The notes under the pieces were generated by a model. The model did not search any database and was not told where the DNA came from. It was given only the letters and a program-made list of their open reading frames with translations. 64,000 bases of DNA from Bacteroidota bacterium. Its GTDB lineage: Bacteria; Bacteroidota; Bacteroidia; B-17B0; Aurantibacillaceae. Positions 1 through 64,000 of the stretch are shown here, one piece after another. A program made the translations under genes and the position numbers. The stretch covers positions 21,087-85,086 of the forward strand of contig JABDCR010000004.1 in the NCBI GenBank assembly GCA_013288015.1, read 5' to 3'. Within the stretch, counting starts at the first letter, position 1; every line of letters starts with the position of its first letter.

Positions 1-101
1 TGGAAAACATTTTAAAATCTCCTACCGATGGCAAAGTAAAAAAGGTTGCCGTTAAAAAAGGTGTGGCTGTTGAAAAAGGACAGATACTGATTGAATTTTA
101 A
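1..101 (+). CDS. C-terminal end of a biotin/lipoyl-attachment (biotin carboxyl carrier-like) protein, 5' truncated by window
   Basis: Reading frame from base 3 gives ENILKSPTDGKVKKVAVKKGVAVEKGQILIEF*, typical second half of a biotinyl/lipoyl domain. Confidence 0.75.
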   Translation, partial: ENILKSPTDGKVKKVAVKKGVAVEKGQILIEF

Positions 102-103
102 AA

Positions 104-508
104 ATGCCTGCGCTTATTTTACTTAGAGGTTTGCCCGGTAGCGGAAAAACTACTTTGGCAAAACTGCTAAGTGAAAACGAAAAATATCCCATACATTCTA
201 TTGATGCTTATTTTACGGATGCCGAAACAGGCGCCTATAATTTTGATTTTGAAAAAAACCACCTTGCCTATAAACAATGCGAAGAGCAAACGCTTAACAG
301 CATAAAACAAGGGGCCGAAAAAATATTTATTGATAACACCTTTACCATAGAGTGGGAGCTAGAGCCTTATTTTAAACTGGCCGCACAACACCATTACCAA
401 ATTTTTGTGCTTACGGTAGAAAACCGACATGGCAACAAAAACATACATAGCGTTAGCGATGAACAATTGCAAAAAATGGCTGCGAAGTATAAGGTGGTTT
501 TGTTTTAA
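104..508 (+). CDS. P-loop ATP-binding protein / AAA_33-like kinase
   Basis: Walker A LLRGLPGSGKTTLAKLL at N-terminus; ORF track. Confidence 0.8.
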   Translation: MPALILLRGLPGSGKTTLAKLLSENEKYPIHSIDAYFTDAETGAYNFDFEKNHLAYKQCEEQTLNSIKQGAEKIFIDNTFTIEWELEPYFKLAAQHHYQIFVLTVENRHGNKNIHSVSDEQLQKMAAKYKVVLF

Positions 509-515
509 TTATAAT

Positions 516-535
516 TGCCGAGCAAGCCGCTGTTA
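516..535 (+). repeat. Repeat L copy 1 (tgccgagcaagccgctgtta)
   Basis: 18/20 identical to 7156-7175; both lie just beyond the 3' end of a small minus-strand gene. Confidence 0.7.
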
Positions 536-549
536 TAAGTAGTAGGGCA
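532..549 (+). repeat. Terminal inverted repeat, left copy (GTTATAAGTAGTAGGGCA)
   Basis: Inverted match 17/18 with 1053-1070; the pair tightly brackets gene 560-1027. Confidence 0.7.
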
Positions 550-559
550 TACGAAGTTA

Positions 560-1027
560 TTATTCCTCCTTGGTTACTGGCGGTACAAACATAATTTTTG
601 TGATAGAGTCGCAATTACAATGCAGTTTAGGTTTTAATAAAATATGTCCTAATGCAGAACTAAAAAGATTATTCAAACTGTCATTATTACTTTGAAGTCT
701 CATGCAGGTCGGCCACGTTGTACTACGGAGATAAATAATTCCAAAAGTGTCAAGGGTATAATAAAAACGTCCGCCGTCTGTGGGGGCACGATTGTCGGAA
801 GTATAAGCATTTATAATGTGGTCTTTTTTATTATAAATAAAATATTCCTTTGTAATAAATTTGTCTGTTGTCTCTATCGGTTGCATTTTATTATATGGGG
901 TCGTATCTTGATTAGATGACCGGTTGCTGTCGGTTAAATAATACATTATTATTTTATTGGACTTTTCTTTTTTGTCTGAACAGCTAAAAAGCAAGGTTGT
1001 TGTCAGTATAACTATTATTGTTCGCAT
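560..1027 (-). CDS. Hypothetical lipoprotein
   Basis: MRTIIVILTTTLLFSCSDKKEK: signal peptide with lipobox; ORF 155 aa. Confidence 0.65.
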   Translation of the reverse strand: MRTIIVILTTTLLFSCSDKKEKSNKIIMYYLTDSNRSSNQDTTPYNKMQPIETTDKFITKEYFIYNKKDHIINAYTSDNRAPTDGGRFYYTLDTFGIIYLRSTTWPTCMRLQSNNDSLNNLFSSALGHILLKPKLHCNCDSITKIMFVPPVTKEE

Positions 1028-1052
1028 GATATTTTGTCTGTGATAATGTCTC

Positions 1053-1070
1053 TGCCCTATTACTTATAAC
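1053..1070 (-). repeat. Terminal inverted repeat, right copy
   Basis: tgccctattacttataac is the reverse complement of 532-549 with one mismatch. Confidence 0.7.
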
Positions 1071-1140
1071 TTATTTATATATGATAAAACTACGCAAAGC
1101 CATCCAAACAATATCAAAAAAATACTTTTTATTTGAGTTT
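1069..1140 (-). repeat. Repeat R copy 1
   Basis: ...atatgataaaactacgcaaagccatccaaacaatatcaaaaaaatactttttattt... aligns over about 70 bp with 7641-7715; 5' part also matches 24811-24850. Confidence 0.75.
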
Positions 1141-1163
1141 TTAAAAACAGGAGGAGATAAACG

Positions 1164-1203
1164 AAAAAAATGGCTGCAAAATATAAAGTGGTGTTATTTT
1201 AAG
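1164..1203 (+). pseudogene. Orphan 3'-terminal fragment homologous to the kinase gene 104-508
   Basis: aaa aaa atg gct gca aaa tat aaa gtg gtg tta ttt taa = KKMAAKYKVVLF*, versus ...QKMAAKYKVVLF* ending at 508. Confidence 0.8.
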
Positions 1204-1260
1204 AGTAGGCTTTCTTTAATCTTTAGTAATTGTTAGTTTTGAGAACAAAAATTTTTACGT

Positions 1261-1644
1261 ATGAAAAAAATTATTACTTCAGCAAATGCTCCTGCGCCTA
1301 TTGGGCCATACTCGCACGCTAATTTAGCCACGCCTGGCAGTATGCTTTTTGTATCGGGTCAGGTAGCAAAAGATGCTAAAACCGGCGAGTTAATTTTAAG
1401 CGATATAAAAAGTGAAACAAAAAAAGTAATGCAAAACGTTAATGCTATACTTACCGAAGCAGGAATGGATTTTACCCATGTTGTAAAAACCACCATTTTT
1501 TTAAGAAGCATGGATTTTTTTGGAGATGTAAATGAGGTTTACGGCTCATTTTTCAACGGTAATTTTCCTGCCCGAGAAACTGTAGCTGTTTTAGGCTTGC
1601 CTTTAAATGTAAATGTAGAAATTTCGGTTATTGCGATTAAGTAG
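1261..1644 (+). CDS. ridA: RidA family reactive intermediate/imine deaminase
   Basis: MKKIITSANAPAPIGPYSHANL...VEISVIAIK, classic RidA/YjgF pattern. Confidence 0.93.
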   Translation: MKKIITSANAPAPIGPYSHANLATPGSMLFVSGQVAKDAKTGELILSDIKSETKKVMQNVNAILTEAGMDFTHVVKTTIFLRSMDFFGDVNEVYGSFFNGNFPARETVAVLGLPLNVNVEISVIAIK

Positions 1645-1649
1645 CCTTA

Positions 1650-2035
1650 TTAAACAACAGGCTCTAACCTTTCGGTTAAAATTTTTGATATTTCTTCGTG
1701 TTTGTCGTAAACCATAAAGTGCCCGCCACCCATAATTTTAACATCAGGTTTTATAAAGCGGATAGGAAATATTTTATCGGCAGTGCCATGTATGTGATAT
1801 AGGTTTTCAACTTTATGTTTGTTATCCCATTTTGTAATTTTTGAAATAGCCCATTTCAAAAAAACTAAATCGGTATCGTTAATAATGTGCTTTAACAATG
1901 TTTTTTGTTCAGTATGTTTTGTCCCGAATATCCAATATAAAAACCTGTTTGGAGATTTTATAAGATTGGTTGGTATAAGCTTATACAAGTTTAGCATTCC
2001 AAACAATTTAAAATACCAGGGGTGGTAGTGGAGGT
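1650..2035 (-). pseudogene. Alpha/beta hydrolase, C-terminal portion only (5' truncated)
   Basis: Track ORF 1650-2006; frame stays open to a stop at about 2060 and reads HYHPWYFKMFGMLNLYKLIPTNLIKSPN. C-terminal half with ...HIHGTADKIFP...GGGHFMVYDKHEEI; no nucleophile-elbow N-terminal half present. Confidence 0.65.
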
Positions 2036-4126
2036 TGGACTTTAACCCCGAGCGGTTCTACAAATAACTCAGATTTGCGTCGAAAATATGTAATTGTTGC
2101 TGGCGATACAAGTTGGACAAATTGTAAATCTGAATGGGACGTTTTTTTACAAGATAGTATTTCAAATATTGGACACCATTCAAATACATGCTCTGCTCCA
2201 AACACCGACCCTGATTTGAATATTACATTGGCTAATGGAACTGTTATTGGAAATAATTTTGAATTTGATATTATGGTTTCTTCAACTATCAATAATACTT
2301 ATTTAAACGATGTTTCTCTTGATTTTACTTACAACCCACTAACTTTCGGTACACAAATCGTTACAAACAACAGAATAAATGCAACATTAGGAGCAAATTT
2401 TAATTCAAATACTTTTCAAGACCCCGACTCACTAATATTTGATTTTGGCTCATCTGATACAGTAGATATAACATTTCAGCCAAAAGATTACGCAGGCACT
2501 TGGAATAGGTATTTGCTTACATCAACACCTGTTGTTTTATTGCACCTTAGCATGCAAATTAGTAATTGTAACCATTCGACTAATATTCAGTTTATTAACC
2601 AAACATTCGACGCACAATTTGATAATTATGTAGCTAATGCCAATACCGACCCAAATAATATTCTCAACGATTCTTCATATACTGCTGTAACGTATGGTGG
2701 AGCTTTAAATACAAGTATTCCACCATGTGCCATCAATCCCCAAATTACAAGTTTTATTGGTGGATATGATGGAGCACATTCAGTTATAGCTGGCGCAGAT
2801 TATACCCAAATGCCAAGTGGCGAATCTTTATTAACCATAAATGGAAGTAATTTTGGTACAATAAAAGGAACTGTTTACATGACAAATGCAGTAAACAATA
2901 GCCCTCCGATATATGTTTCACTTGATAACTACGACTTTATTACAAGTTGGACTAATAACCAAATTAATATACTTGTACCATCTGTTTTATTTGGTAACGA
3001 CTCTCTAAATTATCCTGGTACAGGTTTTATTTATGTAAAACCAAATGGAGCAACAGACTCTGTTTCGTCTTCTACGCTTGGAGCAACCAACGGCACTGTA
3101 ATAATTCCATATATTCTAAAAAACAGGAGTTTTAGTTCAGGAGGTATAGGTACAAATAAACAGCGTGTTCCTTTCTCATACAGGAAATTTTTAAGTACTA
3201 CCTCATTTAATGCAGATACAAGTGCTTACGATTTTAGATTTGATGTAACAACTGTAACCAACAACACCCAATCTAATGGTGGCCCAAACTGTCGCGCCTT
3301 ATTAAAACAAGCCATAGAAGATTGGGCTTGCAAAATTCCTATCAAATATCGTATTGGCAGAGACACTACCATTACTAACCCTAATCCTGATGGTATCAGT
3401 TATATCACATTTAAGCCAACACTATCAAATTCTACGTTTGGAGCAGAAACAAAAGTTAGCGTAAACCCTTGCTCTGGGTATAATTATGCAACCGAAGCAG
3501 ATGTAAGTTTTAATTCGACTGTAAATTGGTACTATGTTAGTCCAAGCCTTGTTCCAAATGGTACACCTAATCCAAATATGCAAGGAGGTTCATTTGCAGA
3601 TTTCTTTACTACAGCATTGCATGAGTTCGGACATGTCAGTCTTTTATTGCATGTAAACCAACTAAGCGATTTAATGTATTTTAAAATACCTAACACAACT
3701 GGTATTGGGCCTTATATTTCTTCTGATGACCAAGCAGGTGGCAGTGATAATCTTAATTGGTCTAAAACTTTGCCTCTTAGTGGTTGCCCCTATAATGCAT
3801 TTGCGATTCCCTCATCTGGAGCAACGACTTGTGTTGACCCCGAAACCGGACAGGTAGGCATAGACCAATTTAATGCAAATACACAACTATCAATTTACCC
3901 AAACCCTGCTACTGATTTTATAAACGTAGCTTTCACCAAGCAATCAGAAAGCTCAAATACAATTAAGCTTATCAATACAATTGGACAGACAGTTTTTTAT
4001 AGCAACATTGGCAAAAATGAAGGTGCTCAAGAAGTAATTAATCTTCAATCAATATCAAAAGGTGTTTACTTACTTGTTGTTACTGATAATGGTACCACCA
4101 TTGCTAAAAAAATAATTGTAGAATAA
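2012..4126 (+). CDS. Secreted metzincin-like zinc metalloprotease with IPT/TIG-like domain and T9SS type A sorting tail, probably 5' truncated
   Basis: HEFGHVSLLLH zinc motif, SGESLLTINGSNFGT (IPT-like), C-terminal SIYPNPATDFINVAF...GVYLLVVTDNGTTIAKKIIVE; no signal peptide or ATG at start (track start 2075 is TTG; frame open from 2012). Confidence 0.75.
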   Translation, partial: NTRGGSGGWTLTPSGSTNNSDLRRKYVIVAGDTSWTNCKSEWDVFLQDSISNIGHHSNTCSAPNTDPDLNITLANGTVIGNNFEFDIMVSSTINNTYLNDVSLDFTYNPLTFGTQIVTNNRINATLGANFNSNTFQDPDSLIFDFGSSDTVDITFQPKDYAGTWNRYLLTSTPVVLLHLSMQISNCNHSTNIQFINQTFDAQFDNYVANANTDPNNILNDSSYTAVTYGGALNTSIPPCAINPQITSFIGGYDGAHSVIAGADYTQMPSGESLLTINGSNFGTIKGTVYMTNAVNNSPPIYVSLDNYDFITSWTNNQINILVPSVLFGNDSLNYPGTGFIYVKPNGATDSVSSSTLGATNGTVIIPYILKNRSFSSGGIGTNKQRVPFSYRKFLSTTSFNADTSAYDFRFDVTTVTNNTQSNGGPNCRALLKQAIEDWACKIPIKYRIGRDTTITNPNPDGISYITFKPTLSNSTFGAETKVSVNPCSGYNYATEADVSFNSTVNWYYVSPSLVPNGTPNPNMQGGSFADFFTTALHEFGHVSLLLHVNQLSDLMYFKIPNTTGIGPYISSDDQAGGSDNLNWSKTLPLSGCPYNAFAIPSSGATTCVDPETGQVGIDQFNANTQLSIYPNPATDFINVAFTKQSESSNTIKLINTIGQTVFYSNIGKNEGAQEVINLQSISKGVYLLVVTDNGTTIAKKIIVE

Positions 4127-4146
4127 TAACCTAAAAAAATAAAAAC

Positions 4147-4362
4147 ATGAATTTATACATTATTGTAACAGAATTAACTTCTGCCGGAATTACAGTTAGA
4201 AAGTTTACAGTCGATTATGAAAGAAAGGAAATCATACTTGATGTAAATATCGGCGGTGATTCATCAAAATTAGGTGATGCAATGATAATCATTGAAAAAC
4301 ATGCTGCAGCATACAAAGCCGCTGGTTTTAGACTTATAGTTTCCTATGGCATGTTATATTAA
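4147..4362 (+). CDS. Small hypothetical protein (71 aa)
   Basis: ORF directly downstream of the metalloprotease, followed by a terminator hairpin. Confidence 0.5.
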   Translation: MNLYIIVTELTSAGITVRKFTVDYERKEIILDVNIGGDSSKLGDAMIIIEKHAAAYKAAGFRLIVSYGMLY

Positions 4363-4384
4363 TTGAAAAATAATCCAAGGTTAG

Positions 4385-4422
4385 AATAATAAACCCGTCT
4401 CAATAAGGCGGGTTTATTATTC
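4385..4422 (+). terminator. Rho-independent-type hairpin
   Basis: aataataaacccgtct-caataa-ggcgggtttattatt inverted repeat just after 4147-4362. Confidence 0.7.
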
Positions 4423-4472
4423 CATTTAAACAATAAAAAAATTAACTCTATATTTGTTTTACAAAATGCATC

Positions 4473-4829
4473 ATGCTAAAAAAACTGTTGTCAATAATAT
4501 TACTATTTACAGTTTTCTTTTTAAGTTGCAAAAAAGATACTCAAATTAATCCCCCGATTGCTAAGTCTGTTGATGTAATACCACTAACACCTTTTGTAAT
4601 TAAAGATTCTATTTATCCTACTCCATGCAACGGCACTTTTACAATAAAAACAAATACTACCGATAGTCAAAGTGTACAATTATATAATAGGTGGGGGCAA
4701 TTATTAATAAATCTAACTATAAACGGTACTACGTCCATAGTTGATAATAGTTTAATAAATGGCACATATTTTATTTTAATAACTAACAGCGCAGGCAAAA
4801 AACATTATCTCCTTACTGTATTAAAATAG
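4473..4829 (+). CDS. Small lipoprotein with T9SS type A-like C-terminal domain
   Basis: Lipobox LLFTVFFLSCKKD; DSIYPTPCNGTFTIKTN...VQLYNRWGQLL...GTYFILITNSAGKKHYLLTVLK. Confidence 0.65.
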   Translation: MLKKLLSIILLFTVFFLSCKKDTQINPPIAKSVDVIPLTPFVIKDSIYPTPCNGTFTIKTNTTDSQSVQLYNRWGQLLINLTINGTTSIVDNSLINGTYFILITNSAGKKHYLLTVLK

Positions 4830-4895
4830 CAACTTATCAATACTAAAAAAATTAGAATTATTTTACTTCTTTCTTTAACTGTAAAAAATGAAAGT

Positions 4896-5489
4896 ATGTC
4901 AAAAGCTTATCAAAAACTAATAGTCGTTTTATTTATTCTTAGTTGCTTTACGGCTTTTTCTCAAACGGAAAAAACACAGCAACAAAAGAATGATGAGTAT
5001 GGCATGGCTTTAAAAAAATGGTGTGATAGTGCCGAAATAATAATTGATTGTGATTTAGCAGAAGAAAATATTATGTTTATTGATACCGGTGGAATAAACC
5101 CAAAAAATGGCTTCAAATACGGTTATGATTGTACAAAGATTAAAATAAACCGTATTTTAAAAGGGGAATTACAAGCTGGTTATATTAATATAAATCCCAA
5201 TTATTTTAAGGATGATTATACACGATACCTTTTAACGGAAGGAGGAACAAGAGATAATAGCAAGTTTATACTTACTGGCCGTAATTTAGTTAGTATTAAG
5301 AAAGGTAAAATTACAAAGGAGGGGTTTACAACCGAGAATAGTGGCGTTTACGAAACTGTTGGAACTGTTTATCATTTAGACACTCCAAATTATGAGGTAA
5401 GAAAAAGAAAAGTAAATGGTAAAGATGAATTTTATAATACCACTAAACTATTTTACGACAAGCTAAAAAATTGTGGCTGTGTGAAATAA
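4896..5489 (+). CDS. Hypothetical secreted protein
   Basis: N-terminal signal peptide (LIVVLFILSCFTAFSQ); 197 aa ORF. Confidence 0.6.
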   Translation: MSKAYQKLIVVLFILSCFTAFSQTEKTQQQKNDEYGMALKKWCDSAEIIIDCDLAEENIMFIDTGGINPKNGFKYGYDCTKIKINRILKGELQAGYININPNYFKDDYTRYLLTEGGTRDNSKFILTGRNLVSIKKGKITKEGFTTENSGVYETVGTVYHLDTPNYEVRKRKVNGKDEFYNTTKLFYDKLKNCGCVK

Positions 5490-5709
5490 AAATAATTAAA
5501 AAAGAAATAAGCACACCTTAACCAAATACCAACCAAGCAAATTCTGTATCTGAGAAAGGCACTTATCTGCATTCGCATCTTTTTTAGGTCGATTGCTTGT
5601 GTTTTTTGGAGCCTCTATTTGGTTGTTGACTTCCTTGTCTGAGTTTAAAATTATTCCGGTTCAAAATAGATACAAGTAAAATAGGGAAGATTTTTGCCTG
5701 AAATCACCT

Positions 5710-5976
5710 TTAATTAAGAAATTCCATAATTATGGAATCAAATACCTTAATAATTTCGTCCAATTCTTCTGAACTTACAACATTGACTCTATCAAACCCC
5801 ATCGCACGCATTGTCTCTAATTCGATTTTGTCCCAATCAATTTTAAAAGGCGGTTTATCTCCGTAATATTCAGACATAACTTCGTCATATACTTTTCGCC
5901 AAATATTTATCCGGTTCAAACAATATTGTTGTTCGGTTTCTGTTTCCGGCTCCTGCGCTTCATTTTTATCTTCCAT
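5710..5976 (-). CDS. Hypothetical small acidic protein
   Basis: 88 aa ORF with plausible codon usage; no recognised domain. Confidence 0.45.
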   Translation of the reverse strand: MEDKNEAQEPETETEQQYCLNRINIWRKVYDEVMSEYYGDKPPFKIDWDKIELETMRAMGFDRVNVVSSEELDEIIKVFDSIIMEFLN

Positions 5977-6052
5977 AAATATAAATAGTGAAGAAAAAAT
6001 CCAAATAATTATAAAGCAAAGCCGTAATTTCGTTATAGATTAATACAAATAA

Positions 6053-6823
6053 ATGGCAATATGTAGGCTATGTTTAAAGAATAAGGAATTGATTAAAAAA
6101 TCGCACATCATTCCTGAATTCATGTACAGGGATTTATTTGATGAAAACCACAAGATACATGTGTTTAATCCCGCAGAATTAGCCACAGAAAACCCAAAAG
6201 TGAAAAGGCCTTCATCAGGAGAGTATGAAGGAAATATACTATGTGCCGATTGCGATAATAAAGTAATTGGTGGTTATGAAGATTATGCTTGTAAAGCAAT
6301 ATATGGCGGACCACTTCATGCGGATGAGTCTCCGATATGCCAAAACTACCAAACTCAAGATGGGCTTGAATTTTCAGCATGTGAAAATATAAATTACAAA
6401 AAATTCAAATTGTTTTTATTATCTATCCTTTGGAGAGCAAGTATTTCGACAAGGCCTCTTTTTAATCAAATTTCATTGGGTCCCCATGAAGAAGTAATTA
6501 GACAAATGGTTTACGGTGGAAACCCTGGAGATGCTTCTGATTATCCAGTTTTTATGCTGACTTATATTACTGATAAATCTATTCCAAAAGACTTAATAGG
6601 ACACCCACAAAAAAGAAAGACCAAAACGGGTCATTTAACAAATTGTTTTGTAATAGCAGGTACTGTTTATGTGTTTTATACAAATTCTAAAACGCATAAA
6701 TTACCTGATTTTGTTTTATCCAGTACAATAAGACCAAGTAATGAATTGAATATTTTTCATATTCCAAAAGGGGAAGGAGAAAATTTAATTTTAAGTTTTT
6801 GTGGTTTTAAGCCAACTCGTTAA
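6053..6823 (+). CDS. HNH-like zinc-motif protein of unknown function
   Basis: CRLCLKNKELIKKSHIIPEFMYRDL...GNILCADCDNKVI: CxxC ... SHIIPEF ... CxxC arrangement. Confidence 0.6.
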   Translation: MAICRLCLKNKELIKKSHIIPEFMYRDLFDENHKIHVFNPAELATENPKVKRPSSGEYEGNILCADCDNKVIGGYEDYACKAIYGGPLHADESPICQNYQTQDGLEFSACENINYKKFKLFLLSILWRASISTRPLFNQISLGPHEEVIRQMVYGGNPGDASDYPVFMLTYITDKSIPKDLIGHPQKRKTKTGHLTNCFVIAGTVYVFYTNSKTHKLPDFVLSSTIRPSNELNIFHIPKGEGENLILSFCGFKPTR

Positions 6824-7155
6824 TACTCCAACTTCAATAGTTATAAAGAAAGGCTAAACTTTGTCTGACTTTAGTGGTCCCGCAATTAATGTCATCTTTT
6901 TATTAATTGCAATTAGTGTCGAGAATTAGTGTCGGAATTAGATTTTACCAATAAGGTGGTAAAAGTATAGCCCCGATACTTACACAAGAAATAGCCCCGT
7001 TTGGAAGATTAAAAATGGCCGGAATGCGGGGTGTTAGCAAAAAGAGTTAGCCCCGATTATATATATGAGAAATTTTAGCCCCCTTGCAACCACAGCGCGT
7101 ATTTCTTTAACCAAATGTAAGTAATAATAAACTTTTGTTTCCACCGTCGCCCGAC

Positions 7156-7175
7156 TGCCGAGCAAGCTGTTGTTA
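7156..7175 (+). repeat. Repeat L copy 2 (tgccgagcaagctgttgtta)
   Basis: 18/20 match to 516-535. Confidence 0.7.
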
Positions 7176-7189
7176 GGCACAGTAATTCT

Positions 7190-7579
7190 TTAGTCACGGT
7201 TATCATTAATTATTTTTTTCACAAACTCTTGCCCTGAAATTACACTTTCGTCACCTTTAAAGATACTTGATTCAAATTTGCCGTCATTGAATATTTCAAT
7301 TTCAATTCTTGCACCAACAATTGTTGCGCAAACCATTACTGAATTTTCCCTAGTTCGTTCTAATTTGTAATATATTTTTGTTTTGTCCAGTTCTTCTAAT
7401 ATTTCATAAAGAGGATGGTTGTTCGTTTTAACACTTTTCAATTTCTTAAGGATATAACCAATAACATAGTCGGGTTGTGTTGTAACTTGTATGTCTTTAT
7501 TTTTAACAAGTTCTTTTAACGCTTTTTCAATCGTCTTCCATTCTTTCAAAAATTTATATTCGTTGTATGTTGAACTCAT
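7190..7579 (-). CDS. Hypothetical protein (129 aa)
   Basis: Intact ORF, flanked by repeats L and R as is 560-1027. Confidence 0.55.
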   Translation of the reverse strand: MSSTYNEYKFLKEWKTIEKALKELVKNKDIQVTTQPDYVIGYILKKLKSVKTNNHPLYEILEELDKTKIYYKLERTRENSVMVCATIVGARIEIEIFNDGKFESSIFKGDESVISGQEFVKKIINDNRD

Positions 7580-7640
7580 TTCTTTCGTGTTAATTTCTTA
7601 TATTTTTTTCAATATGCGAACAGTTTTCATTATTGCCACT

Positions 7641-7715
7641 ATCTTATTATTTATATGATAAAACTACATAAAGCCACCCACTCGTTATCAAAAAAATGCT
7701 TTTTTATTTAAGGTT
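7641..7715 (-). repeat. Repeat R copy 2
   Basis: tcttattatttatatgataaaactacataaagccacccactcgttatcaaaaaaatgcttttttatttaaggtttt aligns with 1069-1140. Confidence 0.75.
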
Positions 7716-7874
7716 TTCCCTTAAACGGGTCTATTTATTAAAAATAGGTCTAAATAACCCATTTGAATAGGGTGGATGAAATAATTTCCCCAATTTCCTG
7801 CCTTATTTCTATCAGAATAACTAAATTTGATGCTCAAATTAAAATCGCATTTTTAACCTATAATATAATAAACT

Positions 7875-10142
7875 ATGGCTTTTGACATTGAGATGATTAA
7901 AAAGGTGTACGCAGCAATGCCTGCACGCATTGAAGCAGCCCGCAAAGCGTTGGGTCGCCCTTTGACTTTATCAGAGAAAATTTTGTTTTCGCATTTACAT
8001 GCCGAACAAAAATTTGAAAACTTTGAACGCGGAAAATCGTATGTAGATTTTGCGCCGGATAGAGTAACCATGCAGGATGCAACAGCTCAAATGGCTTTGT
8101 TGCAGTTTATGCAGGCGGGTCGCCCAAAAGTGGCTGTGCCATCTACCGTGCATTGCGACCATTTAATTACAGCAAAAGATAACTCAAAACCCGATTTAGA
8201 TAGAGCCATTAAAGTAAACAAAGAGGTTTACGACTTTTTATCGTCGGTAACAAATAAATACGGCATTGGTTTCTGGAAACCGGGTGCCGGTATCATTCAC
8301 CAGGTTATGCTAGAGAATTATGCTTTCCCCGGTGGAATGATGATTGGTACCGATAGTCATACCGTAAACGCGGGTGGTTTAGGCATGGTGGCAATTGGTG
8401 TTGGTGGTGCTGATGCTTGCGATGTAATGGCAGGCTTAGCTTGGGAGTTAAAATGGCCAAAACTTATTGGTGTTAAACTAACGGGTAAACTTAGCGGATG
8501 GTGTTCGGCAAAAGACATTATTTTAAAAGTAGCGGGTATTTTAACCGTAAAAGGCGGTACCGATAAAATTGTAGAATATTTTGGCGAAGGTTCTGAATCA
8601 CTTAGCTGTACAGGTAAAGGCACTATTGCAAACATGGGTGCTGAAATTGGAGCAACTACTTCAACTTTTGGTTACGACGATTCAATGGAGCGTTATTTAC
8701 GCGCTACTAACCGTGCCGATGTAGCTGATTTAGCAAACAAAATTAGAGAGCATTTAACAGGCGATAAAGAAGTTTATGCTGATCCTAAAAAATATTTTGA
8801 TGAAGTAATTGAAATCAACTTATCTGAATTAGAACCCTATGTAAATGGTCCTTTTACACCGGATTTAGCTACACCAATTTCTCAATTGAAAAAAGTAGCT
8901 ACCGAAAAAGGTTGGCCAATGAATGTGCAAGTAGGTTTAATAGGGTCTTGTACTAACTCATCATACGAAGATATTTCTCGTGCGGCATCATTAGCTAAAC
9001 AAGCATCTGATAAAAAATTAAAAGCGAAAGCAGAATTTACTATTACGCCGGGTTCTCAGCAAGTACGTTTTACTATTGAGCGCGATGGATTTATTGACAC
9101 CTTCAATAAAATTGGTGCTGAGGTTTTCTCTAACGCTTGCGGACCATGTATTGGCATGTGGGACAGACCGGGTGCTGATAAAAAAGAAAAAAACACTATC
9201 ATACACTCATTTAACAGAAACTTTGCTGCCCGTCAGGATGGTAACGCAAACACACACGCGTTTGTTGCATCGCCTGAAATTGTAACAGCACTTGCCATTG
9301 CCGGCGATTTAGGTTTTAATCCACTAACTGATACGTTAACTAACTCAGAGGGTCAACAAGTTAAATTAGATGCGCCAACAGGCTACGAATTACCACCTAA
9401 AGGTTTTGATGTTGATGATGCAGGTTATCAGGCACCGGCTGCTGATGGTAAAGGAGTAGAAATAAAAGTAAGTGTAGAAAGCGATCGTTTACAATTATTA
9501 GCCCCTTTTAAACCTTGGGAAGGAACTGATTTACATGGTTTAAAATTATTAATTCGTGTAAAAGGAAAATGTACTACCGACCATATTTCTATGGCGGGCC
9601 CATGGTTAAAATACCGCGGCCATTTAGATAACATTTCTAATAACATGTTAATTGGGGCTGTTAACTCCTATAACGAGAAAACAAACAGCGTAAAAAACCA
9701 GTTAGACGGAAGCTATAACGAAGTACCTAAAGTACAACGTGCTTATAAAGCACAAGGCATAGGCTCAATTGTTATTGGTGATGAAAACTATGGCGAAGGT
9801 TCATCTCGTGAGCACGCGGCAATGGAGCCTCGTTTCTTAGGTGTACGCGCGGTTATGGTAAAATCGTTTGCCCGTATCCACGAAACTAACTTGAAAAAAC
9901 AAGGCATGTTAGGTTTAACCTTTGCAAATAAAGAAGACTACAATAAAATACAAGAAGACGATACTATTGATATTGTTGGTTTAACTTCTTTTGCACCGGG
10001 TGTGCCATTAACGGTTGTGTTTACACATAAAGACGGAACTAAAGATGAAATTAAAGCTAACCATAGCTACAACGCTCAGCAAATTGAGTGGTTTAAAGCG
10101 GGTGGTGCTTTAAATATTATTAGAGCAAGCGTTAAAGCTTAA
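7875..10142 (+). CDS. acnA: Aconitate hydratase
   Basis: [47 protein letters not shown]; 755 aa mitochondrial-type aconitase. Confidence 0.93.
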
Positions 10143-10147
10143 CTCCT

Positions 10148-10215
10148 GTCATTTCGAAGGAGGCACGACTGAGAAATCTGTTTAGAAACGGATTTCTCCC
10201 TCTGGTCGAAATGAC
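10148..10215. repeat. Palindromic intergenic element, copy A
   Basis: gtcatttcgaaggaggcacgactgagaaatctgtttagaaacggatttctccctctggtcgaaatgac: gtcatttcga / tcgaaatgac and gagaaatc / gatttctc arms. Confidence 0.85.
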
Positions 10216-10246
10216 AACACACAAGCGAAAGACAACAAACTATGAG

Positions 10247-10279
10247 AAAACCGCTTCACTAAAATGGAGCGGTTTTTTT
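10247..10279 (+). terminator. Rho-independent-type terminator downstream of aconitase
   Basis: aaaaccgcttc...ggagcggttttttt hairpin with T run. Confidence 0.75.
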
Positions 10280-10316
10280 GTTTGGTAATTTCCCTCCTAA
10301 TAAGGCAAATAAAAAA

Positions 10317-10345
10317 AAAGGGCTTACAATTAATGTAAGCCCTTT
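10317..10345 (-). terminator. Terminator hairpin downstream of recQ
   Basis: aaagggcttaca-attaa-tgtaagcccttt perfect 12-bp stem followed by A run on + (T run on -). Confidence 0.85.
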
Positions 10346-10366
10346 CGTATTATTATAGAGAGTGGT

Positions 10367-12592
10367 TTAGTTAGCGTACTCGCTTAAAAACTTAATACGC
10401 ATTAAACGTACTTCTTCTTCGGTATAATCATCAGCGCCTAATTCTTTAAGGGCTGCTTCAATTGAGTCTGAAGTAGATTCGCGGAAATATTCAATCACTT
10501 CCTCTTGCTTCTCAACATCCATATTTTCATCTAAGTAATATTTGATATTAAGTTTAGTGCCTGAGAAAACAATGGTTTCCATTTCGTGTAATAAATCGTT
10601 AAACGATAACTGTTTTGATTTAGCTATGTTCTCTAAATTTATTTTACGATCAACATTTTGAATGATGTAAATTTTATTACCCGATTTGTTGGCAACCGAT
10701 TTTACCACCATATCCATTGGGCGTTCGATATCGTTTTCTTCTACATGCTTTTTAATTAAAGCAATGATAGATTTACCGAATTTAGTTGCTTTACCTTGGC
10801 CTACACCGTTGATATGCGTAAGCTCTTCAACCGTAATAGGATATTGTATAGCCATCTCTTCTAACGAAGTCTCGGCAAAAATAGCGTAAGGAGGTAATTT
10901 AGCCTGTTTAGATATTTTTTTAACCTCGTCTTTTAAAAGCGCGTACAACAACTCATCAGCAGCACCTGCGCCTTTGCCTGTTGGTGTAATGATATCATCA
11001 TCATCACTTCCTTCAGCACCACTGTAATCGTGGTCGCGTGCCACCATAATAGAATATGGTTTCTTTAAAAATGCTTTTCCTTTATCGCTTACTTTAAGCA
11101 AGCCGTAATTCTCAATGTCTTTAATAAGCAAGTTGTTTACCAATGCCTGACGGAACACAGCACTCCAGTAACGGTCGTCTTTATCATCTTCAACACCATC
11201 GCCAAACAATTTTAAATCGTTGTGCTTGTATGTTTTTCCGGTTGATGTAAGTGTACCCATCAACACATTAATAACATCTTTAGTTTTATGTTTTTCTTTA
11301 ACGGCAAGTACTGCGTTAAGTGCCAATGCAATGTCTTCTTTTCCTTCAGCTTTTTGTTTAGGATGACGGCAGTTATCGCAAAGGCTATTGCAATCAGCCT
11401 CATTAAAATCTTCGCCAAAATAGTGTAGTAAAACCTTGCGGCGGCAAGATGATGTTTCGGCAAAAGAAACCGTTTCGTTTAAAAGGCTTTTACCAATTTC
11501 CATTTCGGCAACCGGTTTACCTTTTAAAAACTTCTCTAACTTAACAATATCGTCATAGCTGTAAAAAGTAACACAGTTACCCTCACCGCCATCACGTCCT
11601 GCACGTCCTGTTTCCTGGTAATAGCTTTCTAATGATTTTGGAATATCGTGGTGTATTACAAAACGAACATCCGGCTTATCTATTCCCATGCCGAAGGCAA
11701 TGGTAGCTACAATTACGTTTAAATCTTCCATAAGGAAGCCGTCCTGCACTTTAGCACGCTCTTTGGCATCCATGCCTGCATGATACGGTGCGGCTTTTAT
11801 ACCGTTAACCTGTAGTGCCTCAGCAATCTCCTCCACCTTTTTACGGCTTAAGCAATAAACAATGCCCGATTTTCCGGCATTTTGCTTTACGTATTTTATA
11901 ATTTCTTTGTTTACGTTGGTTTTTGGGCGAATGTCATAATATAAGTTACCACGGTTAAACGATGACTTATATAAGTTAGCATCTAACATGCCTAAATTCT
12001 TCTGTATATCTAACTGAACTTTAGGGGTTGCGGTAGCGGTAAGGGCAATTACCGGGATGTTCATTTTCATGCGCTCGCTCACCTTATCTATAATGGGGCG
12101 TAAACGGCGATACTCAGGGCGGAAATCATGTCCCCACTCAGATATACAATGTGCCTCATCAATAGCAAAGAAAGATACGTTAAACTCGGTAAAGAATTTA
12201 ATATTATCTTCTTTTGTTAAAGTTTCAGGGGCTACATATAAAAGTTTGGTTTTTCCGGCAAGTACATCTTTTTTAACCTGGGTAATATCTGCCTTGTTTA
12301 AAGACGAGTTAAGGAAGTGGGCAATGCCATCTTCGTTACTAAAGCCTCTAATAGCATCTACCTGGTTTTTCATTAAAGCAATAAGTGGCGATACTATAAT
12401 AGCCGTACCCTCGCTTACAATGGCAGGTAATTGATAGCACAACGATTTACCCCCGCCCGTGGGCATAATAACAAAAGTATCTTTACCAGCTAAAATGCTG
12501 CTAATGATTTTTTCTTGATTCCCTTTAAATTTTCCGAAACCGAAAAACTTTTTAAGGGTGCCCTGTAGCGATAATTCAAGTGTTGCACTCAT
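10367..12592 (-). CDS. recQ: ATP-dependent DNA helicase RecQ
   Basis: IMPTGGGKSLCYQLPA, AIDEAHCISEWGHDFRPEYRRL, YYQETGRAGRDG; Zn-binding CNSLCDNC, HRDC. Confidence 0.95.
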   Translation of the reverse strand: MSATLELSLQGTLKKFFGFGKFKGNQEKIISSILAGKDTFVIMPTGGGKSLCYQLPAIVSEGTAIIVSPLIALMKNQVDAIRGFSNEDGIAHFLNSSLNKADITQVKKDVLAGKTKLLYVAPETLTKEDNIKFFTEFNVSFFAIDEAHCISEWGHDFRPEYRRLRPIIDKVSERMKMNIPVIALTATATPKVQLDIQKNLGMLDANLYKSSFNRGNLYYDIRPKTNVNKEIIKYVKQNAGKSGIVYCLSRKKVEEIAEALQVNGIKAAPYHAGMDAKERAKVQDGFLMEDLNVIVATIAFGMGIDKPDVRFVIHHDIPKSLESYYQETGRAGRDGGEGNCVTFYSYDDIVKLEKFLKGKPVAEMEIGKSLLNETVSFAETSSCRRKVLLHYFGEDFNEADCNSLCDNCRHPKQKAEGKEDIALALNAVLAVKEKHKTKDVINVLMGTLTSTGKTYKHNDLKLFGDGVEDDKDDRYWSAVFRQALVNNLLIKDIENYGLLKVSDKGKAFLKKPYSIMVARDHDYSGAEGSDDDDIITPTGKGAGAADELLYALLKDEVKKISKQAKLPPYAIFAETSLEEMAIQYPITVEELTHINGVGQGKATKFGKSIIALIKKHVEENDIERPMDMVVKSVANKSGNKIYIIQNVDRKINLENIAKSKQLSFNDLLHEMETIVFSGTKLNIKYYLDENMDVEKQEEVIEYFRESTSDSIEAALKELGADDYTEEEVRLMRIKFLSEYAN

Positions 12593-12779
12593 TTGTTATA
12601 TATTTTGAAATATGATTATTAACTGTTATATTTATACTAGTAACGTAAAGATATAGTAAAAATTTTGTTCTTATGAAAGTAGAACCCTTAAAAAAGTAAA
12701 AATTATACCAATTTGACTTTTTTGGCGATGAATGCAATTTTATGACAAAAACTGTTACATTTGTTAATGTACATTTTGT

Positions 12780-15071
12780 GTGTTTATGAAGAAAATTGTT
12801 TCTATAGTTTTTTTATTGATTTTAGTAAATAAGGTTTTCTCTCAAAAAGCTGAGTATTTAAAGGCTTTTACACAGGGTAACTTTTTATTTTTAGAAAAAA
12901 ATTACGATATGGCTCTGCAAAGCTACAAGCAAGCTTATGCCTATGATTCTACCAATGCTAATATAAATTACAAAATAGGTGCTTGTTATATGAATTTGCC
13001 TTCTAAAAAGAAAAAGGCAATGCCTTACATGGAAAAAGCCATTGTAAGTGTTAACCGTAATTATCATGAGGATGAACCGGGTGAAAAAGCAGCACCGCGC
13101 GATGCTTATTATTATTATGGCAAGGCACTCCATCTTTCCGGAAAATTTGAGGATGCTATTGTTCAGTTCGAAAAATATAGGTTAATGGTAGCTAAGGATA
13201 AGGAGCTACTAAAAGAGGTACAAAGACAAATTGAAACCTGCCGTAACGCTATTTTATTAAACAAAAACCCTGAAAACATTTTGATTAAAAACCTGGGCGA
13301 TTCTATTAATACAGAATATGCCGATTATGGTCCGGTAATAAATGCCGATGAAAGTGTATTGATGTTTACGTCTCGTCGTCCGGGCAGTACAGGTGGTGAA
13401 AGAGGAACCGATAATAATTTTTACGACGATATTTATATAAGTAAAAGAAGGACTGATGGGGCATGGGGATATCCCAGTAATTTCCTTCCGGGGCTTAACA
13501 CCAATTCAAACGAGGCAACTATTGGTTTATCGGCCGATGGACAAAAGCTTTATATATATAAGGACGTTAACGGTGGAGATATTTTTTATAGCACCCTTGC
13601 CGGAGATTCATGGTCGACCCCTGTACCTTTTGGACCTGAAATAAACTCACCAAATTTTGAAACGCACTTAACTATTTCTACCGACAGCAGCGTTCTTTAT
13701 TTTTCGGGCGAACGCCCGGGTAACATGGGTGGTGTTGATATATATAGATGTACCAGATTGCCTAATGGGAAATGGAGTCAGGCTTATTTGTTAGATTCTA
13801 CCATTAATTCAAAATATAACGAAGATGCGCCTTATTTGCACCCCGATGGAAAAAAACTTTTCTTTTCATCAGAAGGACATAACAGTATGGGCGGACTAGA
13901 TATTTTTTATACCCTGATATCTACCGATGAAAATGGAAATACTGTTTACTCTACCCCCATAAATTTAAGAGCACCTATAAATACACCCGATGACGATGAG
14001 TTTTATGTGCCAACGGCTGATGGAATACATGCTTATTTCTCATCAGCACGCGAGGGCGGTTATGGCGACCAAGATATATACATTGCCGATTTACCAAAAG
14101 ACATACAAGTTGACCCTTTAGTTTTATTAAAAGGCATTGTAACATTTGATGGCGGGCACGACCGACCTGAAAAAGTGGAGATAAATATTTTTGATGTAGA
14201 AACTAATGAGCTGGTTGCAAAATGTAAACCAAACGCCCTAACCGGAAAATATTTAGCCATACTAAACCCTGGGCCATTGGGTAAAAAGTTTTTATTAAAA
14301 TTTGAGGCAACAGGGTTTCAACCCTCTACACAAACAATTGATGTGTTACCGGGTTCGGCTTATCGTGTGGTGGAGAAAGAAGTTGAGTTTGAGTTTATGA
14401 ACATGGAAAGTAAATCAGCAACTACCATATCGATGGGAGGATTGATTACGAACGAAGACATGGAATCTATTTTAGATGTGCAGGTGGTTGTTAAGGATAA
14501 TAATACAGGCGAGCTTATAAAAACATACACCACCAGTAGCGATGTTGGTTTTTATTATTTAGTGCTAGACCGTGGCCGTAACTACAACATAAGTTTTGAA
14601 GCACCGGGTTATTTGTTTCAATCGCAAAACGTAGACATTCCTAAAAAGGCCGAATCTCAGCACGTAGAAATTTTAAAGAGCATTAAGCTTGAGCACATAC
14701 AAAAAGGAGTTAAGATGACACTTAACAACATATTTTTTGATAAAAATAAAGCCACTATTCGCAAACAATCGGAAGTGGAATTGGAAACAGTTTACAAACT
14801 TTTAAAAGAACATGCTGATGTGGTTGTTGAAGTATCGGGTCATACAGATAATGCGGGTAGCGATGCAATCAATAAAAAACTATCGTTAGACCGTGCCAAA
14901 GCCGTAGTAGCTTACTTAACTAAAAAGGGTGTGCCTGCTAAACAACTTATAGCTAAAGGTTATGGCTCTAGTCAACCCGTGGCCGAAAACAAATTACCAA
15001 ACGGCAAACCCGACCTTGAGGGCATGCAAAAAAACCGCCGTGTTGAATTGAAGATTGAGAATTCTAAGTAA
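12780..15071 (+). CDS. OmpA-family protein with TPR, PD40/WD40-like propeller and carboxypeptidase regulatory-like domains (PorE-like)
   Basis: TPR N-terminus, FTSRRPGSTGG / FSGERPGNMGGVDIY / FSSEGHNSMGGLDIF propeller repeats, C-terminal VEVSGHTDNAGSDAINKKLSLDRAKAV OmpA motif. Confidence 0.88.
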   Translation: MFMKKIVSIVFLLILVNKVFSQKAEYLKAFTQGNFLFLEKNYDMALQSYKQAYAYDSTNANINYKIGACYMNLPSKKKKAMPYMEKAIVSVNRNYHEDEPGEKAAPRDAYYYYGKALHLSGKFEDAIVQFEKYRLMVAKDKELLKEVQRQIETCRNAILLNKNPENILIKNLGDSINTEYADYGPVINADESVLMFTSRRPGSTGGERGTDNNFYDDIYISKRRTDGAWGYPSNFLPGLNTNSNEATIGLSADGQKLYIYKDVNGGDIFYSTLAGDSWSTPVPFGPEINSPNFETHLTISTDSSVLYFSGERPGNMGGVDIYRCTRLPNGKWSQAYLLDSTINSKYNEDAPYLHPDGKKLFFSSEGHNSMGGLDIFYTLISTDENGNTVYSTPINLRAPINTPDDDEFYVPTADGIHAYFSSAREGGYGDQDIYIADLPKDIQVDPLVLLKGIVTFDGGHDRPEKVEINIFDVETNELVAKCKPNALTGKYLAILNPGPLGKKFLLKFEATGFQPSTQTIDVLPGSAYRVVEKEVEFEFMNMESKSATTISMGGLITNEDMESILDVQVVVKDNNTGELIKTYTTSSDVGFYYLVLDRGRNYNISFEAPGYLFQSQNVDIPKKAESQHVEILKSIKLEHIQKGVKMTLNNIFFDKNKATIRKQSEVELETVYKLLKEHADVVVEVSGHTDNAGSDAINKKLSLDRAKAVVAYLTKKGVPAKQLIAKGYGSSQPVAENKLPNGKPDLEGMQKNRRVELKIENSK

Positions 15072-15121
15072 ACTTTTGAGATTACATTATTTTTATTAGG
15101 GATAACCCGATAAGGGCAAAA

Positions 15122-15547
15122 ATGAATAAAAAGAACATTACAACATTAGCAATAGTTTTCTTTCATTTTTTTATCCTTGGTCAAAATAATTGTATTAGAG
15201 TAGATACGGTTAAATATTCAAAAAACACTGTTTTTCTTTGCAAATGGGATAGATTAATAGGAGGCGAAATCTTTAATCCGGAAAAACTAATAAAGAAGAC
15301 TGATACAGCCTATCAATGTAGAATTTATGTTGTAAGGCTTAAAGATAAAACGGAAAATAATTTTAAAGGCATCCTGTTTGACGAAAGCCCTGAGGTTATA
15401 AGAAAGTATCATTTTAAATTAAATGACCCTTTTTCTATCCCATGTTTTAATGATACAAGTTTGGTAAACGAAATAACTGTAGTTTCTGGTTGGGTAAATA
15501 CAAAAATAAAATTTGAAAAAAAGCCGGGTAAGTGTAAAGAAGAATAA
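15122..15547 (+). CDS. Hypothetical secreted protein
   Basis: Hydrophobic N-terminal signal, 141 aa. Confidence 0.5.
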   Translation: MNKKNITTLAIVFFHFFILGQNNCIRVDTVKYSKNTVFLCKWDRLIGGEIFNPEKLIKKTDTAYQCRIYVVRLKDKTENNFKGILFDESPEVIRKYHFKLNDPFSIPCFNDTSLVNEITVVSGWVNTKIKFEKKPGKCKEE

Positions 15548-15652
15548 AAAACATATAGAAATTAATGCTTGCAATATTCTTTCGCCCCTGTTGTTTTTGC
15601 TGCTAATAACCCAAAAGGGCGCAAAAGAAATTTTTATTAAATTTGGTATACT

Positions 15653-16291
15653 TTGAAGAAAACCACTTTTATAATTGCCACGCTAATTTTCTGTTGTTTT
15701 ACTTTTTGGTTTTGCGAAAAAAATGCTTTAACCAATATTGAGATACACGGACGTGTACTTAATTTTTGGGATAAATCTCCTATGCCTTCTCAAGTACAAT
15801 TATGGGTAGGTGGTTCTATGCCGGGTACTAATGGTACTACCAATTATGGAAATTTTGCAACAAATGCCGATGGCAGTTTTGATGTAAAATCAAATGGCCA
15901 ATGGAACGGTAATGATTATACGCTTGTTTTTATCCCAGCAAATACCAGTGGAGATGAGTTTAATGCGCATTATACGGTAAGTAATAATCAAAATCTTAAT
16001 GCAGGTGATATTCTTACAGGTCACGTTACTATTGTCTGTAAAATAACGCTTAATTCTGTATCAGGAGCTTCAATTAATTTTTTGCAGATTGGGTCAGCCC
16101 CTCAAACTACTTTTACTGCCGGAACTCATACAGTTATTACAGCCTCCTCGTATTATGATAGCGATGCAATAAAAAATGTCGGTAATTTTTATCCGATTAC
16201 TTACAGCTTAAGTACCGGTACAACAGATACAACCATTATGGTTCCTTTGCATCCACCGGCAGATACTGCCAGTGTTACTATTAATTATTAA
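15653..16291 (+). CDS. Hypothetical lipoprotein
   Basis: LIFCCFTFWFCEKN lipobox; TTG start. Confidence 0.55.
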   Translation: MKKTTFIIATLIFCCFTFWFCEKNALTNIEIHGRVLNFWDKSPMPSQVQLWVGGSMPGTNGTTNYGNFATNADGSFDVKSNGQWNGNDYTLVFIPANTSGDEFNAHYTVSNNQNLNAGDILTGHVTIVCKITLNSVSGASINFLQIGSAPQTTFTAGTHTVITASSYYDSDAIKNVGNFYPITYSLSTGTTDTTIMVPLHPPADTASVTINY

Positions 16292-16313
16292 TAGTAAGCC
16301 TACTACCACACCC

Positions 16314-16332
16314 CACCAAATAATCAGCTAAA
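16314..16332 (-). repeat. Relic of Toprim-gene 3' end (copy 1)
   Basis: Minus strand reads ...LADYLVG; caccaaataatcagctaaa matches 24847 region. Confidence 0.5.
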
Positions 16333-16345
16333 CCAATATTGTAAA

Positions 16346-16918
16346 TTAATTGCGTTTTGTTTGGTAGTGCAGGGCAATTACGCCACAAGCAAATGTTTTG
16401 CTTTCTATAAATTTTAGTTTAGTTATTTCGGTAACATTTTTAAATAGTGGCATTCCTTTGCCAAGCAATATGGGGTTAACAAATAACCAAAACTCATCAA
16501 TTAGCCCCTCACTTAATAAGGAATGAGAAGCACGCGGGCTACCGAAAATTAAAATATTTTTTCCGGCCTGGTTTTTTATTTTATTTATGTTGTCTGCAAG
16601 GTGGTCGCTAATAACGGTAGTGTTGTTAAGTCCTTTTTCACTAAGTGTTTTTGATAAAACAATTTTTGAAACCTTGTTATACCAAGCCGAATGTTCTTTA
16701 TCGTGTTTAGATGCGTTTGGCTTTTCGCCCGCTTTTGGCCAATAAGCCTGCATCATATCATAGGTTACTCGGCCATAAAGTGCAGTATCGGCTTTGTCAG
16801 TCATAGTGCCAACAAAGTCAAACATAGCCTCGTCTAAAGTTATCCAGTTCATTTCTCCGTTAAGTCCTGCCACAAAGCCGTCAAGCGAAGTGTGCATAAA
16901 AAAAATTAAATTTCTCAT
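16346..16918 (-). CDS. Dihydrofolate reductase family protein (RibD C-terminal-like)
   Basis: MRNLIFFMHTSLDGFVAGLNGEMNWI...ILIFGSPRASHSLLSEGLIDEFWLFVNPILLGKGMPLF. Confidence 0.9.
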   Translation of the reverse strand: MRNLIFFMHTSLDGFVAGLNGEMNWITLDEAMFDFVGTMTDKADTALYGRVTYDMMQAYWPKAGEKPNASKHDKEHSAWYNKVSKIVLSKTLSEKGLNNTTVISDHLADNINKIKNQAGKNILIFGSPRASHSLLSEGLIDEFWLFVNPILLGKGMPLFKNVTEITKLKFIESKTFACGVIALHYQTKRN

Positions 16919-17002
16919 TTTAATTAGGTTTCTTGTTTTTTTGGGTGTATCAAAACTAATTATTTTCTGTAAATAGTAAAACGAAGCTTTGTTTTTAATC
17001 TA

Positions 17003-17038
17003 TTACAAGTTGCCAAATAATCGGCTAAATCTAAGTCT
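17003..17038 (-). repeat. Relic of Toprim-gene 3' end (copy 2)
   Basis: Minus strand gac tta gat tta gcc gat tat ttg gca act tgt aat aga = DLDLADYLATCNR. Confidence 0.65.
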
Positions 17039-17136
17039 TATAAAAATCTGGCATATTTTTTATGACCTATTAAAATCTTTTTGTTTGAGAAATTTGTTCT
17101 ACAACTAATTGTAAATAAATTGTAAAATTTGCAGTC

Positions 17137-17550
17137 ATGAAACCGCCCGAGAAAATATTTGAAACCAACAAATACAAACTAACCTTTCATAACATTAATT
17201 TTTATGAAATATTAATAAAAGAAAATGTAACATTAGATGTAGAACTACTTTTAGAGATTAAAAATATATCTGAAAATAATCACCTGCACACCAAATCCTG
17301 CATTTTAGTTGAAGGAGTAGGTTTTTTTAATGTAACAAAAGAAGTACGCGAATTAGGTGCCGAAAAAAAATTCTCTGCAAGAGCAATGGCTGTTGCCTGT
17401 TTTTTTAAAAACCCAAGCTTGTTGCTTATAGGCGAGTTATATAATAAAATTAATAAACCCGCTGTAGAAACAAAAATGTTTACCAATAGAGAAAAAGCAA
17501 AAAATTGGCTAAAATCCTTTATAGAAGCGGATAGTAATATTAGAATATAA
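17137..17550 (+). CDS. Hypothetical protein, STAS/SpoIIAA-like fold suspected
   Basis: 137 aa; alternating pattern ending NREKAKNWLKSFIE, as in small STAS-like Bacteroidota proteins. Confidence 0.5.
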   Translation: MKPPEKIFETNKYKLTFHNINFYEILIKENVTLDVELLLEIKNISENNHLHTKSCILVEGVGFFNVTKEVRELGAEKKFSARAMAVACFFKNPSLLLIGELYNKINKPAVETKMFTNREKAKNWLKSFIEADSNIRI

Positions 17551-17562
17551 TTTAGTTTTTTA

Positions 17563-17608
17563 TCTATTACAAGCCACCGAATTTAAACCTTGTTGTTTTT
17601 GTTGTGGC
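17563..17608 (-). repeat. Relic of Toprim-gene 3' end (copy 3)
   Basis: Minus strand ...QKQQGLN(gap)SVACNR*; shares the cttgtaatagat tail with copy 2. Confidence 0.6.
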
Positions 17609-17667
17609 TTGGCTTGAGGTTTTAATAAAGTAAAAAATTTCTATTTTTATGCGAGAAAATACCGGGC

Positions 17668-18249
17668 ATGGAAAAACATCTTCTTTTAAAAGAACTACAA
17701 TCTAAACATGATTTTTCTGAAGCTGATTTTGAGAAATTGTTACCACTGTTTGAAGAACGCAACTACAAAAAAAATGAAATGATTTTTAAAGCGGGCGATG
17801 TGGTGAAATATGTTTTTTTTATTCTTAAAGGTTGTTTCAGGCAATTTTATATTAATGCAAATGGCATGGAGCGAACTATTTATATAATGGAAGAAGGGCG
17901 TTGGACAGGAGAATCCTTAAGTTTTATGAACGAAATTCCTACCAATATGAATTTGCAGGCACTTGAAGATTGCAAGGTGTTGGCTATGACCAAACCTAAA
18001 TGGGAGTATGCTATTCGCAATATACCCGAGTATGCCTTGTACCATATGAAAAATCATCAGCGTATGATTGCCTGGTTAAAAGAACAACTGGGTGCTGCCG
18101 TTACCGAAAAACCCGATGAACTTTACCGCCGCTTATTAAATGAAACGCCACACCTGTTGCAACGCTTGCCACAATACGAAATTGCCAAGTACTTAGGTGT
18201 AACACCCGAAACTTTAAGTAGAATTAGAAAAAGAAATACCAGGCTGTAA
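17668..18249 (+). CDS. Crp/Fnr family transcriptional regulator
   Basis: cNMP-binding domain (FKAGDVVKYVFFILKGCFRQFYIN) and C-terminal HTH YEIAKYLGVTPETLSRIRKRN. Confidence 0.9.
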   Translation: MEKHLLLKELQSKHDFSEADFEKLLPLFEERNYKKNEMIFKAGDVVKYVFFILKGCFRQFYINANGMERTIYIMEEGRWTGESLSFMNEIPTNMNLQALEDCKVLAMTKPKWEYAIRNIPEYALYHMKNHQRMIAWLKEQLGAAVTEKPDELYRRLLNETPHLLQRLPQYEIAKYLGVTPETLSRIRKRNTRL

Positions 18250-18331
18250 ATCATTTCTTGATTTGAATCAAGATTTTTTAAAATAACACTCCGTTACTTT
18301 GCCTCATATAAACCAATAAAAAATAAAAAGT

Positions 18332-18685
18332 ATGAAAAAAGTAATTATCTCGGCAGCAGTTTTAGCAGTAACTACATTAAGCTTTGCATTTAAATATGCC
18401 GAAAGCGGAAAAAATGTAACCATCATTAACACGGTAGAAGTAAAAGATTATGCCGAGTTTAAAAAAGGGTTTGATGCAGGTGCGCCTATTCGCGAAAAAG
18501 GAGGCATTAAGGTTATAAACCTGTATCAATCGGTTGATAATAAAAACATGGTTACCATTATTGAAGAGGCAGCCAGTGCCGAAGCTGTTAAACAATTTTT
18601 TAGTAACCCCGACATGAAAGCCGCTATGGAAAAAACAGGCGTTATATCTAAACCCGATATGAAAATTTTAACCAAAGTTCAATAA
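18332..18685 (+). CDS. Secreted ABM-like (antibiotic biosynthesis monooxygenase fold) protein
   Basis: Signal peptide; VTIINTVEVKDYAEFKKGFDAGAPIREKGGIK...MVTIIEEAASAEAVKQFFSNPDMKAAM. Confidence 0.6.
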   Translation: MKKVIISAAVLAVTTLSFAFKYAESGKNVTIINTVEVKDYAEFKKGFDAGAPIREKGGIKVINLYQSVDNKNMVTIIEEAASAEAVKQFFSNPDMKAAMEKTGVISKPDMKILTKVQ

Positions 18686-18693
18686 TATCAGTT

Positions 18694-19125
18694 ATGAGTA
18701 ATCAGGAAATCATAAAGTTTGGCGGTATCGAAGTGCATTACAACCTTGATGCAAGCGATACGCAGAATGCCTTAACCTTGTTTAAGTGCGTTATACACCC
18801 CGGTTCAAAAATTGCCGCTGCACACTATCACGAGCATTTTGACGAAACGGTTTATAGTCTTAAAGGAACCGCCACTTACATAGTTGATGGAAAAACTATT
18901 GAGTTAAACCCCGGCGATTCTCTTTTTATACCGCGCGGTGTGGTACACGCTTTTGCAAATAAAAGTAATGAGCTTATTGAATTTCTTTGCTATTGCAGCC
19001 CCGGCTTAATGGTACCTGATTACTTTAAAGACATTGCCGAAATAATTAATGCAGGTGGCCCACCCGATATGGCAAAATTAAAAGAGGTTATGTTACATTA
19101 TGGTTTAGTGCCGGTGGTTGGATAA
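18694..19125 (+). CDS. Cupin domain-containing protein
   Basis: HYHEHFDETVYSLKGTATYIVDGKTIELNPGDSLFIPRGVVHAF. Confidence 0.88.
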   Translation: MSNQEIIKFGGIEVHYNLDASDTQNALTLFKCVIHPGSKIAAAHYHEHFDETVYSLKGTATYIVDGKTIELNPGDSLFIPRGVVHAFANKSNELIEFLCYCSPGLMVPDYFKDIAEIINAGGPPDMAKLKEVMLHYGLVPVVG

Positions 19126-19184
19126 ACCAGCGGCGCTTTAAACCATTTTATTTGTTATTTAATTTTTTTTGAATACAAAAAAAG

Positions 19185-19820
19185 ATGAACCCTAAAACAT
19201 TTTCGAACATAGAGAAAATTATCCAACTTGTACAAAAAGTTACACCACCTGTTATTTTGTTGTGCGCACTTGTATTGGGTTACACATCGGTTAACCCTTG
19301 GATAACCATGCCGGCAACACTAATGGCGCCGGTAGTAGGCATTGGCTTATCTAAATACGGGGCCAAAAAAAACAAATCTATGCGTTGGTATATTGCTATT
19401 ATAAATGGTTTACTGGTTTTTTTAATTTGTTGCTTAGCGGACAAAAACTCGCCTGTGTTTATTATTGGCATTACTAATATTTTATTTGTTTCTATTTACT
19501 TTCAAAAAACGGCGGAGAAGGCGGTTAATTTTTTATTTTCTTTTTCTTTACTAATCGGAGGCTCTTTGCTTTCTGAAATGCAAAGCCCACTTATTATTGA
19601 AGGGGCGCTACTGTTGGCACTATATGCGTTTGTGCTAAACCAAACTCTGTTATTTGTTGCTATGCAGAGTAAAGAAATACAACATCAAAAAGAAATAATA
19701 GAAGAAAAACACAAAGAGGTAATGGATAGCATACACTATGCAAAACGTATACAAAGTGCTTTAATTACTTCTGAAAAATCTATTGAGGCTAGTTTAAACA
19801 AACTAATGAAACAGAATTAA
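19185..19820 (+). CDS. Membrane protein ending in a KEVMDSIHYAKRIQSAL signalling-linker motif
   Basis: Several TM segments, then EKHKEVMDSIHYAKRIQSALITSEKSIEASLNKLMKQN*. Confidence 0.65.
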   Translation: MNPKTFSNIEKIIQLVQKVTPPVILLCALVLGYTSVNPWITMPATLMAPVVGIGLSKYGAKKNKSMRWYIAIINGLLVFLICCLADKNSPVFIIGITNILFVSIYFQKTAEKAVNFLFSFSLLIGGSLLSEMQSPLIIEGALLLALYAFVLNQTLLFVAMQSKEIQHQKEIIEEKHKEVMDSIHYAKRIQSALITSEKSIEASLNKLMKQN

Positions 19821-19823
19821 AAC

Positions 19824-19910
19824 TCACCAAATAATCAACTAAATCTAAGCCTTGTTGTTTTTCTGTTTGGGTGGCGTTGCGTTCTAACAAATTTGATACG
19901 GTAATTTTTT
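19824..19910 (-). repeat. Relic of Toprim-gene 3' end (copy 4)
   Basis: Minus strand ITVSNLLERNATQTEKQQGLDLVDYLV versus ISVSNLLQHNATETEKQQGLDLADYLV in 24833-25744 (22/27). Confidence 0.85.
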
Positions 19911-19942
19911 GCCTGACTATTAATGGAAATGAACACCACCAT

Positions 19943-20836
19943 TTACTTAGAGAATAACACGTATCCGTAAGTGTTGTTACCCAGCTTCCGCAATTGCTTC
20001 GGAAACAATAGTGAAGCCAGTTTTAAAGCCGGACTTAAAGGTAGTTTTTTTCCTATACGGTCGGCTTCGTCAAGAATATGAATGTCTTCGTAAATTTTCC
20101 ATCCATGCGAACTAAATAATTGCAACGGCCACTCTACATCAAATTGAATGGGTACCCGTTTCATTTTTTTAAGAAGATCGTTGGCCTGTTTGTGACGACG
20201 CATTTTGCCTTGCTGGTAGTCTTGTATCCAATAGTTGAAATTATTTTGTGCAAAAATATCTTTAGACAAGGTTTCGGCGTCTTCATTGCGCAGATATCCA
20301 ATTACACCTTCGGTGATAACCAAAGCGCTGGTACTTTTTAACGACAGCTGTTCAAATAGTGCTTTTCTTTGTACGGTATCTGAAAGATCGCATCCCAAAC
20401 GTTGCAAATTACACTGCGGTATTTCTGCAGCCAGTTTTTTTTCTTTATAGCTGATTAGTTCCGGATAATCTACTTCAGTCCACTTCAACGAGTTTGGCAG
20501 TTTTAGGCGGTACGGACGTGTATCAAGTCCTGCGCCGAGATTGATTATGTGATTAACGTTTTTTTGAAGTGCTGATTCAATGAGTCTGTCAATCGCCGTT
20601 GTGCGAACTATCATAGCAAACGACATGGCCTGAATATGAGGCATGCTTCGTGCCATTTCGAAACCTTGTTGTCCTGCAAGTTGTGCAGCTAACGGATCAC
20701 GTACAACCGGGTTGGCGAGCTCGGTTTCCATCGCCCTTAAAGCGGCAATCCAATGCGCAGTTTCAGAAATATGGTTAAAGTCTTTTTCCATACTTGTAAA
20801 AATAACTCTCTGCATTTGTTGGGTTTTCACCAACAA
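19943..20836 (-). CDS. Class I SAM-dependent methyltransferase, leucine carboxyl methyltransferase-like family
   Basis: RTTAIDRLIESALQKNVNHIINLGAGLDTRPYRLKLPNSLKWTEVDYPELISYKEKKL. Confidence 0.88.
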   Translation of the reverse strand: MLVKTQQMQRVIFTSMEKDFNHISETAHWIAALRAMETELANPVVRDPLAAQLAGQQGFEMARSMPHIQAMSFAMIVRTTAIDRLIESALQKNVNHIINLGAGLDTRPYRLKLPNSLKWTEVDYPELISYKEKKLAAEIPQCNLQRLGCDLSDTVQRKALFEQLSLKSTSALVITEGVIGYLRNEDAETLSKDIFAQNNFNYWIQDYQQGKMRRHKQANDLLKKMKRVPIQFDVEWPLQLFSSHGWKIYEDIHILDEADRIGKKLPLSPALKLASLLFPKQLRKLGNNTYGYVLFSK

Positions 20837-20874
20837 GCAATTAATTCTTTATAAATATACAAACTTTTGTTTCC

Positions 20875-20945
20875 CACCAAATAATCAGCAAAATCTAAGC
20901 CCTGTTGTTTTTCTGTTTGGGTGGCGTGACGTTCCAGTAAATCCT
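20875..20945 (-). repeat. Relic of Toprim-gene 3' end (copy 5)
   Basis: Minus strand EDLLERHATQTEKQQGLDFADYLVG. Confidence 0.85.
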
Positions 20946-20953
20946 CACGCTTT

Positions 20954-21032
20954 GTCATTTCGAAAAGGAATGAATGAGAAATCTGTTTGTGAATCTACTT
21001 AGAAACGGATTTCTCCCGCTGGTCGAAATGAC
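20954..21032. repeat. Palindromic intergenic element, copy B
   Basis: gtcatttcgaaaaggaatgaatgagaaatctgtttg...agaaacggatttctcccgctggtcgaaatgac. Confidence 0.85.
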
Positions 21033-21050
21033 AAGGAATTGAAAAGTTTA

Positions 21051-21707
21051 TTACATCACCAATAAGTTTTGAGTTACCTCATTACTTAAAATAGTTTGGT
21101 TGCTGTTATTAATTACAACCGTCATTGATTTATCGAAAGCCTGAATTTCTTTTACCTCAATGCTGTTGTTAATGGTTAAGCCTGTTTTATTAAGGAACTG
21201 CAAAAACGCTGTTGAGTGATTGCAAACCCCAACCAGCTTATATTTTTTATTTACCTGCGCATCGGCTAAAGTCATGGCTTTTAAGGCGGGCATTTTACCA
21301 TTTTTATCGGGTATAGGGTCGCCATGCGGGTCAAACTGAGGCGAGCCTAAAAATTTATCCAGCTGCTCCATTAGCTTTTCGCTTTGTATGTGTTCAAGTT
21401 GCTCGGCAACCTCGTGTACTTCGTCCCAACTAAAATTAAGTTTTTCGTATAAAAAGGTTTCCCACAAACGGTGCTTGCGTATAATTTTTAGTGCACTTTT
21501 TTTACCCGATGCCGTAACGGTTATTTTACCATACTTTTCGTAATCAATTAGTTTTTTTTCTTTCAGCCTTTTAAGCATATCGTTTGCAGTAGCTGTTTTA
21601 ACGCCCAAATTGGTAGCCAACTCGCTTGTGCCTGCTTCTTCATTAGGGTCATCCTGCGTTAAGCGGTATAGGGCTTTTAAATAGTTTTCTTCTGTAAACG
21701 ATAACAT
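21051..21707 (-). CDS. DtxR/MntR-family metal-dependent transcriptional regulator
   Basis: SFTEENYLKALYRL...TSELATNLGVKTATANDMLKRLKEKKLIDYEKYGKITVTASGKKSALKIIRKHRLWETFL. Confidence 0.9.
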   Translation of the reverse strand: MLSFTEENYLKALYRLTQDDPNEEAGTSELATNLGVKTATANDMLKRLKEKKLIDYEKYGKITVTASGKKSALKIIRKHRLWETFLYEKLNFSWDEVHEVAEQLEHIQSEKLMEQLDKFLGSPQFDPHGDPIPDKNGKMPALKAMTLADAQVNKKYKLVGVCNHSTAFLQFLNKTGLTINNSIEVKEIQAFDKSMTVVINNSNQTILSNEVTQNLLVM

Positions 21708-21774
21708 GGCACTAATTTAATAATTAAATATTTAAGCGGTGCTGCTATGGGATGCTGTGCGAATTTATCGGCAC

Positions 21775-23901
21775 TTACTTCTTCAAAACCTTAATGCACA
21801 AATCATCAAAGTAGCAGGTTTTATTGCCAAAATAATACAAGCACATAACTGCATTACCTGTAAAATTTTTTGTTAAACGTACTTTCAATTGTATTTTTTT
21901 CCAACCCTTACCCAAATCTGCAACAACATCCTGACTTACTCTTTCAAAGCTTTTATCATTTTGCAGCGATAAAATAATGCCCCCTACTTCATCTTCGGCA
22001 AGTCTGTTTACGCTTATCTCAACTTCATCGCCCGGTTTAACTTCAAAATTTACCCCTCCTATATAAGCATGTTTATTATTTGCTTTTAAGGAAGTAGTTG
22101 CCGAAGTAAATTGCTCTTTACAACTTACAGTTAACCCATCGCAAGTGTTTAAACCATCAGCCGATACAAAACCTGATTTGTTTGGAGCAATTTTTTCGAA
22201 ATCAAAATTTATGGTTACCGTGTTGCTATAATGTGGTTTTGCCAAAGCGGTATCAATGTGTATTACATAAAATTCGTCTCCCGTTTCGGGAAAAGTGCGG
22301 GCAAGCTCTATGCTTTTTACGGCATATTTATAATCTACTGTAATGCTATCAAGTACGCTTTGTTTAAAGGCTTCATCTTTTCGCAAAAAGTTAACCAGCA
22401 CTTCTGGGTACTTTTCAAAAATATCTGCATGCGGTGTTTCTCTGTAAAAGCAAAATATTTTATTCGGTATTTTTTCGTACATAAAAGTAGTAGGGTATCT
22501 TTTGCGCACATACTGGCGGCCTTGTTCAAAACTATCGCCCCCATAAGCTATACCAAAATTAAGTGCCGATTCAACAAAGCAACTCTCTTCGTAACCTGTG
22601 GTCATTATTTTAGGCATATTGCCAAATTGCTTGGCCGCTCCTATACTCGATATGTATTGCGGATTTCCTTTGGCATAACTGGTACCATAAAATTGCAATT
22701 TATAAAGTAACAAGCCTGTACTTACTGTTAGCATTAGTACTGCAATAAGCTTGTTTAATTTAATTTGCGAAAAAGCAACCAAGCCTGCTAAAACTGCCGG
22801 AATAGTTACTGCCCTTGCCGGAATTAAATAATGAAAACTATAATGCTTGGCAGCCAGCATAATTTGTAAAACTATAACCAGCCAAAAAGCCAATGCCAGT
22901 TTATAAAAACTACTTTTCCATTTTTTGGTAAACAAACCAACTATTACCATAATAGAAAGCAGTATAAACCCGGTGGTAAAAAAATACTCGTCGGCAAAAA
23001 GTGTTTTTAGGTTTTTTATATATTCTACCTTATCAATAATTTGTTCTTTGCCGCTGCCATATTGCCCCGAGTGCGTTGCCATGCCAAAAAACCATTTATA
23101 CATGCCTTTAAAACTATTCCAAACCGGATATAGAATTAACAAAGCAAAAACCGCTAAACCAATTATGTATATGATAAATTTTTTAGGCTTTTCAATAAAA
23201 AACAAAGGCACCAGTATAAAAGGCACACAGGTTATTTTAGCTACAAACAAAGCGGCTGTTACAAAAGCCATAAACAAAATTGACTTAGTGCTAATAGTAT
23301 AGCCATCTATCTTACTTTTTTTATAGCTCAGCACCCATAAAAAAGCACAGTAATAGGGTAGTGTTAGTAGCATAATATATTCGGGACACACCCTGATAAA
23401 AAAATGAAAATTTAAGTAAGCGCTTATAGCTATAAGCTGAAAAAAGAAAGCCGTAATATAATTGCCCGTGTTTTTGGCAATAAGTTTGCCTGCGGCATAT
23501 ACAGTAAGCATTATTAAAGCAATACAAACAATGGCATCGGCACGTAAATAAAACTCGGGGCGGTTAATTACATCCTCAACTACATTGCCTTTACCCAAAA
23601 AAAGATGCGTAAAAAAAATAATAATGCCTGCCAACCAATGAGCCGTTGTGCCGGGGTTGTCGTAATGACCTAAATCTATATGTCCGTTGGCAATGTTGGT
23701 TCCGTTTATTAAATAGATGTAAGTAGAATCGGTATAGGTTGTAAAAAAGTTTACCCCCTGGTAGTAGTAAAGCCAAGCAAACACACCATAAACTACCGGC
23801 AGCAAAAAAAGCAGGAAACTATTTTTTTTAGTGTACGATATTGCCGCACCCCCTGTAAAAACTGATTTTAGAGCCAATGATAGGTTGTTTTCGCTTTCCA
23901 T
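21775..23901 (-). CDS. Glycosyltransferase family 39-like polytopic membrane protein
   Basis: 708 aa with about 10 hydrophobic segments, GHYDNPGTTAHWLAG loop and extracytoplasmic C-terminal domain. Confidence 0.6.
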   Translation of the reverse strand: MESENNLSLALKSVFTGGAAISYTKKNSFLLFLLPVVYGVFAWLYYYQGVNFFTTYTDSTYIYLINGTNIANGHIDLGHYDNPGTTAHWLAGIIIFFTHLFLGKGNVVEDVINRPEFYLRADAIVCIALIMLTVYAAGKLIAKNTGNYITAFFFQLIAISAYLNFHFFIRVCPEYIMLLTLPYYCAFLWVLSYKKSKIDGYTISTKSILFMAFVTAALFVAKITCVPFILVPLFFIEKPKKFIIYIIGLAVFALLILYPVWNSFKGMYKWFFGMATHSGQYGSGKEQIIDKVEYIKNLKTLFADEYFFTTGFILLSIMVIVGLFTKKWKSSFYKLALAFWLVIVLQIMLAAKHYSFHYLIPARAVTIPAVLAGLVAFSQIKLNKLIAVLMLTVSTGLLLYKLQFYGTSYAKGNPQYISSIGAAKQFGNMPKIMTTGYEESCFVESALNFGIAYGGDSFEQGRQYVRKRYPTTFMYEKIPNKIFCFYRETPHADIFEKYPEVLVNFLRKDEAFKQSVLDSITVDYKYAVKSIELARTFPETGDEFYVIHIDTALAKPHYSNTVTINFDFEKIAPNKSGFVSADGLNTCDGLTVSCKEQFTSATTSLKANNKHAYIGGVNFEVKPGDEVEISVNRLAEDEVGGIILSLQNDKSFERVSQDVVADLGKGWKKIQLKVRLTKNFTGNAVMCLYYFGNKTCYFDDLCIKVLKK

Positions 23902-23974
23902 TTTTATAATAGCCGTTAAAGATACTTTTTTTTGCTATTCTACCACAACACGATTGAAGAGTAGCTGGTACAAG

Positions 23975-24204
23975 GTACAATTTTGTATACTATACTAAAC
24001 CTTGTACCACTTTATATAAATGACAAAACGTAATAAAATAGTGTTGAGGTTTGTTGTTGTCGCAAGGTTTCAAATCCAGCGGAGCGGGGGTACAATTTTG
24101 TATACTAAACTAAACCTTGTACCACTTTATATAAATGACAAAGCGTAATAAAATAATGTTGAGGTTTGTTGTTACCGCAGGATTTCAAATCCAGCGGAGC
24201 GGGG
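23975..24204. repeat. Two tandem copies of a 115-bp repeat (23975-24089, 24090-24204)
   Basis: Both read gtacaattttgtatact..aaccttgtaccactttatataaatgacaaa.cgtaataaaata.tgttgaggtttgttgtt...tttcaaatccagcggagcgggg. Confidence 0.9.
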
Positions 24205-24230
24205 AACAACAAAGGTAGAGTGGTTATAAT

Positions 24231-24794
24231 TTACTTCTCAAAATCCACACGCCAACCTTTTACACTCTTTTTATAATATCCATGTTGAAAAAGCTTATGG
24301 TCATATCCAAACAATTCATAATAAAATGTTCCATCAATATTATTAAACATTTTTGTATAATCTAATATTTCCTCCATTGAACATATCCCATTCTTGTCCC
24401 ACCTGAAAGCTTTTATTAAGACAGGTCTACCGTTTTGGTATAATTCTTCATAAGATGGGTTTCCATTCTTATATAAAAGTTTTAGAATTCCGTTAATTGG
24501 AGTTGGGTTACCTCTTTGAGATGTAATGCCACTATATTTAATAATATATTTTTTTGGTCTGGGATGTTTCGAGAAAGGATAAACACATTCACCAACATTG
24601 TCATACAATTCATATCCTATATAGAAGGCATTTTTCTTGTCTACTTTATTTGCGTATTCGTTAAGATAGACTTGCCAAAAACCAATTTTCTTATGCTTGT
24701 CATTATATTTATTAATTGTGTCAGAAAGATTCTGCGAAAAAAGATTGCTAATTGTAAGAAAAAGGGTGAGTATAAAAAATTGTCTGATTTTCAT
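24231..24794 (-). CDS. Hypothetical secreted protein
   Basis: Signal peptide ILTLFLTISNLFSQ; GFWQVYLNE...NGILKLLYKNGNPSYEELYQNGRPV (MORN/toxin-antitoxin-2-like text). Confidence 0.6.
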   Translation of the reverse strand: MKIRQFFILTLFLTISNLFSQNLSDTINKYNDKHKKIGFWQVYLNEYANKVDKKNAFYIGYELYDNVGECVYPFSKHPRPKKYIIKYSGITSQRGNPTPINGILKLLYKNGNPSYEELYQNGRPVLIKAFRWDKNGICSMEEILDYTKMFNNIDGTFYYELFGYDHKLFQHGYYKKSVKGWRVDFEK

Positions 24795-24832
24795 AAATTA
24801 TTATCGCTAACCCATTTATATGTTTGATAAAA

Positions 24833-25744
24833 TTACATAAAAGCCACCAAATAATCAGCTAAATCTAAGCCTTGTTGTTTTTCGGTTTCGGTGGCGTTGT
24901 GTTGTAATAAGTTTGATACGCTAATTTCGCAAATAGCTGATAGCTCTTTTGCTTTGGCGTTCCATTTTTCAAAGGCGTTTAAATCGGGGTAGAGGGTAAC
25001 CGTTTTACCTTTTAGCACGCTGCATTTTTTCAGCGTTAAATTGCTGAGGCTGCCAACGGCCAGCCAAATAAAATCAGGTAAATAAACACTGGCTATTAAG
25101 GCTGTTTTTTCGCTTTCTACCAGGGCAACTTGTTGGTTGTTGTGGGCTAACAAATGCTCGCCAAACAAACATTGCCGTAAATTAAAATGTGTCTGTCCAA
25201 TTGTTTTGTGCGCCCAGTGTATGTGGTTGTAGGGTTGCTTAACCCGCTTGCCTGTTATGGGGTTGTACAGCATGAGTTTGCCTGTATGTATTTTACCCAA
25301 GGCATCTACCTGCCAAAAAACAGTGGTACCCTGCCAGTATTTAGCTGTGCCAATGTAATATTTGTGTACTAATTTTTGTACCACATCAGCATTAAACAAG
25401 CTGCTTAAAAATTGCACAAAATGGTTGTTGCTGTATTGCTTTAGGCTGGCTGCAAAAACACTCTCAGGAATATACGATATGGCTTGTTGTGTAAGTGAAG
25501 TAGGAGGGGTGCAATAAATGGGTTTGGTATATGCTAAATTATTATCAATAAAATATTGTTTGGGTGTGTAGTGGTAGCCGCATTTGCTAAGGCGGTTACA
25601 TATGCCTACGGTGTGGTGTAAGGGCTGATTGGTTTCTGTATCAATGTAAAGAGTAAAGGTTTTATCCCTCTTTTTACATGCCGGACAAACAAACCGTGTG
25701 CTCATGCCCTTATAAGGTTGTAATATATATGGGTAGGTTTTCAT
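24833..25744 (-). CDS. Zinc-ribbon/Toprim-like mobile-element protein (DUF6371-like, primase-related)
   Basis: FVCPACKKRDKTFTLYID...GICNRLSKCGYHYTP zinc ribbon; VALVESEKTALIAS ... KGKTVTLYPDLNAFEKW Toprim-like motifs. Confidence 0.75.
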   Translation of the reverse strand: MKTYPYILQPYKGMSTRFVCPACKKRDKTFTLYIDTETNQPLHHTVGICNRLSKCGYHYTPKQYFIDNNLAYTKPIYCTPPTSLTQQAISYIPESVFAASLKQYSNNHFVQFLSSLFNADVVQKLVHKYYIGTAKYWQGTTVFWQVDALGKIHTGKLMLYNPITGKRVKQPYNHIHWAHKTIGQTHFNLRQCLFGEHLLAHNNQQVALVESEKTALIASVYLPDFIWLAVGSLSNLTLKKCSVLKGKTVTLYPDLNAFEKWNAKAKELSAICEISVSNLLQHNATETEKQQGLDLADYLVAFM

Positions 25745-25775
25745 TTAATACATTTTGTCACTTCGCTTGTGTGTT

Positions 25776-25901
25776 GTCATTTCGACCAGCGGGAGAAATC
25801 CGTTTCAAACAGATTTCTCAGGCTCGCCCTACAAGCTGGCTCTTCACTAAAAATATCCACAGGATATTTTCTTTACGTTCAGCCCTCTCCTTCGAAATGA
25901 C
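25776..25901. repeat. Palindromic intergenic element, copy C
   Basis: gtcatttcgaccagcgggagaaatccgtttcaaacagatttctcaggc...ccttcgaaatgac. Confidence 0.8.
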
Positions 25902-26062
25902 AAGCGCTGTTTTCATTTATAAAAAGTGGTGTAACAAAAAATATACATAGGGCTTTTGTTGTTATTACACCACTATTTAAATTATTATTATTATTTATTT
26001 GTACTAATATATTACTGGGTAAAGTGGTGTAATAATAACAAAGGGCATAGCAAATTAACTTG

Positions 26063-27187
26063 TTACACCACATTTGATTCATTATTAATTCTCCAACGTT
26101 TATCTACATCCTGTATAATCATTTTATAATCTTTCATGTCAGTAAATAAATTTTTTGAGGTGGACTTACTTTTTTGGGTTTGGTCCATTATTTTGAAAAT
26201 CGCATCGTGATACGTTAACGATGTTTGTCCGCCAAAAACTTGCTGGCAAATAATTTTGATAGAGTTTAAGCGGGTTTCGTTTTTATCCTCGCTTACACTG
26301 CGTATGCCGCAACCCACATGGTAGCCTTTATCTTTATCGTACATAAATTGTATGGCCGGTATATTGGCTTTGCCTGCCATGCGCAATAGCTTGGGCTCTA
26401 TAAACGAAATGTTGCCTTCGGTTTTAACCATCAGTAAACTTTCGCATTTACGCTGACACTGACTGCCTAAATGCCCTCGCTCTTTATCAGTACCCGGGTT
26501 GGTGTGCACTATTACTATAATGGGCATGTGATATTTTACGGCCAGCTCTTCAAAAAATTTTACAATAACCATGCTTTGTTCGGCATCGTTTACATCTTTT
26601 ATAAAATCGGCAATGCCATCAATTACCAGTAGGTGTATGCCGCCAAATTGTTGCAGGGCGCCTTCGCAAATGTCGCTGGTCATTTGCGCATATGTGGCAA
26701 TTTCAAGCTGACGTATGTTGTAGGATAATAAATAATCGCAGCCACTCATATTGGCACGCCGCAAAACCGACATAATATTTTTTAAGTGCTTGTGCTTTGC
26801 CTGTTCGGTATCCATGTGTATAACGGCTTTTTTATGTATGTTGGGTTGCACGTTTACAAACTCAAGTCCGTCAATTAAACCATCGGGGCTAATGGCACCT
26901 GCCATAAGGATACTTGTAAAAGCACTCTTACCGCTTTTGCTGGCGCCGCTAATGGTGGTTAGGTTGCCCTCGGTACTAATAATTTCATCGTTAATGGTTA
27001 TAACGGGCACAGGCTCGGCAATTTGCGAGTGCTCGCTTATGCGGTGCACTTCGTACACATCAAGCATGTTGGGGTTACGTAATTTATAAAGATGGCGCAT
27101 GGCATCTTCTTGTATATCCTTCAGCGTAATTTTTGGGTTTAGTGGTGGTACGTCTTTCATGGTTTTATAATTTTTACGAAAGTACAA
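26063..27187 (-). CDS. RepA-like AAA ATPase/helicase of mobile elements
   Basis: Walker A TTISGASKSGKSAFTSIL, Walker B IHLLVIDGIADF, VIVHTNPGTDKERGHLGSQ. Confidence 0.82.
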   Translation of the reverse strand: MYFRKNYKTMKDVPPLNPKITLKDIQEDAMRHLYKLRNPNMLDVYEVHRISEHSQIAEPVPVITINDEIISTEGNLTTISGASKSGKSAFTSILMAGAISPDGLIDGLEFVNVQPNIHKKAVIHMDTEQAKHKHLKNIMSVLRRANMSGCDYLLSYNIRQLEIATYAQMTSDICEGALQQFGGIHLLVIDGIADFIKDVNDAEQSMVIVKFFEELAVKYHMPIIVIVHTNPGTDKERGHLGSQCQRKCESLLMVKTEGNISFIEPKLLRMAGKANIPAIQFMYDKDKGYHVGCGIRSVSEDKNETRLNSIKIICQQVFGGQTSLTYHDAIFKIMDQTQKSKSTSKNLFTDMKDYKMIIQDVDKRWRINNESNVV

Positions 27188-27359
27188 AAGGTGTGGAATA
27201 ATACATTCTTTAAAACTGCCGTAAAGCCCTGTATGGCTGTACTGACGCTGTAATAAGTGTGTAATAATATATGAGAATCAGCTTATTGAAAATAAAAACA
27301 AGCCTGTGAATAGAAATATTTTGTTGGTAAGTTTTTGTTTTGTCTTTAGCCGGTGCGTT

Positions 27360-27446
27360 GTCATTTCGACCGCAGGGAGAAATCTGTATTTGGTATTAGA
27401 TTGTTTGCAAATAAAGATTTCTCGGTCGTTCCTTCTTCGAAATGAT
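27360..27446. repeat. Palindromic intergenic element, copy D
   Basis: gtcatttcgaccgcagggagaaatctg...aaagatttctcggtcgttccttcttcgaaatga. Confidence 0.8.
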
Positions 27447-27503
27447 TTTATTTTTGGTATTTTTAATTTATCTTTGATAACCCAAAATAATGGGCAATCA
27501 ATT

Positions 27504-27908
27504 ATGACAACAGGGAAAGAATTAGCAAATAGGCTTCTTGAAGACATTAATAAATCTGTAGCAATAAGACAAAAAGTTCAAGACCCATTTACTCAAGTAA
27601 GAAACATAGGCATAAGTGGACAAGCGGACTTAAGTGGCTTTATGTCCTCCTTAAATGTTTTAAGTTTTGATGGACACTTAGACATTCTTTCTCAATTCAT
27701 TAATTTTCATAAACGATTGGTTAATCACGATAAAGGGACTAAAGTTGATATTGCTGTTTGGCAAAAAGATGTTCAAAATAATCTTGATGAGATTGCACAT
27801 ACTTTCCAAGAAATTATCTCAAGTGACACGGAAGACGTTTTCACAGAAACTAAATTTTCTGAATTCTTAATTGAACAGTTGGGTTATCTACATGACGACG
27901 CTAATTAA
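27504..27908 (+). CDS. Hypothetical protein (134 aa; true start probably MTTGKELANRLLEDIN)
   Basis: Track ORF begins at 27306, but its first 66 codons translate the palindromic repeat; in-frame ATG at 27504. Confidence 0.55.
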   Translation: MTTGKELANRLLEDINKSVAIRQKVQDPFTQVRNIGISGQADLSGFMSSLNVLSFDGHLDILSQFINFHKRLVNHDKGTKVDIAVWQKDVQNNLDEIAHTFQEIISSDTEDVFTETKFSEFLIEQLGYLHDDAN

Positions 27909-27928
27909 ATAATCAGCTAAATCTAATG
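27905..27928 (-). repeat. Relic of Toprim-gene 3' end (copy 6)
   Basis: Minus strand PLDLADYLI. Confidence 0.5.
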
Positions 27929-27929
27929 G

Positions 27930-27961
27930 AAATACAGATTTCTCCCTCCGGTCGAAATGAC
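27930..27961. repeat. Half copy of palindromic element (copy E)
   Basis: aaatacagatttctccctccggtcgaaatgac. Confidence 0.7.
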
Positions 27962-28022
27962 AAAGCGTAATAAAATAGTGTTGAGGTTTGTTGTTGCATG
28001 GTTTCAAATCCAACGGAGCAGG
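27958..28022. repeat. Half copy of the 115-bp repeat
   Basis: gacaaagcgtaataaaatagtgttgaggtttgttgttgcatggtttcaaatccaacggagcagg. Confidence 0.85.
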
Positions 28023-28028
28023 CGGTAG

Positions 28029-28556
28029 TTAGTTCTGAAAATTTGGATCCCACCATTCTATTTTATTAATAATCCATTTGTTTTTAACGGGGTCCAGTTT
28101 TATATGAATTTTAATTGGGTCGGAATTGCCATGATATAATTGAGGCCTACTTACATATCCTTTATATGTGGCTCGCTGATAGAGTACTTCAATTGTTTTT
28201 TCTATTTTGTTTTTTTTTGATGACTTAATTTCATAGAAAAAACACATCTCTAAAGTAGTATCGTGTTTTAAAATTTTTAAAAACTCCTTCTCTGATTTAA
28301 TTGTATGATATTTTGCACAATTTATATTTACAGAACTATCTTTTGTTAATGCTGAACTATTTTCAATTTTAGCATAAACATCAAGGAAATTAATTTGTGC
28401 GTGCTTGCAATAAATAGAATCAAAAATAAAATCTGCATTAATTTTTTTTTGAGAGAAACAATATTGAACGAATATAAAAAGGACAATAAGAAATGTTATT
28501 TTCTTCATGATTTGAATATTATAAGATTGGCACGTCGTTCCTACTTGCAATGACAA
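28029..28556 (-). CDS. Hypothetical secreted protein
   Basis: In-frame start MKKITFLIVLFIFVQYCFSQ gives a signal peptide. Confidence 0.55.
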   Translation of the reverse strand: MSLQVGTTCQSYNIQIMKKITFLIVLFIFVQYCFSQKKINADFIFDSIYCKHAQINFLDVYAKIENSSALTKDSSVNINCAKYHTIKSEKEFLKILKHDTTLEMCFFYEIKSSKKNKIEKTIEVLYQRATYKGYVSRPQLYHGNSDPIKIHIKLDPVKNKWIINKIEWWDPNFQN

Positions 28557-28559
28557 GCA

Positions 28560-31500
28560 CTACATATTCCTTCTATACTGTCCGCCTACTTCAAATAAAG
28601 CATGGGTAATTTGCCCCAGGCTGCAATATTTTACGGTTTCCATTAAGGAGTTAAAAATGTTTCCGTTTTGTACTGCAACGTGTTGTATCTCTTTCAGTTT
28701 TTCTTTACCGGTAGTGCCTGCGTTTTTCCAAAGGGTTTGCACGGTTTGTATTTGAAACTCTTTTTCCTCTTCGGTACTGCGTATAACTTCTTTCGGTATA
28801 ATGGTTGGCGAACCTTTGCTCGATAAAAATGTATTTACTCCCACAATAGGATACTCGCCCGTGTGTTTCAAGGTTTCGTAATACAAACTCTCTTCCTGTA
28901 TTTTGCCGCGTTGGTACATGGTTTCCATAGCGCCTAAAACACCGCCACGTTCGCTTATACGGTCAAATTCGGTTAGCACGGCTTCTTCTACCAAGTTGGT
29001 AAGTTCCTCTATTATAAACGAACCCTGTAACGGGTTTTCGTTTTTAGCCAAGCCTAATTCTTTATTAATAATTAATTGTATAGCCATTGCACGGCGCACA
29101 CTCTCTTCGGTTGGGGTTGTAATGGCTTCATCATACGCGTTTGTGTGTAATGAATTACAATTATCATAAATGGCATACAGTGCTTGCAGCGTAGTACGTA
29201 TATCGTTAAAGTCAATTTCTTGCGCGTGTAAACTTCTGCCACTTGTTTGTATATGGTACTTCAACATTTGCGAACGCTCGTTTCCGCCGTATTTAAATTT
29301 CATGGCCTTAGCCCAAATTTTACGAGCCACTCTACCAATTACACTATACTCTGGGTCGATGCCATTACTAAAAAAGAAAGATAAGTTAGGCGCAAAATCA
29401 TCTATGTGCATGCCACGGCTTAAATAATACTCAACAAACGTAAAGCCATTTGCAATGGTAAAGGCAAGTTGTGATATAGGATTAGCACCTGCTTCGGCAA
29501 TGTGGTAACCCGATATTGAAACCGAATAAAAATTACGGACTTTGTTATCAATAAAATATTGTTGCACATCGCCCATAACACGTAACGAAAACTCGGTGCT
29601 GAAAATGCAGGTGTTTTGTGCCTGGTCTTCTTTTAAAATATCGGCTTGCACGGTACCGCGTACTTGTGCCAGTGTATCTACTTTAATTTTTTCGTACACA
29701 TCTTTAGGTAAAACCATATCGCCTGTTACACCAAGCAACATTAAACCTAAACCATCATTTCCCTCAGGTAAAGCACCGTTATATTTTGGGCGCGCTATGC
29801 CTTTTGTTTTGTAAATGGCATCAATTTTCTTTTCGGTTTCTTTTTCTAAACCGTTTTTCTTAATGTAGATTTCGCATTGCTGGTCTATGGCGGCATTCAT
29901 AAAAAATGCTGCTATAATTGCTGCCGGACCATTAATGGTCATAGATACCGAAGTTTTTGGGTCGGCTAAATTAAAACCGCTATATAATTTCTTCGCATCA
30001 TCTAAACAGCAAACACTAACACCGCTGTTACCCACCTTGCCATAAATATCGGGGCGGTAATCTGGGTCTTGCCCATATAAAGTAACACTATCAAATGCTG
30101 TACTTAAACGTGCAGCAGGCAAACCTTTACTTACATAATGAAAACGTTTGTTGGTTCTCTCGGGCCCACCCTCGCCGGCAAACATACGTGCAGGGTCTTC
30201 GCCTTCGCGCTTAAACGGATAAATGCCCGCAGCGTAAGGAAATTCCCCGGGAAAATTTTCGGTTAAATTCCATTTCAACACATCGCCCCACGAACGGAAT
30301 TGTGGCACAGCAATTTTTGAAATTTGTGTGTGCGATAAACTTTCGTAATGCGTTTTAATTTTAATTTCTTTATCGCGTACTTTAAAAACATAGTACTCGT
30401 TGGTATATTGTTTTTTGCGGTCTTCCCAAGTATCCAGTAATTTTTTGTTGTGCCCGTCTAAATCAAGTGCAATGGTTTCGTATTCTTCTTCTAAAGATTT
30501 AATCAGTCTATCTCTATCAGCCATTTTACTATCGCGCAACGTATCAATGGTTTTACGAATGCCGTAAAGTTTCTCTGCAATATCGGATTGCAGATTGGCT
30601 TTTTTATCGTAAGCGCGGTTGTTTTCTGATATCTCACTTAAGTAACGCGTGCGGGCAGGAGGGATGATGTAAATTTTTTCGCTCATCTCGTTTGTAATCA
30701 CAAAATTCGATTTTAAATCGGCTCCTGTGCGTTCAACCATTTTATCCATTACCGCTTTGTACAGGCGGTTCATGCCAGGGTCGTTAAACTGAGATGCAAT
30801 GGTGCCGTAAACAGGTAAAGCATCATCACTTGCATCCCACAAATTATGATTGCGTTTGTATTGTTTCTTCACATCACGTATTGCATCAAGTGCGCCACGT
30901 TTATCAAATTTGTTTAAAGCAATAACATCGGCAAACTCAATCATGTCAATTTTTTCTAACTGAGTAGCTGCACCGTATTCGGGTGTCATCACATACAAGC
31001 TCATGTTACTGTGCTCGGTAATTTCGGTATCGCTTTGCCCAATGCCCGCAGTTTCTAAAATAACCAAATCAAAGTTAGATGCCTTTAAAATATCTACCGC
31101 ATCTTTCACATATTTAGATAATGCTAAGTTACTTTGGCGAGTTGCCATACTACGCATAAAAACACGGTCGTTGCGAATGGCATTCATACGGATTCTATCG
31201 CCCAATAAAGCACCGCCTGTTTTGCGTTTACTTGGGTCAACCGAAATAATGCCTAAGGTTTTTGTTGGGAAATCAATTAAAAAACGACGCACCAATTCAT
31301 CAACCAACGATGATTTACCTGCACCACCCGTACCCGTTATACCCAACACAGGTGTTTTAGATTTGCTTGCCTGCTCGTGAATTTTTTTAAGCATGGCTGC
31401 ATTTTCTTCGCCATGATTTTCGGCCGCAGAAATTAAACGTGCGATGGATTTATGATCTCTTTCTTGTAAATGAGCAACCTCTCCGTTTAATTTAATACTT

Positions 31501-31949
31501 GGGTCGTAGTCTGATTGCTGAAGCAAATCGTTTATCATGCCTTGCAAACCAAGCGCACGTCCATCATCCGGACTATAAATTCTGGTAATGCCGTATTTGT
31601 GTAACTCTTCAATCTCGGTTGGTAAAATAACACCGCCACCGCCGCCAAATATTTTAATGTGCGAGCAACCGCGTTCTTTCAACAAATCGTACATGTATTT
31701 AAAATACTCTACGTGTCCGCCCTGGTAGCTGGTAATGGCAATGGCATTGGCATCCTCTTGTATGGCGCAGTTAACCACATCTTGTACCGAGCGGTCGTGC
31801 CCCAAATGTATAACCTCGGTACCGCTGCCCTGCATAATACGGCGCATAATATTAATGGCTGCATCGTGCCCGTCAAAAAGTGCTGCTGCGGTAACAATGC
31901 GTATTTTATGTTTTGCCTGATACGGTTTTGCTTCAATCATCATAGTCAA
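28560..31949 (-). CDS. icmF: Fused isobutyryl-CoA mutase (B12-binding + MeaB-like GTPase + mutase)
   Basis: [32 protein letters not shown]12-binding; [18 protein letters not shown] domain; mutase [26 protein letters not shown]. Confidence 0.93.
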
Positions 31950-32069
31950 TGAAATTTCGTGAGCGGCTAATTTACGAATTTTAGGCTGCCGAAATATTTG
32001 ATTTAGACCAATTTTTATTTGTTAAACTCTTTTGAATAGTAATTACTTTTGGCGTAATTGCCCTAACTA

Positions 32070-33119
32070 ATGAGCTGCCTGAAAAAAATTATATTATTTG
32101 TTTTATTTTTTAGAATAAGCGTTTATGCTCAGTTACCACCCATACGGGTTTATATTTTGGCAGGGCAATCAAATATGAGCGGTACACAAAACCCTTTGGT
32201 TAGTCAGTTACCGGCGAGTTTAAAAGATACATTACCAAATGTACTTATAAAGGTTGGCGGCGATAATGTGTATAATTGGCAAACCTTGCGCCCCGGATTA
32301 GGTTCGCAGCCAACTAATTTTGGACCCGAAATAACTTTTGGGCACGATGCTTCAACTTATTTTAACGGCGATAAAATAGCCATCATTAAATATTCGTACG
32401 GTGGCACTACATTAAATGAAGATTGGCGTCCGCCTTCAGTGGGCGGAACAACAGGCTGGTTATACAAAAATTTTATAAGAGATTTAACCAAGTACTTAGA
32501 TACACTTGCTTATACTAACACTGTTCAAATAATGGGCATGTGTTGGATGCAAGGCGAGTATGATGCCAGAGATAACGGCAAGGCATTTAACTACCAAGCA
32601 AACCTTGTCGGTTTTATAACAGATGTACGCGATACATTAAATTTACCTAGGCTGCCTTTTGCTATTGGCATGATTGATAATACATTTGGTTGGACGTATA
32701 ATGCAATAGTAAGACAAGCCGAAATAAACGTAGCAAAAAATACGGATGCTACAAGTGTTTTTGATACGCATGGTTTGGGCACAGATGGGGTTCATTACAA
32801 TACACAAGGGCAAATAGAGTTAGGGCACTTTTTCTTTAATTCGGTAAACAGTTTATACAGCATTTGGCAAGCGGCAAGTAATGGTACGGTAAATGTTTTT
32901 CCTAATCCTACTAATCACAGCTTTGAAGTTTCGTATGCCGATGTTCCGGCAGATTACAGTTATAAAATTACCGATAAAAAAGGCGCTGAGGTTCAGTCGG
33001 GGCAACTGTATTCGGGTTATCAAATAGATGTATCGTTGCTTAGTTCGGGCACCTATTTTATTACCCTTACAATTAATGGCACCAACATCACAGTAAAAAA
33101 AAAACTCATAAAAATTTAA
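32070..33119 (+). CDS. SASA-type carbohydrate esterase / sialate O-acetylesterase-like, T9SS type A tail
   Basis: VYILAGQSNMSGTQ (SGNH block), WMQGEYDA, DGVHYNTQGQIELG; VFPNPTNHSFEVSY tail. Confidence 0.88.
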   Translation: MSCLKKIILFVLFFRISVYAQLPPIRVYILAGQSNMSGTQNPLVSQLPASLKDTLPNVLIKVGGDNVYNWQTLRPGLGSQPTNFGPEITFGHDASTYFNGDKIAIIKYSYGGTTLNEDWRPPSVGGTTGWLYKNFIRDLTKYLDTLAYTNTVQIMGMCWMQGEYDARDNGKAFNYQANLVGFITDVRDTLNLPRLPFAIGMIDNTFGWTYNAIVRQAEINVAKNTDATSVFDTHGLGTDGVHYNTQGQIELGHFFFNSVNSLYSIWQAASNGTVNVFPNPTNHSFEVSYADVPADYSYKITDKKGAEVQSGQLYSGYQIDVSLLSSGTYFITLTINGTNITVKKKLIKI

Positions 33120-33250
33120 AAGGGGGCAGTACTAAAAGTGTTTTGTTTGGTCGTTATCCTAAGTAAAGCACAAGTAATTATCAGGTGTTTTATTTAAGTA
33201 GGAATTGTAATTTACTTTTTATATATTTGGTTATATTAAACACCAAACTC

Positions 33251-34786
33251 ATGAAAAAAATATTACTTTCCATCCTAATTATATTTTCTTTTGTTGCTGT
33301 AAAAGCACAATACAAAAATTATGGCGATAATTTAACTGATTTAAAAAAGCAAGGCAAGCTAACGGGCAAAGAACGCATTTACAATCCCAATGCAACAAAG
33401 CATTTGCAAATAACTAAATCAATAAATCAGGTAGCAAAAAATGGCTCGCATAATAATGCAACTATGGGTGTAACATCTACCCAATGTAATTGTTGGATAC
33501 CAAAAGATACTTCTTTTCATACGGTTCCGTTTGATGGCAGTGGTGCAAGTGGACCACCAACTCCCGGAGATCCTAATTATGCAAACGATGATTGGTCTAC
33601 TTATGGTATAACATTACCATTTAATTTTTGTTTATACGGAGATACTGTGGGAATTGATTCAACGCATCAATTATTTATAAATAACAATGGTAACATTTCT
33701 TTTGGCGCACCTTATTCTGATTTTACAGCAGTTCCTTTTCCAAGTGCTCAATATAATATGATAGCTCCTTTTTGGGGGGATGTAGATACAAGAGGTGCTG
33801 GCAGTGGATATGTTTATTATCAATTAACTTCAACTCATTTAATTATTCAGTGGGATAGTGTTGGCTATTTTATGGAACATGATGATAAAAGCAATACATT
33901 TCAATTAATTATTACAGATGGAACGGATCCACTTTTACCGGTAGGATATAACATTTCTTTTTGTTATGGCGATATGCAATGGACAACAGGAGACGCATCT
34001 AGCGGAGTTTTAGGTTTTAGAGGTTTTCCTGCTACAGTGGGTATAAATAAAGGAGATGGAATAAATTATTTTCAATTGAGTTTATTTGATACTGCCGGTA
34101 CTGCTTATACAAACCCTACCGGAACTCCGGCAAGTGGAGTTGATTGGTTAGATTACAGGTCATTTTTGTTTAACTCTTGCGGTACAAGCAACAATTTACC
34201 TCCGCTTTCAATTAGTAACGACTCTACTGTGTGTGATACAATGAATGTTTATGTAGTAGGCGATACACTTATTATACAACGCCTTAGTTTTATTCCGCCC
34301 GAGGCAAATCAATTTACAACCATAGCGGCGGCATCACCTGATTTAGGCTCTAATTTTTCTGTCATAAATTCAAATTCGGGCGTAGTAGCTTCTTTAACTT
34401 TTAGAGTAAGCAGCAATGGTTTAACCCTGGGTAATTATTATCACATAACTGCAACCAGTACAGATAATGGTACACCTGCTTTAAGCACTACCATGAATTA
34501 CGTGGTTCATGTATTAGATTCTTCAAGCGCTGTTACAGGCATTAAAACAATAAATGACAAACAAATTTCAATTTATCCTAACCCAAACAACGGCAATTTT
34601 GTGATAGAAACAAATAACACAAAACAATTTATGCAGGTATACGATGTAACAGGCAAAGTTGTTTTAAGTCAAACTATAACAGGTAAAGCAACTATAGATG
34701 CCAGCAACTTAAGCGAAGGTGTTTATAACGTTAGTCTTACAAGTAGCAAAGGTGTTGTAAATAAACGATTGGTTATTGTAAGGTAA
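33251..34786 (+). CDS. Nidogen-like (NIDO) domain secreted protein with T9SS type A tail
   Basis: Signal peptide MKKILLSILIIFSFVAVKAQ; NNNGNISFGAPYSDFTAVPFPSAQYNMIAPFWGDVDTRG; SIYPNPNNGNFVIETN...VNKRLVIVR. Confidence 0.82.
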   Translation: MKKILLSILIIFSFVAVKAQYKNYGDNLTDLKKQGKLTGKERIYNPNATKHLQITKSINQVAKNGSHNNATMGVTSTQCNCWIPKDTSFHTVPFDGSGASGPPTPGDPNYANDDWSTYGITLPFNFCLYGDTVGIDSTHQLFINNNGNISFGAPYSDFTAVPFPSAQYNMIAPFWGDVDTRGAGSGYVYYQLTSTHLIIQWDSVGYFMEHDDKSNTFQLIITDGTDPLLPVGYNISFCYGDMQWTTGDASSGVLGFRGFPATVGINKGDGINYFQLSLFDTAGTAYTNPTGTPASGVDWLDYRSFLFNSCGTSNNLPPLSISNDSTVCDTMNVYVVGDTLIIQRLSFIPPEANQFTTIAAASPDLGSNFSVINSNSGVVASLTFRVSSNGLTLGNYYHITATSTDNGTPALSTTMNYVVHVLDSSSAVTGIKTINDKQISIYPNPNNGNFVIETNNTKQFMQVYDVTGKVVLSQTITGKATIDASNLSEGVYNVSLTSSKGVVNKRLVIVR

Positions 34787-34920
34787 TTTGTGCCATTTTA
34801 ATGAATAAATAAGGCTTTTAGCCTTGCATGCAAGCTTGTGGTTAAATCTTTTTACTTATTTCGTTAAAACTTCAAATCGGTTTAAGAGTTTTTTTGTATT
34901 ATAGCTTAAAATTTGCTTGT

Positions 34921-36336
34921 ATGAAGAAACTGAACTTTTCGTTGCATAATATATATATAGCACTTAGCACCTTTTGTTTTTTAATTTCACAAAATATATT
35001 TGCCCGTGCCGGTGGCGGAGGTGGTCATAGTGGTGGAGGTGGCCATAGCGGCGGTGGCGGCGGATACAGCGGCGGTAGTGGTTTTTATAGCACCGGCAGT
35101 GGGGGTGGCGGAAGTTTAAGTACAGGCACTATTGTTATCATTATTATTGCAGTAGTAATTTATTTATATCTTAAAAAAAGCGGCAAACTGGGTGGCATTA
35201 CAGGCGGAGATGATGATGGCGATGATGTAGTACAAAGCATGCCCGATAAACCATTACCCGAAGGATTAGATAAAGAAAAAATAAAATCTTCTTTTTTAAG
35301 CATACAAGATGCATGGCAGAAAAAAGAATTGAAAAACGTGCGCAAGTGGGTTTCTGATGGGGTGTATCAGCGTTTTAATGCGCAGTTTGCCATGATGAAC
35401 AAACTATCGCAGGTAAATAAGTTAATTAATATAAAAGTAGATGGCATTAAACTTGCCAATGCAGGTGTTGATGGTCATTATCAAACTGCCGATGTAGCGG
35501 TTAGTTTTACTATGGATGATGAATTTATAAGCGACAAATATCCTTCATTCAACCAAAAATTCAGAGGCGAAAGTGCCATGGAGTACTGGACGTTTATAAA
35601 ACGTAACGATGCGCAACAAAATAAAAATTTATATAACGATAATAATTGCCCTAATTGTGGTGCTACGTTTGATGTGAGCATGGGTGAGATTAGTCGTTGC
35701 AGTGCTTGTGGCACACTTACTAATAATGCTAGTTACGATTGGGTGTTAAGCGAAATTACACAAGAAGATGATTATAACGGTGGTACCAATTTTGGAAGAT
35801 TAGCGGAGTTACAAGCGCTCACCAAAAACGATAATTTATTTTCGGTACAGCGTATAGAAGATGTAGCATCTAATGTGTTTATGCAAACAATGGAAGTTCT
35901 ATCGGGCGCACCCGAAAAAAAATTAACTCGTTTTGCCGATACAGAAACCACTCAAAATATTTTAGCGCATAAAAAGGAGTTGGGCAATTTTATATTCGAC
36001 CGTTTATATTTAAACGATGTTGATTTGGTAGACTTTAATACAAACAACGAACGATTGAATTTAATTTTCTCGTTAAAAGCAACCTACCAACGTGTACAAG
36101 CCGGAGAGAAACTAAAATTGATAGATAACGATATGGTTACAAAGCATTATGCCATCGTACTATCTAAAAACATAAGAGCCCTGCAAACTGCCGAAAAAGA
36201 AACTGTATTTAGTTACGAGTGCGCAAATTGTGGTGCACCTTTTACCGATACTACTAATGATGTTTGCCCTTATTGCAGTGCTGCCATTATTGACTTTAAT
36301 CGTAATTGGGTGCTTACATTTTTTAAAATGAATTAA
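34921..36336 (+). CDS. Tim44-like domain protein with Gly/His/Ser-rich N-terminus and zinc ribbons
   Basis: GGGGHSGGGGHSGGGGGYSGG + TM + Tim44-like region + CPNCGATFDVSMGEISRCSACG and CANCGAPFTDTTNDVCPYCSA. Confidence 0.75.
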   Translation: MKKLNFSLHNIYIALSTFCFLISQNIFARAGGGGGHSGGGGHSGGGGGYSGGSGFYSTGSGGGGSLSTGTIVIIIIAVVIYLYLKKSGKLGGITGGDDDGDDVVQSMPDKPLPEGLDKEKIKSSFLSIQDAWQKKELKNVRKWVSDGVYQRFNAQFAMMNKLSQVNKLINIKVDGIKLANAGVDGHYQTADVAVSFTMDDEFISDKYPSFNQKFRGESAMEYWTFIKRNDAQQNKNLYNDNNCPNCGATFDVSMGEISRCSACGTLTNNASYDWVLSEITQEDDYNGGTNFGRLAELQALTKNDNLFSVQRIEDVASNVFMQTMEVLSGAPEKKLTRFADTETTQNILAHKKELGNFIFDRLYLNDVDLVDFNTNNERLNLIFSLKATYQRVQAGEKLKLIDNDMVTKHYAIVLSKNIRALQTAEKETVFSYECANCGAPFTDTTNDVCPYCSAAIIDFNRNWVLTFFKMN

Positions 36337-36370
36337 TGATAACTTTAAAACTTTATTTAATTAAAACAGC

Positions 36371-39300
36371 ATGAAAAAAATACTACTTGTTACTCTAATC
36401 ACTTTGTCTTTTATTTCGGTAAAAGCGCAGTATAAACACATTGGTGATAGTTTGTGTAAATTAAAACAACAGGGTAAACTAACCGGAGACGAGCAGTTTT
36501 ATAATCCTAACGGTACTAAAACCCTGCACCTTTCAACTTTAGTTAATTCAAAAAAAGGTTCGCATAATAATAGTACTATGTCGTCTTCAACAGCATGTAA
36601 TTGCTGGATACCGCGAGATTCATCGTTTCATGTTGTACCATTAGATGGTAGCGGTTCAAGCACGGGGCCAGGTGTGCCTCCAAATTACGCTAACGATGAT
36701 TGGTCGACTAATGGCATTACACTGCCATTTAACTTTTGTTTTTATGGTGCACCGGCCGGAAATGCAAGTAATCAATTGTATATTAATAATAACGGAAACA
36801 TATCTTTTGGCGCACCTTATTCAACATTTTCGGCAGTTGCTTTTCCAAGTAATCAGTATACAATGGTTGCGCCATTTTGGAGTGATGTTGATACCGATGG
36901 ACCTAATAGCAGATATGTTTGGTATAAAATGACTTCAACTTATTTAATTATTCAGTGGGATAGTGTTGGTTATTATATGGCACATGATGATAAATTAAAC
37001 ACCTATCAATTAATTATTACAGATGGAAACGACCCAATTTTACCTGCTGGAAATAATATTTCATTTTGTTATGGCGATATGCAATGGACTACCGGTGATG
37101 CTTCTGGCGGAACTAATGGTTTTGGTGGAACACCTGCAACAGTTGGGATAAATAAAGGTGACGGTACCACTTATTTTCAATTAAGTCTGTTTGATAATTC
37201 TGGAAGCACTTTTACTAACCCAAGCGGAACTCCTACTGCAAGTGGTGTTAATTGGCTTGATTATAAATCTTTTTATTTTAATTCTTGTGGCTCAGGTGGC
37301 AACATTGCCCCATTACCTACAAGTGGTTTATCTCCTTGCGGACAAGATACTTTAAAGATTTGTGCCGTAGGCGATACACTTCTTCAAACGGTTAGTTTTA
37401 CCGGACCAGAGCCTGCCCAATCTGTTAGCGTAACTGCATCGGGTGGTGGAGCATTAGCCGGACATTTTTCGGTTGTAAATTCAACACCGGGCACAACGGC
37501 ATCTTTAACTTTTATGGTAAATAGTGCCGGTTTAACTCCCGGTTTTTATACCGTAACTGTAACGGGAACAGATAATGGTACACCTGTTTTAAGTACAACA
37601 TTAACCTATATCATTAATATATTAAATGCACCTATTCCAAGCCCGGCAATAACGGTAAGCCCTGCAATAACTTGCGGTACCGCGCCTCCGCTTATCACCT
37701 TAACCAATAGTAGTAGTTATGATAGTTATACTTGGAGCACGGGCGCAACAACTTTTACTACCAGTGTGGCTGTTACAACTACGGTACAAGTAACTGTTAC
37801 AAAAAACGGTTGTTCAAAAACCGGCTCGGTGGTAGCGCAAATTTATCCGGTTCCAAGCCCTGTAGTTAATGGGGCTTTAAATATTTGTCCACCAAGTGTA
37901 AATACAGTACTGTCTGTAAATCAGCCTGTAATGGGCGGAACGGCTCCATTTACCTATAATTGGGATGCTGGTGCTTCTACAACTTTTACATTAACTGCAG
38001 CACCCGGCACACATTCGGTTATGGTAACCGATGCGCATGGTTGTAAAGATTCGGTATCGGTAACTGTTACCACAAACACAGCAACGGCAAATCCGGTAAC
38101 CATATCATCGGCAGGTAGTTTGTGTGCAGGTAGCATAGTTCTTTCTTCATCTATTACAAATGCAACATCTTATTTATGGCAACCCGGTGGCGGAACTGCT
38201 TCTACATATACAGTAAGTGCACCTGGTACATATAGTTTATCGGTAGCTATAAACGGATGTAGTTCATCAACCACATATACGTTAGCTAATCCGGTAACAC
38301 CTACTCTAACCGTTTTAGGTGACACATCTATTTGTGCAGGATCGAGCACAACACTTACAGTAAGTGCAACTCCCGCAGGAGTATATACATATACTTGGTC
38401 AAACGGAGCTACACCTATGGGAAATGGCACAACGCAAATAATAAACACAACAGGAAATTTATATAATGTAATAGGTGTAAACAGTAGTACGCAATGCAAA
38501 AGCATTTTAACATTTACCATAAATAATTATAATAATCCAACAGTATCTATTAATGGAAATAGTACCATGTGTGCTGCTGTACCTCATGATTTATTAACGG
38601 CTGTTCCTGTTGGTGCAAATGGTCCATATACTTATTCTTGGTCGCCGGGGGCAACGGTTACAACACAAACAAATAGCGTTACAAGTCCTCATACATATAG
38701 TGTTGTAGTTACCGATAGTAAAGGTTGTAAAGCAAGCGCGCAGTTTGTAGTTAAATTAAGTAACCCTTCGTTGCATATGCTGCCTTATTATATCTGTCCA
38801 AATCAATCAACCATTATGCATGCACATGGTTCGGGAACTCCCCCTCTTACTTATGTATGGTATCCTGGACCAATAACAGGGTCGTCTTACACAACTTCAA
38901 CAGCGGGTAATTATGCAGTTGTTATGACCGATTTTTATGGTTGTAAAGATTCGGTTACAGTTAACGTGATTCAAAACCCTAAGCCTCAGGCAAACTTTAC
39001 CTATAGTCCGGCAACTCCTGAAGATAACACGCCTGTAGGTTTTTCTAATACATCAACTATAGTCACACCCGATTCGATAGCATGGGATATGTGGAATTTT
39101 GGTGATGGCAATAACGATACTGTTTCGTCTATCCAAAACCCAGTGCACACATATACCGTTGGTGGAACTTATCCTGTTACTTTAATTGTAGCAAGCAAAG
39201 AAGGTTGTTTAGATACTATTGTGAAAAATGTAGTTATTCAGTTTGCCATTATCGCTCCAAATATTATTACTCCTAACGGAGATGGATTAAACGAATTTTT

Positions 39301-39496
39301 AGCGTTTAAAAACCTGCTTTATTTTAAAAATAATAAAATATGGATTTATAATCGTTGGGGTACTTTAATTTATCAGGATAATGATTATAAAAATAACTGG
39401 ACGGGTAAAGATTATAGCGATGGCACTTATTTCTACATCTTAGAAGTTCCAGATAAACCTAAAACCTTTAAAGGATTTTTTGAGAGTTTAAAATAG
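36371..39496 (+). CDS. Nidogen-like + Ig/PKD repeats, T9SS type B (gliding-motility C-terminal) secreted protein
   Basis: N-terminal about 320 aa paralogous to 33251-34786; C-terminal IIAPNIITPNGDGLNEFLAFKNLLYFKNNKIWIYNRWGTLIYQ. Confidence 0.85.
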   Translation: MKKILLVTLITLSFISVKAQYKHIGDSLCKLKQQGKLTGDEQFYNPNGTKTLHLSTLVNSKKGSHNNSTMSSSTACNCWIPRDSSFHVVPLDGSGSSTGPGVPPNYANDDWSTNGITLPFNFCFYGAPAGNASNQLYINNNGNISFGAPYSTFSAVAFPSNQYTMVAPFWSDVDTDGPNSRYVWYKMTSTYLIIQWDSVGYYMAHDDKLNTYQLIITDGNDPILPAGNNISFCYGDMQWTTGDASGGTNGFGGTPATVGINKGDGTTYFQLSLFDNSGSTFTNPSGTPTASGVNWLDYKSFYFNSCGSGGNIAPLPTSGLSPCGQDTLKICAVGDTLLQTVSFTGPEPAQSVSVTASGGGALAGHFSVVNSTPGTTASLTFMVNSAGLTPGFYTVTVTGTDNGTPVLSTTLTYIINILNAPIPSPAITVSPAITCGTAPPLITLTNSSSYDSYTWSTGATTFTTSVAVTTTVQVTVTKNGCSKTGSVVAQIYPVPSPVVNGALNICPPSVNTVLSVNQPVMGGTAPFTYNWDAGASTTFTLTAAPGTHSVMVTDAHGCKDSVSVTVTTNTATANPVTISSAGSLCAGSIVLSSSITNATSYLWQPGGGTASTYTVSAPGTYSLSVAINGCSSSTTYTLANPVTPTLTVLGDTSICAGSSTTLTVSATPAGVYTYTWSNGATPMGNGTTQIINTTGNLYNVIGVNSSTQCKSILTFTINNYNNPTVSINGNSTMCAAVPHDLLTAVPVGANGPYTYSWSPGATVTTQTNSVTSPHTYSVVVTDSKGCKASAQFVVKLSNPSLHMLPYYICPNQSTIMHAHGSGTPPLTYVWYPGPITGSSYTTSTAGNYAVVMTDFYGCKDSVTVNVIQNPKPQANFTYSPATPEDNTPVGFSNTSTIVTPDSIAWDMWNFGDGNNDTVSSIQNPVHTYTVGGTYPVTLIVASKEGCLDTIVKNVVIQFAIIAPNIITPNGDGLNEFLAFKNLLYFKNNKIWIYNRWGTLIYQDNDYKNNWTGKDYSDGTYFYILEVPDKPKTFKGFFESLK

Positions 39497-39568
39497 ACTT
39501 TGAATGTTCTTTTTATTAATGAATTACTAGTTCATTAACTTAAAGATTAAACGGCTACCTTTGCGCGC

Positions 39569-40675
39569 ATGTTTCTTAAAACGATAGACAGATATATTTT
39601 AAAAAAATTTATCGGCACCTTTATTTTTTCTATCATGCTTATTATTTGCGTTGTTGTTATTTTTGATATTTCCGAAAAAGTAGACAATTTTATTCATGCC
39701 TCTTTACGCGAAATTATTTTCGACCATTATTTAAACTTCATTCCTTTTTTTGCCAATAAGCTTAGCCCCTTATTCGCTTTTATTTCGGTTATTTTCTTCA
39801 CTTCAAAAATGGCAACCCGTTACGAAACTGTTGCTATATTGAGTAGTGGCATAACTTACAGAAGATTTTTGCGACCTTATATCATTGGTGCAGGTTGTAT
39901 AGCGCTTACATCTTTATATATCAGTCATTTTATAATTCCTAAAGCAAACCGACACAAACAGGCTTTTGAGGATAAGTATATAAACCAGCATTATCAAACA
40001 ACGGCACGCAACATACACCGTCAGTTAGATAAAAACACGGTAATTTATATGGAAAGCTATTCGGATGGAGATAAGCGCTGTAATAGATTTACCCTGGAAA
40101 AAATAAAAAACTACCAGCAATATTATATGCTTAATGCAGATAATATAAGATGGGATACATTAAAGAAAAAATGGATAGCTTATAATTATTATGAACGTAT
40201 AGCACATAGCGATAGCTCTCAAAAAAACTCGGCTAGACGTTACACAGAGGAGTTAAAGTTTGGGGCAGAGAAAGAAATTGATATAAATTTTAAACCCATT
40301 GATATGGGACGTATAGAAAGTAAAGTAGAAGTGATGACCTATCCTGAATTGACAAAATTTATTGCTGATGAAACGGAAAAAGGCTCAAGTGGCATAGAGC
40401 GTTTTGAGGTAGAAAATTACATGCGCACGGCTTTCCCGTTTTCCACTTTTATTTTAACCATTATTGGTGTTTGTATTTCATCACGCAGGGTGCGTGGTGG
40501 CATAGGTTTACACTTGGCTATGGGTTTATTATTGGCAGCTTCTTATATGCTGTTTTCGCAAGTATCTTCTACGTTTGCTATTAATGGTTTAATGTCGCCT
40601 TTGCTGGCAGTTTGGATACCGAATTTTTTATACGGGGGCATTGCTTTTTATTTATACCACACAGCGCAGAAGTAG
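39569..40675 (+). CDS. LptF/LptG family permease
   Basis: DRYILKKFIGTFIFSIMLIICVVVIFDISEKVDNF; C-terminal PFSTFILTIIGVCISSRRVRGGIGLHLAMGL. Confidence 0.9.
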   Translation: MFLKTIDRYILKKFIGTFIFSIMLIICVVVIFDISEKVDNFIHASLREIIFDHYLNFIPFFANKLSPLFAFISVIFFTSKMATRYETVAILSSGITYRRFLRPYIIGAGCIALTSLYISHFIIPKANRHKQAFEDKYINQHYQTTARNIHRQLDKNTVIYMESYSDGDKRCNRFTLEKIKNYQQYYMLNADNIRWDTLKKKWIAYNYYERIAHSDSSQKNSARRYTEELKFGAEKEIDINFKPIDMGRIESKVEVMTYPELTKFIADETEKGSSGIERFEVENYMRTAFPFSTFILTIIGVCISSRRVRGGIGLHLAMGLLLAASYMLFSQVSSTFAINGLMSPLLAVWIPNFLYGGIAFYLYHTAQK

Positions 40676-40684
40676 GTAGGATGA

Positions 40685-41605
40685 TTAAAAATATAAATCC
40701 TCAGCTTTTAAGCGAAGATATTTTCTTACCGAAAGGGCAGAACTTAAGCCTGATATTAGTATACCAAGCGAAATAGTTACTAAAAATAAAATCAGTAAAT
40801 AATTGGGGTTTTGCACCACTAACAATTCAGGTATAAATTTATTGGAGGCTATTATAAAAACAACCACCAGTATATCGGCTATAATGCCTGCAATTACACC
40901 GTTTATTATACCGTTAATGATAAATGGTTTTCTGATAAACGATTGTGTAGCACCTACCAAATACATGGTTTTTAATAAAAAGCGTTTAGAGTAAATAGAT
41001 AAACGAATGGTGTTATTAATTAAAGCAACTGCAATTATTATAAGAAGAGCCGAGAAGAATAAAATAATGGCACTTATTTTTTGCGTGTTTTTATTAATGT
41101 TTTCTACCAACACTTTTTGGTAAACAACTTCGCGTACAATTTTTTCTGAGGCAATTTCTTTTTCAATCCATACTAAACTATCGGGGTTAGCGTACTCAGC
41201 TTTTATGTTTGCGTTAATTGAAGAGGGCAGGGGGTTAAAACCTAAAAAGGTAACAAAATCATCACCTGTTTTTTGTTTCATTTCTTCGGCAGCTTCTTCT
41301 TTGCTTTTGTAGGCTACATTTTTGATGTAGATGGCAGCTTCCATTGTTTTCTTAAGCTTATCAATTTCAGGCTGAGGTGCATCTTCTTTTAAATATACCT
41401 GAAAACCTACATTTTCTTTTACATGGTTTACAATTAAGCGCGCATTAATAAATACCCAGCCAACCAAGGCTAATAAAAATAAAACTAAAGATAAACTCAT
41501 TACCACCGTAACTGATGAAGTTTTTATTTTACTTTGCAGTGTGTTGCGTGCCATATCAAAGGCTAATGTACATTTGCTTTTTAGTTGTTTAACTTTGATA
41601 GCCAC
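40685..41605 (-). CDS. ftsX: Cell division protein FtsX (permease)
   Basis: VMSLSLVLFLLALVGWVFINAR...NNTIRLSIYSKRFLLKTMYLVGATQSFIRKPF. Confidence 0.88.
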   Translation of the reverse strand: MAIKVKQLKSKCTLAFDMARNTLQSKIKTSSVTVVMSLSLVLFLLALVGWVFINARLIVNHVKENVGFQVYLKEDAPQPEIDKLKKTMEAAIYIKNVAYKSKEEAAEEMKQKTGDDFVTFLGFNPLPSSINANIKAEYANPDSLVWIEKEIASEKIVREVVYQKVLVENINKNTQKISAIILFFSALLIIIAVALINNTIRLSIYSKRFLLKTMYLVGATQSFIRKPFIINGIINGVIAGIIADILVVVFIIASNKFIPELLVVQNPNYLLILFLVTISLGILISGLSSALSVRKYLRLKAEDLYF

Positions 41606-41630
41606 GTTTTAACTAACACACAGTTGTTGA

Positions 41631-42554
41631 ATGCCCTTGCCTAAACAAACATATACTACGCTTATAAAACAACATGCCAAGCGCTTGGGTTTTGAATATT
41701 GTGGTATATCTAAAGCCGATTTTTTAGAAGAAGAAGCTCCGCGTTTAGAAAAGTGGTTGAATAACAACATGCATGGCGAAATGAAGTATATGGAAAACTA
41801 CTTCGATAAACGCTTAGACCCCCGCTTGTTGGTTGATGGTGCTAAATCAGTAGTATCCTTATTACTTAATTATTATCCCGAGAAAGAACAAAACCCTGAT
41901 GCGCCAAAAATTTCTAAATACGCTTATGGAAGTGATTATCATTTTGTGATAAAAGAAAAATGCAAAACACTGATTGATGTTTTAAAAGAAGAGATTGGCG
42001 ATGTAAACGGACGCTGCTTTGTTGATTCTGCTCCCGTTATGGATAAAGCTTGGGCACAAAAATCGGGTTTAGGTTGGGTAGGAAAAAATAGTAACCTCAT
42101 TAATAAAAACAGTGGCTCTTTCTTTTTTATTGCCGAACTTATTATTGATGTAGAACTTGAGTATGATGGACCAATAAAAGATTATTGCGGCACTTGCACT
42201 CGTTGTATAGATGCTTGTCCTACCAATGCCATAGTTGAACCGTATGTGGTTGATGGTAGTAAATGTATTTCGTACTTCACGATTGAGTTGAAAGAAAATA
42301 TACCGACTGATTACAAAAATAAATTTGATAACTGGGCTTTTGGCTGCGATGTCTGTCAGGATGTTTGCCCTTGGAATCGTTTTAGTAAAGCACATACCGA
42401 ACCCTTATTTAATAATAACAGCGATTTATTAGATTGGGATGCGAAACAATGGCAAGAAATAACCCAAGAAGTTTTTAGTAAAGTGTTTAAAAACTCGGCC
42501 GTTAAACGTACCGGTTTTAAAGGTTTGAAACGAAATATAGATTTTTTGAAATAA
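41631..42554 (+). CDS. queG: Epoxyqueuosine reductase
   Basis: [16 protein letters not shown] and [13 protein letters not shown] 4Fe-4S clusters; [28 protein letters not shown]. Confidence 0.95.
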
Positions 42555-42560
42555 TAAGTT

Positions 42561-43169
42561 TTAAAATATCTCCGTAAAAAAACGAGGCAATAAAGCTGGC
42601 TTTAATAATATGGTAAATACAAAACCAAACACCGCACCCCAAAAGTGAGCGTTGTGTCCAATATTATCTAACTGGCGTTTGCCCATGTACCAACTGTAAA
42701 TTAAATACAAGCCTCCAAAACTCCAGGCAGGTATAAAAAACGGAATAAATAAAATACCCATGCCCATAGTTGGGTTAATTAATATGGCGCTAAATACAAT
42801 AGCAGTAACAGCTCCACTTGCACCAACAGATGAGTAACTGGGGTTATCTCGTTGTTTTATAAAATCGAAAAGCGAAGAGAAAAAAATACCGCCTACATAT
42901 AACAAGATGTAATAGAATACAGCTTTCTCTTGAAAGAGAGTAGGGAAATATTGTTCTTCAAGCACTTGCCCAAATAAATAAAGCGCATACATATTAAAAC
43001 CTAAATGCATATAATCGCCATGCAAAAAAGCATGTGTAAACAAACGGTAATATTGTTTGTGATGATAGGTTGCATAAGCGCTAAATAAATATTTATTAAA
43101 AATATTTGCATCATTAAATGCCCAAAAAGAAAAGGCAACGCAGGCAACTATAATACAGGTTGTTATCAT
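42561..43169 (-). CDS. Rhomboid family intramembrane serine protease
   Basis: YSSVGASGAVTAIVFS (GxSG) and IGHNAHFWGAVFGF catalytic His. Confidence 0.93.
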   Translation of the reverse strand: MITTCIIVACVAFSFWAFNDANIFNKYLFSAYATYHHKQYYRLFTHAFLHGDYMHLGFNMYALYLFGQVLEEQYFPTLFQEKAVFYYILLYVGGIFFSSLFDFIKQRDNPSYSSVGASGAVTAIVFSAILINPTMGMGILFIPFFIPAWSFGGLYLIYSWYMGKRQLDNIGHNAHFWGAVFGFVFTILLKPALLPRFFTEIF

Positions 43170-43197
43170 ATAAATTTATGCGTCAAATATACCCAAT

Positions 43198-43225
43198 AAA
43201 AAAGGCTGCACTAGCAGCCTTTTTT
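43198..43225 (-). terminator. Terminator downstream of ftsZ
   Basis: aaaaaaggctgc-acta-gcagcctttttt hairpin. Confidence 0.85.
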
Positions 43226-43242
43226 ATAAAGTTATTTTTTAT

Positions 43243-44919
43243 TTAGTCAACGTTATCGTGTAAAAAAGAGTTGTTGGGTTTTATCTCCATTTTTTTATCA
43301 TCTCCTTCGCTTAGTGTATAACGAGATACATTGCTTTCGGTAGAGTAATTTACGTTATCTAACTTAATGTTTTGACGAACGAAAGATGGTTCTTTTTCAA
43401 GCTCATTTAAACCTTCTGAGGACTTTAATTTAAATGTAATGTCTTTCAGTTTTTTAATGCGCTCTTGTGCCATGCGGATGCGTTCTTCGCGCTCCAATTT
43501 TTGTAAATCTTCAGCACTTAAGTTTTCAAGGCTTTTTGCCTCTCCTTCAACTTCGTTAGATGAAGAAACCATTTTAATTTCCATGGTCATTTCTTCTTCC
43601 GAAGAATCAGTTGATTCGCTTGCGCTATTTGTAAAAGTATATTCTTCTTCGTTTACTATTTCGTTTGAAGAAGACTCATTTGTAACTACAAATTCAATTT
43701 CAGACTCCTGATTTGAAACCGCGCTTATTTCTTCTTGTGTATTTGTAGAGGTAATTTCAGCTGTTGTTTCTTCCGATTTTTTAATCAACAAGAAAGGCTC
43801 ATCTTCTTTTTTCTCTTCTTCCTTAATTACTTCTTCAATATTAGTTTGTACTACTAATGTATTTGTAACAACGGGTTCAACTACTGCTTCTGGTTTGTGA
43901 GACTCTAATACATTTACAATTTTCTCAGGTTGTTTAGCTGTTTCAAAACCACTTGGTTTGTTGCTTTCAAAACCAGTTGCAATAATGGTTACACCAACAC
44001 TATCACCTAATGATTGGTCGATGCCGTAACCGGTAATTAACTCAGCTGTATAACCACTTGCTTCTTGTATATAATCAGTTATCTCACCAAATTCATCCAT
44101 TGAAATATCATCGGTACCGCTCATGATATTTAATAGTACGTGGCGTGCACCACGAATGTTGTTATCATTTAATAAAGGAGAATTTAAGGCTTGTTCAACC
44201 GCACGTATAGCGCGTCTTTCACCTGATGCAGAAGCAGTACCCATAATAGCTACACCGCTGTCTTTCATCACTGTTTTCACATCATTAAAATCTACGTTAA
44301 TGTGTAAGTTAATGCTTATAATTTCTGCAATAGATTTTGCAGCACCTGTAAGTACATTATCTGCGTGAGCAAATGCTTCGCTCATTTTTAAGTTACCGTA
44401 AATGTCGCGTAATTTATCGTTGCCAATAACAAGTAAAGTATCAACATACTTTTTCATTTCTTCTAAACCTTGTTCGGCTTGTTGTTTACGTTTTTTACCT
44501 TCAAACACAAAAGGCATAGTAACGATACCAACTGAAAGAATTCCCATATCGCGTGCCACCGAAGCAATAATAGGTGCCGCACCTGTACCGGTACCACCAC
44601 CTAAACCTGCGGTAATAAACACCATTTGTGTTCCGTCAGATAAATATTTACGAATCTCTTCAATAGTTTCTAAAGCAGAATTTTTTCCCATTTCAGGAAT
44701 TGAACCTGCACCTAAACCTTTTGTAAGTGCAATGCCTAATTGTATTTTATTAGGCACCGGACTAACTTCAAGTGCTTGCTTATCTGTATTACAAACAATA
44801 AAATCTACACCTTTAATGCCAAGCTTAAACATGTGATTAACTGCATTGCTGCCGCCACCGCCTACACCAATTACTTTGATGATTGAGCCTGGTTCTTGTT
44901 GTATTTCGAATTGCATCAT
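43243..44919 (-). CDS. ftsZ: Cell division protein FtsZ
   Basis: GGGGSNAVNHM, FITAGLGGGTGTGAAPIIA; C-terminal NNSFLHDNVD. Confidence 0.97.
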   Translation of the reverse strand: MMQFEIQQEPGSIIKVIGVGGGGSNAVNHMFKLGIKGVDFIVCNTDKQALEVSPVPNKIQLGIALTKGLGAGSIPEMGKNSALETIEEIRKYLSDGTQMVFITAGLGGGTGTGAAPIIASVARDMGILSVGIVTMPFVFEGKKRKQQAEQGLEEMKKYVDTLLVIGNDKLRDIYGNLKMSEAFAHADNVLTGAAKSIAEIISINLHINVDFNDVKTVMKDSGVAIMGTASASGERRAIRAVEQALNSPLLNDNNIRGARHVLLNIMSGTDDISMDEFGEITDYIQEASGYTAELITGYGIDQSLGDSVGVTIIATGFESNKPSGFETAKQPEKIVNVLESHKPEAVVEPVVTNTLVVQTNIEEVIKEEEKKEDEPFLLIKKSEETTAEITSTNTQEEISAVSNQESEIEFVVTNESSSNEIVNEEEYTFTNSASESTDSSEEEMTMEIKMVSSSNEVEGEAKSLENLSAEDLQKLEREERIRMAQERIKKLKDITFKLKSSEGLNELEKEPSFVRQNIKLDNVNYSTESNVSRYTLSEGDDKKMEIKPNNSFLHDNVD

Positions 44920-45038
44920 GTGGTTTTGTATTTTAAATGATAAGGTCTTGTTACCGATTTGCTAATTTCTCGATTGTTAGGCCTTCTTTTTATGTTCTAT
45001 CTACTTACTTTTAAACTGCTTATTGTTAATTGTTTAGC

Positions 45039-46412
45039 TTATTCAACATCATCGCGCAACCAATCGGCTACTTTATTGCCAAATGTTTCAAAAAATTTAC
45101 CGCGTACTTTGTTCGAGTGATTAGCCGGTTTTTTCTTCTCTTTTTCTTTCTCTTCGGGCTTCAATTCAATTTTGCTTTCAAACGTTTTGTTTGTTTTGCG
45201 CATCTCATCTTCCATCTTTTTAATGCCCATCATAACTAAACCTACACCAGTTGAAAACATAGGATTGGTAACGTTTTCAGAGCTTTTTGCAAGATGCTCG
45301 TTTGGTGTACCTATGCGGCAATCAATGCCGGTAAAGTACTCTACCAACTGAGGTAAATGTTTTAATTGAGAACCACCACCTGTAACAACTATACCGGCAG
45401 CTAATTTCTTTTCGTAACCTGAATTTTTTATTTCATACAATACAAAGGCAAGAATTTCTTCCATACGGGCTTGTATAATATGCGCTAAGTTTTTTACCGA
45501 AATTTCTTTATGCGGACGACCACGTAAACCCGGAATAGAAATTACTTCATTCTCATGGTTTTCAATCGCTAATGCCGAACCGAATTTTGTTTTTAATAAT
45601 TCGGCTTGGTTAGTGATAATAGAACATCCTACTTTAATATCTTCAGTAATAATGTTGCCACCTAATGGAATAACTGCAGTATGACGAATAATGCCATCAT
45701 AAAAAATAGCTACATCACTTGTACCACCACCAATATCAACTAATACAACACCGGCTTCTTTTTCTTCTTCGCTTAAGCAAGCATCAGCAGATGCAAGCGG
45801 CTCTAAATTTAAATCAACTACTTTTAAACTGCTACGGTCAACACATTTGTAAATATTTTTAACCGCAGAAACTTGTCCGGTAATAATATGGAAATTTCCT
45901 TCTAAACGAACACCCGCCATCCCAATTGGGTTGCGTATGCCTTGCTCGTTATCCACAATATAATCTTGTGGAATTACATGTATAATTTCTTCGCCCGGCT
46001 GCATAACCAAACGATGCATATTGTCAATTAAATTATCTACATCGCGTTGTGCAACTTCTTCCTCAATTTGCTGACGTGTAATCATGCCGCGGTGTTGCAA
46101 GCTTTTAATGTGCTGCCCCGCTATACCAACTACAACTTCGTTTAACTCGCAAACTTGCTCCAATTTAAAAGTTTGCATTTCGCCTTTTTCGTTTTTAAGC
46201 GTAATGTCTTTGGTAAGCGCATCAGCTACGGCTGCTTTAATAGAGCGAATGGTATCTTCGATATTAGACACAACGCCACGTTTAACACCTAATGAGGGTG
46301 CTTTACCTATGGCAAGAATTTCAATTTTACCATACTCGTTTTTACGGCCAACAATTGCTGCAATTTTTGTTGTTCCGATGTCTAAGCCTACTACAAAGTC
46401 TGATGCTTCCAT
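45039..46412 (-). CDS. ftsA: Cell division protein FtsA
   Basis: VVGLDIGTTKIAAIVG, VLVDIGGGTSDVAIF, GIVVTGGGSQL. Confidence 0.96.
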   Translation of the reverse strand: MEASDFVVGLDIGTTKIAAIVGRKNEYGKIEILAIGKAPSLGVKRGVVSNIEDTIRSIKAAVADALTKDITLKNEKGEMQTFKLEQVCELNEVVVGIAGQHIKSLQHRGMITRQQIEEEVAQRDVDNLIDNMHRLVMQPGEEIIHVIPQDYIVDNEQGIRNPIGMAGVRLEGNFHIITGQVSAVKNIYKCVDRSSLKVVDLNLEPLASADACLSEEEKEAGVVLVDIGGGTSDVAIFYDGIIRHTAVIPLGGNIITEDIKVGCSIITNQAELLKTKFGSALAIENHENEVISIPGLRGRPHKEISVKNLAHIIQARMEEILAFVLYEIKNSGYEKKLAAGIVVTGGGSQLKHLPQLVEYFTGIDCRIGTPNEHLAKSSENVTNPMFSTGVGLVMMGIKKMEDEMRKTNKTFESKIELKPEEKEKEKKKPANHSNKVRGKFFETFGNKVADWLRDDVE

Positions 46413-46417
46413 GTTTT

Positions 46418-47230
46418 TTATTTTTTAATGCAAACTACTTGGTTCTTATATTTTAAATTAATGATTGAATATTTGTTCCAACCATTTACACTGTTTAATC
46501 CTTGGGTATAAAAAATTTTAAGTTTCTCAAATTTATCTGCGATGTCATTATCATTTCCGAAAATTATTTTCTGATTTCCAATTGCAGGGTATAGTTCAAT
46601 TTCTCTGTCGCTATTTACGTATGCTTGTGTTATCAATCCGTTTAAAAGTGAATCGTTTTTAATGTAGTTGGCTATTTCGTATATATCATCTATTACAGTT
46701 ATGGCTTTAAAGGCTGAATCTTTTTCTATTTGAGGGATTGAGAAATTATAAAACTGAGAATATTTTTCGGGTATAAAGCCATTTACAATTAACACGCGTG
46801 CTGTATAATGATCGGCCAAAGGCATAATGGTTGCTTTATTATCAATGTAAAAACTCTCACCTCGTGTGTTAATGATTCTTACAACCGGTTTGCGTTGTTT
46901 TACGTTGATGCTTACATCGCCACTTACGGTAACAGCAACTTCTGAACTGGCAATAGATGGATGTGTGTTTAAAGCTTTCTCTAAACGATACACATTTATA
47001 TCTTTCATGGGTTGATTGATAAGTGTATCATTTCTGTCTTTCAGAAATTTTAAAATATCATCTTCATCCAAAAAGCTGTTATCATCATCCTGCTCAATAG
47101 TAACGGTAACAGTTTTACCTTTTACTTTTTTTTCGTTAGCAGTTACAAATGCCAACGAACTTACTAATCCTGCAATTCCAAGAAACCAAAGAACAATTAC
47201 TCCTATCTTTTTAAAATTAATTTTCTTCAT
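46418..47230 (-). CDS. ftsQ: Cell division protein FtsQ-like
   Basis: Single N-terminal TM, POTRA-like region, position between murC and ftsA. Confidence 0.85.
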   Translation of the reverse strand: MKKINFKKIGVIVLWFLGIAGLVSSLAFVTANEKKVKGKTVTVTIEQDDDNSFLDEDDILKFLKDRNDTLINQPMKDINVYRLEKALNTHPSIASSEVAVTVSGDVSINVKQRKPVVRIINTRGESFYIDNKATIMPLADHYTARVLIVNGFIPEKYSQFYNFSIPQIEKDSAFKAITVIDDIYEIANYIKNDSLLNGLITQAYVNSDREIELYPAIGNQKIIFGNDNDIADKFEKLKIFYTQGLNSVNGWNKYSIINLKYKNQVVCIKK

Positions 47231-47255
47231 TTTATAATTTCACCCCTAAACAAGT

Positions 47256-48659
47256 TTAGGATGACACTTCCATTTTCTTCTTCAAAAAACCTTCTATAGG
47301 TTCAACTAACATATCTATATCTCCTGCACCTAATGTCAACAGCACTTCTGTGTTATGTTCCTTTAAATAAGCAACCACTTCATTCTTTTGCAACACTTTT
47401 TTATTTGTCGATTTCATTTTGCTCAACAACATAGCTGACGTAATTCCTTCAATAGGCAATTCACGTGCAGGGTAAATGTCTAATAGCAAACATTCATCCA
47501 GCATATCCAAACTCTCTGCAAAGCCATCTGCAAAATCGCGTGTGCGTGTAAACAAATGCGGCTGAAAAATGCCGGTAATTTTTTTAGCCGGATACAAGGC
47601 TTTTGCTGCTCCAATTGCTGCCTTCAACTCCTCAGGGTGATGCGCATAATCATCGATGTAAATAACATTTTTTGTTTTTACCCGATAATCAAACCTGCGT
47701 TTTACGCCACCAAAACTTTGTAATGCTTTTTTTATTACAGCATTATCAATGTTTAGTAGTTGTGCTACAGCTACTGCGGCTGTTGCATTTTCTACATTAT
47801 GTAAACCCGGAATGCCCAACACAGCATTACTTAAATACGACAAAGAACTCGCTACATCAAAATAAAAATCACCGTCACGTATCTCTACGTTTTTCGCACA
47901 GAAATCTGCTTCTAAATTTACAGCGTATGTTTGCCTCTTTACTTCAAGCGATAATGTGTTATCAACATTTTTCTTAACAATTAAATGTCCCTTGGCATTT
48001 ACCTGATTTGCAAACATGGTATACGAATCGTGCATGTAACTTACATCGCCATATATATCTAAATGGTCAGCATCAACACTTGTAATTACTCCCATATAAG
48101 GGTATAGAGTTAAAAAAGAACGGTCGTACTCGTCAGCCTCAACCACTACAAATGTATTTTCACTAGGTTGTTTGTTTCCTAAAAGTAAATTGGTGTTATA
48201 GTTTTTTGTGATGCCACCTAAAAAAGCGTAGCAGTCAAAGCCTGCGGTTTTTAAAATATGAGCTACTAAAGAAGATGTGGTTGTTTTACCATGCGTGCCT
48301 GCCACAGCAATAGTTTTAAACTGCTTGGTTATTTCGCCTAAAACCTCGGCACGTTTTTTTAATATGTAGTTTTCTTTTTGAACAAAAACAAATTCAGCAT
48401 GGTCTTTTGGTACAGCAGGGGTGTAAATAATTAAAATATTTTCTTTTTCATATTCGGCCAGCAGGTAATTCAAATATTCCACATTTTCATCAAAATGTAT
48501 ATCTATGCCTTCTGCTTGTAACTCACTGGTAAGTGTGGTGGGCGTTTTATCATAACCTGCCACTTTAATACCATAATGATTAAAATAGCGAGCCAGCGCA
48601 CTCATGCCAATGCCACCAATCCCCAAAAAATAAATAAGTTTATAATTAAACAGGTTCAT
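47256..48659 (-). CDS. murC: UDP-N-acetylmuramate--L-alanine ligase
   Basis: YFLGIGGIGMSALARYF, VAGTHGKTTTSSLVAHIL, IDDYAHHPEELKA. Confidence 0.96.
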   Translation of the reverse strand: MNLFNYKLIYFLGIGGIGMSALARYFNHYGIKVAGYDKTPTTLTSELQAEGIDIHFDENVEYLNYLLAEYEKENILIIYTPAVPKDHAEFVFVQKENYILKKRAEVLGEITKQFKTIAVAGTHGKTTTSSLVAHILKTAGFDCYAFLGGITKNYNTNLLLGNKQPSENTFVVVEADEYDRSFLTLYPYMGVITSVDADHLDIYGDVSYMHDSYTMFANQVNAKGHLIVKKNVDNTLSLEVKRQTYAVNLEADFCAKNVEIRDGDFYFDVASSLSYLSNAVLGIPGLHNVENATAAVAVAQLLNIDNAVIKKALQSFGGVKRRFDYRVKTKNVIYIDDYAHHPEELKAAIGAAKALYPAKKITGIFQPHLFTRTRDFADGFAESLDMLDECLLLDIYPARELPIEGITSAMLLSKMKSTNKKVLQKNEVVAYLKEHNTEVLLTLGAGDIDMLVEPIEGFLKKKMEVSS

Positions 48660-48670
48660 TTATCGAAAAA

Positions 48671-49777
48671 TTATTTATAGCCCACTAATTTTAAAACCTC
48701 GTTTGTAATAACTTCTGCCGCATTTGGCAAAGCCATTTTTGCCATGTTTTGTTTTAGCTCTTGTTGTCTTGCATCATCGGCAATTAGCTTAACAGCCTCG
48801 TTTACTAATTTGCTCGATGCTTCAGTATCTTTTACTAAAATGGCTGCATTTTTATTTACTAACGACATGGCATTTTTAGTTTGATGATCTTCTGCCGCAG
48901 TAGGCAGCGGAACTAAAATACAAGGCTTTTGAATGATGCATAATTCTGAAATAGCACCCGCACCCGCACGAGATACCACGCAATCTGCCACGGCATAAGC
49001 CAAATCCATACGGGTAATAAAATCAACTGCTTTTATATTTTTATCTGTGAATGGAGCTGTTTGTTGTTTAGCAGTATCAATATAAATTTTACCTGTTTGC
49101 CAAACCAACTGAATGTTGTTGTCGGCTAACTGTTGTAAACCCTTACCCATAGCCTCGTTGATACCCTTAGCACCAAGACTTCCACCAACAACTAAAATGA
49201 TTTTTTTGTTTCCGTCTAAATTGAAAAATTTTAAACCTTCCTCACGTTTATCAGCTACTTGTCGTAAATCTTGTCTAACCGGGTTTCCGGTCAAAATAAT
49301 TTTTTCTTTCGGAAAAAATTTGTCCATGCCCTCATAAGCCACACAAATTTTACTAACCTTTTTTGAAAGAATTTTATTTGTAATGCCCGGGTATGAATTT
49401 TGTTCTTGAATCAACGTTGCAATGCCTCTTGATGATGCCGCACGTAACATAGGCCCACTGGCATAACCACCCGTGCCTATAACAACATGGGGTTTAAAAT
49501 CATTTAATATTTTTCTTGCTTTTAAAATGCTTGATATAACCTTAAATGGAAAAGATAAATTTGATAATGTGAGCTTGCGTTGCAAACCGCTTATCCAAAG
49601 CCCTATAATTTTGTAACCGGCAGCCGGAACTTTTTCCATTTCCATTCTGCCTTCAGCACCCACAAATAAAATATCTGCATCGGGTACTTGTTTTTTTATT
49701 TGATTAGCAATAGCAACTGCCGGAAAAATATGTCCGCCGGTGCCACCGCCACTCAGTATAACTTTAAGCTGTGGCAA
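48671..49777 (-). CDS. murG: MurG glycosyltransferase
   Basis: VILSGGGTGGHIFPAVAIANQI; VSRAGAGAISELCIIQKPCILVPLPTAAEDHQTKNA. Confidence 0.96.
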   Translation of the reverse strand: MPQLKVILSGGGTGGHIFPAVAIANQIKKQVPDADILFVGAEGRMEMEKVPAAGYKIIGLWISGLQRKLTLSNLSFPFKVISSILKARKILNDFKPHVVIGTGGYASGPMLRAASSRGIATLIQEQNSYPGITNKILSKKVSKICVAYEGMDKFFPKEKIILTGNPVRQDLRQVADKREEGLKFFNLDGNKKIILVVGGSLGAKGINEAMGKGLQQLADNNIQLVWQTGKIYIDTAKQQTAPFTDKNIKAVDFITRMDLAYAVADCVVSRAGAGAISELCIIQKPCILVPLPTAAEDHQTKNAMSLVNKNAAILVKDTEASSKLVNEAVKLIADDARQQELKQNMAKMALPNAAEVITNEVLKLVGYK

Positions 49778-50939
49778 GTTCGCCTCCTTTCTCGGTTTCT
49801 ATTTCTTCTTTGCCATCGTTATCGTAAACTTCGCGGCTAACACTTAAAATAATGCCCACCGAAATACTGGTAAACCAAATAGAAGTTCCTCCCATGCTCA
49901 CTAAAGGCAATGGCTGACCCGTTACCGGAAATAAATTTACCGCGACCGCCATATTTACCATGGCCTGAAAAACCAAACTAAAACTTAAACCAACGGCTAG
50001 TAAACCTCCAAAGGTTTTTTCTGCCTTCCGTAAAATTCGTATCGACCTAAAAAATAAAATAAGATACAAAAATAAAAGTGATAAACCCATAAGTGACCCG
50101 TACTCTTCTATAATAATAGCATATATAAAGTCAGATGCAGCTTGCGGTAAAAAATTCCGTTGTGTGCTGTTGCCCGGGCCAACCCCAAAACCGTATCCAC
50201 GGGCTATAGCAATTTTAGCTTGTTCTGACTGATAATTACTTTGCGAATCTCCACTCGTAAAATTCTCAATACGGGCTTTCCATGTGGCACCCCTGCGCAT
50301 AATATCGGGCTTTACATAAATCACCGTTCCAAAAAGTATCCCGGCTAATAAACCTGCTCCAACAATGGCTCCAATAAATTTTAATGGAACTCTACCAACA
50401 AACATAATAAGCAGGCACGTAAAAAATAATAAAGCAGCTGTAGAAAAGTTTGCCGGAAAAATTAATGCGCAAATTATTCCTACCGGAAGAAGAATGGATT
50501 TTAGGATAACCTTGAAATCATCTAACTGATCTTGTTTTATAGTAAGCATTCGGGCTACAAAAACAATGAGTGCGAGTTTTGCAAAATCGGAGGTTTGAAA
50601 GGTTAAACCAATCCCCGGAATCTCTAGCCAACGATTTGCCTCGCCTGCACTAACACCTTTTAGTAACGTAAATAATAAAAGTGGAATAGAAATAATTAAA
50701 CCAACTTGCGATAAACGCGAAAATAATTTGTAATTAAATTTATGTACTAGGTACATAATTACAAACCCCATTAGGCATATCACCCCGTGCTTTATTAAAA
50801 AGTACTCGGTGTTTCCGCCTTTTGATTTTTGCGCCAATGCGTTACTTGAACTGTATACTACCAATACAGAAATAATGGTAAGTAAAAATACAACCATCCA
50901 AATAACGCGGTCGCCTTTTATATAGTTAGTTAGTTTCAA
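49764..50939 (-). CDS. ftsW: FtsW/RodA/SpoVE family peptidoglycan polymerase
   Basis: Polytopic; GLTFQTSDFAKLALIVFVA, AIIIEEYGSLMG, PLVSMGGTSIWFTSISVGIILSVS. Confidence 0.94.
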   Translation of the reverse strand: MKLTNYIKGDRVIWMVVFLLTIISVLVVYSSSNALAQKSKGGNTEYFLIKHGVICLMGFVIMYLVHKFNYKLFSRLSQVGLIISIPLLLFTLLKGVSAGEANRWLEIPGIGLTFQTSDFAKLALIVFVARMLTIKQDQLDDFKVILKSILLPVGIICALIFPANFSTAALLFFTCLLIMFVGRVPLKFIGAIVGAGLLAGILFGTVIYVKPDIMRRGATWKARIENFTSGDSQSNYQSEQAKIAIARGYGFGVGPGNSTQRNFLPQAASDFIYAIIIEEYGSLMGLSLLFLYLILFFRSIRILRKAEKTFGGLLAVGLSFSLVFQAMVNMAVAVNLFPVTGQPLPLVSMGGTSIWFTSISVGIILSVSREVYDNDGKEEIETEKGGELATA

Positions 50940-50948
50940 TTTTTAATT

Positions 50949-52289
50949 TTAAAGAGAACGAACTGATGATTTGAATTGAGAGCCACGGTCTTCGTAATTT
51001 TGAAACAAATCAAAACTTGCACAAGCTGGCGATAATAAAACCGCATCACCTTTTTTACCCAATTTGTAAGAATAAGAAACTGCTTCGTGCATTGATTGTG
51101 CTTCAACAATAGTTTCAACTGCTGAAGTGAAATTTTCAATCAGCTTAGAGTTATCTACTCCTAAACAAACAATTGCTTTTACTTTACTTTTTACTAAATC
51201 GTAAAGTTGAGTGTAATCGTTTCCTTTATCAACACCACCCATAATTAACACTACAGGTTTAGTCATGCTTTCTAAGGCATACCATACTGAGTTAATATTT
51301 GTAGCTTTTGAATCATTTATAAATTCAATGCCGTTAATGGTTGCAACAACTTCTAAACGGTGTTCTACATTTACAAAATCGCTCAGGCTTTCGCGAACGT
51401 TTTCTTTGCGTACATCAACCAGGCGAGCTGCAATTGCAGATGCCATTGAGTTGTAAACGTTGTGCTTGCCTTGCAGGGCTAATTGTTCTATGGTCATGGT
51501 TATAGGGTTTTGGTTTATATTTATGGTTATTTCGTTTTCGTTTAAATAGGCTCCGTCTTGTTCAATTTTTTTCTTGATAGAAAAAGGATAGCGAGTTGCT
51601 TGAGGATTTACTTGCTCTAAATATTGCATGATGGCCTCGTCATCTGCACAATAAATAAAAGCACCATCGGCGGTTTGGTTTTGCGCTACGCGGAATTTTG
51701 ACATCGCATAATTCTCAAACTTATATTCGTATCTATCTAAATGATCAGGAGTAATATTTAAAAGAATGGCTATATCTGCTTTAAAATCATACATGCCATC
51801 TAACTGAAAACTGCTTAATTCAATAACATAGTAGTCAAAATTTTCAGTAGCTACTTGCCAAGCTAAACTTTTGCCAATGTTGCCTGCTAAGCCTACATTG
51901 TAACCAGCATTAGTAAGTATATGATACGTTAGCATGGTAGTTGTTGTTTTACCATTGCTACCGGTAATGCAAATCTTTTTTGCATTCGTATATCTACCCG
52001 CAAATTCAATTTCAGAAATAACTTTAATGCCTTTTGCTTTTGCTTTTTTTACTAAATCAGCTTTATCAGGGATGCCCGGACTTTTAATTATTTCGCTGGC
52101 GTTTAAAATTTTCTCTTCGGTATGTACGCCCTCTTCAAATGCAATATTGCTTTCTTGCAATGCGGTTTTATATTTTTCTTTTATCTCACCTTTGTCAGAT
52201 ACAAATACATCAAAGCCCTTAGCTTGCGCCAGGATAGCAGCACCCACGCCGCTTTCTCCGCTACCTAATATGACGATACGTTTTTCCAC
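50949..52289 (-). CDS. murD: UDP-N-acetylmuramoylalanine--D-glutamate ligase
   Basis: VILGSGESGVGAAILA, ITGSNGKTTTTMLTYHIL, VEHRLEVVATINGIEFINDSKATN. Confidence 0.96.
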   Translation of the reverse strand: MEKRIVILGSGESGVGAAILAQAKGFDVFVSDKGEIKEKYKTALQESNIAFEEGVHTEEKILNASEIIKSPGIPDKADLVKKAKAKGIKVISEIEFAGRYTNAKKICITGSNGKTTTTMLTYHILTNAGYNVGLAGNIGKSLAWQVATENFDYYVIELSSFQLDGMYDFKADIAILLNITPDHLDRYEYKFENYAMSKFRVAQNQTADGAFIYCADDEAIMQYLEQVNPQATRYPFSIKKKIEQDGAYLNENEITININQNPITMTIEQLALQGKHNVYNSMASAIAARLVDVRKENVRESLSDFVNVEHRLEVVATINGIEFINDSKATNINSVWYALESMTKPVVLIMGGVDKGNDYTQLYDLVKSKVKAIVCLGVDNSKLIENFTSAVETIVEAQSMHEAVSYSYKLGKKGDAVLLSPACASFDLFQNYEDRGSQFKSSVRSL

Positions 52290-53557
52290 TATCTAAGTTT
52301 CAGCGTTACAATGGTTAGTATGGCTAACATGATTCCTATAATCCAAAAACGAGAAACAATTTTTGATTCATGTAAACCACCTTTGTGATAATGGTGATGA
52401 AGAGGTGCCATTTTAAATAAGCGATGTGTTTTTGCGTACTCAAGTCCGTGTTTCTTTTTTCTGATTTTAAAAACAAATACTTGCATTACAACCGAAAGGT
52501 TTTCCACTAAAAAAATTCCGCATAGAATAGGAATTAAAAGTTCTTTGCGGATAGCAATTGCAAATACGGCAATGATCCCACCTAATGCTAAACTTCCGGT
52601 ATCGCCCATAAAAACCTGAGCAGGATATGAATTGTACCAAAGGAAACCAATACAAGCACCCACAAATGCTGCAATAAAAATTACCAACTCACCCGAGTTG
52701 GGGATGTACATAATATTGAGGTAATCGGCAAAAACCATATTACCCGATACATAAGCTAAAATGCCGAGTGTGGTTCCAATAATAGCAGATGTGCCCGTAG
52801 CCAAACCATCCATGCCATCGGTTAAATTTGCTCCGTTAGAAACCGCTGTTACAATTATAATTACAATAGGAATAAAAATTATCCATCCCCATTTATTACA
52901 ATCATTACAAACCCATCCGATTAGATTGTTGTAATCAAACTCATTATTTTTTACAAACGGAATAGTTGTTTTTAATGTTTTGGTTTCTTCAACAGCATAC
53001 TTAGGTGCTTTGTATTCGTTGCCTTGACTTATAGCTACATCGAAAGAAGTAGATTTTGGGCCGCTTGAATAAACACGTTCCTTAATGGTAACTTCCGGAT
53101 TAAAATAAAGTGTAACGCCAACAATTAATCCAATACCAACTTGGCCTATTATTTTAAATCGCCCTTGTAAACCTTCTTTATTTTTTTTGAACACTTTAAT
53201 GTAATCATCCAAAAACCCTATTAAACCAAGCCATACAGTAGATACCAGCATTAAGATGATATATACATTATGAAGTTTTGCAAATAATAAAGTTGGAATG
53301 ATTATAGCAGCAAGAATAATTAAACCACCCATGGTTGGTGTACCTGCTTTTTGTTTTTCGCCGGCTAAACCTAAATCGCGAATAGTTTCGCCAATTTGTT
53401 TGTGACGAATAAAATCGATAATGCGTTTACCAAATACTAAAGAGATAACCAGTGACGTAATTACAGCCATGGCCGCGCGAAACGATATGTACTGAAACAC
53501 ACCTGCACCCGGAAAATCAAAGGCTTTGTGAAGCCATGTAAACAAATAGTAAAACAT
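52289..53557 (-). CDS. mraY: Phospho-N-acetylmuramoyl-pentapeptide transferase
   Basis: [55 protein letters not shown]. Confidence 0.97.
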
Positions 53558-55020
53558 TATACGTTAAGTGTTTTTAAGGTTTCTTTTAAAATTTCAAAAT
53601 CATCAAACGGATGTTTTATACCTTTTATCTCCTGATATTTTTCATGCCCTTTACCTGCAATTAAAATAATGTCACCGGGTTTGGCTAACGAACAGGCAGT
53701 TTTTATGGCTTCTTTTCTGTCCGTAATACGTAATGTTTTTTTTGCATCAACCGGATCAATGCCTTTTTGCATTTGATTTAAAATTTCTTCAGGGTTTTCG
53801 CTGCGCGGATTATCAGATGTAAGAATTACTTTGTTGCTAAACTGACAAGCAATCTTCGCCATAATAGGTCGCTTAGTGGCATCTCTGTCTCCACCACAAC
53901 CTGCAAGCGTTACAACCTGCTCGTTACCCGTACGAATTCCTTTTATAGTTTCTAAAACATTTTTTAAAGCATCAGGTGTATGGGCATAATCAACAATGCC
54001 AATAATGCCTGTTTCTGATTTTAAATATTGAAACCTTCCTTCAACTGAATTTAAGGTGCTAAGCGCGGTAAGTATATTGGTAGCATCTTGCTTTAATAAA
54101 ACAGCTACGCTGTAAACAGCTAACACGTTATAAGCATTAAACATGCCTATTAGTTTTACCCAAACTTCTTTGTTATCTATATTTAGTAATAAACCATTTA
54201 AATGATTTTCTACAATACGGCATTTATGGTCGGCTGGAGATTTAAGCGCATAAGTAACACGAGTTGCCTTGGTGTTTTGCAAGATCACCATGCCATTAGC
54301 ATCATCTTTATTAGTTAAAGCAAATGCTTCTTCAGGTAAATTATCGAAGAAAGTTTTTTTAGCTTTAATGTATTCGTCAAATGTTTTGTGGTAGTCTAAA
54401 TGATCGTGTGTAATGTTGGTGAAAACGCCGCCCGCAAAAGTTATTCCGGTCACGCGGTGTTGCACAATAGCATGTGAGCTAACTTCCATAAACACATACT
54501 GACAACCTTTTTCAAGCATTTTGTTCAGCAACTTGTTTAAAGAAATAGCATCGGGTGTTGTATGTGTAGCAACAAGCTCTTCGTTATTAATTTTATTTTT
54601 TACGGTAGATAATAAACCTACTGTATATCCTAATGATTTAAAAAGATTGTATAAAAGTGTAACAGTAGTTGTTTTACCATTAGTGCCGGTAACACCAACT
54701 AATTTTAATTTTTGCGAAGGATTATCATAAAAGTTAGCCGCAATAATTCCTAAAGCATAATTCGCATTCTTAACTTTTACATACGTAATGTTTTCAAGTT
54801 GCATTGTAGGAATTTCTTCACAAACAATTGCAATAGCACCTGTTTCAATGGCTTGTGTAATAAAATTATGTCCATCAACCGCAGTACCTCTTACGGCAAT
54901 AAACAAACTATCTTTTTTTACTTTGCGAGAATCAAATGTTATAGAAGATACCGCCACATTAGTAGTGCCAATTATTTCTTCTAATCCCGCTTTATAAAGT
55001 ATGTCAGTTAATAAACGCAT
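53557..55020 (-). CDS. murE: UDP-MurNAc-tripeptide synthetase
   Basis: [45 protein letters not shown]. Confidence 0.96.
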
Positions 55021-57140
55021 TAGCCTAGTGTTAAAACGATTTGAGATCCTCTAGAAAATTTTGTTCCTGCTTCTAATGATTGTTTTTTTACTGCACCAAA
55101 ACCTTGCAGCTTAACATTTAAGCCATTATTTTCTAAAAGAAATAAAGCGTCTTTGGCCGATAAACCTTGTAGGTTTGGTACCATGCCTTTTTTTAATTGC
55201 GTTTCTAAATCAATTCCTTGTAAGGTTATTTTTGTTGAATCAGTGTTACTATTTACAATCCAATTAGATTCGCCTGTCATATTTTTAAACGGAATGTTTA
55301 AATCGGCCAGCACATAATCTAAATCTTGTCTTTTACCTTTAATCATTTCAGGTGCTTTGCTTAGCAAGGGTGTTTTACCTAGATTAATCTCTGTTTGAAA
55401 ATCTAAAGAGCTTGAATAAACTTTTTCAGCTACTTCTTTAAATACGGGTCCTGCTACCAAGGCACCATAATAAGTGCCGTTAGATGGAGAGTTGATAACT
55501 ACAATACAACTATACAATGGCCTTTCTGCCGGAAAATATCCGACAAAAGATGCCTGATAAATGTGACCACCTTGTTTTGTTATATATGAACCACCAACAG
55601 AAATCTGCGCTGTACCTGTTTTGCCTGCCACTTTAAATGCGGTAATGTTTAAACCTTTACCCGAACCTCTTTCAACAACACCTTCTAACATGCGTTTTGC
55701 TTTTTTTACGGTAGATGCTTTTACTATATGCTCATTAATAATTTCGGGCTTATACTTTCTTATTATAACGCCGTTACTAATAACCTCTTTTATAAAACGA
55801 GGTTTTACCATTTGCCCATTATTAGCAATGGCATTATATAATGTAAGCGTTTGTAAAGGGGTAACTAAAACTTCGTATCCATAAGCCATTTGCGGAAGTG
55901 TAAGGCCCGACCAATGTTTATCTTTTACGTTTTTAATAAGTGGTATCCCTTCACCCGGAATGCCTAGGCCAAGTTGTTTACCCAAATTAAAAGTCAATAA
56001 TTTGTCTACAAACTTTTGTGGGTCTTTAGTGTAGTACTTAGTAATAATTTTTGTAGTACCAACGTTCGATGATGTTTCAAAAATTTCCTGTACAGTTAAA
56101 TCCGGTTTTTTTGGAGGATGCGAATCTTTTACTTTTTTATTATAGTACATACACTCACCATTGCCCACATTAAATACATCATCTAAGTCAACATAATCAT
56201 CATCAAGTGCAACTAGTAACGAAGCAAGTTTAAAAGTTGAACCGGGTTCTGTTGGATAACCCATGGCGTAATTCAATCGCTCGCTATACATGCCTGAATC
56301 GGTACGCGTAAGGTTTGCAATGGCACGTATCTCACCGGTTTTTACTTCCATTAAAACAACGCAACCTTGTGCCGCATCATTTTTTACAAGTGCTTTTAAT
56401 AAAGCATTTTCAGCAACGTCTTGTATGTTTACATCAATCGTAGTATAAATATCGTTGCCATCTTTAGGTTCAATTTCATTTTCATCATTAATGGGGCGCC
56501 ACACATCTGCCGCAACTTTTTCCATTAAACGTTTTCCGCTGGTGCCGCGTAAAATAGTATCATAAGCTCCTTCAATGCCAACACGTAAATCGTTACGTGT
56601 ATAACCAATAGTACGTGCTGCTAAAATTTTAAAAGGAAGTTCTCTTTTATTAGTTTGTATATATACTAAGCCCCCACGTTTGCCTTTTTTAAGCAACGGA
56701 AACTTTTTCATCTTTTGTAAATCCCTGTATGAAACATTTCGATGCAACACTACATAACGGTCTTTTGTTTTGCGGGCATCAGCTAATGTTAATTTAAATT
56801 CTTTTTTACTTTTATTAGGAAACATAATAGCTAACTCTTTTGATAATGGACCAACGTATCTGTTAAATGTATCGGGCGTAAGTGCAGGTGCGTTTACATC
56901 CATGCCAACTTCATAGTAGGGTAGGGAGGTTGCTAAAAGATTTTCGTTTACATCAAAAATATTTCCGCGTGATGCTTCAATATTTTCATAAGAGATGGTA
57001 AGTTGTTTAGCTTTCTCGCGCCACGCATCACCTTGCACGTACTGTACTTGCACTATACGGTAAACAATAGAAAGTGCAAACACGCACATAAAAATGTACA
57101 CCAAATAGGTTCTCCACAATATGTCTTTTCTGTTTTCCAA
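55020..57140 (-). CDS. ftsI: Penicillin-binding protein (FtsI/PBP3) with C-terminal PASTA domain
   Basis: YPTEPGSTFKLASL (SxxK), SSNVG, KVAGKTGTAQ; C-terminal PNLQGLSAKDALFLLENNGLNVKLQGFG. Confidence 0.95.
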   Translation of the reverse strand: MENRKDILWRTYLVYIFMCVFALSIVYRIVQVQYVQGDAWREKAKQLTISYENIEASRGNIFDVNENLLATSLPYYEVGMDVNAPALTPDTFNRYVGPLSKELAIMFPNKSKKEFKLTLADARKTKDRYVVLHRNVSYRDLQKMKKFPLLKKGKRGGLVYIQTNKRELPFKILAARTIGYTRNDLRVGIEGAYDTILRGTSGKRLMEKVAADVWRPINDENEIEPKDGNDIYTTIDVNIQDVAENALLKALVKNDAAQGCVVLMEVKTGEIRAIANLTRTDSGMYSERLNYAMGYPTEPGSTFKLASLLVALDDDYVDLDDVFNVGNGECMYYNKKVKDSHPPKKPDLTVQEIFETSSNVGTTKIITKYYTKDPQKFVDKLLTFNLGKQLGLGIPGEGIPLIKNVKDKHWSGLTLPQMAYGYEVLVTPLQTLTLYNAIANNGQMVKPRFIKEVISNGVIIRKYKPEIINEHIVKASTVKKAKRMLEGVVERGSGKGLNITAFKVAGKTGTAQISVGGSYITKQGGHIYQASFVGYFPAERPLYSCIVVINSPSNGTYYGALVAGPVFKEVAEKVYSSSLDFQTEINLGKTPLLSKAPEMIKGKRQDLDYVLADLNIPFKNMTGESNWIVNSNTDSTKITLQGIDLETQLKKGMVPNLQGLSAKDALFLLENNGLNVKLQGFGAVKKQSLEAGTKFSRGSQIVLTLG

Positions 57141-57143
57141 TTT

Positions 57144-57599
57144 CTATTCTTGTACTTTGTTTTTATCTGCTGCTACTTTACTTGATGTGTCCACTACAAT
57201 TTTCATAGGTGGTACTATGGGTTCTTTTAATCCTAATTTTTCAACTGATTTTGCTACTTCACTTTGTTTACTCACAAACATTAAATCAGATTTGGTAGAT
57301 ATATACTCACTACGAAAATCTTTTATCTGCGCGTTTAATTTATTTACCTGCCTTACTTTATCATCGGCCCAATAGCCATTAGCTATATATAGTATTGCAA
57401 TAACTGATAGAAATAAAATAAAAGGAATGTGTTTTAGTACGTTATCGTTACTTAAAAAAGTACCACTAAATACCGTGTTTAAAGATTTTACGATACCACT
57501 TTTCTTTTTTCTTGGGGTCGGTGGAGGTGTCACTGAGGTGGGCTTTGCCTCTTCAATAACTGGTTCTTCGTTTTTTATCTCTTTAAATTTGTTTGCCAC
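57144..57599 (-). CDS. FtsL-like small divisome membrane protein
   Basis: Single TM plus coiled coil between ftsI and rsmH. Confidence 0.75.
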   Translation of the reverse strand: MANKFKEIKNEEPVIEEAKPTSVTPPPTPRKKKSGIVKSLNTVFSGTFLSNDNVLKHIPFILFLSVIAILYIANGYWADDKVRQVNKLNAQIKDFRSEYISTKSDLMFVSKQSEVAKSVEKLGLKEPIVPPMKIVVDTSSKVAADKNKVQE

Positions 57600-57618
57600 T
57601 TTTTATTTTAGGGTTGTC

Positions 57619-58518
57619 TTATACTTTTTCTGCTACTCGTAGTTTAGCACTTCGCGACCTACTATTTCTTTCTATCTCCTTGTCGCCAGGTGTTATTGGT
57701 TTTCTTGTTATTAGTTCAAATGGTCTTGCTATGTTTCCGTAAAAATCTTTTACTGCCTCGCCTTCAAAATTTCCACTCTTTATAAAGTTCTTTACTAACC
57801 TGTCTTCTAATGAGTGGTAACTCATTACTACCAACCTTCCACCCACACTTAAAACTTCTAAAGCCTGTTTCAGCATTTCTTTCAACACATCCATTTCATT
57901 GTTTACTTCTATGCGTAATGCTTGAAACACTTTTGCCAAATACTGATGGTCTTTAAACTTTGGTGTACAAGGCGCAATAATATTTTTTAGCTGCTCTGTA
58001 TTTGTAATAGGCTGTGTAATGCGCGCATCTGTAATCAACTTCACTAATTTGTAAGCATTATCAACTTCGCCATAGCTTCTAAAAATTTGTTTGAGTTGAT
58101 TTTCATCATACTCATTCAACACAGTAGCTGCCGTTTTTTTTGAAGACTGATTCATGCGCATATCCAACTCAGCCTCAAAGCGAATAGAGAAACCTCTATC
58201 TGCAATATCAAACTGATGAGATGATACACCTAGGTCAGCCAATATGCCATCTACTTGTTTAACTTCATACATCCTCAAAAAATTCTTCATGTACATAAAG
58301 TTTTGAGGGATGAAAGTCAAACGCTCATCAGCAGGCAAATTGTTAGCAGCATCTTTATCTTGGTCAAAAGCAAATAACTTTCCCTTGGGGCCAAGCTTTT
58401 CTAAAATTACTTTGCTGTGTCCGCCACCACCAAAAGTCACATCTACATAAACGCCGTCGGGCTTAATACGCAAGCCATCTAAACATTCTTTTAAAAGAAC
58501 GGGCTGATGATAATCCAT
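57619..58518 (-). CDS. rsmH: 16S rRNA (cytosine(1402)-N(4))-methyltransferase
   Basis: YVDVTFGGGGHSKVILEKL, ILADLGVSSHQFD, SYHSLEDRLVKNFIK. Confidence 0.97.
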   Translation of the reverse strand: MDYHQPVLLKECLDGLRIKPDGVYVDVTFGGGGHSKVILEKLGPKGKLFAFDQDKDAANNLPADERLTFIPQNFMYMKNFLRMYEVKQVDGILADLGVSSHQFDIADRGFSIRFEAELDMRMNQSSKKTAATVLNEYDENQLKQIFRSYGEVDNAYKLVKLITDARITQPITNTEQLKNIIAPCTPKFKDHQYLAKVFQALRIEVNNEMDVLKEMLKQALEVLSVGGRLVVMSYHSLEDRLVKNFIKSGNFEGEAVKDFYGNIARPFELITRKPITPGDKEIERNSRSRSAKLRVAEKV

Positions 58519-58992
58519 TTAGTCCTTATCATCATTAAAGTCTATCCCCTCAAAAACATCATCTGCTAATTTTGCTATATCAACATCCTGCGATAAGAAG
58601 TTTTCATACATCTTCTTATCCCATATTTCAATAATGTTGTTGCTGCCTAAAACTTTTATATCGCTCTTAATGTCTGCGTATTCTGATAGTGGTTTTGGAA
58701 TTAGTATACGACCGGTGTTATCTGCTTCGCAATTTGTTGCTCCACCGGTAACTCGTCTAATAAAAATGTCTACATCTTTTTTCAGGCGATTTAGCTTGCC
58801 TAATTTTTTGTTCAGCTTATTCCATTCTTCTAAAGGGTAAAGCGCTAAACATTTTTGATGTAGATTTCTGTTTATAACAAATCCTTTGTCAAATATCTCG
58901 GCCATCTGTTTTTTAAGCGTAACAGGGAACATAAAGCGACCTTTTGCGTCCACTTTACACTCAAATTCACCTATTAAACTATTGATAGCCAT
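58519..58992 (-). CDS. mraZ: Transcriptional regulator MraZ
   Basis: GEFECKVDAKGRFMFPVTLKKQM; first gene of dcw cluster. Confidence 0.96.
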   Translation of the reverse strand: MAINSLIGEFECKVDAKGRFMFPVTLKKQMAEIFDKGFVINRNLHQKCLALYPLEEWNKLNKKLGKLNRLKKDVDIFIRRVTGGATNCEADNTGRILIPKPLSEYADIKSDIKVLGSNNIIEIWDKKMYENFLSQDVDIAKLADDVFEGIDFNDDKD

Positions 58993-59023
58993 TTTATTAT
59001 TGGATTACGACAAAAATAAACAG

Positions 59024-59063
59024 TTTTTACCACCATTTACCACTTACAACCACTTTTTACCAC
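59024..59063 (-). promoter_or_regulatory. Four tandem 10-bp GTGG(T) boxes: putative MraZ operator
   Basis: Minus strand: GTGGTAAAAA GTGGTTGTAA GTGGTAAATG GTGGTAAAAA, 32 bp upstream of mraZ start. Confidence 0.85.
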
Positions 59064-59230
59064 TTTTGTTGAAAAGTTTTCGGCCTCAACATAATTTTGT
59101 GTAAATAAAAAATCTTTACTTAGTGCTTATAAAAGCCTGTTAAATCAGACTTTTTAAAAGATTAGAAGTTTGTTTTTTTGAAGAAAAGGGATTGGAGAAA
59201 TGAACAGGAAATGAACAATTTGAAAAAAAT

Positions 59231-60052
59231 ATGGAAGAGTTTAAAAAAACCATAGACATAGAAAAAATAATAAAAGACAAAAGCCCTTCTTTACACAAGT
59301 GGTTACCACGTTTTTTAATAAATTATTTGAAACGTAAATTGCACGAACACCGCATAAATGAATGTGTTTGGATTAACCGTGATAAGTTTGGCTATGATTT
59401 TAATGATGCATGTTTAAAATATATAGGTGCTAATGTTACCTGGCAAGGTTTAGAAAACTTACCTGAAACAGGCGGAGTAATTTTAGTGGCTAATCATCCG
59501 CTTGGCGGAATAGATGGGCTTGCCATAATACAAGCCGTTACTCAAAAAAGAAAAGATATACGCTCAACTGTAAACGATATTTTAACTAACCTTACTAATT
59601 TCGAAGACCTTTTTGTTGGTGTAAATAAAGTAGGTACAACGTCAGTAGAAGCCTTAAAAGCTATTGATAATTTCTATGCTTCTAATGGTGTATCCATGGT
59701 TTTTCCTGCGGGTTTGGTTAGTCGTAAACAAAATGGAAAAATTGAAGACCTTGAATGGAAAAAAAGTTTTATAACTAAATCTATTCTATATAATAAACCG
59801 GTGTTGCCTGTTTACGTGGATGGAAAAAATTCCCCTTTCTTTTACAATTTTGCGCTTTGGCGAAAACGTTTAGGTATAAAAGCCAATATTGAAATGTTTT
59901 TTTTGCCCGATGAAATGTTTTCATTAAAAAATAAAAATATAAAATTAAAATTTGGAAAGTTAATAATGCCTGATACATTTGACAGAAGTAAAACACATCA
60001 ACAATGGGCGCAAATTGTTAAAGAAAAGGTGTATAAATTAGAAAAGAATTAA
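59231..60052 (+). CDS. Lysophospholipid/1-acylglycerol-phosphate acyltransferase-like (PlsC)
   Basis: VILVANHPLGGIDGLAIIQAV (HPxxxxD), MVFPAGLVSRKQNGKIEDLEWKKSFI. Confidence 0.85.
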   Translation: MEEFKKTIDIEKIIKDKSPSLHKWLPRFLINYLKRKLHEHRINECVWINRDKFGYDFNDACLKYIGANVTWQGLENLPETGGVILVANHPLGGIDGLAIIQAVTQKRKDIRSTVNDILTNLTNFEDLFVGVNKVGTTSVEALKAIDNFYASNGVSMVFPAGLVSRKQNGKIEDLEWKKSFITKSILYNKPVLPVYVDGKNSPFFYNFALWRKRLGIKANIEMFFLPDEMFSLKNKNIKLKFGKLIMPDTFDRSKTHQQWAQIVKEKVYKLEKN

Positions 60053-60222
60053 TAATCAGTCTTTAACTCATTGAAACTGAAGTTTTTTAACAGAAAAACC
60101 CTTGACTTTATCTGTATATTAGTTTACATTTGGTTCGCTCTAAAAAAGTAAAAAACACTATAAGGCATCAAAAATCCTTAACCGTTTTTTAACTTTCGAT
60201 TAAAAATTTACTTATTTTAATA

Positions 60223-63200
60223 ATGGTAAATATGTATAAAACAATAAAAGCATTTTATTCCCTTTGTATTTTGGTGTTGTTTTTTGGATTTAACCAAACA
60301 ATTCAAGCACAAGTTCTTAGAGAACAGAGACTAAAATTACCCCCATCAAAAATTAAAAAGGAAGCCAATACTAATCGAGTAAGCCAAAGTGTAAATAATG
60401 TTTTAGCTGGAGTTTGTAATAATTTAGATTTTGAAACCGGAGATTTTACAGGATGGACAGGTGGTATAGGTTACAACCCCGCTACCAATTCACCTTTAGT
60501 TATTACTGGTCCGGCTATAAGTACTTTAGGTAATAATTCACCTGAAACATCTTGTTCTTTTCATACACTTCTTAGTGGAGCTGGTACTGATCCTTATGGT
60601 GGATTCCCTATAGTTGATCCAGGAGGGGGGAATTTTTCGTGCCGTTTAGGAGGCGAACTTTTAAACATAGGCTGCGATGCCTATAATTCAAGTTCTGTAG
60701 TTTATCCTTTGTTAGGAAACCCACCACCACCCAATATAACTACATGTACTTCTAACGACCCTAATGCAAGCAATACTGCAAGCCCTTCATTTTATGAACC
60801 CTGTTCTAATGGCGAAAGCATTCAACAAACGTTTCCTGTAACACAAGCCAACTGTTTATTTTCATATAGTTATGCGGTTGTTATGGCTAATGCACCACAT
60901 AGTGGAGATTCTTGTAACTATTTTCGCGTGGAAGTTTTCGATCATACCGGAGCTTTAATTCCTTGTTTAAGTTATTTTGTTGAAACAGATACTACTGGGC
61001 ATGGCTTAACACCTCCAGGTTTTCAGGCATCGGCGCAAATGGATCAGTTAGGTAATGGAGTCCTTTTTCAGCCATGGACTAAAAACTCATTAAACTTGCA
61101 ACCTTATATTGGTACAAACGTAACAGTAAAATTTACTGCAGCTGGTTGTTGGCTTGGTGGGCATTTTTGTTATGCCTATATAGACTGTTCTTGTGGACCT
61201 CTTCAGTTAGTAGTTCCAAGTGGTCCGGTTTGTGTTGGATTAACTCAAACAATAACTGCTCCGGCCGATGGTTTTGGAGGTAGTTATGCTTGGACAGGGC
61301 CTGGTATAGTAGGTAGTTCAACAACAGGAACTATAACAGCGAATCAACCAGGCACTTATTCAGTAACTATAACTAATCAAAAAGGTTGTTTTTATAAAAT
61401 GGATACAAGCATAACTTTTTATCCTACACCTACTTTAACCGTTAACAGCCCTACTTTATGTACAGGTGGAACAACCACACTTACCGTAAATAGTACAGGA
61501 GCAGGCACAACAACTTATGCATGGAATCCTGTAGCAGGGCTTACTTTTTCTCCGGGCGATAGTGTGGCAACGTTAAACCCCGCCGCAAATGTTACGTACA
61601 ACATTACGGGCACAAGTGCACATGGGTGTACAAATACGGCAGTCGCCAATGTTACGGTAAATAATATTCCACCACCAACTTTTACTGCGCCACCTGTTTG
61701 TAATGGTACATCAACTGTATTTACAACAACAACAACGGCAGCAGTTTATAGTTGGAATTTTGGAGATTTAACAACCCTTGCCGATACATCACATTTGCAA
61801 AATCCAACATACACTTATCCGGGAGCAGGCAATTATGTAGTTAATTTTTCGGTTACTACAGCAGCTGGTTGCCAATCAAGCGTAACACAAACAGTAACAG
61901 TTAACCCAATGCCTTTATTAAGTTTTAATACAGTTCCTGTTTGCGATCAATTACCTGTAACTATAAACAACACAACTCCTGCTCAAGGTACATTCACTCA
62001 ATGGGCATGGACTTTTGGCGATGGAGTAGGAACAAGTATCGCGGTCGCTCCCGGCAGTTATACGTATCCTGCCCCGGGCATTTATACTGTTGTGTTAACA
62101 GCTACAACTTCTACAGGTTGTAGCGGTACAGTAACAGCAACAGCTACGGTGCATCCAAATCCTATAGCTAATGGAAATCTTACTAATGTTTGTTTAGGTA
62201 CAGGTACAGCATTTTCAGATGCTTCAACTATTACAAACCCAGTAGGCATAAATGATCACATTACAACCTGGAACTGGGCTTTTGGAGACGGAGGCACAAG
62301 TGCGCAAGTTTCGCCTACTTATACATATGTAGCTTGTGGCCCTTATACAGTATCTTTAACAGTAACTACTAATTTCAATTGTACCAATACAATTAGTGGA
62401 CCAGATACTGTATTTTGTTTGCCACAAGTAACGGCTCCACCAAGTTTTAGTATTTGTCCAAGCACTCCTGTAGCATCAGCTCAAACAACTTTTACAACAA
62501 CTTGCGCTGCTCCTGCTTGGGGAGCTCCTGCTTCGGTAATATTTGTAAATAATCCAAATCCGGCCAACAATACAACAACACATGGTGGCATCCCTTTAGC
62601 AGATACAGTAGATATAAATTCAATTCCTAATTATACAGCCATTAATCCTAATTTAACTTGCGGTTTATTAGTAGATACTATTTATGGTTATGCAGTAACC
62701 ATTGCTTCTAATAGTGTTGCCTGTATAGGAAATATGCAAACGTTTACTATTAGTGTTTATCCAACGCCAACGGTAACTCCTGTTAGTAGTGTTACAGTTT
62801 GTCCTAACATAATTGTTCCTGCCTTTAACTTTACAGGCTGTCCCGGCACTCCGGCAGAAACATATAGTTGGAGCACAACTGGAAATAATGTTGGTATAGC
62901 AACTCCTAGTCCTGGTCTTGTAATAAATGCTTTTACCAGTCAAAATACCACAGATTTAGTTGCAGTTGGAACAGTAAGCGTAACCCCTTTGGCTAATGGT
63001 TGTTCGGGTCCAGCAACAACGTTTAGTGTTACAGTAAACCCAACACCAAGCATGACGGTAACCTCACCGGCACCTTATTGCCCGGGTGATTTAATTTCTT
63101 CAACAGATTATGCAATTACTACCGACCCTGCCGCGGGTGTTACTTACACATGGACCTCGACTCCTAATATTGGGATGCCTTTAACGGGTACTGGCGCGGC

Positions 63201-64000
63201 GCCTAATGTTGCTTATAATGCTCCTGCTAATGCAACACTGGCAAATATAGTGGGTGTGATTACATATACCCCTTCACTAAGCGGTTGTATTGGTACACCG
63301 ATTACCGAAACTGTTACTATTAAACCAACACCTATTGTTGACCCTGTGCCTCCTGCATTTTATTGTCCGAATGAGGTAACTAATGCCATCAATTTTACTT
63401 GTCAGCCTGCTGGTGGAATTCCTGTATTTACATATACTGTTCCGGGAGGGCTTGGTCAAACTGGCACAGGTAACTTACCATCTTTTACAACTGTTAACGG
63501 AGGCACTACTAATTTAGTAACAACTTTTACGGTTAATGCAACATTAAATAATTGTAAGGGGCCAAATTCTACTTTTAATATTACGGTACATCCAAATCCA
63601 GTAGCCAGCTTTATTTATAAACCAAGAGTGTGTATAGGCAGCCCAATGAATTTTATAGATGAATCAGTAGCTTATAGTGGTTATGCCATTAACTCATGGC
63701 AGTGGGATATGAATGGCGATGGAATTATTGATGAAACAGGACCTACGCCTCAGTATTTATTTCCAACCGTAGGATTAGATTCTGTTAAATTATATGTTGC
63801 AACAAATTCTGTTCCTTCTTGTACAGCGCAAGTAACAGAAGCTGTTTTCGTAAACCCAAAGCCAGTTGCAGATTTTATTGGAGTAAATTTACAAGGTTGC
63901 CCACATCCAACCTTACAAACTGCTTTTACTGACAAATCAACTCCAATAGGACAGATTGCTTCCTGGAACTGGAATTTTGGTAATGGAAACACATCAAATT
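60223..64000 (+). CDS. Very large secreted PKD/Ig-repeat protein, 3' truncated by window
   Basis: Uninterrupted frame of 1259 codons to the window end (absent from the ORF track because no stop); signal peptide MYKTIKAFYSLCILVLFFGFNQTIQAQ; PKD motifs such as VYSWNFGDLTT, WAWTFGDGVGTS, WNWAFGDGGTS, SWQWDMNGDG. Confidence 0.88.
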   Translation, partial: MVNMYKTIKAFYSLCILVLFFGFNQTIQAQVLREQRLKLPPSKIKKEANTNRVSQSVNNVLAGVCNNLDFETGDFTGWTGGIGYNPATNSPLVITGPAISTLGNNSPETSCSFHTLLSGAGTDPYGGFPIVDPGGGNFSCRLGGELLNIGCDAYNSSSVVYPLLGNPPPPNITTCTSNDPNASNTASPSFYEPCSNGESIQQTFPVTQANCLFSYSYAVVMANAPHSGDSCNYFRVEVFDHTGALIPCLSYFVETDTTGHGLTPPGFQASAQMDQLGNGVLFQPWTKNSLNLQPYIGTNVTVKFTAAGCWLGGHFCYAYIDCSCGPLQLVVPSGPVCVGLTQTITAPADGFGGSYAWTGPGIVGSSTTGTITANQPGTYSVTITNQKGCFYKMDTSITFYPTPTLTVNSPTLCTGGTTTLTVNSTGAGTTTYAWNPVAGLTFSPGDSVATLNPAANVTYNITGTSAHGCTNTAVANVTVNNIPPPTFTAPPVCNGTSTVFTTTTTAAVYSWNFGDLTTLADTSHLQNPTYTYPGAGNYVVNFSVTTAAGCQSSVTQTVTVNPMPLLSFNTVPVCDQLPVTINNTTPAQGTFTQWAWTFGDGVGTSIAVAPGSYTYPAPGIYTVVLTATTSTGCSGTVTATATVHPNPIANGNLTNVCLGTGTAFSDASTITNPVGINDHITTWNWAFGDGGTSAQVSPTYTYVACGPYTVSLTVTTNFNCTNTISGPDTVFCLPQVTAPPSFSICPSTPVASAQTTFTTTCAAPAWGAPASVIFVNNPNPANNTTTHGGIPLADTVDINSIPNYTAINPNLTCGLLVDTIYGYAVTIASNSVACIGNMQTFTISVYPTPTVTPVSSVTVCPNIIVPAFNFTGCPGTPAETYSWSTTGNNVGIATPSPGLVINAFTSQNTTDLVAVGTVSVTPLANGCSGPATTFSVTVNPTPSMTVTSPAPYCPGDLISSTDYAITTDPAAGVTYTWTSTPNIGMPLTGTGAAPNVAYNAPANATLANIVGVITYTPSLSGCIGTPITETVTIKPTPIVDPVPPAFYCPNEVTNAINFTCQPAGGIPVFTYTVPGGLGQTGTGNLPSFTTVNGGTTNLVTTFTVNATLNNCKGPNSTFNITVHPNPVASFIYKPRVCIGSPMNFIDESVAYSGYAINSWQWDMNGDGIIDETGPTPQYLFPTVGLDSVKLYVATNSVPSCTAQVTEAVFVNPKPVADFIGVNLQGCPHPTLQTAFTDKSTPIGQIASWNWNFGNGNTSN

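Follow-up and report, generated by a model that had tools for sequence, protein, structure and literature searches.

The locus lies within a stretch of 64,000 nucleotides (the window), part of contig C4 of an assembly of 2.47 Mb in 98 contigs that is 58% complete, which bounds any genome-wide count given here; the species is represented in the dataset by this single incomplete assembly, whose genes place it in the Bacteroidota. The window carries one intact DUF6371 gene (Table 1), whose product scores 208 bits with PF19898 and 93 bits with PF21957, compared to curated Pfam cut-offs of 27.7 and 27, and thus belongs to both families. It is preceded by a gene for an AAA_25 ATPase, distant plasmid relatives of which are annotated as bifunctional DNA primase/helicase, and followed by a small gene for which the Pfam search returned no family. 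With these two neighbours, no relaxase or mob gene adjoins DUF6371 in the window. Likewise, the window contains no integrase; none of the four PF00589 genes in the 58%-complete genome is located on C4, and none has the length of an IntI-like recombinase. Two identical 20-nt sequences in direct orientation, at 24849-24868 and 27907-27926 (spacing 3,058 bp), bound a segment with the DUF6371 and AAA genes.

Table 1. Features of the window and tail copies elsewhere. E-values of the attI-like sites follow from construction, the model having been built from the same five sites; their independent support is the shuffle test and BLAST matches.
Feature	Position	Strand	Basis
attC-like left half AACAGCGGCTTGCTCGGCA at end of cassette 532-1070	514-534	-	sequence comparison
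Integron-type cassette, gene 560-1027 inside	532-1070	-	complementary ends
attI-like half site heading cassette 532-1070	1063-1103	-	E 4.5e-9
attC-like left half and interior after gene 7190-7579	7132-7172	-	sequence comparison
attI-like half site upstream of gene 7190-7579	7636-7679	-	E 3e-9
Tail W1, ~20 nt	16314-16334	-	sequence comparison
RibD_C-type reductase, cargo between W2 and W1	16346-16918	-	Pfam
Tail W2, LDLADYLATCNR	17003-17039	-	sequence comparison
DUF7793 gene, cargo between W3 and W2	17137-17550	+	Pfam
Tail W3, core deleted, both sides kept	17563-17626	-	model match, E 3e-11 (model built with W3 included)
Tail W4	19818-19910	-	89% identity over 90 nt to intact tail
LCM-type methyltransferase, cargo between W5 and W4	19943-20836	-	Pfam
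attC-interior-like sequence directly after W5, before methyltransferase gene	20829-20878	-	score 24
Tail W5, LLERHATQTEKQQGLDFADYLVG	20872-20945	-	sequence comparison
Small gene after attI-like half site of intact gene	24231-24794	-	ORF
attI-like half site overlapping last DUF6371 codons, upstream of gene 24231-24794	24806-24848	-	E 1.3e-10; 0/200 shuffles
Intact DUF6371 gene (Zn_ribbon_16 and DUF6371, Toprim-like; primase-like mobile-element gene)	24833-25744	-	Pfam
Tail W6, 3' end of intact gene, reference copy	24838-24967	-	sequence comparison
AAA_25 (RepA-like) ATPase gene, upstream of DUF6371	26063-27187	-	PF13481, 32 bits
Tail W7	27907-27926	-	exact 20-mer of intact gene 24849-24868
Tail on another contig of the assembly	C14:31540-31674		sequence search
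Tail in same-genus genome G003	C40:15845-15910		model search

Copies of the DUF6371 3' end

The original prediction placed partial copies of the gene's tail at six other minus-strand sites of the window, and all six are present at coordinates correct to within a few bases. The 19-nt core GATTTAGCTGATTATTTGG, searched with up to three mismatches, occurs six times in the window compared to 0.07 expected from dinucleotide shuffles, which rules out chance matching; W3, the 17.57-kb copy, is outside these six. Apart from the intact copy and W7, which share an exact 20-mer, the tails with a core carry it in the same orientation with 1-3 mismatches. All copies derive from the 3' end of the gene and none from elsewhere in it, and they share a common 3' limit while their 5' limits vary, so that between ~20 and 125 nt are kept. 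The 3' flank TTGTAATAGATNAAAAAC is common to W3, W2 and the C14 copy; TTGTNATAGATNAAAAAC, which these three also have in common, is probably the end of the gene in its native form. For W5 the identity is 71% ungapped over 90 nt with W4 as reference, only ~70 nt of which are homologous. W4 truncates on its 3' side a SpoIIE-type gene, cut shortly past its linker helix (by eye and a weak BLAST match), with the stop codon inside the tail. W1 and W7 comprise only ~20 nt each, yet lie within the same 12 kb as the other tails.

A search of the genome and its relatives, as the original prediction had suggested, retrieved two more copies. The one on C14 lies straight behind the stop codon of a PD40-type gene, with genes for a kinase and a phosphatase downstream of it; the one in G003 sits between rplS and secA. 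A search with the 42-residue tail in 295 genomes of the class detected no tail-only copy, the remaining matches being full-length frames or frames at a contig end. Exact-pattern scans returned G003 alone among the species genomes and nothing among the viral contigs, and two model matches in G004 and G005 (E 0.002-0.004) look like chance on reading. Members of the genus are ~75-85% identical in DNA with reshuffled gene order; synteny, sought for an empty-site comparison via rplS and the genes at both window ends, is not kept among the available species of the genus.

Several other repeats were observed. A dispersed repeat TTGTCATTTCGACC..GGGAGAAATC occurs in both orientations (10149-10235, 20955-21034, 25762-25828, 27340-27445 and 27921-27966); some copies abut W5 and W7 and one lies between the AAA and DUF6371 genes. 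Between these two genes there is also a 160-nt imperfect inverted repeat (25919-26078), which may be a small mobile repeat and carries GTGGTGTAAC close to its ends. A 115-nt tandem duplication (23974-24203, 94%) shares a block, made up of two repeat families of 42 and 35 nt, with 27955-28022, after gene 28029-28556; each of these two stretches comes after a small minus-strand gene. The large genes 33185-34786 and 36371-39496 have diverged direct repeats in common (33571-37627; 73-78%), ~3.1 kb apart. In G003 the tail is flanked by the 12-nt inverted repeats GTATACCCTTTG/CAAAGGGTATAC (7780-7960 of that locus).

Integron-type sequence 3' of three tails

The sequence GGTGGSTTTTATGTAATTTTATNANACATATAAATNNGTTA stands behind the intact gene and behind the G003 tail. 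Its counterpart in the complete genome of G005, a member of the same genus, is placed between a 378-residue tyrosine recombinase, whose stop codon it directly follows, and the first cassette of an array, which it directly precedes. Since the same sequence follows a recombinase and precedes cassettes there, we read the stretch behind the intact gene and the G003 tail as an attI-type site. In G005:C43 (stretch 1-12000) the recombinase (330-1463) is followed by the attI-like site (1527-1566) and then by about eight or nine cassettes with attC-like hairpins of ~117 nt. The two ends of a cassette, GTTA... at the start and ...TAAC at the finish, match as complements at 12-13 of 14 positions, with the next start ~117 nt further on; nine such end pairs were counted where the null gave a mean of 0.4, though one or more of the nine pair the same end in an alternative way. 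Folding of the hairpins under RNA parameters gives -40 to -45 kcal/mol, and one folded as DNA gave a z of -4.2. The recombinase resembles IntI4 in sequence and scores above the cut-off of NF040815, while its 201 bits with TIGR02249 are below the cut-off of 265; at the IntI-specific extra domain it has 22 residues, compared to 64 in IntI4, and so lacks ~42. G005 thus possesses the attI site and the cassette array with attC of an integron, with a recombinase short of the IntI extra domain. Behind each of three other recombinases of this type, at a distance of at most ~130 nt, there is a comparable site ending ATAAGCRAG|TTA or ATATAAAC; one of these sites is cut by a contig end, and one lies at 7848-7945 of its locus. 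Two further attI-like sites (L171 and L178, G005:C13) have neither a recombinase nor a recognisable cassette.

Two attI-like half sites in the window (1063-1103 and 7636-7679) have the downstream sequence alone, the tail itself being absent, and each is upstream of one small minus-strand gene. The flank of W5 matches the interior of the G005 attC-like hairpins with a score of 24, where 200 shuffles reached at most 19. Altogether, three tails pass into integron-type sites at a common GGTGG, namely the copy at 24.8 kb and that of G003 into attI and the copy at 20.9 kb into attC interior. A connection of the tails with cassette junctions is therefore real, although behind five tails (W1, W2, W3, W7 and C14) no recognisable attI or attC was found. 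Cassette 532-1070 starts with GTTATAAGTAATAGGG and ends with its complement (15/16; 0/60 shuffles). It is the single window cassette to pass this test, and no cassette with complementary ends is headed by a DUF6371 tail. Complete attC hairpins were not found in the window, which has left halves only (514-534 and 7132-7172). The original prediction had proposed a cassette mechanism with the tail as junction; this stands as far as integron-type sites follow three tails, and falls short in that the window has no integrase and one cassette alone shows complementary ends.

The tail itself does not behave as an attC-like hairpin, since W6, W5 and the G003 copy fold no better than shuffles and the fold of the C14 copy is accounted for by a terminator-like hairpin. 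Its similarity to attC left arms was not significant (p 0.14), an Rfam search gave no match, and inspection by eye led us to drop a dif/Xer-like interpretation of the attI stretch.

Origin and arrangement of the tails

W4, W5 and the C14 copy keep the family-typical residues E-R (LLER/SER), also present in G036, where the intact gene has LLQH in the codon alignment. Divergence between the tails is mostly synonymous, with dN/dS of 0.15-0.6 for the six pairs among the four longer copies (the intact gene and three tails), indicative only given the few sites; for pairs with G003, 10 codons each, the values range from 0.2 to above 1. In agreement with the original prediction of distinct homologs, these residues and dN/dS values lead us to conclude from sequence that the tails derive from several different DUF6371 genes and are not duplicates of the intact one. 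Copies are present on a second contig and in a second species, and copies retain residues that the intact gene has lost, so that a single gene duplicated locally in tandem is rejected as their source; neither this nor chance, two of the outcomes named beforehand as fatal to the idea, accounts for the tails.

In G036 and on a viral contig, DUF6371 lies among genes of the integrase, helix-turn-helix and AAA/DUF3987 types; in records of Bacteroides mobile elements and plasmids it is accompanied by integrase, excisionase, AAA/DUF3987 and relaxase/mob genes. From this neighbourhood it follows that DUF6371 is a primase-like gene of integrative/mobilizable elements. In relatives the gene occupies the interior and not the end of the element, and their proteins extend 10-138 residues beyond DLADYL, whereas the window protein ends four residues after it. 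Of the proposal that an element family ends at this 3' end, the mobile-element nature of the gene, the common 3' limit, the variable 5' ends and the adjoining single accessory genes hold, while the interior position and greater length of the gene in relatives speak against it.

We propose, with a probability of roughly 0.42, that the tails are junction scars of several DUF6371 elements that met a cassette-rich integron-type region and then decayed, leaving their cargo. Several mobile elements with different versions of DUF6371 would have settled in or next to such a region, and their 3' ends would have come to adjoin cargo genes or integron-type sites, possibly joined to the latter by recombination or microhomology at GGTGG. 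The element cores may then have been lost by deletion, so that 20-125 nt from the 3' end of the gene stayed beside cargo that selection presumably retained. The truncation of the SpoIIE-type gene by W4 is expected of an insertion or deletion and was counted in favour of junction scars. Counted against them were the five tails without attI/attC, the failure to find complementary-end cassettes at tails, the missing window recombinase and the interior position of DUF6371 in relatives.

That all seven copies in the window point the same way, separated by one or a few genes, would also be expected of tandem accretion. Under this reading the attachment site recognised by an integrase lay at the 3' end of the DUF6371 gene carried by the element itself (core TTAGATTTAGCTGATTATTT), and elements stacked one after another in one orientation decayed to leave att sites between cargo. 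The exact direct repeat bounding the DUF6371-AAA segment fits this as well, and accretion with CIME formation is documented for IMEs (PMC5704250). However, the segment has no integrase, the gene of relatives is interior and continues 10-138 residues past the core, and the C14 and G003 copies lie at unrelated loci instead of one target, which makes accretion the less likely reading. Alternatively, the tail may be the left flank of attI/attC, the last bases of a platform carried along with cassettes by imprecise excision or recombination at GGTGG. This would explain the attI-like sequences behind W6 and the G003 tail and at 1.1 kb and 7.7 kb, each before one small gene, the attC-like sequence behind W5 and the one true cassette of the window. 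We consider it unlikely, since the 5' limits of the tails lack a G^TT cutting pattern by inspection, the tails differ as homologs would instead of being copies of one platform, and complementary cassette ends fail at all DUF6371 tails. Less credible still is a reading in which, in this Bacteroidota lineage, the 3' end of DUF6371 has itself turned into one half, the left, of an integron-type attachment site, a replication module having replaced the integrase before attI and the tail marking the cassette junctions of a second, degenerate kind of array.

Incomplete conjugative transfer, or else 3'-primed copying, could have left fragments anchored near a transfer origin and trimmed on one side, which would agree with the 3'-anchored, variably truncated copies and with the mob/relaxase genes that come after DUF6371 in pBUN2 and CP103138. 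No mob gene is near DUF6371 in the window, however, no oriT was identified, and the common limit is well before the gene end of relatives, which makes such an origin very improbable. We give equally little credence to an ordinary intergenic repeat, small and non-autonomous, that overlaps the 3' end of the gene by accident; further short repeats are indeed scattered through the same intergenic regions, but the copies retain the reading frame and family-specific residues, the tail is conserved as protein across the class, and neither terminal inverted repeats nor a strong fold were found.

Comparison with known systems

In Bacteroides integrative/mobilizable elements (CP103138.1, pBUN2), a gene of the same DUF6371 family likewise follows an AAA or DUF3987 gene. 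There it is intact and longer, is followed by mob genes and is accompanied by an integrase, whereas the window has one intact gene and tail-only copies without integrase or mob genes. CP103138.1 is a 10-kb circle with cfxA, which we take to be Tn4555-like, and the pBUN2 segment is presumably NBU-like; NBU1 carries a comparable primase gene beside oriT.

The arrangement of tails resembles CIMEs and the tandem accretion of ICEs and IMEs (PMC5704250), where decayed tandem elements also leave short direct repeats between cargo. In CIMEs, however, the repeat lies in a tRNA or host gene, whereas that of the window lies in an element gene, with no target gene or integrase identified. Like integrons (PMC9024848; PMC9668308), G005 has an attI-like site directly after a tyrosine recombinase, attC-like hairpins of ~117 nt and complementary cassette ends, but its recombinase is short of ~42 residues of the IntI extra domain. 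The window differs from integrons in having half sites and one cassette only, with DUF6371 tails in the place of the recombinase end. Complete integrons have rarely been reported in the phylum Bacteroidota, with one in Salinibacter (PMC9024848).

What is new here is the identity of the sequence 3' of three of the tails as attI- and attC-type sites. The locus allows one to trace how replication modules of mobile elements, sites of the integron type and individual cargo genes come to be interleaved. The IntI extra domain has been described as necessary for integron recombination (PMC9668308), and the G005 platform, which lacks it, would make that requirement directly testable.

Follow-up and report, generated by a model that had tools for sequence, protein, structure and literature searches.

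A candidate origin-like hairpin region within a Toprim–ATPase block, probably a replication module left stranded by an integrative element of Bacteroidota

The window, i.e. the whole stretch of 64,000 nucleotides analysed here, contains a block of four genes, matching the gene content given in the first-pass annotation. The minus strand carries a gene for a 187-aa secreted hypothetical protein (24231–24794; 29.6% GC), regarded only as a putative module member, together with a Toprim primase-like gene of 303 aa (24833–25744) and a gene for a helicase-like ATPase with a RecA/DnaB fold and a C-terminal winged helix (26063–27160). A 134-aa gene, for which no family assignment was found, is located on the plus strand (27504–27908). 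The HMM search proposed in the annotation confirmed the domain content, yielding E-values of 5.7e-62 for DUF6371 and 8e-27 for the N-terminal Zn ribbon (Zn_ribbon_16) of the Toprim protein as well as 1e-7 for AAA_25 in the ATPase.

The ESEK and PDL motifs of the Toprim protein are invariant in the alignment (A9), and comparison by sequence with solved structures gave no match. Its carboxy-terminus is short, with 303 aa in total versus about 424 aa in several of the nearest relatives. The protein belongs to the same family as the DUF6371/PG0870-type Toprim genes found on elements and plasmids of Bacteroidota, including Bacteroides plasmids (best match 46%), but differs from these in its reduced length and in having an ATPase partner of another lineage. 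Among the 80 nearest Toprim loci, the best match to the window ATPase reached 30%. As this ATPase is thus not the usual partner of its Toprim, the two genes appear to form a recombinant pair and not a standard unit, and each gene may stem from a different element lineage.

The ATPase gene likely starts with the ATG at 27160, the listed TTG at 27187 lying upstream. Comparison with PHROGs indicated DnaB-like families at 1e-5, and no significant match was found among PDB sequences. In the AF2 model (pLDDT 71) the predicted winged helix comprises residues ~291–358. Foldseek returned DnaB as best match (1e-11) with RecA/RAD51 similar, and RepA of the IncQ type (RSF1010) was not among the 50 best matches listed; with DnaB and RecA/RAD51 as top matches the fold does not point specifically to RepA. 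Searching viral contigs with the window ATPase gave none, and plasmids and phages yielded distant relatives only. In the bifunctional DNA primase/helicase annotated for Bacteroidota plasmids in PLSDB, the helicase part shares 28–31% identity with the window ATPase across about 80% of the length; there both parts are annotated as a single protein, whereas the window holds two genes with hairpins between them.

These hairpins form an origin-like region (25925–26072) directly 3′ of the ATPase gene, its last bases overlapping the ATPase stop. Two 50-bp hairpins in opposite orientation (25925–25974 and 26023–26072), with the arm TTGTTACACCAC, flank a spacer of 88% AT (25975–26022). CM matches of the two hairpins were 59 and 65 bits, and of 426 window segments, 1 attained the inverted-repeat score of the region. 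The perfect-arm pattern occurs three times in 2.47 Mb, each time adjoining an ATPase gene (control 0). Rfam gave only chance-level matches below the cut-off in the window, one of which, to a plant microRNA model (E 0.33), overlaps the hairpins. The origin of phage-inducible chromosomal islands (PICIs) follows rep on its 3′ side and comprises an AT-rich region with a set of iterons to either side (PMC6092414), and by analogy the hairpin region is a candidate replication origin: position, opposed sets and AT-rich spacer appear to fit, whereas the hairpin form differs. In the window, a +/− pair is formed within each hairpin, whereas in relatives direct iterons face inverted ones; the architecture is thus similar but not identical.

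In Bacteroidota relatives the order integrase, HTH, ATPase, Toprim is common, and at one locus (L072) a perfect 46-bp att-like direct repeat surrounds the whole gene set. An inverted repeat within the 150 bp before Toprim was detected at 54 of 86 loci (p ≤ 0.05 against windows of the same locus). Strong inverted repeats precede Toprim at 56% of the loci versus 4.7% upstream of other ORFs (Mann–Whitney 1e-22, a value that ignores the relatedness of the loci); for about a third of the relatives no significant inverted repeat was found. The repeat sequences diverge widely while their position and opposed orientation persist, and units of the TGTTACA type are present in about 22 near relatives. 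A hairpin model built from the window genome alone had its best outside matches at L202, L164 and L091. The L202 match (E 0.003) follows the ATPase stop at a distance of about 14 bp in an integrase-bearing element whose ATPase is 48% identical; those at L164 and L091 lie in the ATPase–Toprim gap and are the top two in 1.12 Mb, albeit weak (E 0.03–0.05).

Within the genome, the hairpins constitute a covarying family with 14-bp stems and about 24-nt loops, found at six or more places including both fully visible ATPase loci, at an array density of about one per 400 kb. The family was undetected in 749 kb of two congeners, and Rfam searches around the other arrays had no match at curated thresholds. 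A location solely beside ATPase genes was dropped upon finding arrays without an ATPase. On C61, the ATPase has hairpins on either side. Since arrays also occur far from any ATPase (C1, C15, C27, C49), the gap copy could be an insertion. It is conceivable, though rather unlikely, that some other enzyme has dispersed the hairpins as a REP/REPIN- or MITE-like family, with one copy situated by chance between ATPase and Toprim; left-left-right-right arrays would then result from a left-right unit that became nested in another unit's spacer. Arrays remote from the module occupy the space between genes, next to gene 3′ ends, and thereby agree with such a family, as do the GTCATTTCGACC repeats flanking the C1 array and the order of minus before plus hairpins, kept throughout the four arrays counted (C1, C4, C15, C49; chance 0.001 under random orientation), as nesting predicts. 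REP/REPIN sequences (PMC3733652) are likewise intergenic palindromes, clustered and paired in opposite orientation, but they carry a GTAG or CGTC tag at the foot, a stem of 5–13 bp and a loop of 2–20 bp. The hairpins of the window genome have a longer stem and loop, few copies, adjoining ATPase genes and no conserved tag, their paired feet varying between GTGG, GTGT, CTGG and CCGT. Furthermore, both ATPase loci with visible flanks carry hairpins (chance about 2e-5), at L202, which belongs to another family, a matching hairpin immediately follows the ATPase, and no mobilising enzyme was identified. More speculatively, and in our estimate improbably, the dispersed arrays could be orphan copies of the element's replication origin, either origin-only parasites copied in trans by the helicase–primase pair, or a protection of the cell by titration or handcuffing of the replication protein of incoming relatives.

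The first-pass annotation had described the block as an island bracketed by direct repeats that may be a minimal, non-autonomous or immobilised element. Repeats do exist at both edges, with a 115-bp tandem pair on the left (23974–24088 and 24089–24203; 94%), containing a degenerate hairpin, and a third copy on the right (27955–28022), limited to the last ~68 of the 115 bp at about 89%. Their presence on both sides in direct orientation speaks for an element bounded by them. However, the right copy is partial and fused to a dispersed GTCATTTCGACC repeat, starting where that repeat stops, with AAATGACAAAGCG common to both; the other ATPase copies (C61, C43) lack the 115-bp repeat, no recombinase was found in the window by tblastn, and the tandem pair includes a weak member of the dispersed hairpin family (23964–24011; 20 bits, E 0.014). 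A long-match search of the assembly found the 115-bp block nowhere else, and with long copies absent elsewhere its role as att was rejected. We thus consider a mobile element with these bounds highly improbable. The repeats fail as the specific att boundaries of a PICI and are probably not element ends but degenerate copies from a hairpin family that is specific to the species and akin to the origin-like hairpins. Repeats of the GTCATTTCGACC type (21 genome copies within 3 mismatches, control 0) also lie between Toprim and the hairpins (25774–25907), and an inverted pair of 37 nt with 95% complementarity (27355–27391 and 27930–27966) flanks the 134-aa gene.

Fragments of the Toprim gene, always comprising its last 20–130 bp in one orientation, are present at six nearby sites and at one elsewhere (C14). 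Neither these (16309–20954 and 27905–27926) nor the hairpins had been seen in the first-pass annotation, and both are better-supported anatomy in and around the block than the bracketing repeats. On the minus strand we located fragments a to e at 16309–16334 (nhmmer E 0.013), 17001–17039 (1e-5), 17570–17629 (2e-4), 19810–19922 (5e-33) and 20862–20954 (1e-24), and fragment g at 27905–27926 (0.08), which contains an exact 20-mer and overlaps the stop of the 134-aa gene. Including the intact gene there are eight copies, seven of them within 12 kb on one strand, the next nhmmer match being at noise. DGR-like variation of the Toprim end was rejected, as the copy differences in the alignments are not confined to adenines, and an integron attC core was not seen by eye. 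The Toprim 3′ end might be an integration site for successive elements, each displacing the older gene end and leaving the most decayed fragments furthest away. This possibility, which we rate as less likely than not and judge on its own, would be compatible with the main explanation below. In line with it, the copies are co-oriented and clustered, the two nearest downstream fragments are best preserved and three further ones short, and the gene's end is common to all fragments while the other side differs. On the other hand, fragment g lies upstream of the Toprim gene, one fragment is on another contig, lengths range from 20 to about 130 bp rather than reflecting one fixed core, no integrase was found, and none of 80 relatives has such fragments.

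Using proteins of the relatives as tblastn queries, we found no integrase homology in the window, C61, C43 or C14, and no excisionase or TerS homology in the window; no relaxase was among the Pfam matches of the ORFs scanned (15653–31949). The lack of recombinase and relaxase noted in the first-pass annotation is thereby corroborated, and of the ICE/IME hallmarks (relaxase or conjugation genes plus integrase) relaxase and integrase are missing to this extent. Because the ATPase–Toprim gap with its inverted repeats resembles PICI origins, the block is probably a replication module left stranded by an integrative element of Bacteroidota, of phage-satellite-like or IME type. The earlier idea of a mobile-element replication module thus stands as to module type, with the Toprim of relatives standing behind int-HTH-ATPase, integrase loss and a most likely immobilised state, but not as to the 115-bp repeats as boundaries. 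In such a module, the ATPase would act as a helicase whose C-terminal winged helix binds the adjoining hairpin/iteron region, melting the AT-rich spacer between the hairpins, where the DUF6371 Toprim protein would prime synthesis. In intact relatives, integrase and an HTH excisionase-like protein would insert and excise the element; as both are gone here, the module would be immobile on its own.

Like the pri-rep-ori replication module of PICIs (PMC6092414), the block has a replication gene followed by repeats around an AT-rich spacer, with a primase-type gene adjoining; judged by sequence and model, the DUF6371 Toprim and the RecA/DnaB-fold ATPase may represent the primase and replication initiator. 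Relatives have further PICI-like genes, i.e. integrase, an excisionase-like HTH and, in L171 and L174, terminase-small-subunit-like genes. Unlike PICIs, the window lacks integrase, HTH and TerS, its primase is of the DnaG-type Toprim DUF6371 kind, hairpins replace simple iteron sets, and no helper phage is known; the papers found do not describe PICIs in Bacteroidota. Retention of the ATPase–Toprim pair by the host for a cellular function would agree with both frames being intact and with three ATPase copies persisting in the genome. We regard it as very unlikely, since Toprim is absent from all six congeners, where no ATPase is closer than 28% identity either, the C61 ATPase copy has no Toprim, and fragments crowd the surroundings of the module. 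In the comparison with congeners for an empty site, gene order downstream of the neighbouring mutase gene was not shared; it differs in all three with a visible junction.

For DUF6371 we found one paper naming the domain, with a single mention, though the genes are widespread in Bacteroidota elements. The footprint left by the Toprim 3′-end fragments may document a series of integrations. Orphan origins, if true, would be a novel type of repeat in the chromosome, descended from the origin of a mobile element, and their protective variant would be an immunity of the iteron-incompatibility kind. The inverted-repeat region that separates helicase from primase, conserved but fast-changing, offers a direct guess at where replication of these elements starts; it also suggests a class of replicons in a phylum that has received little study.

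The genes lying between the repeats agree with the first-pass annotation, which had proposed an island of about 4 kb (23975–28022) carrying a Toprim and a RepA-like ATPase gene. The Toprim gene (24833–25744, minus strand) encodes DUF6371 and zinc-ribbon domains, and the ATPase gene (26063–27160, minus strand) an AAA_25 domain. The predicted ATPase structure (mean pLDDT 71) comprises a RecA-type core and a carboxy-terminal winged helix; as Foldseek placed DnaB first for this structure with RecA/RAD51 close behind, the label RepA-like is not established.

The repeats claimed at both edges are indeed present, as a 115-bp tandem pair (23974–24088 and 24089–24203; 94% identity) on the left and a third copy comprising only the last 68 bp (27955–28022) on the right. 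They are poor island boundaries, as the partial third copy is fused to a GTCATTTCGACC repeat, beginning at its end with AAATGACAAAGCG common to both, and as the 115-bp repeat is absent beside the two further ATPase copies of the genome, on contigs C61 (70% identical) and C43 (78%, truncated where the contig stops). As a long match, it has no further copy in the assembly of this 58%-complete, 2.47-Mb genome. The GTCATTTCGACC repeat has 21 genome copies within 3 mismatches (reversed control, 0), and its core gave 14 matches in the own-genome sample versus 0 in samples of two congeners; within the window, the dispersed GTCATTTCGACC..GGGAGAAATCT repeats occupy 10147–10235, 20945–21034, 25774–25907, 27355–27445 and 27930–27963. 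A 134-aa gene of unknown family lies inside inverted GTCATTTCGACC repeats (95%; 27355–27966). The C61 ATPase copy (locus L038, 628–2000) is without Toprim, adjoins a DUF4062 gene and is flanked on both sides by 56-bp inverted repeats (91%).

Homology searches of the window and contigs C61, C43 and C14 revealed no integrase, excisionase or TerS. Toprim was found in 0/6 congeners, which also contained no ATPase closer than 28%, and no synteny downstream of the mutase neighbouring the block was detected in three congeners compared. Across Bacteroidota, Toprim relatives occur in 379 candidate stretches; within the family, 10 of 87 genomes contain one. Most of the 80 nearest loci have an ATPase upstream of Toprim, along with an integrase and/or HTH gene; in one relative (L072) a perfect 46-bp direct repeat encloses the gene set, and two viral-collection relatives carry terminase-small-subunit-like genes. 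HTH genes resembling those of integrative relatives lie elsewhere in the own genome (L211 7347–7646; L220 5263–5541). The window ATPase is of another lineage than Toprim's usual partners, the best of which in these 80 loci reaches 30%; its nearest relative (48–49%) belongs to L202, an int-bearing element without Toprim. The block reads as a replication module left stranded from an element of known kind, a recombinant gene pair with an origin-like region.

Just before the Toprim start, relatives exhibit opposed short repeats whose sequence varies between elements. Compared with 60 windows drawn at random from its own locus, an inverted repeat before Toprim yielded p ≤ 0.05 in 54 of 86 loci, p-values that overstate independence because the loci are related, although the repeat sequences differ widely. 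Strong inverted repeats were present in 56% of gaps before Toprim, compared with 4.7% of the stretches preceding other ORFs. The window ATPase–Toprim gap contains two 50-bp hairpins (25925–26072) with an 88% AT spacer between them. Origins of phage-inducible chromosomal islands lie directly 3' of rep, with an AT-rich region between two iteron sets (PMC6092414); by analogy with these, and with a layout that is not identical, we infer that the window hairpin region is a candidate replication origin.

These covarying 50-bp hairpins recur in arrays on contigs C1 (L208 14441–14810), C15 (L204 8100–8432), C27 (L205 7721–8250) and C49 (L206 7054–7375); the arrays have AT-rich linkers, opposed halves and a period of about 86–98 bp where regular. 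Hairpins also stand on both sides of the C61 ATPase. In each of the four arrays that were counted (C1, C4, C15, C49), the minus-oriented hairpins are on the left and the plus-oriented ones on the right, C27 being less clear. Among 15 hairpins, 32 stem cells were changed on both sides, which 0 of 500 shuffles reached; the alignment was oriented by hand and the hairpins are related, so that this represents support and not a probability. An unbiased 399-kb sample of the own genome contained one clear array and 749 kb of two congeners none; with about 1.8 expected at equal density, the absence of the family from these congeners is suggestive only. A competing reading assigns the hairpins to a REP/MITE-like family. 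The best outside matches of the hairpin model lie behind the L202 ATPase and, with weak E-values, in the ATPase–Toprim gaps of the relatives L164 and L091, tying the family to these replication modules. The genome has multiplied hairpins related to those of the origin-like region.

Pieces of the Toprim gene's 3' end, 20 to about 130 bp in length, recur co-oriented at six places within 12 kb (16309–16334, 17001–17039, 17570–17629, 19810–19922, 20862–20954, 27905–27926) and once on C14 (L040 5573–5686), the next match being noise. Those in the window sit at gene boundaries. On C14 the fragment follows another gene's stop codon in frame (L040 4011–5690). Nothing better than E 0.6 turned up in another 442 kb of the own genome, and none of the 80 relatives had such fragments. 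Of the fragments downstream of the intact gene, the closest two are the best preserved and the other three are short, as serial integration into the Toprim 3' end would produce; we nevertheless consider this explanation rather unlikely, given that fragment lengths vary and that the fragment at 27905–27926 lies on the opposite side of the gene. As an island the block is ordinary; what is unusual about it is the hairpin family, together with the Toprim end fragments.
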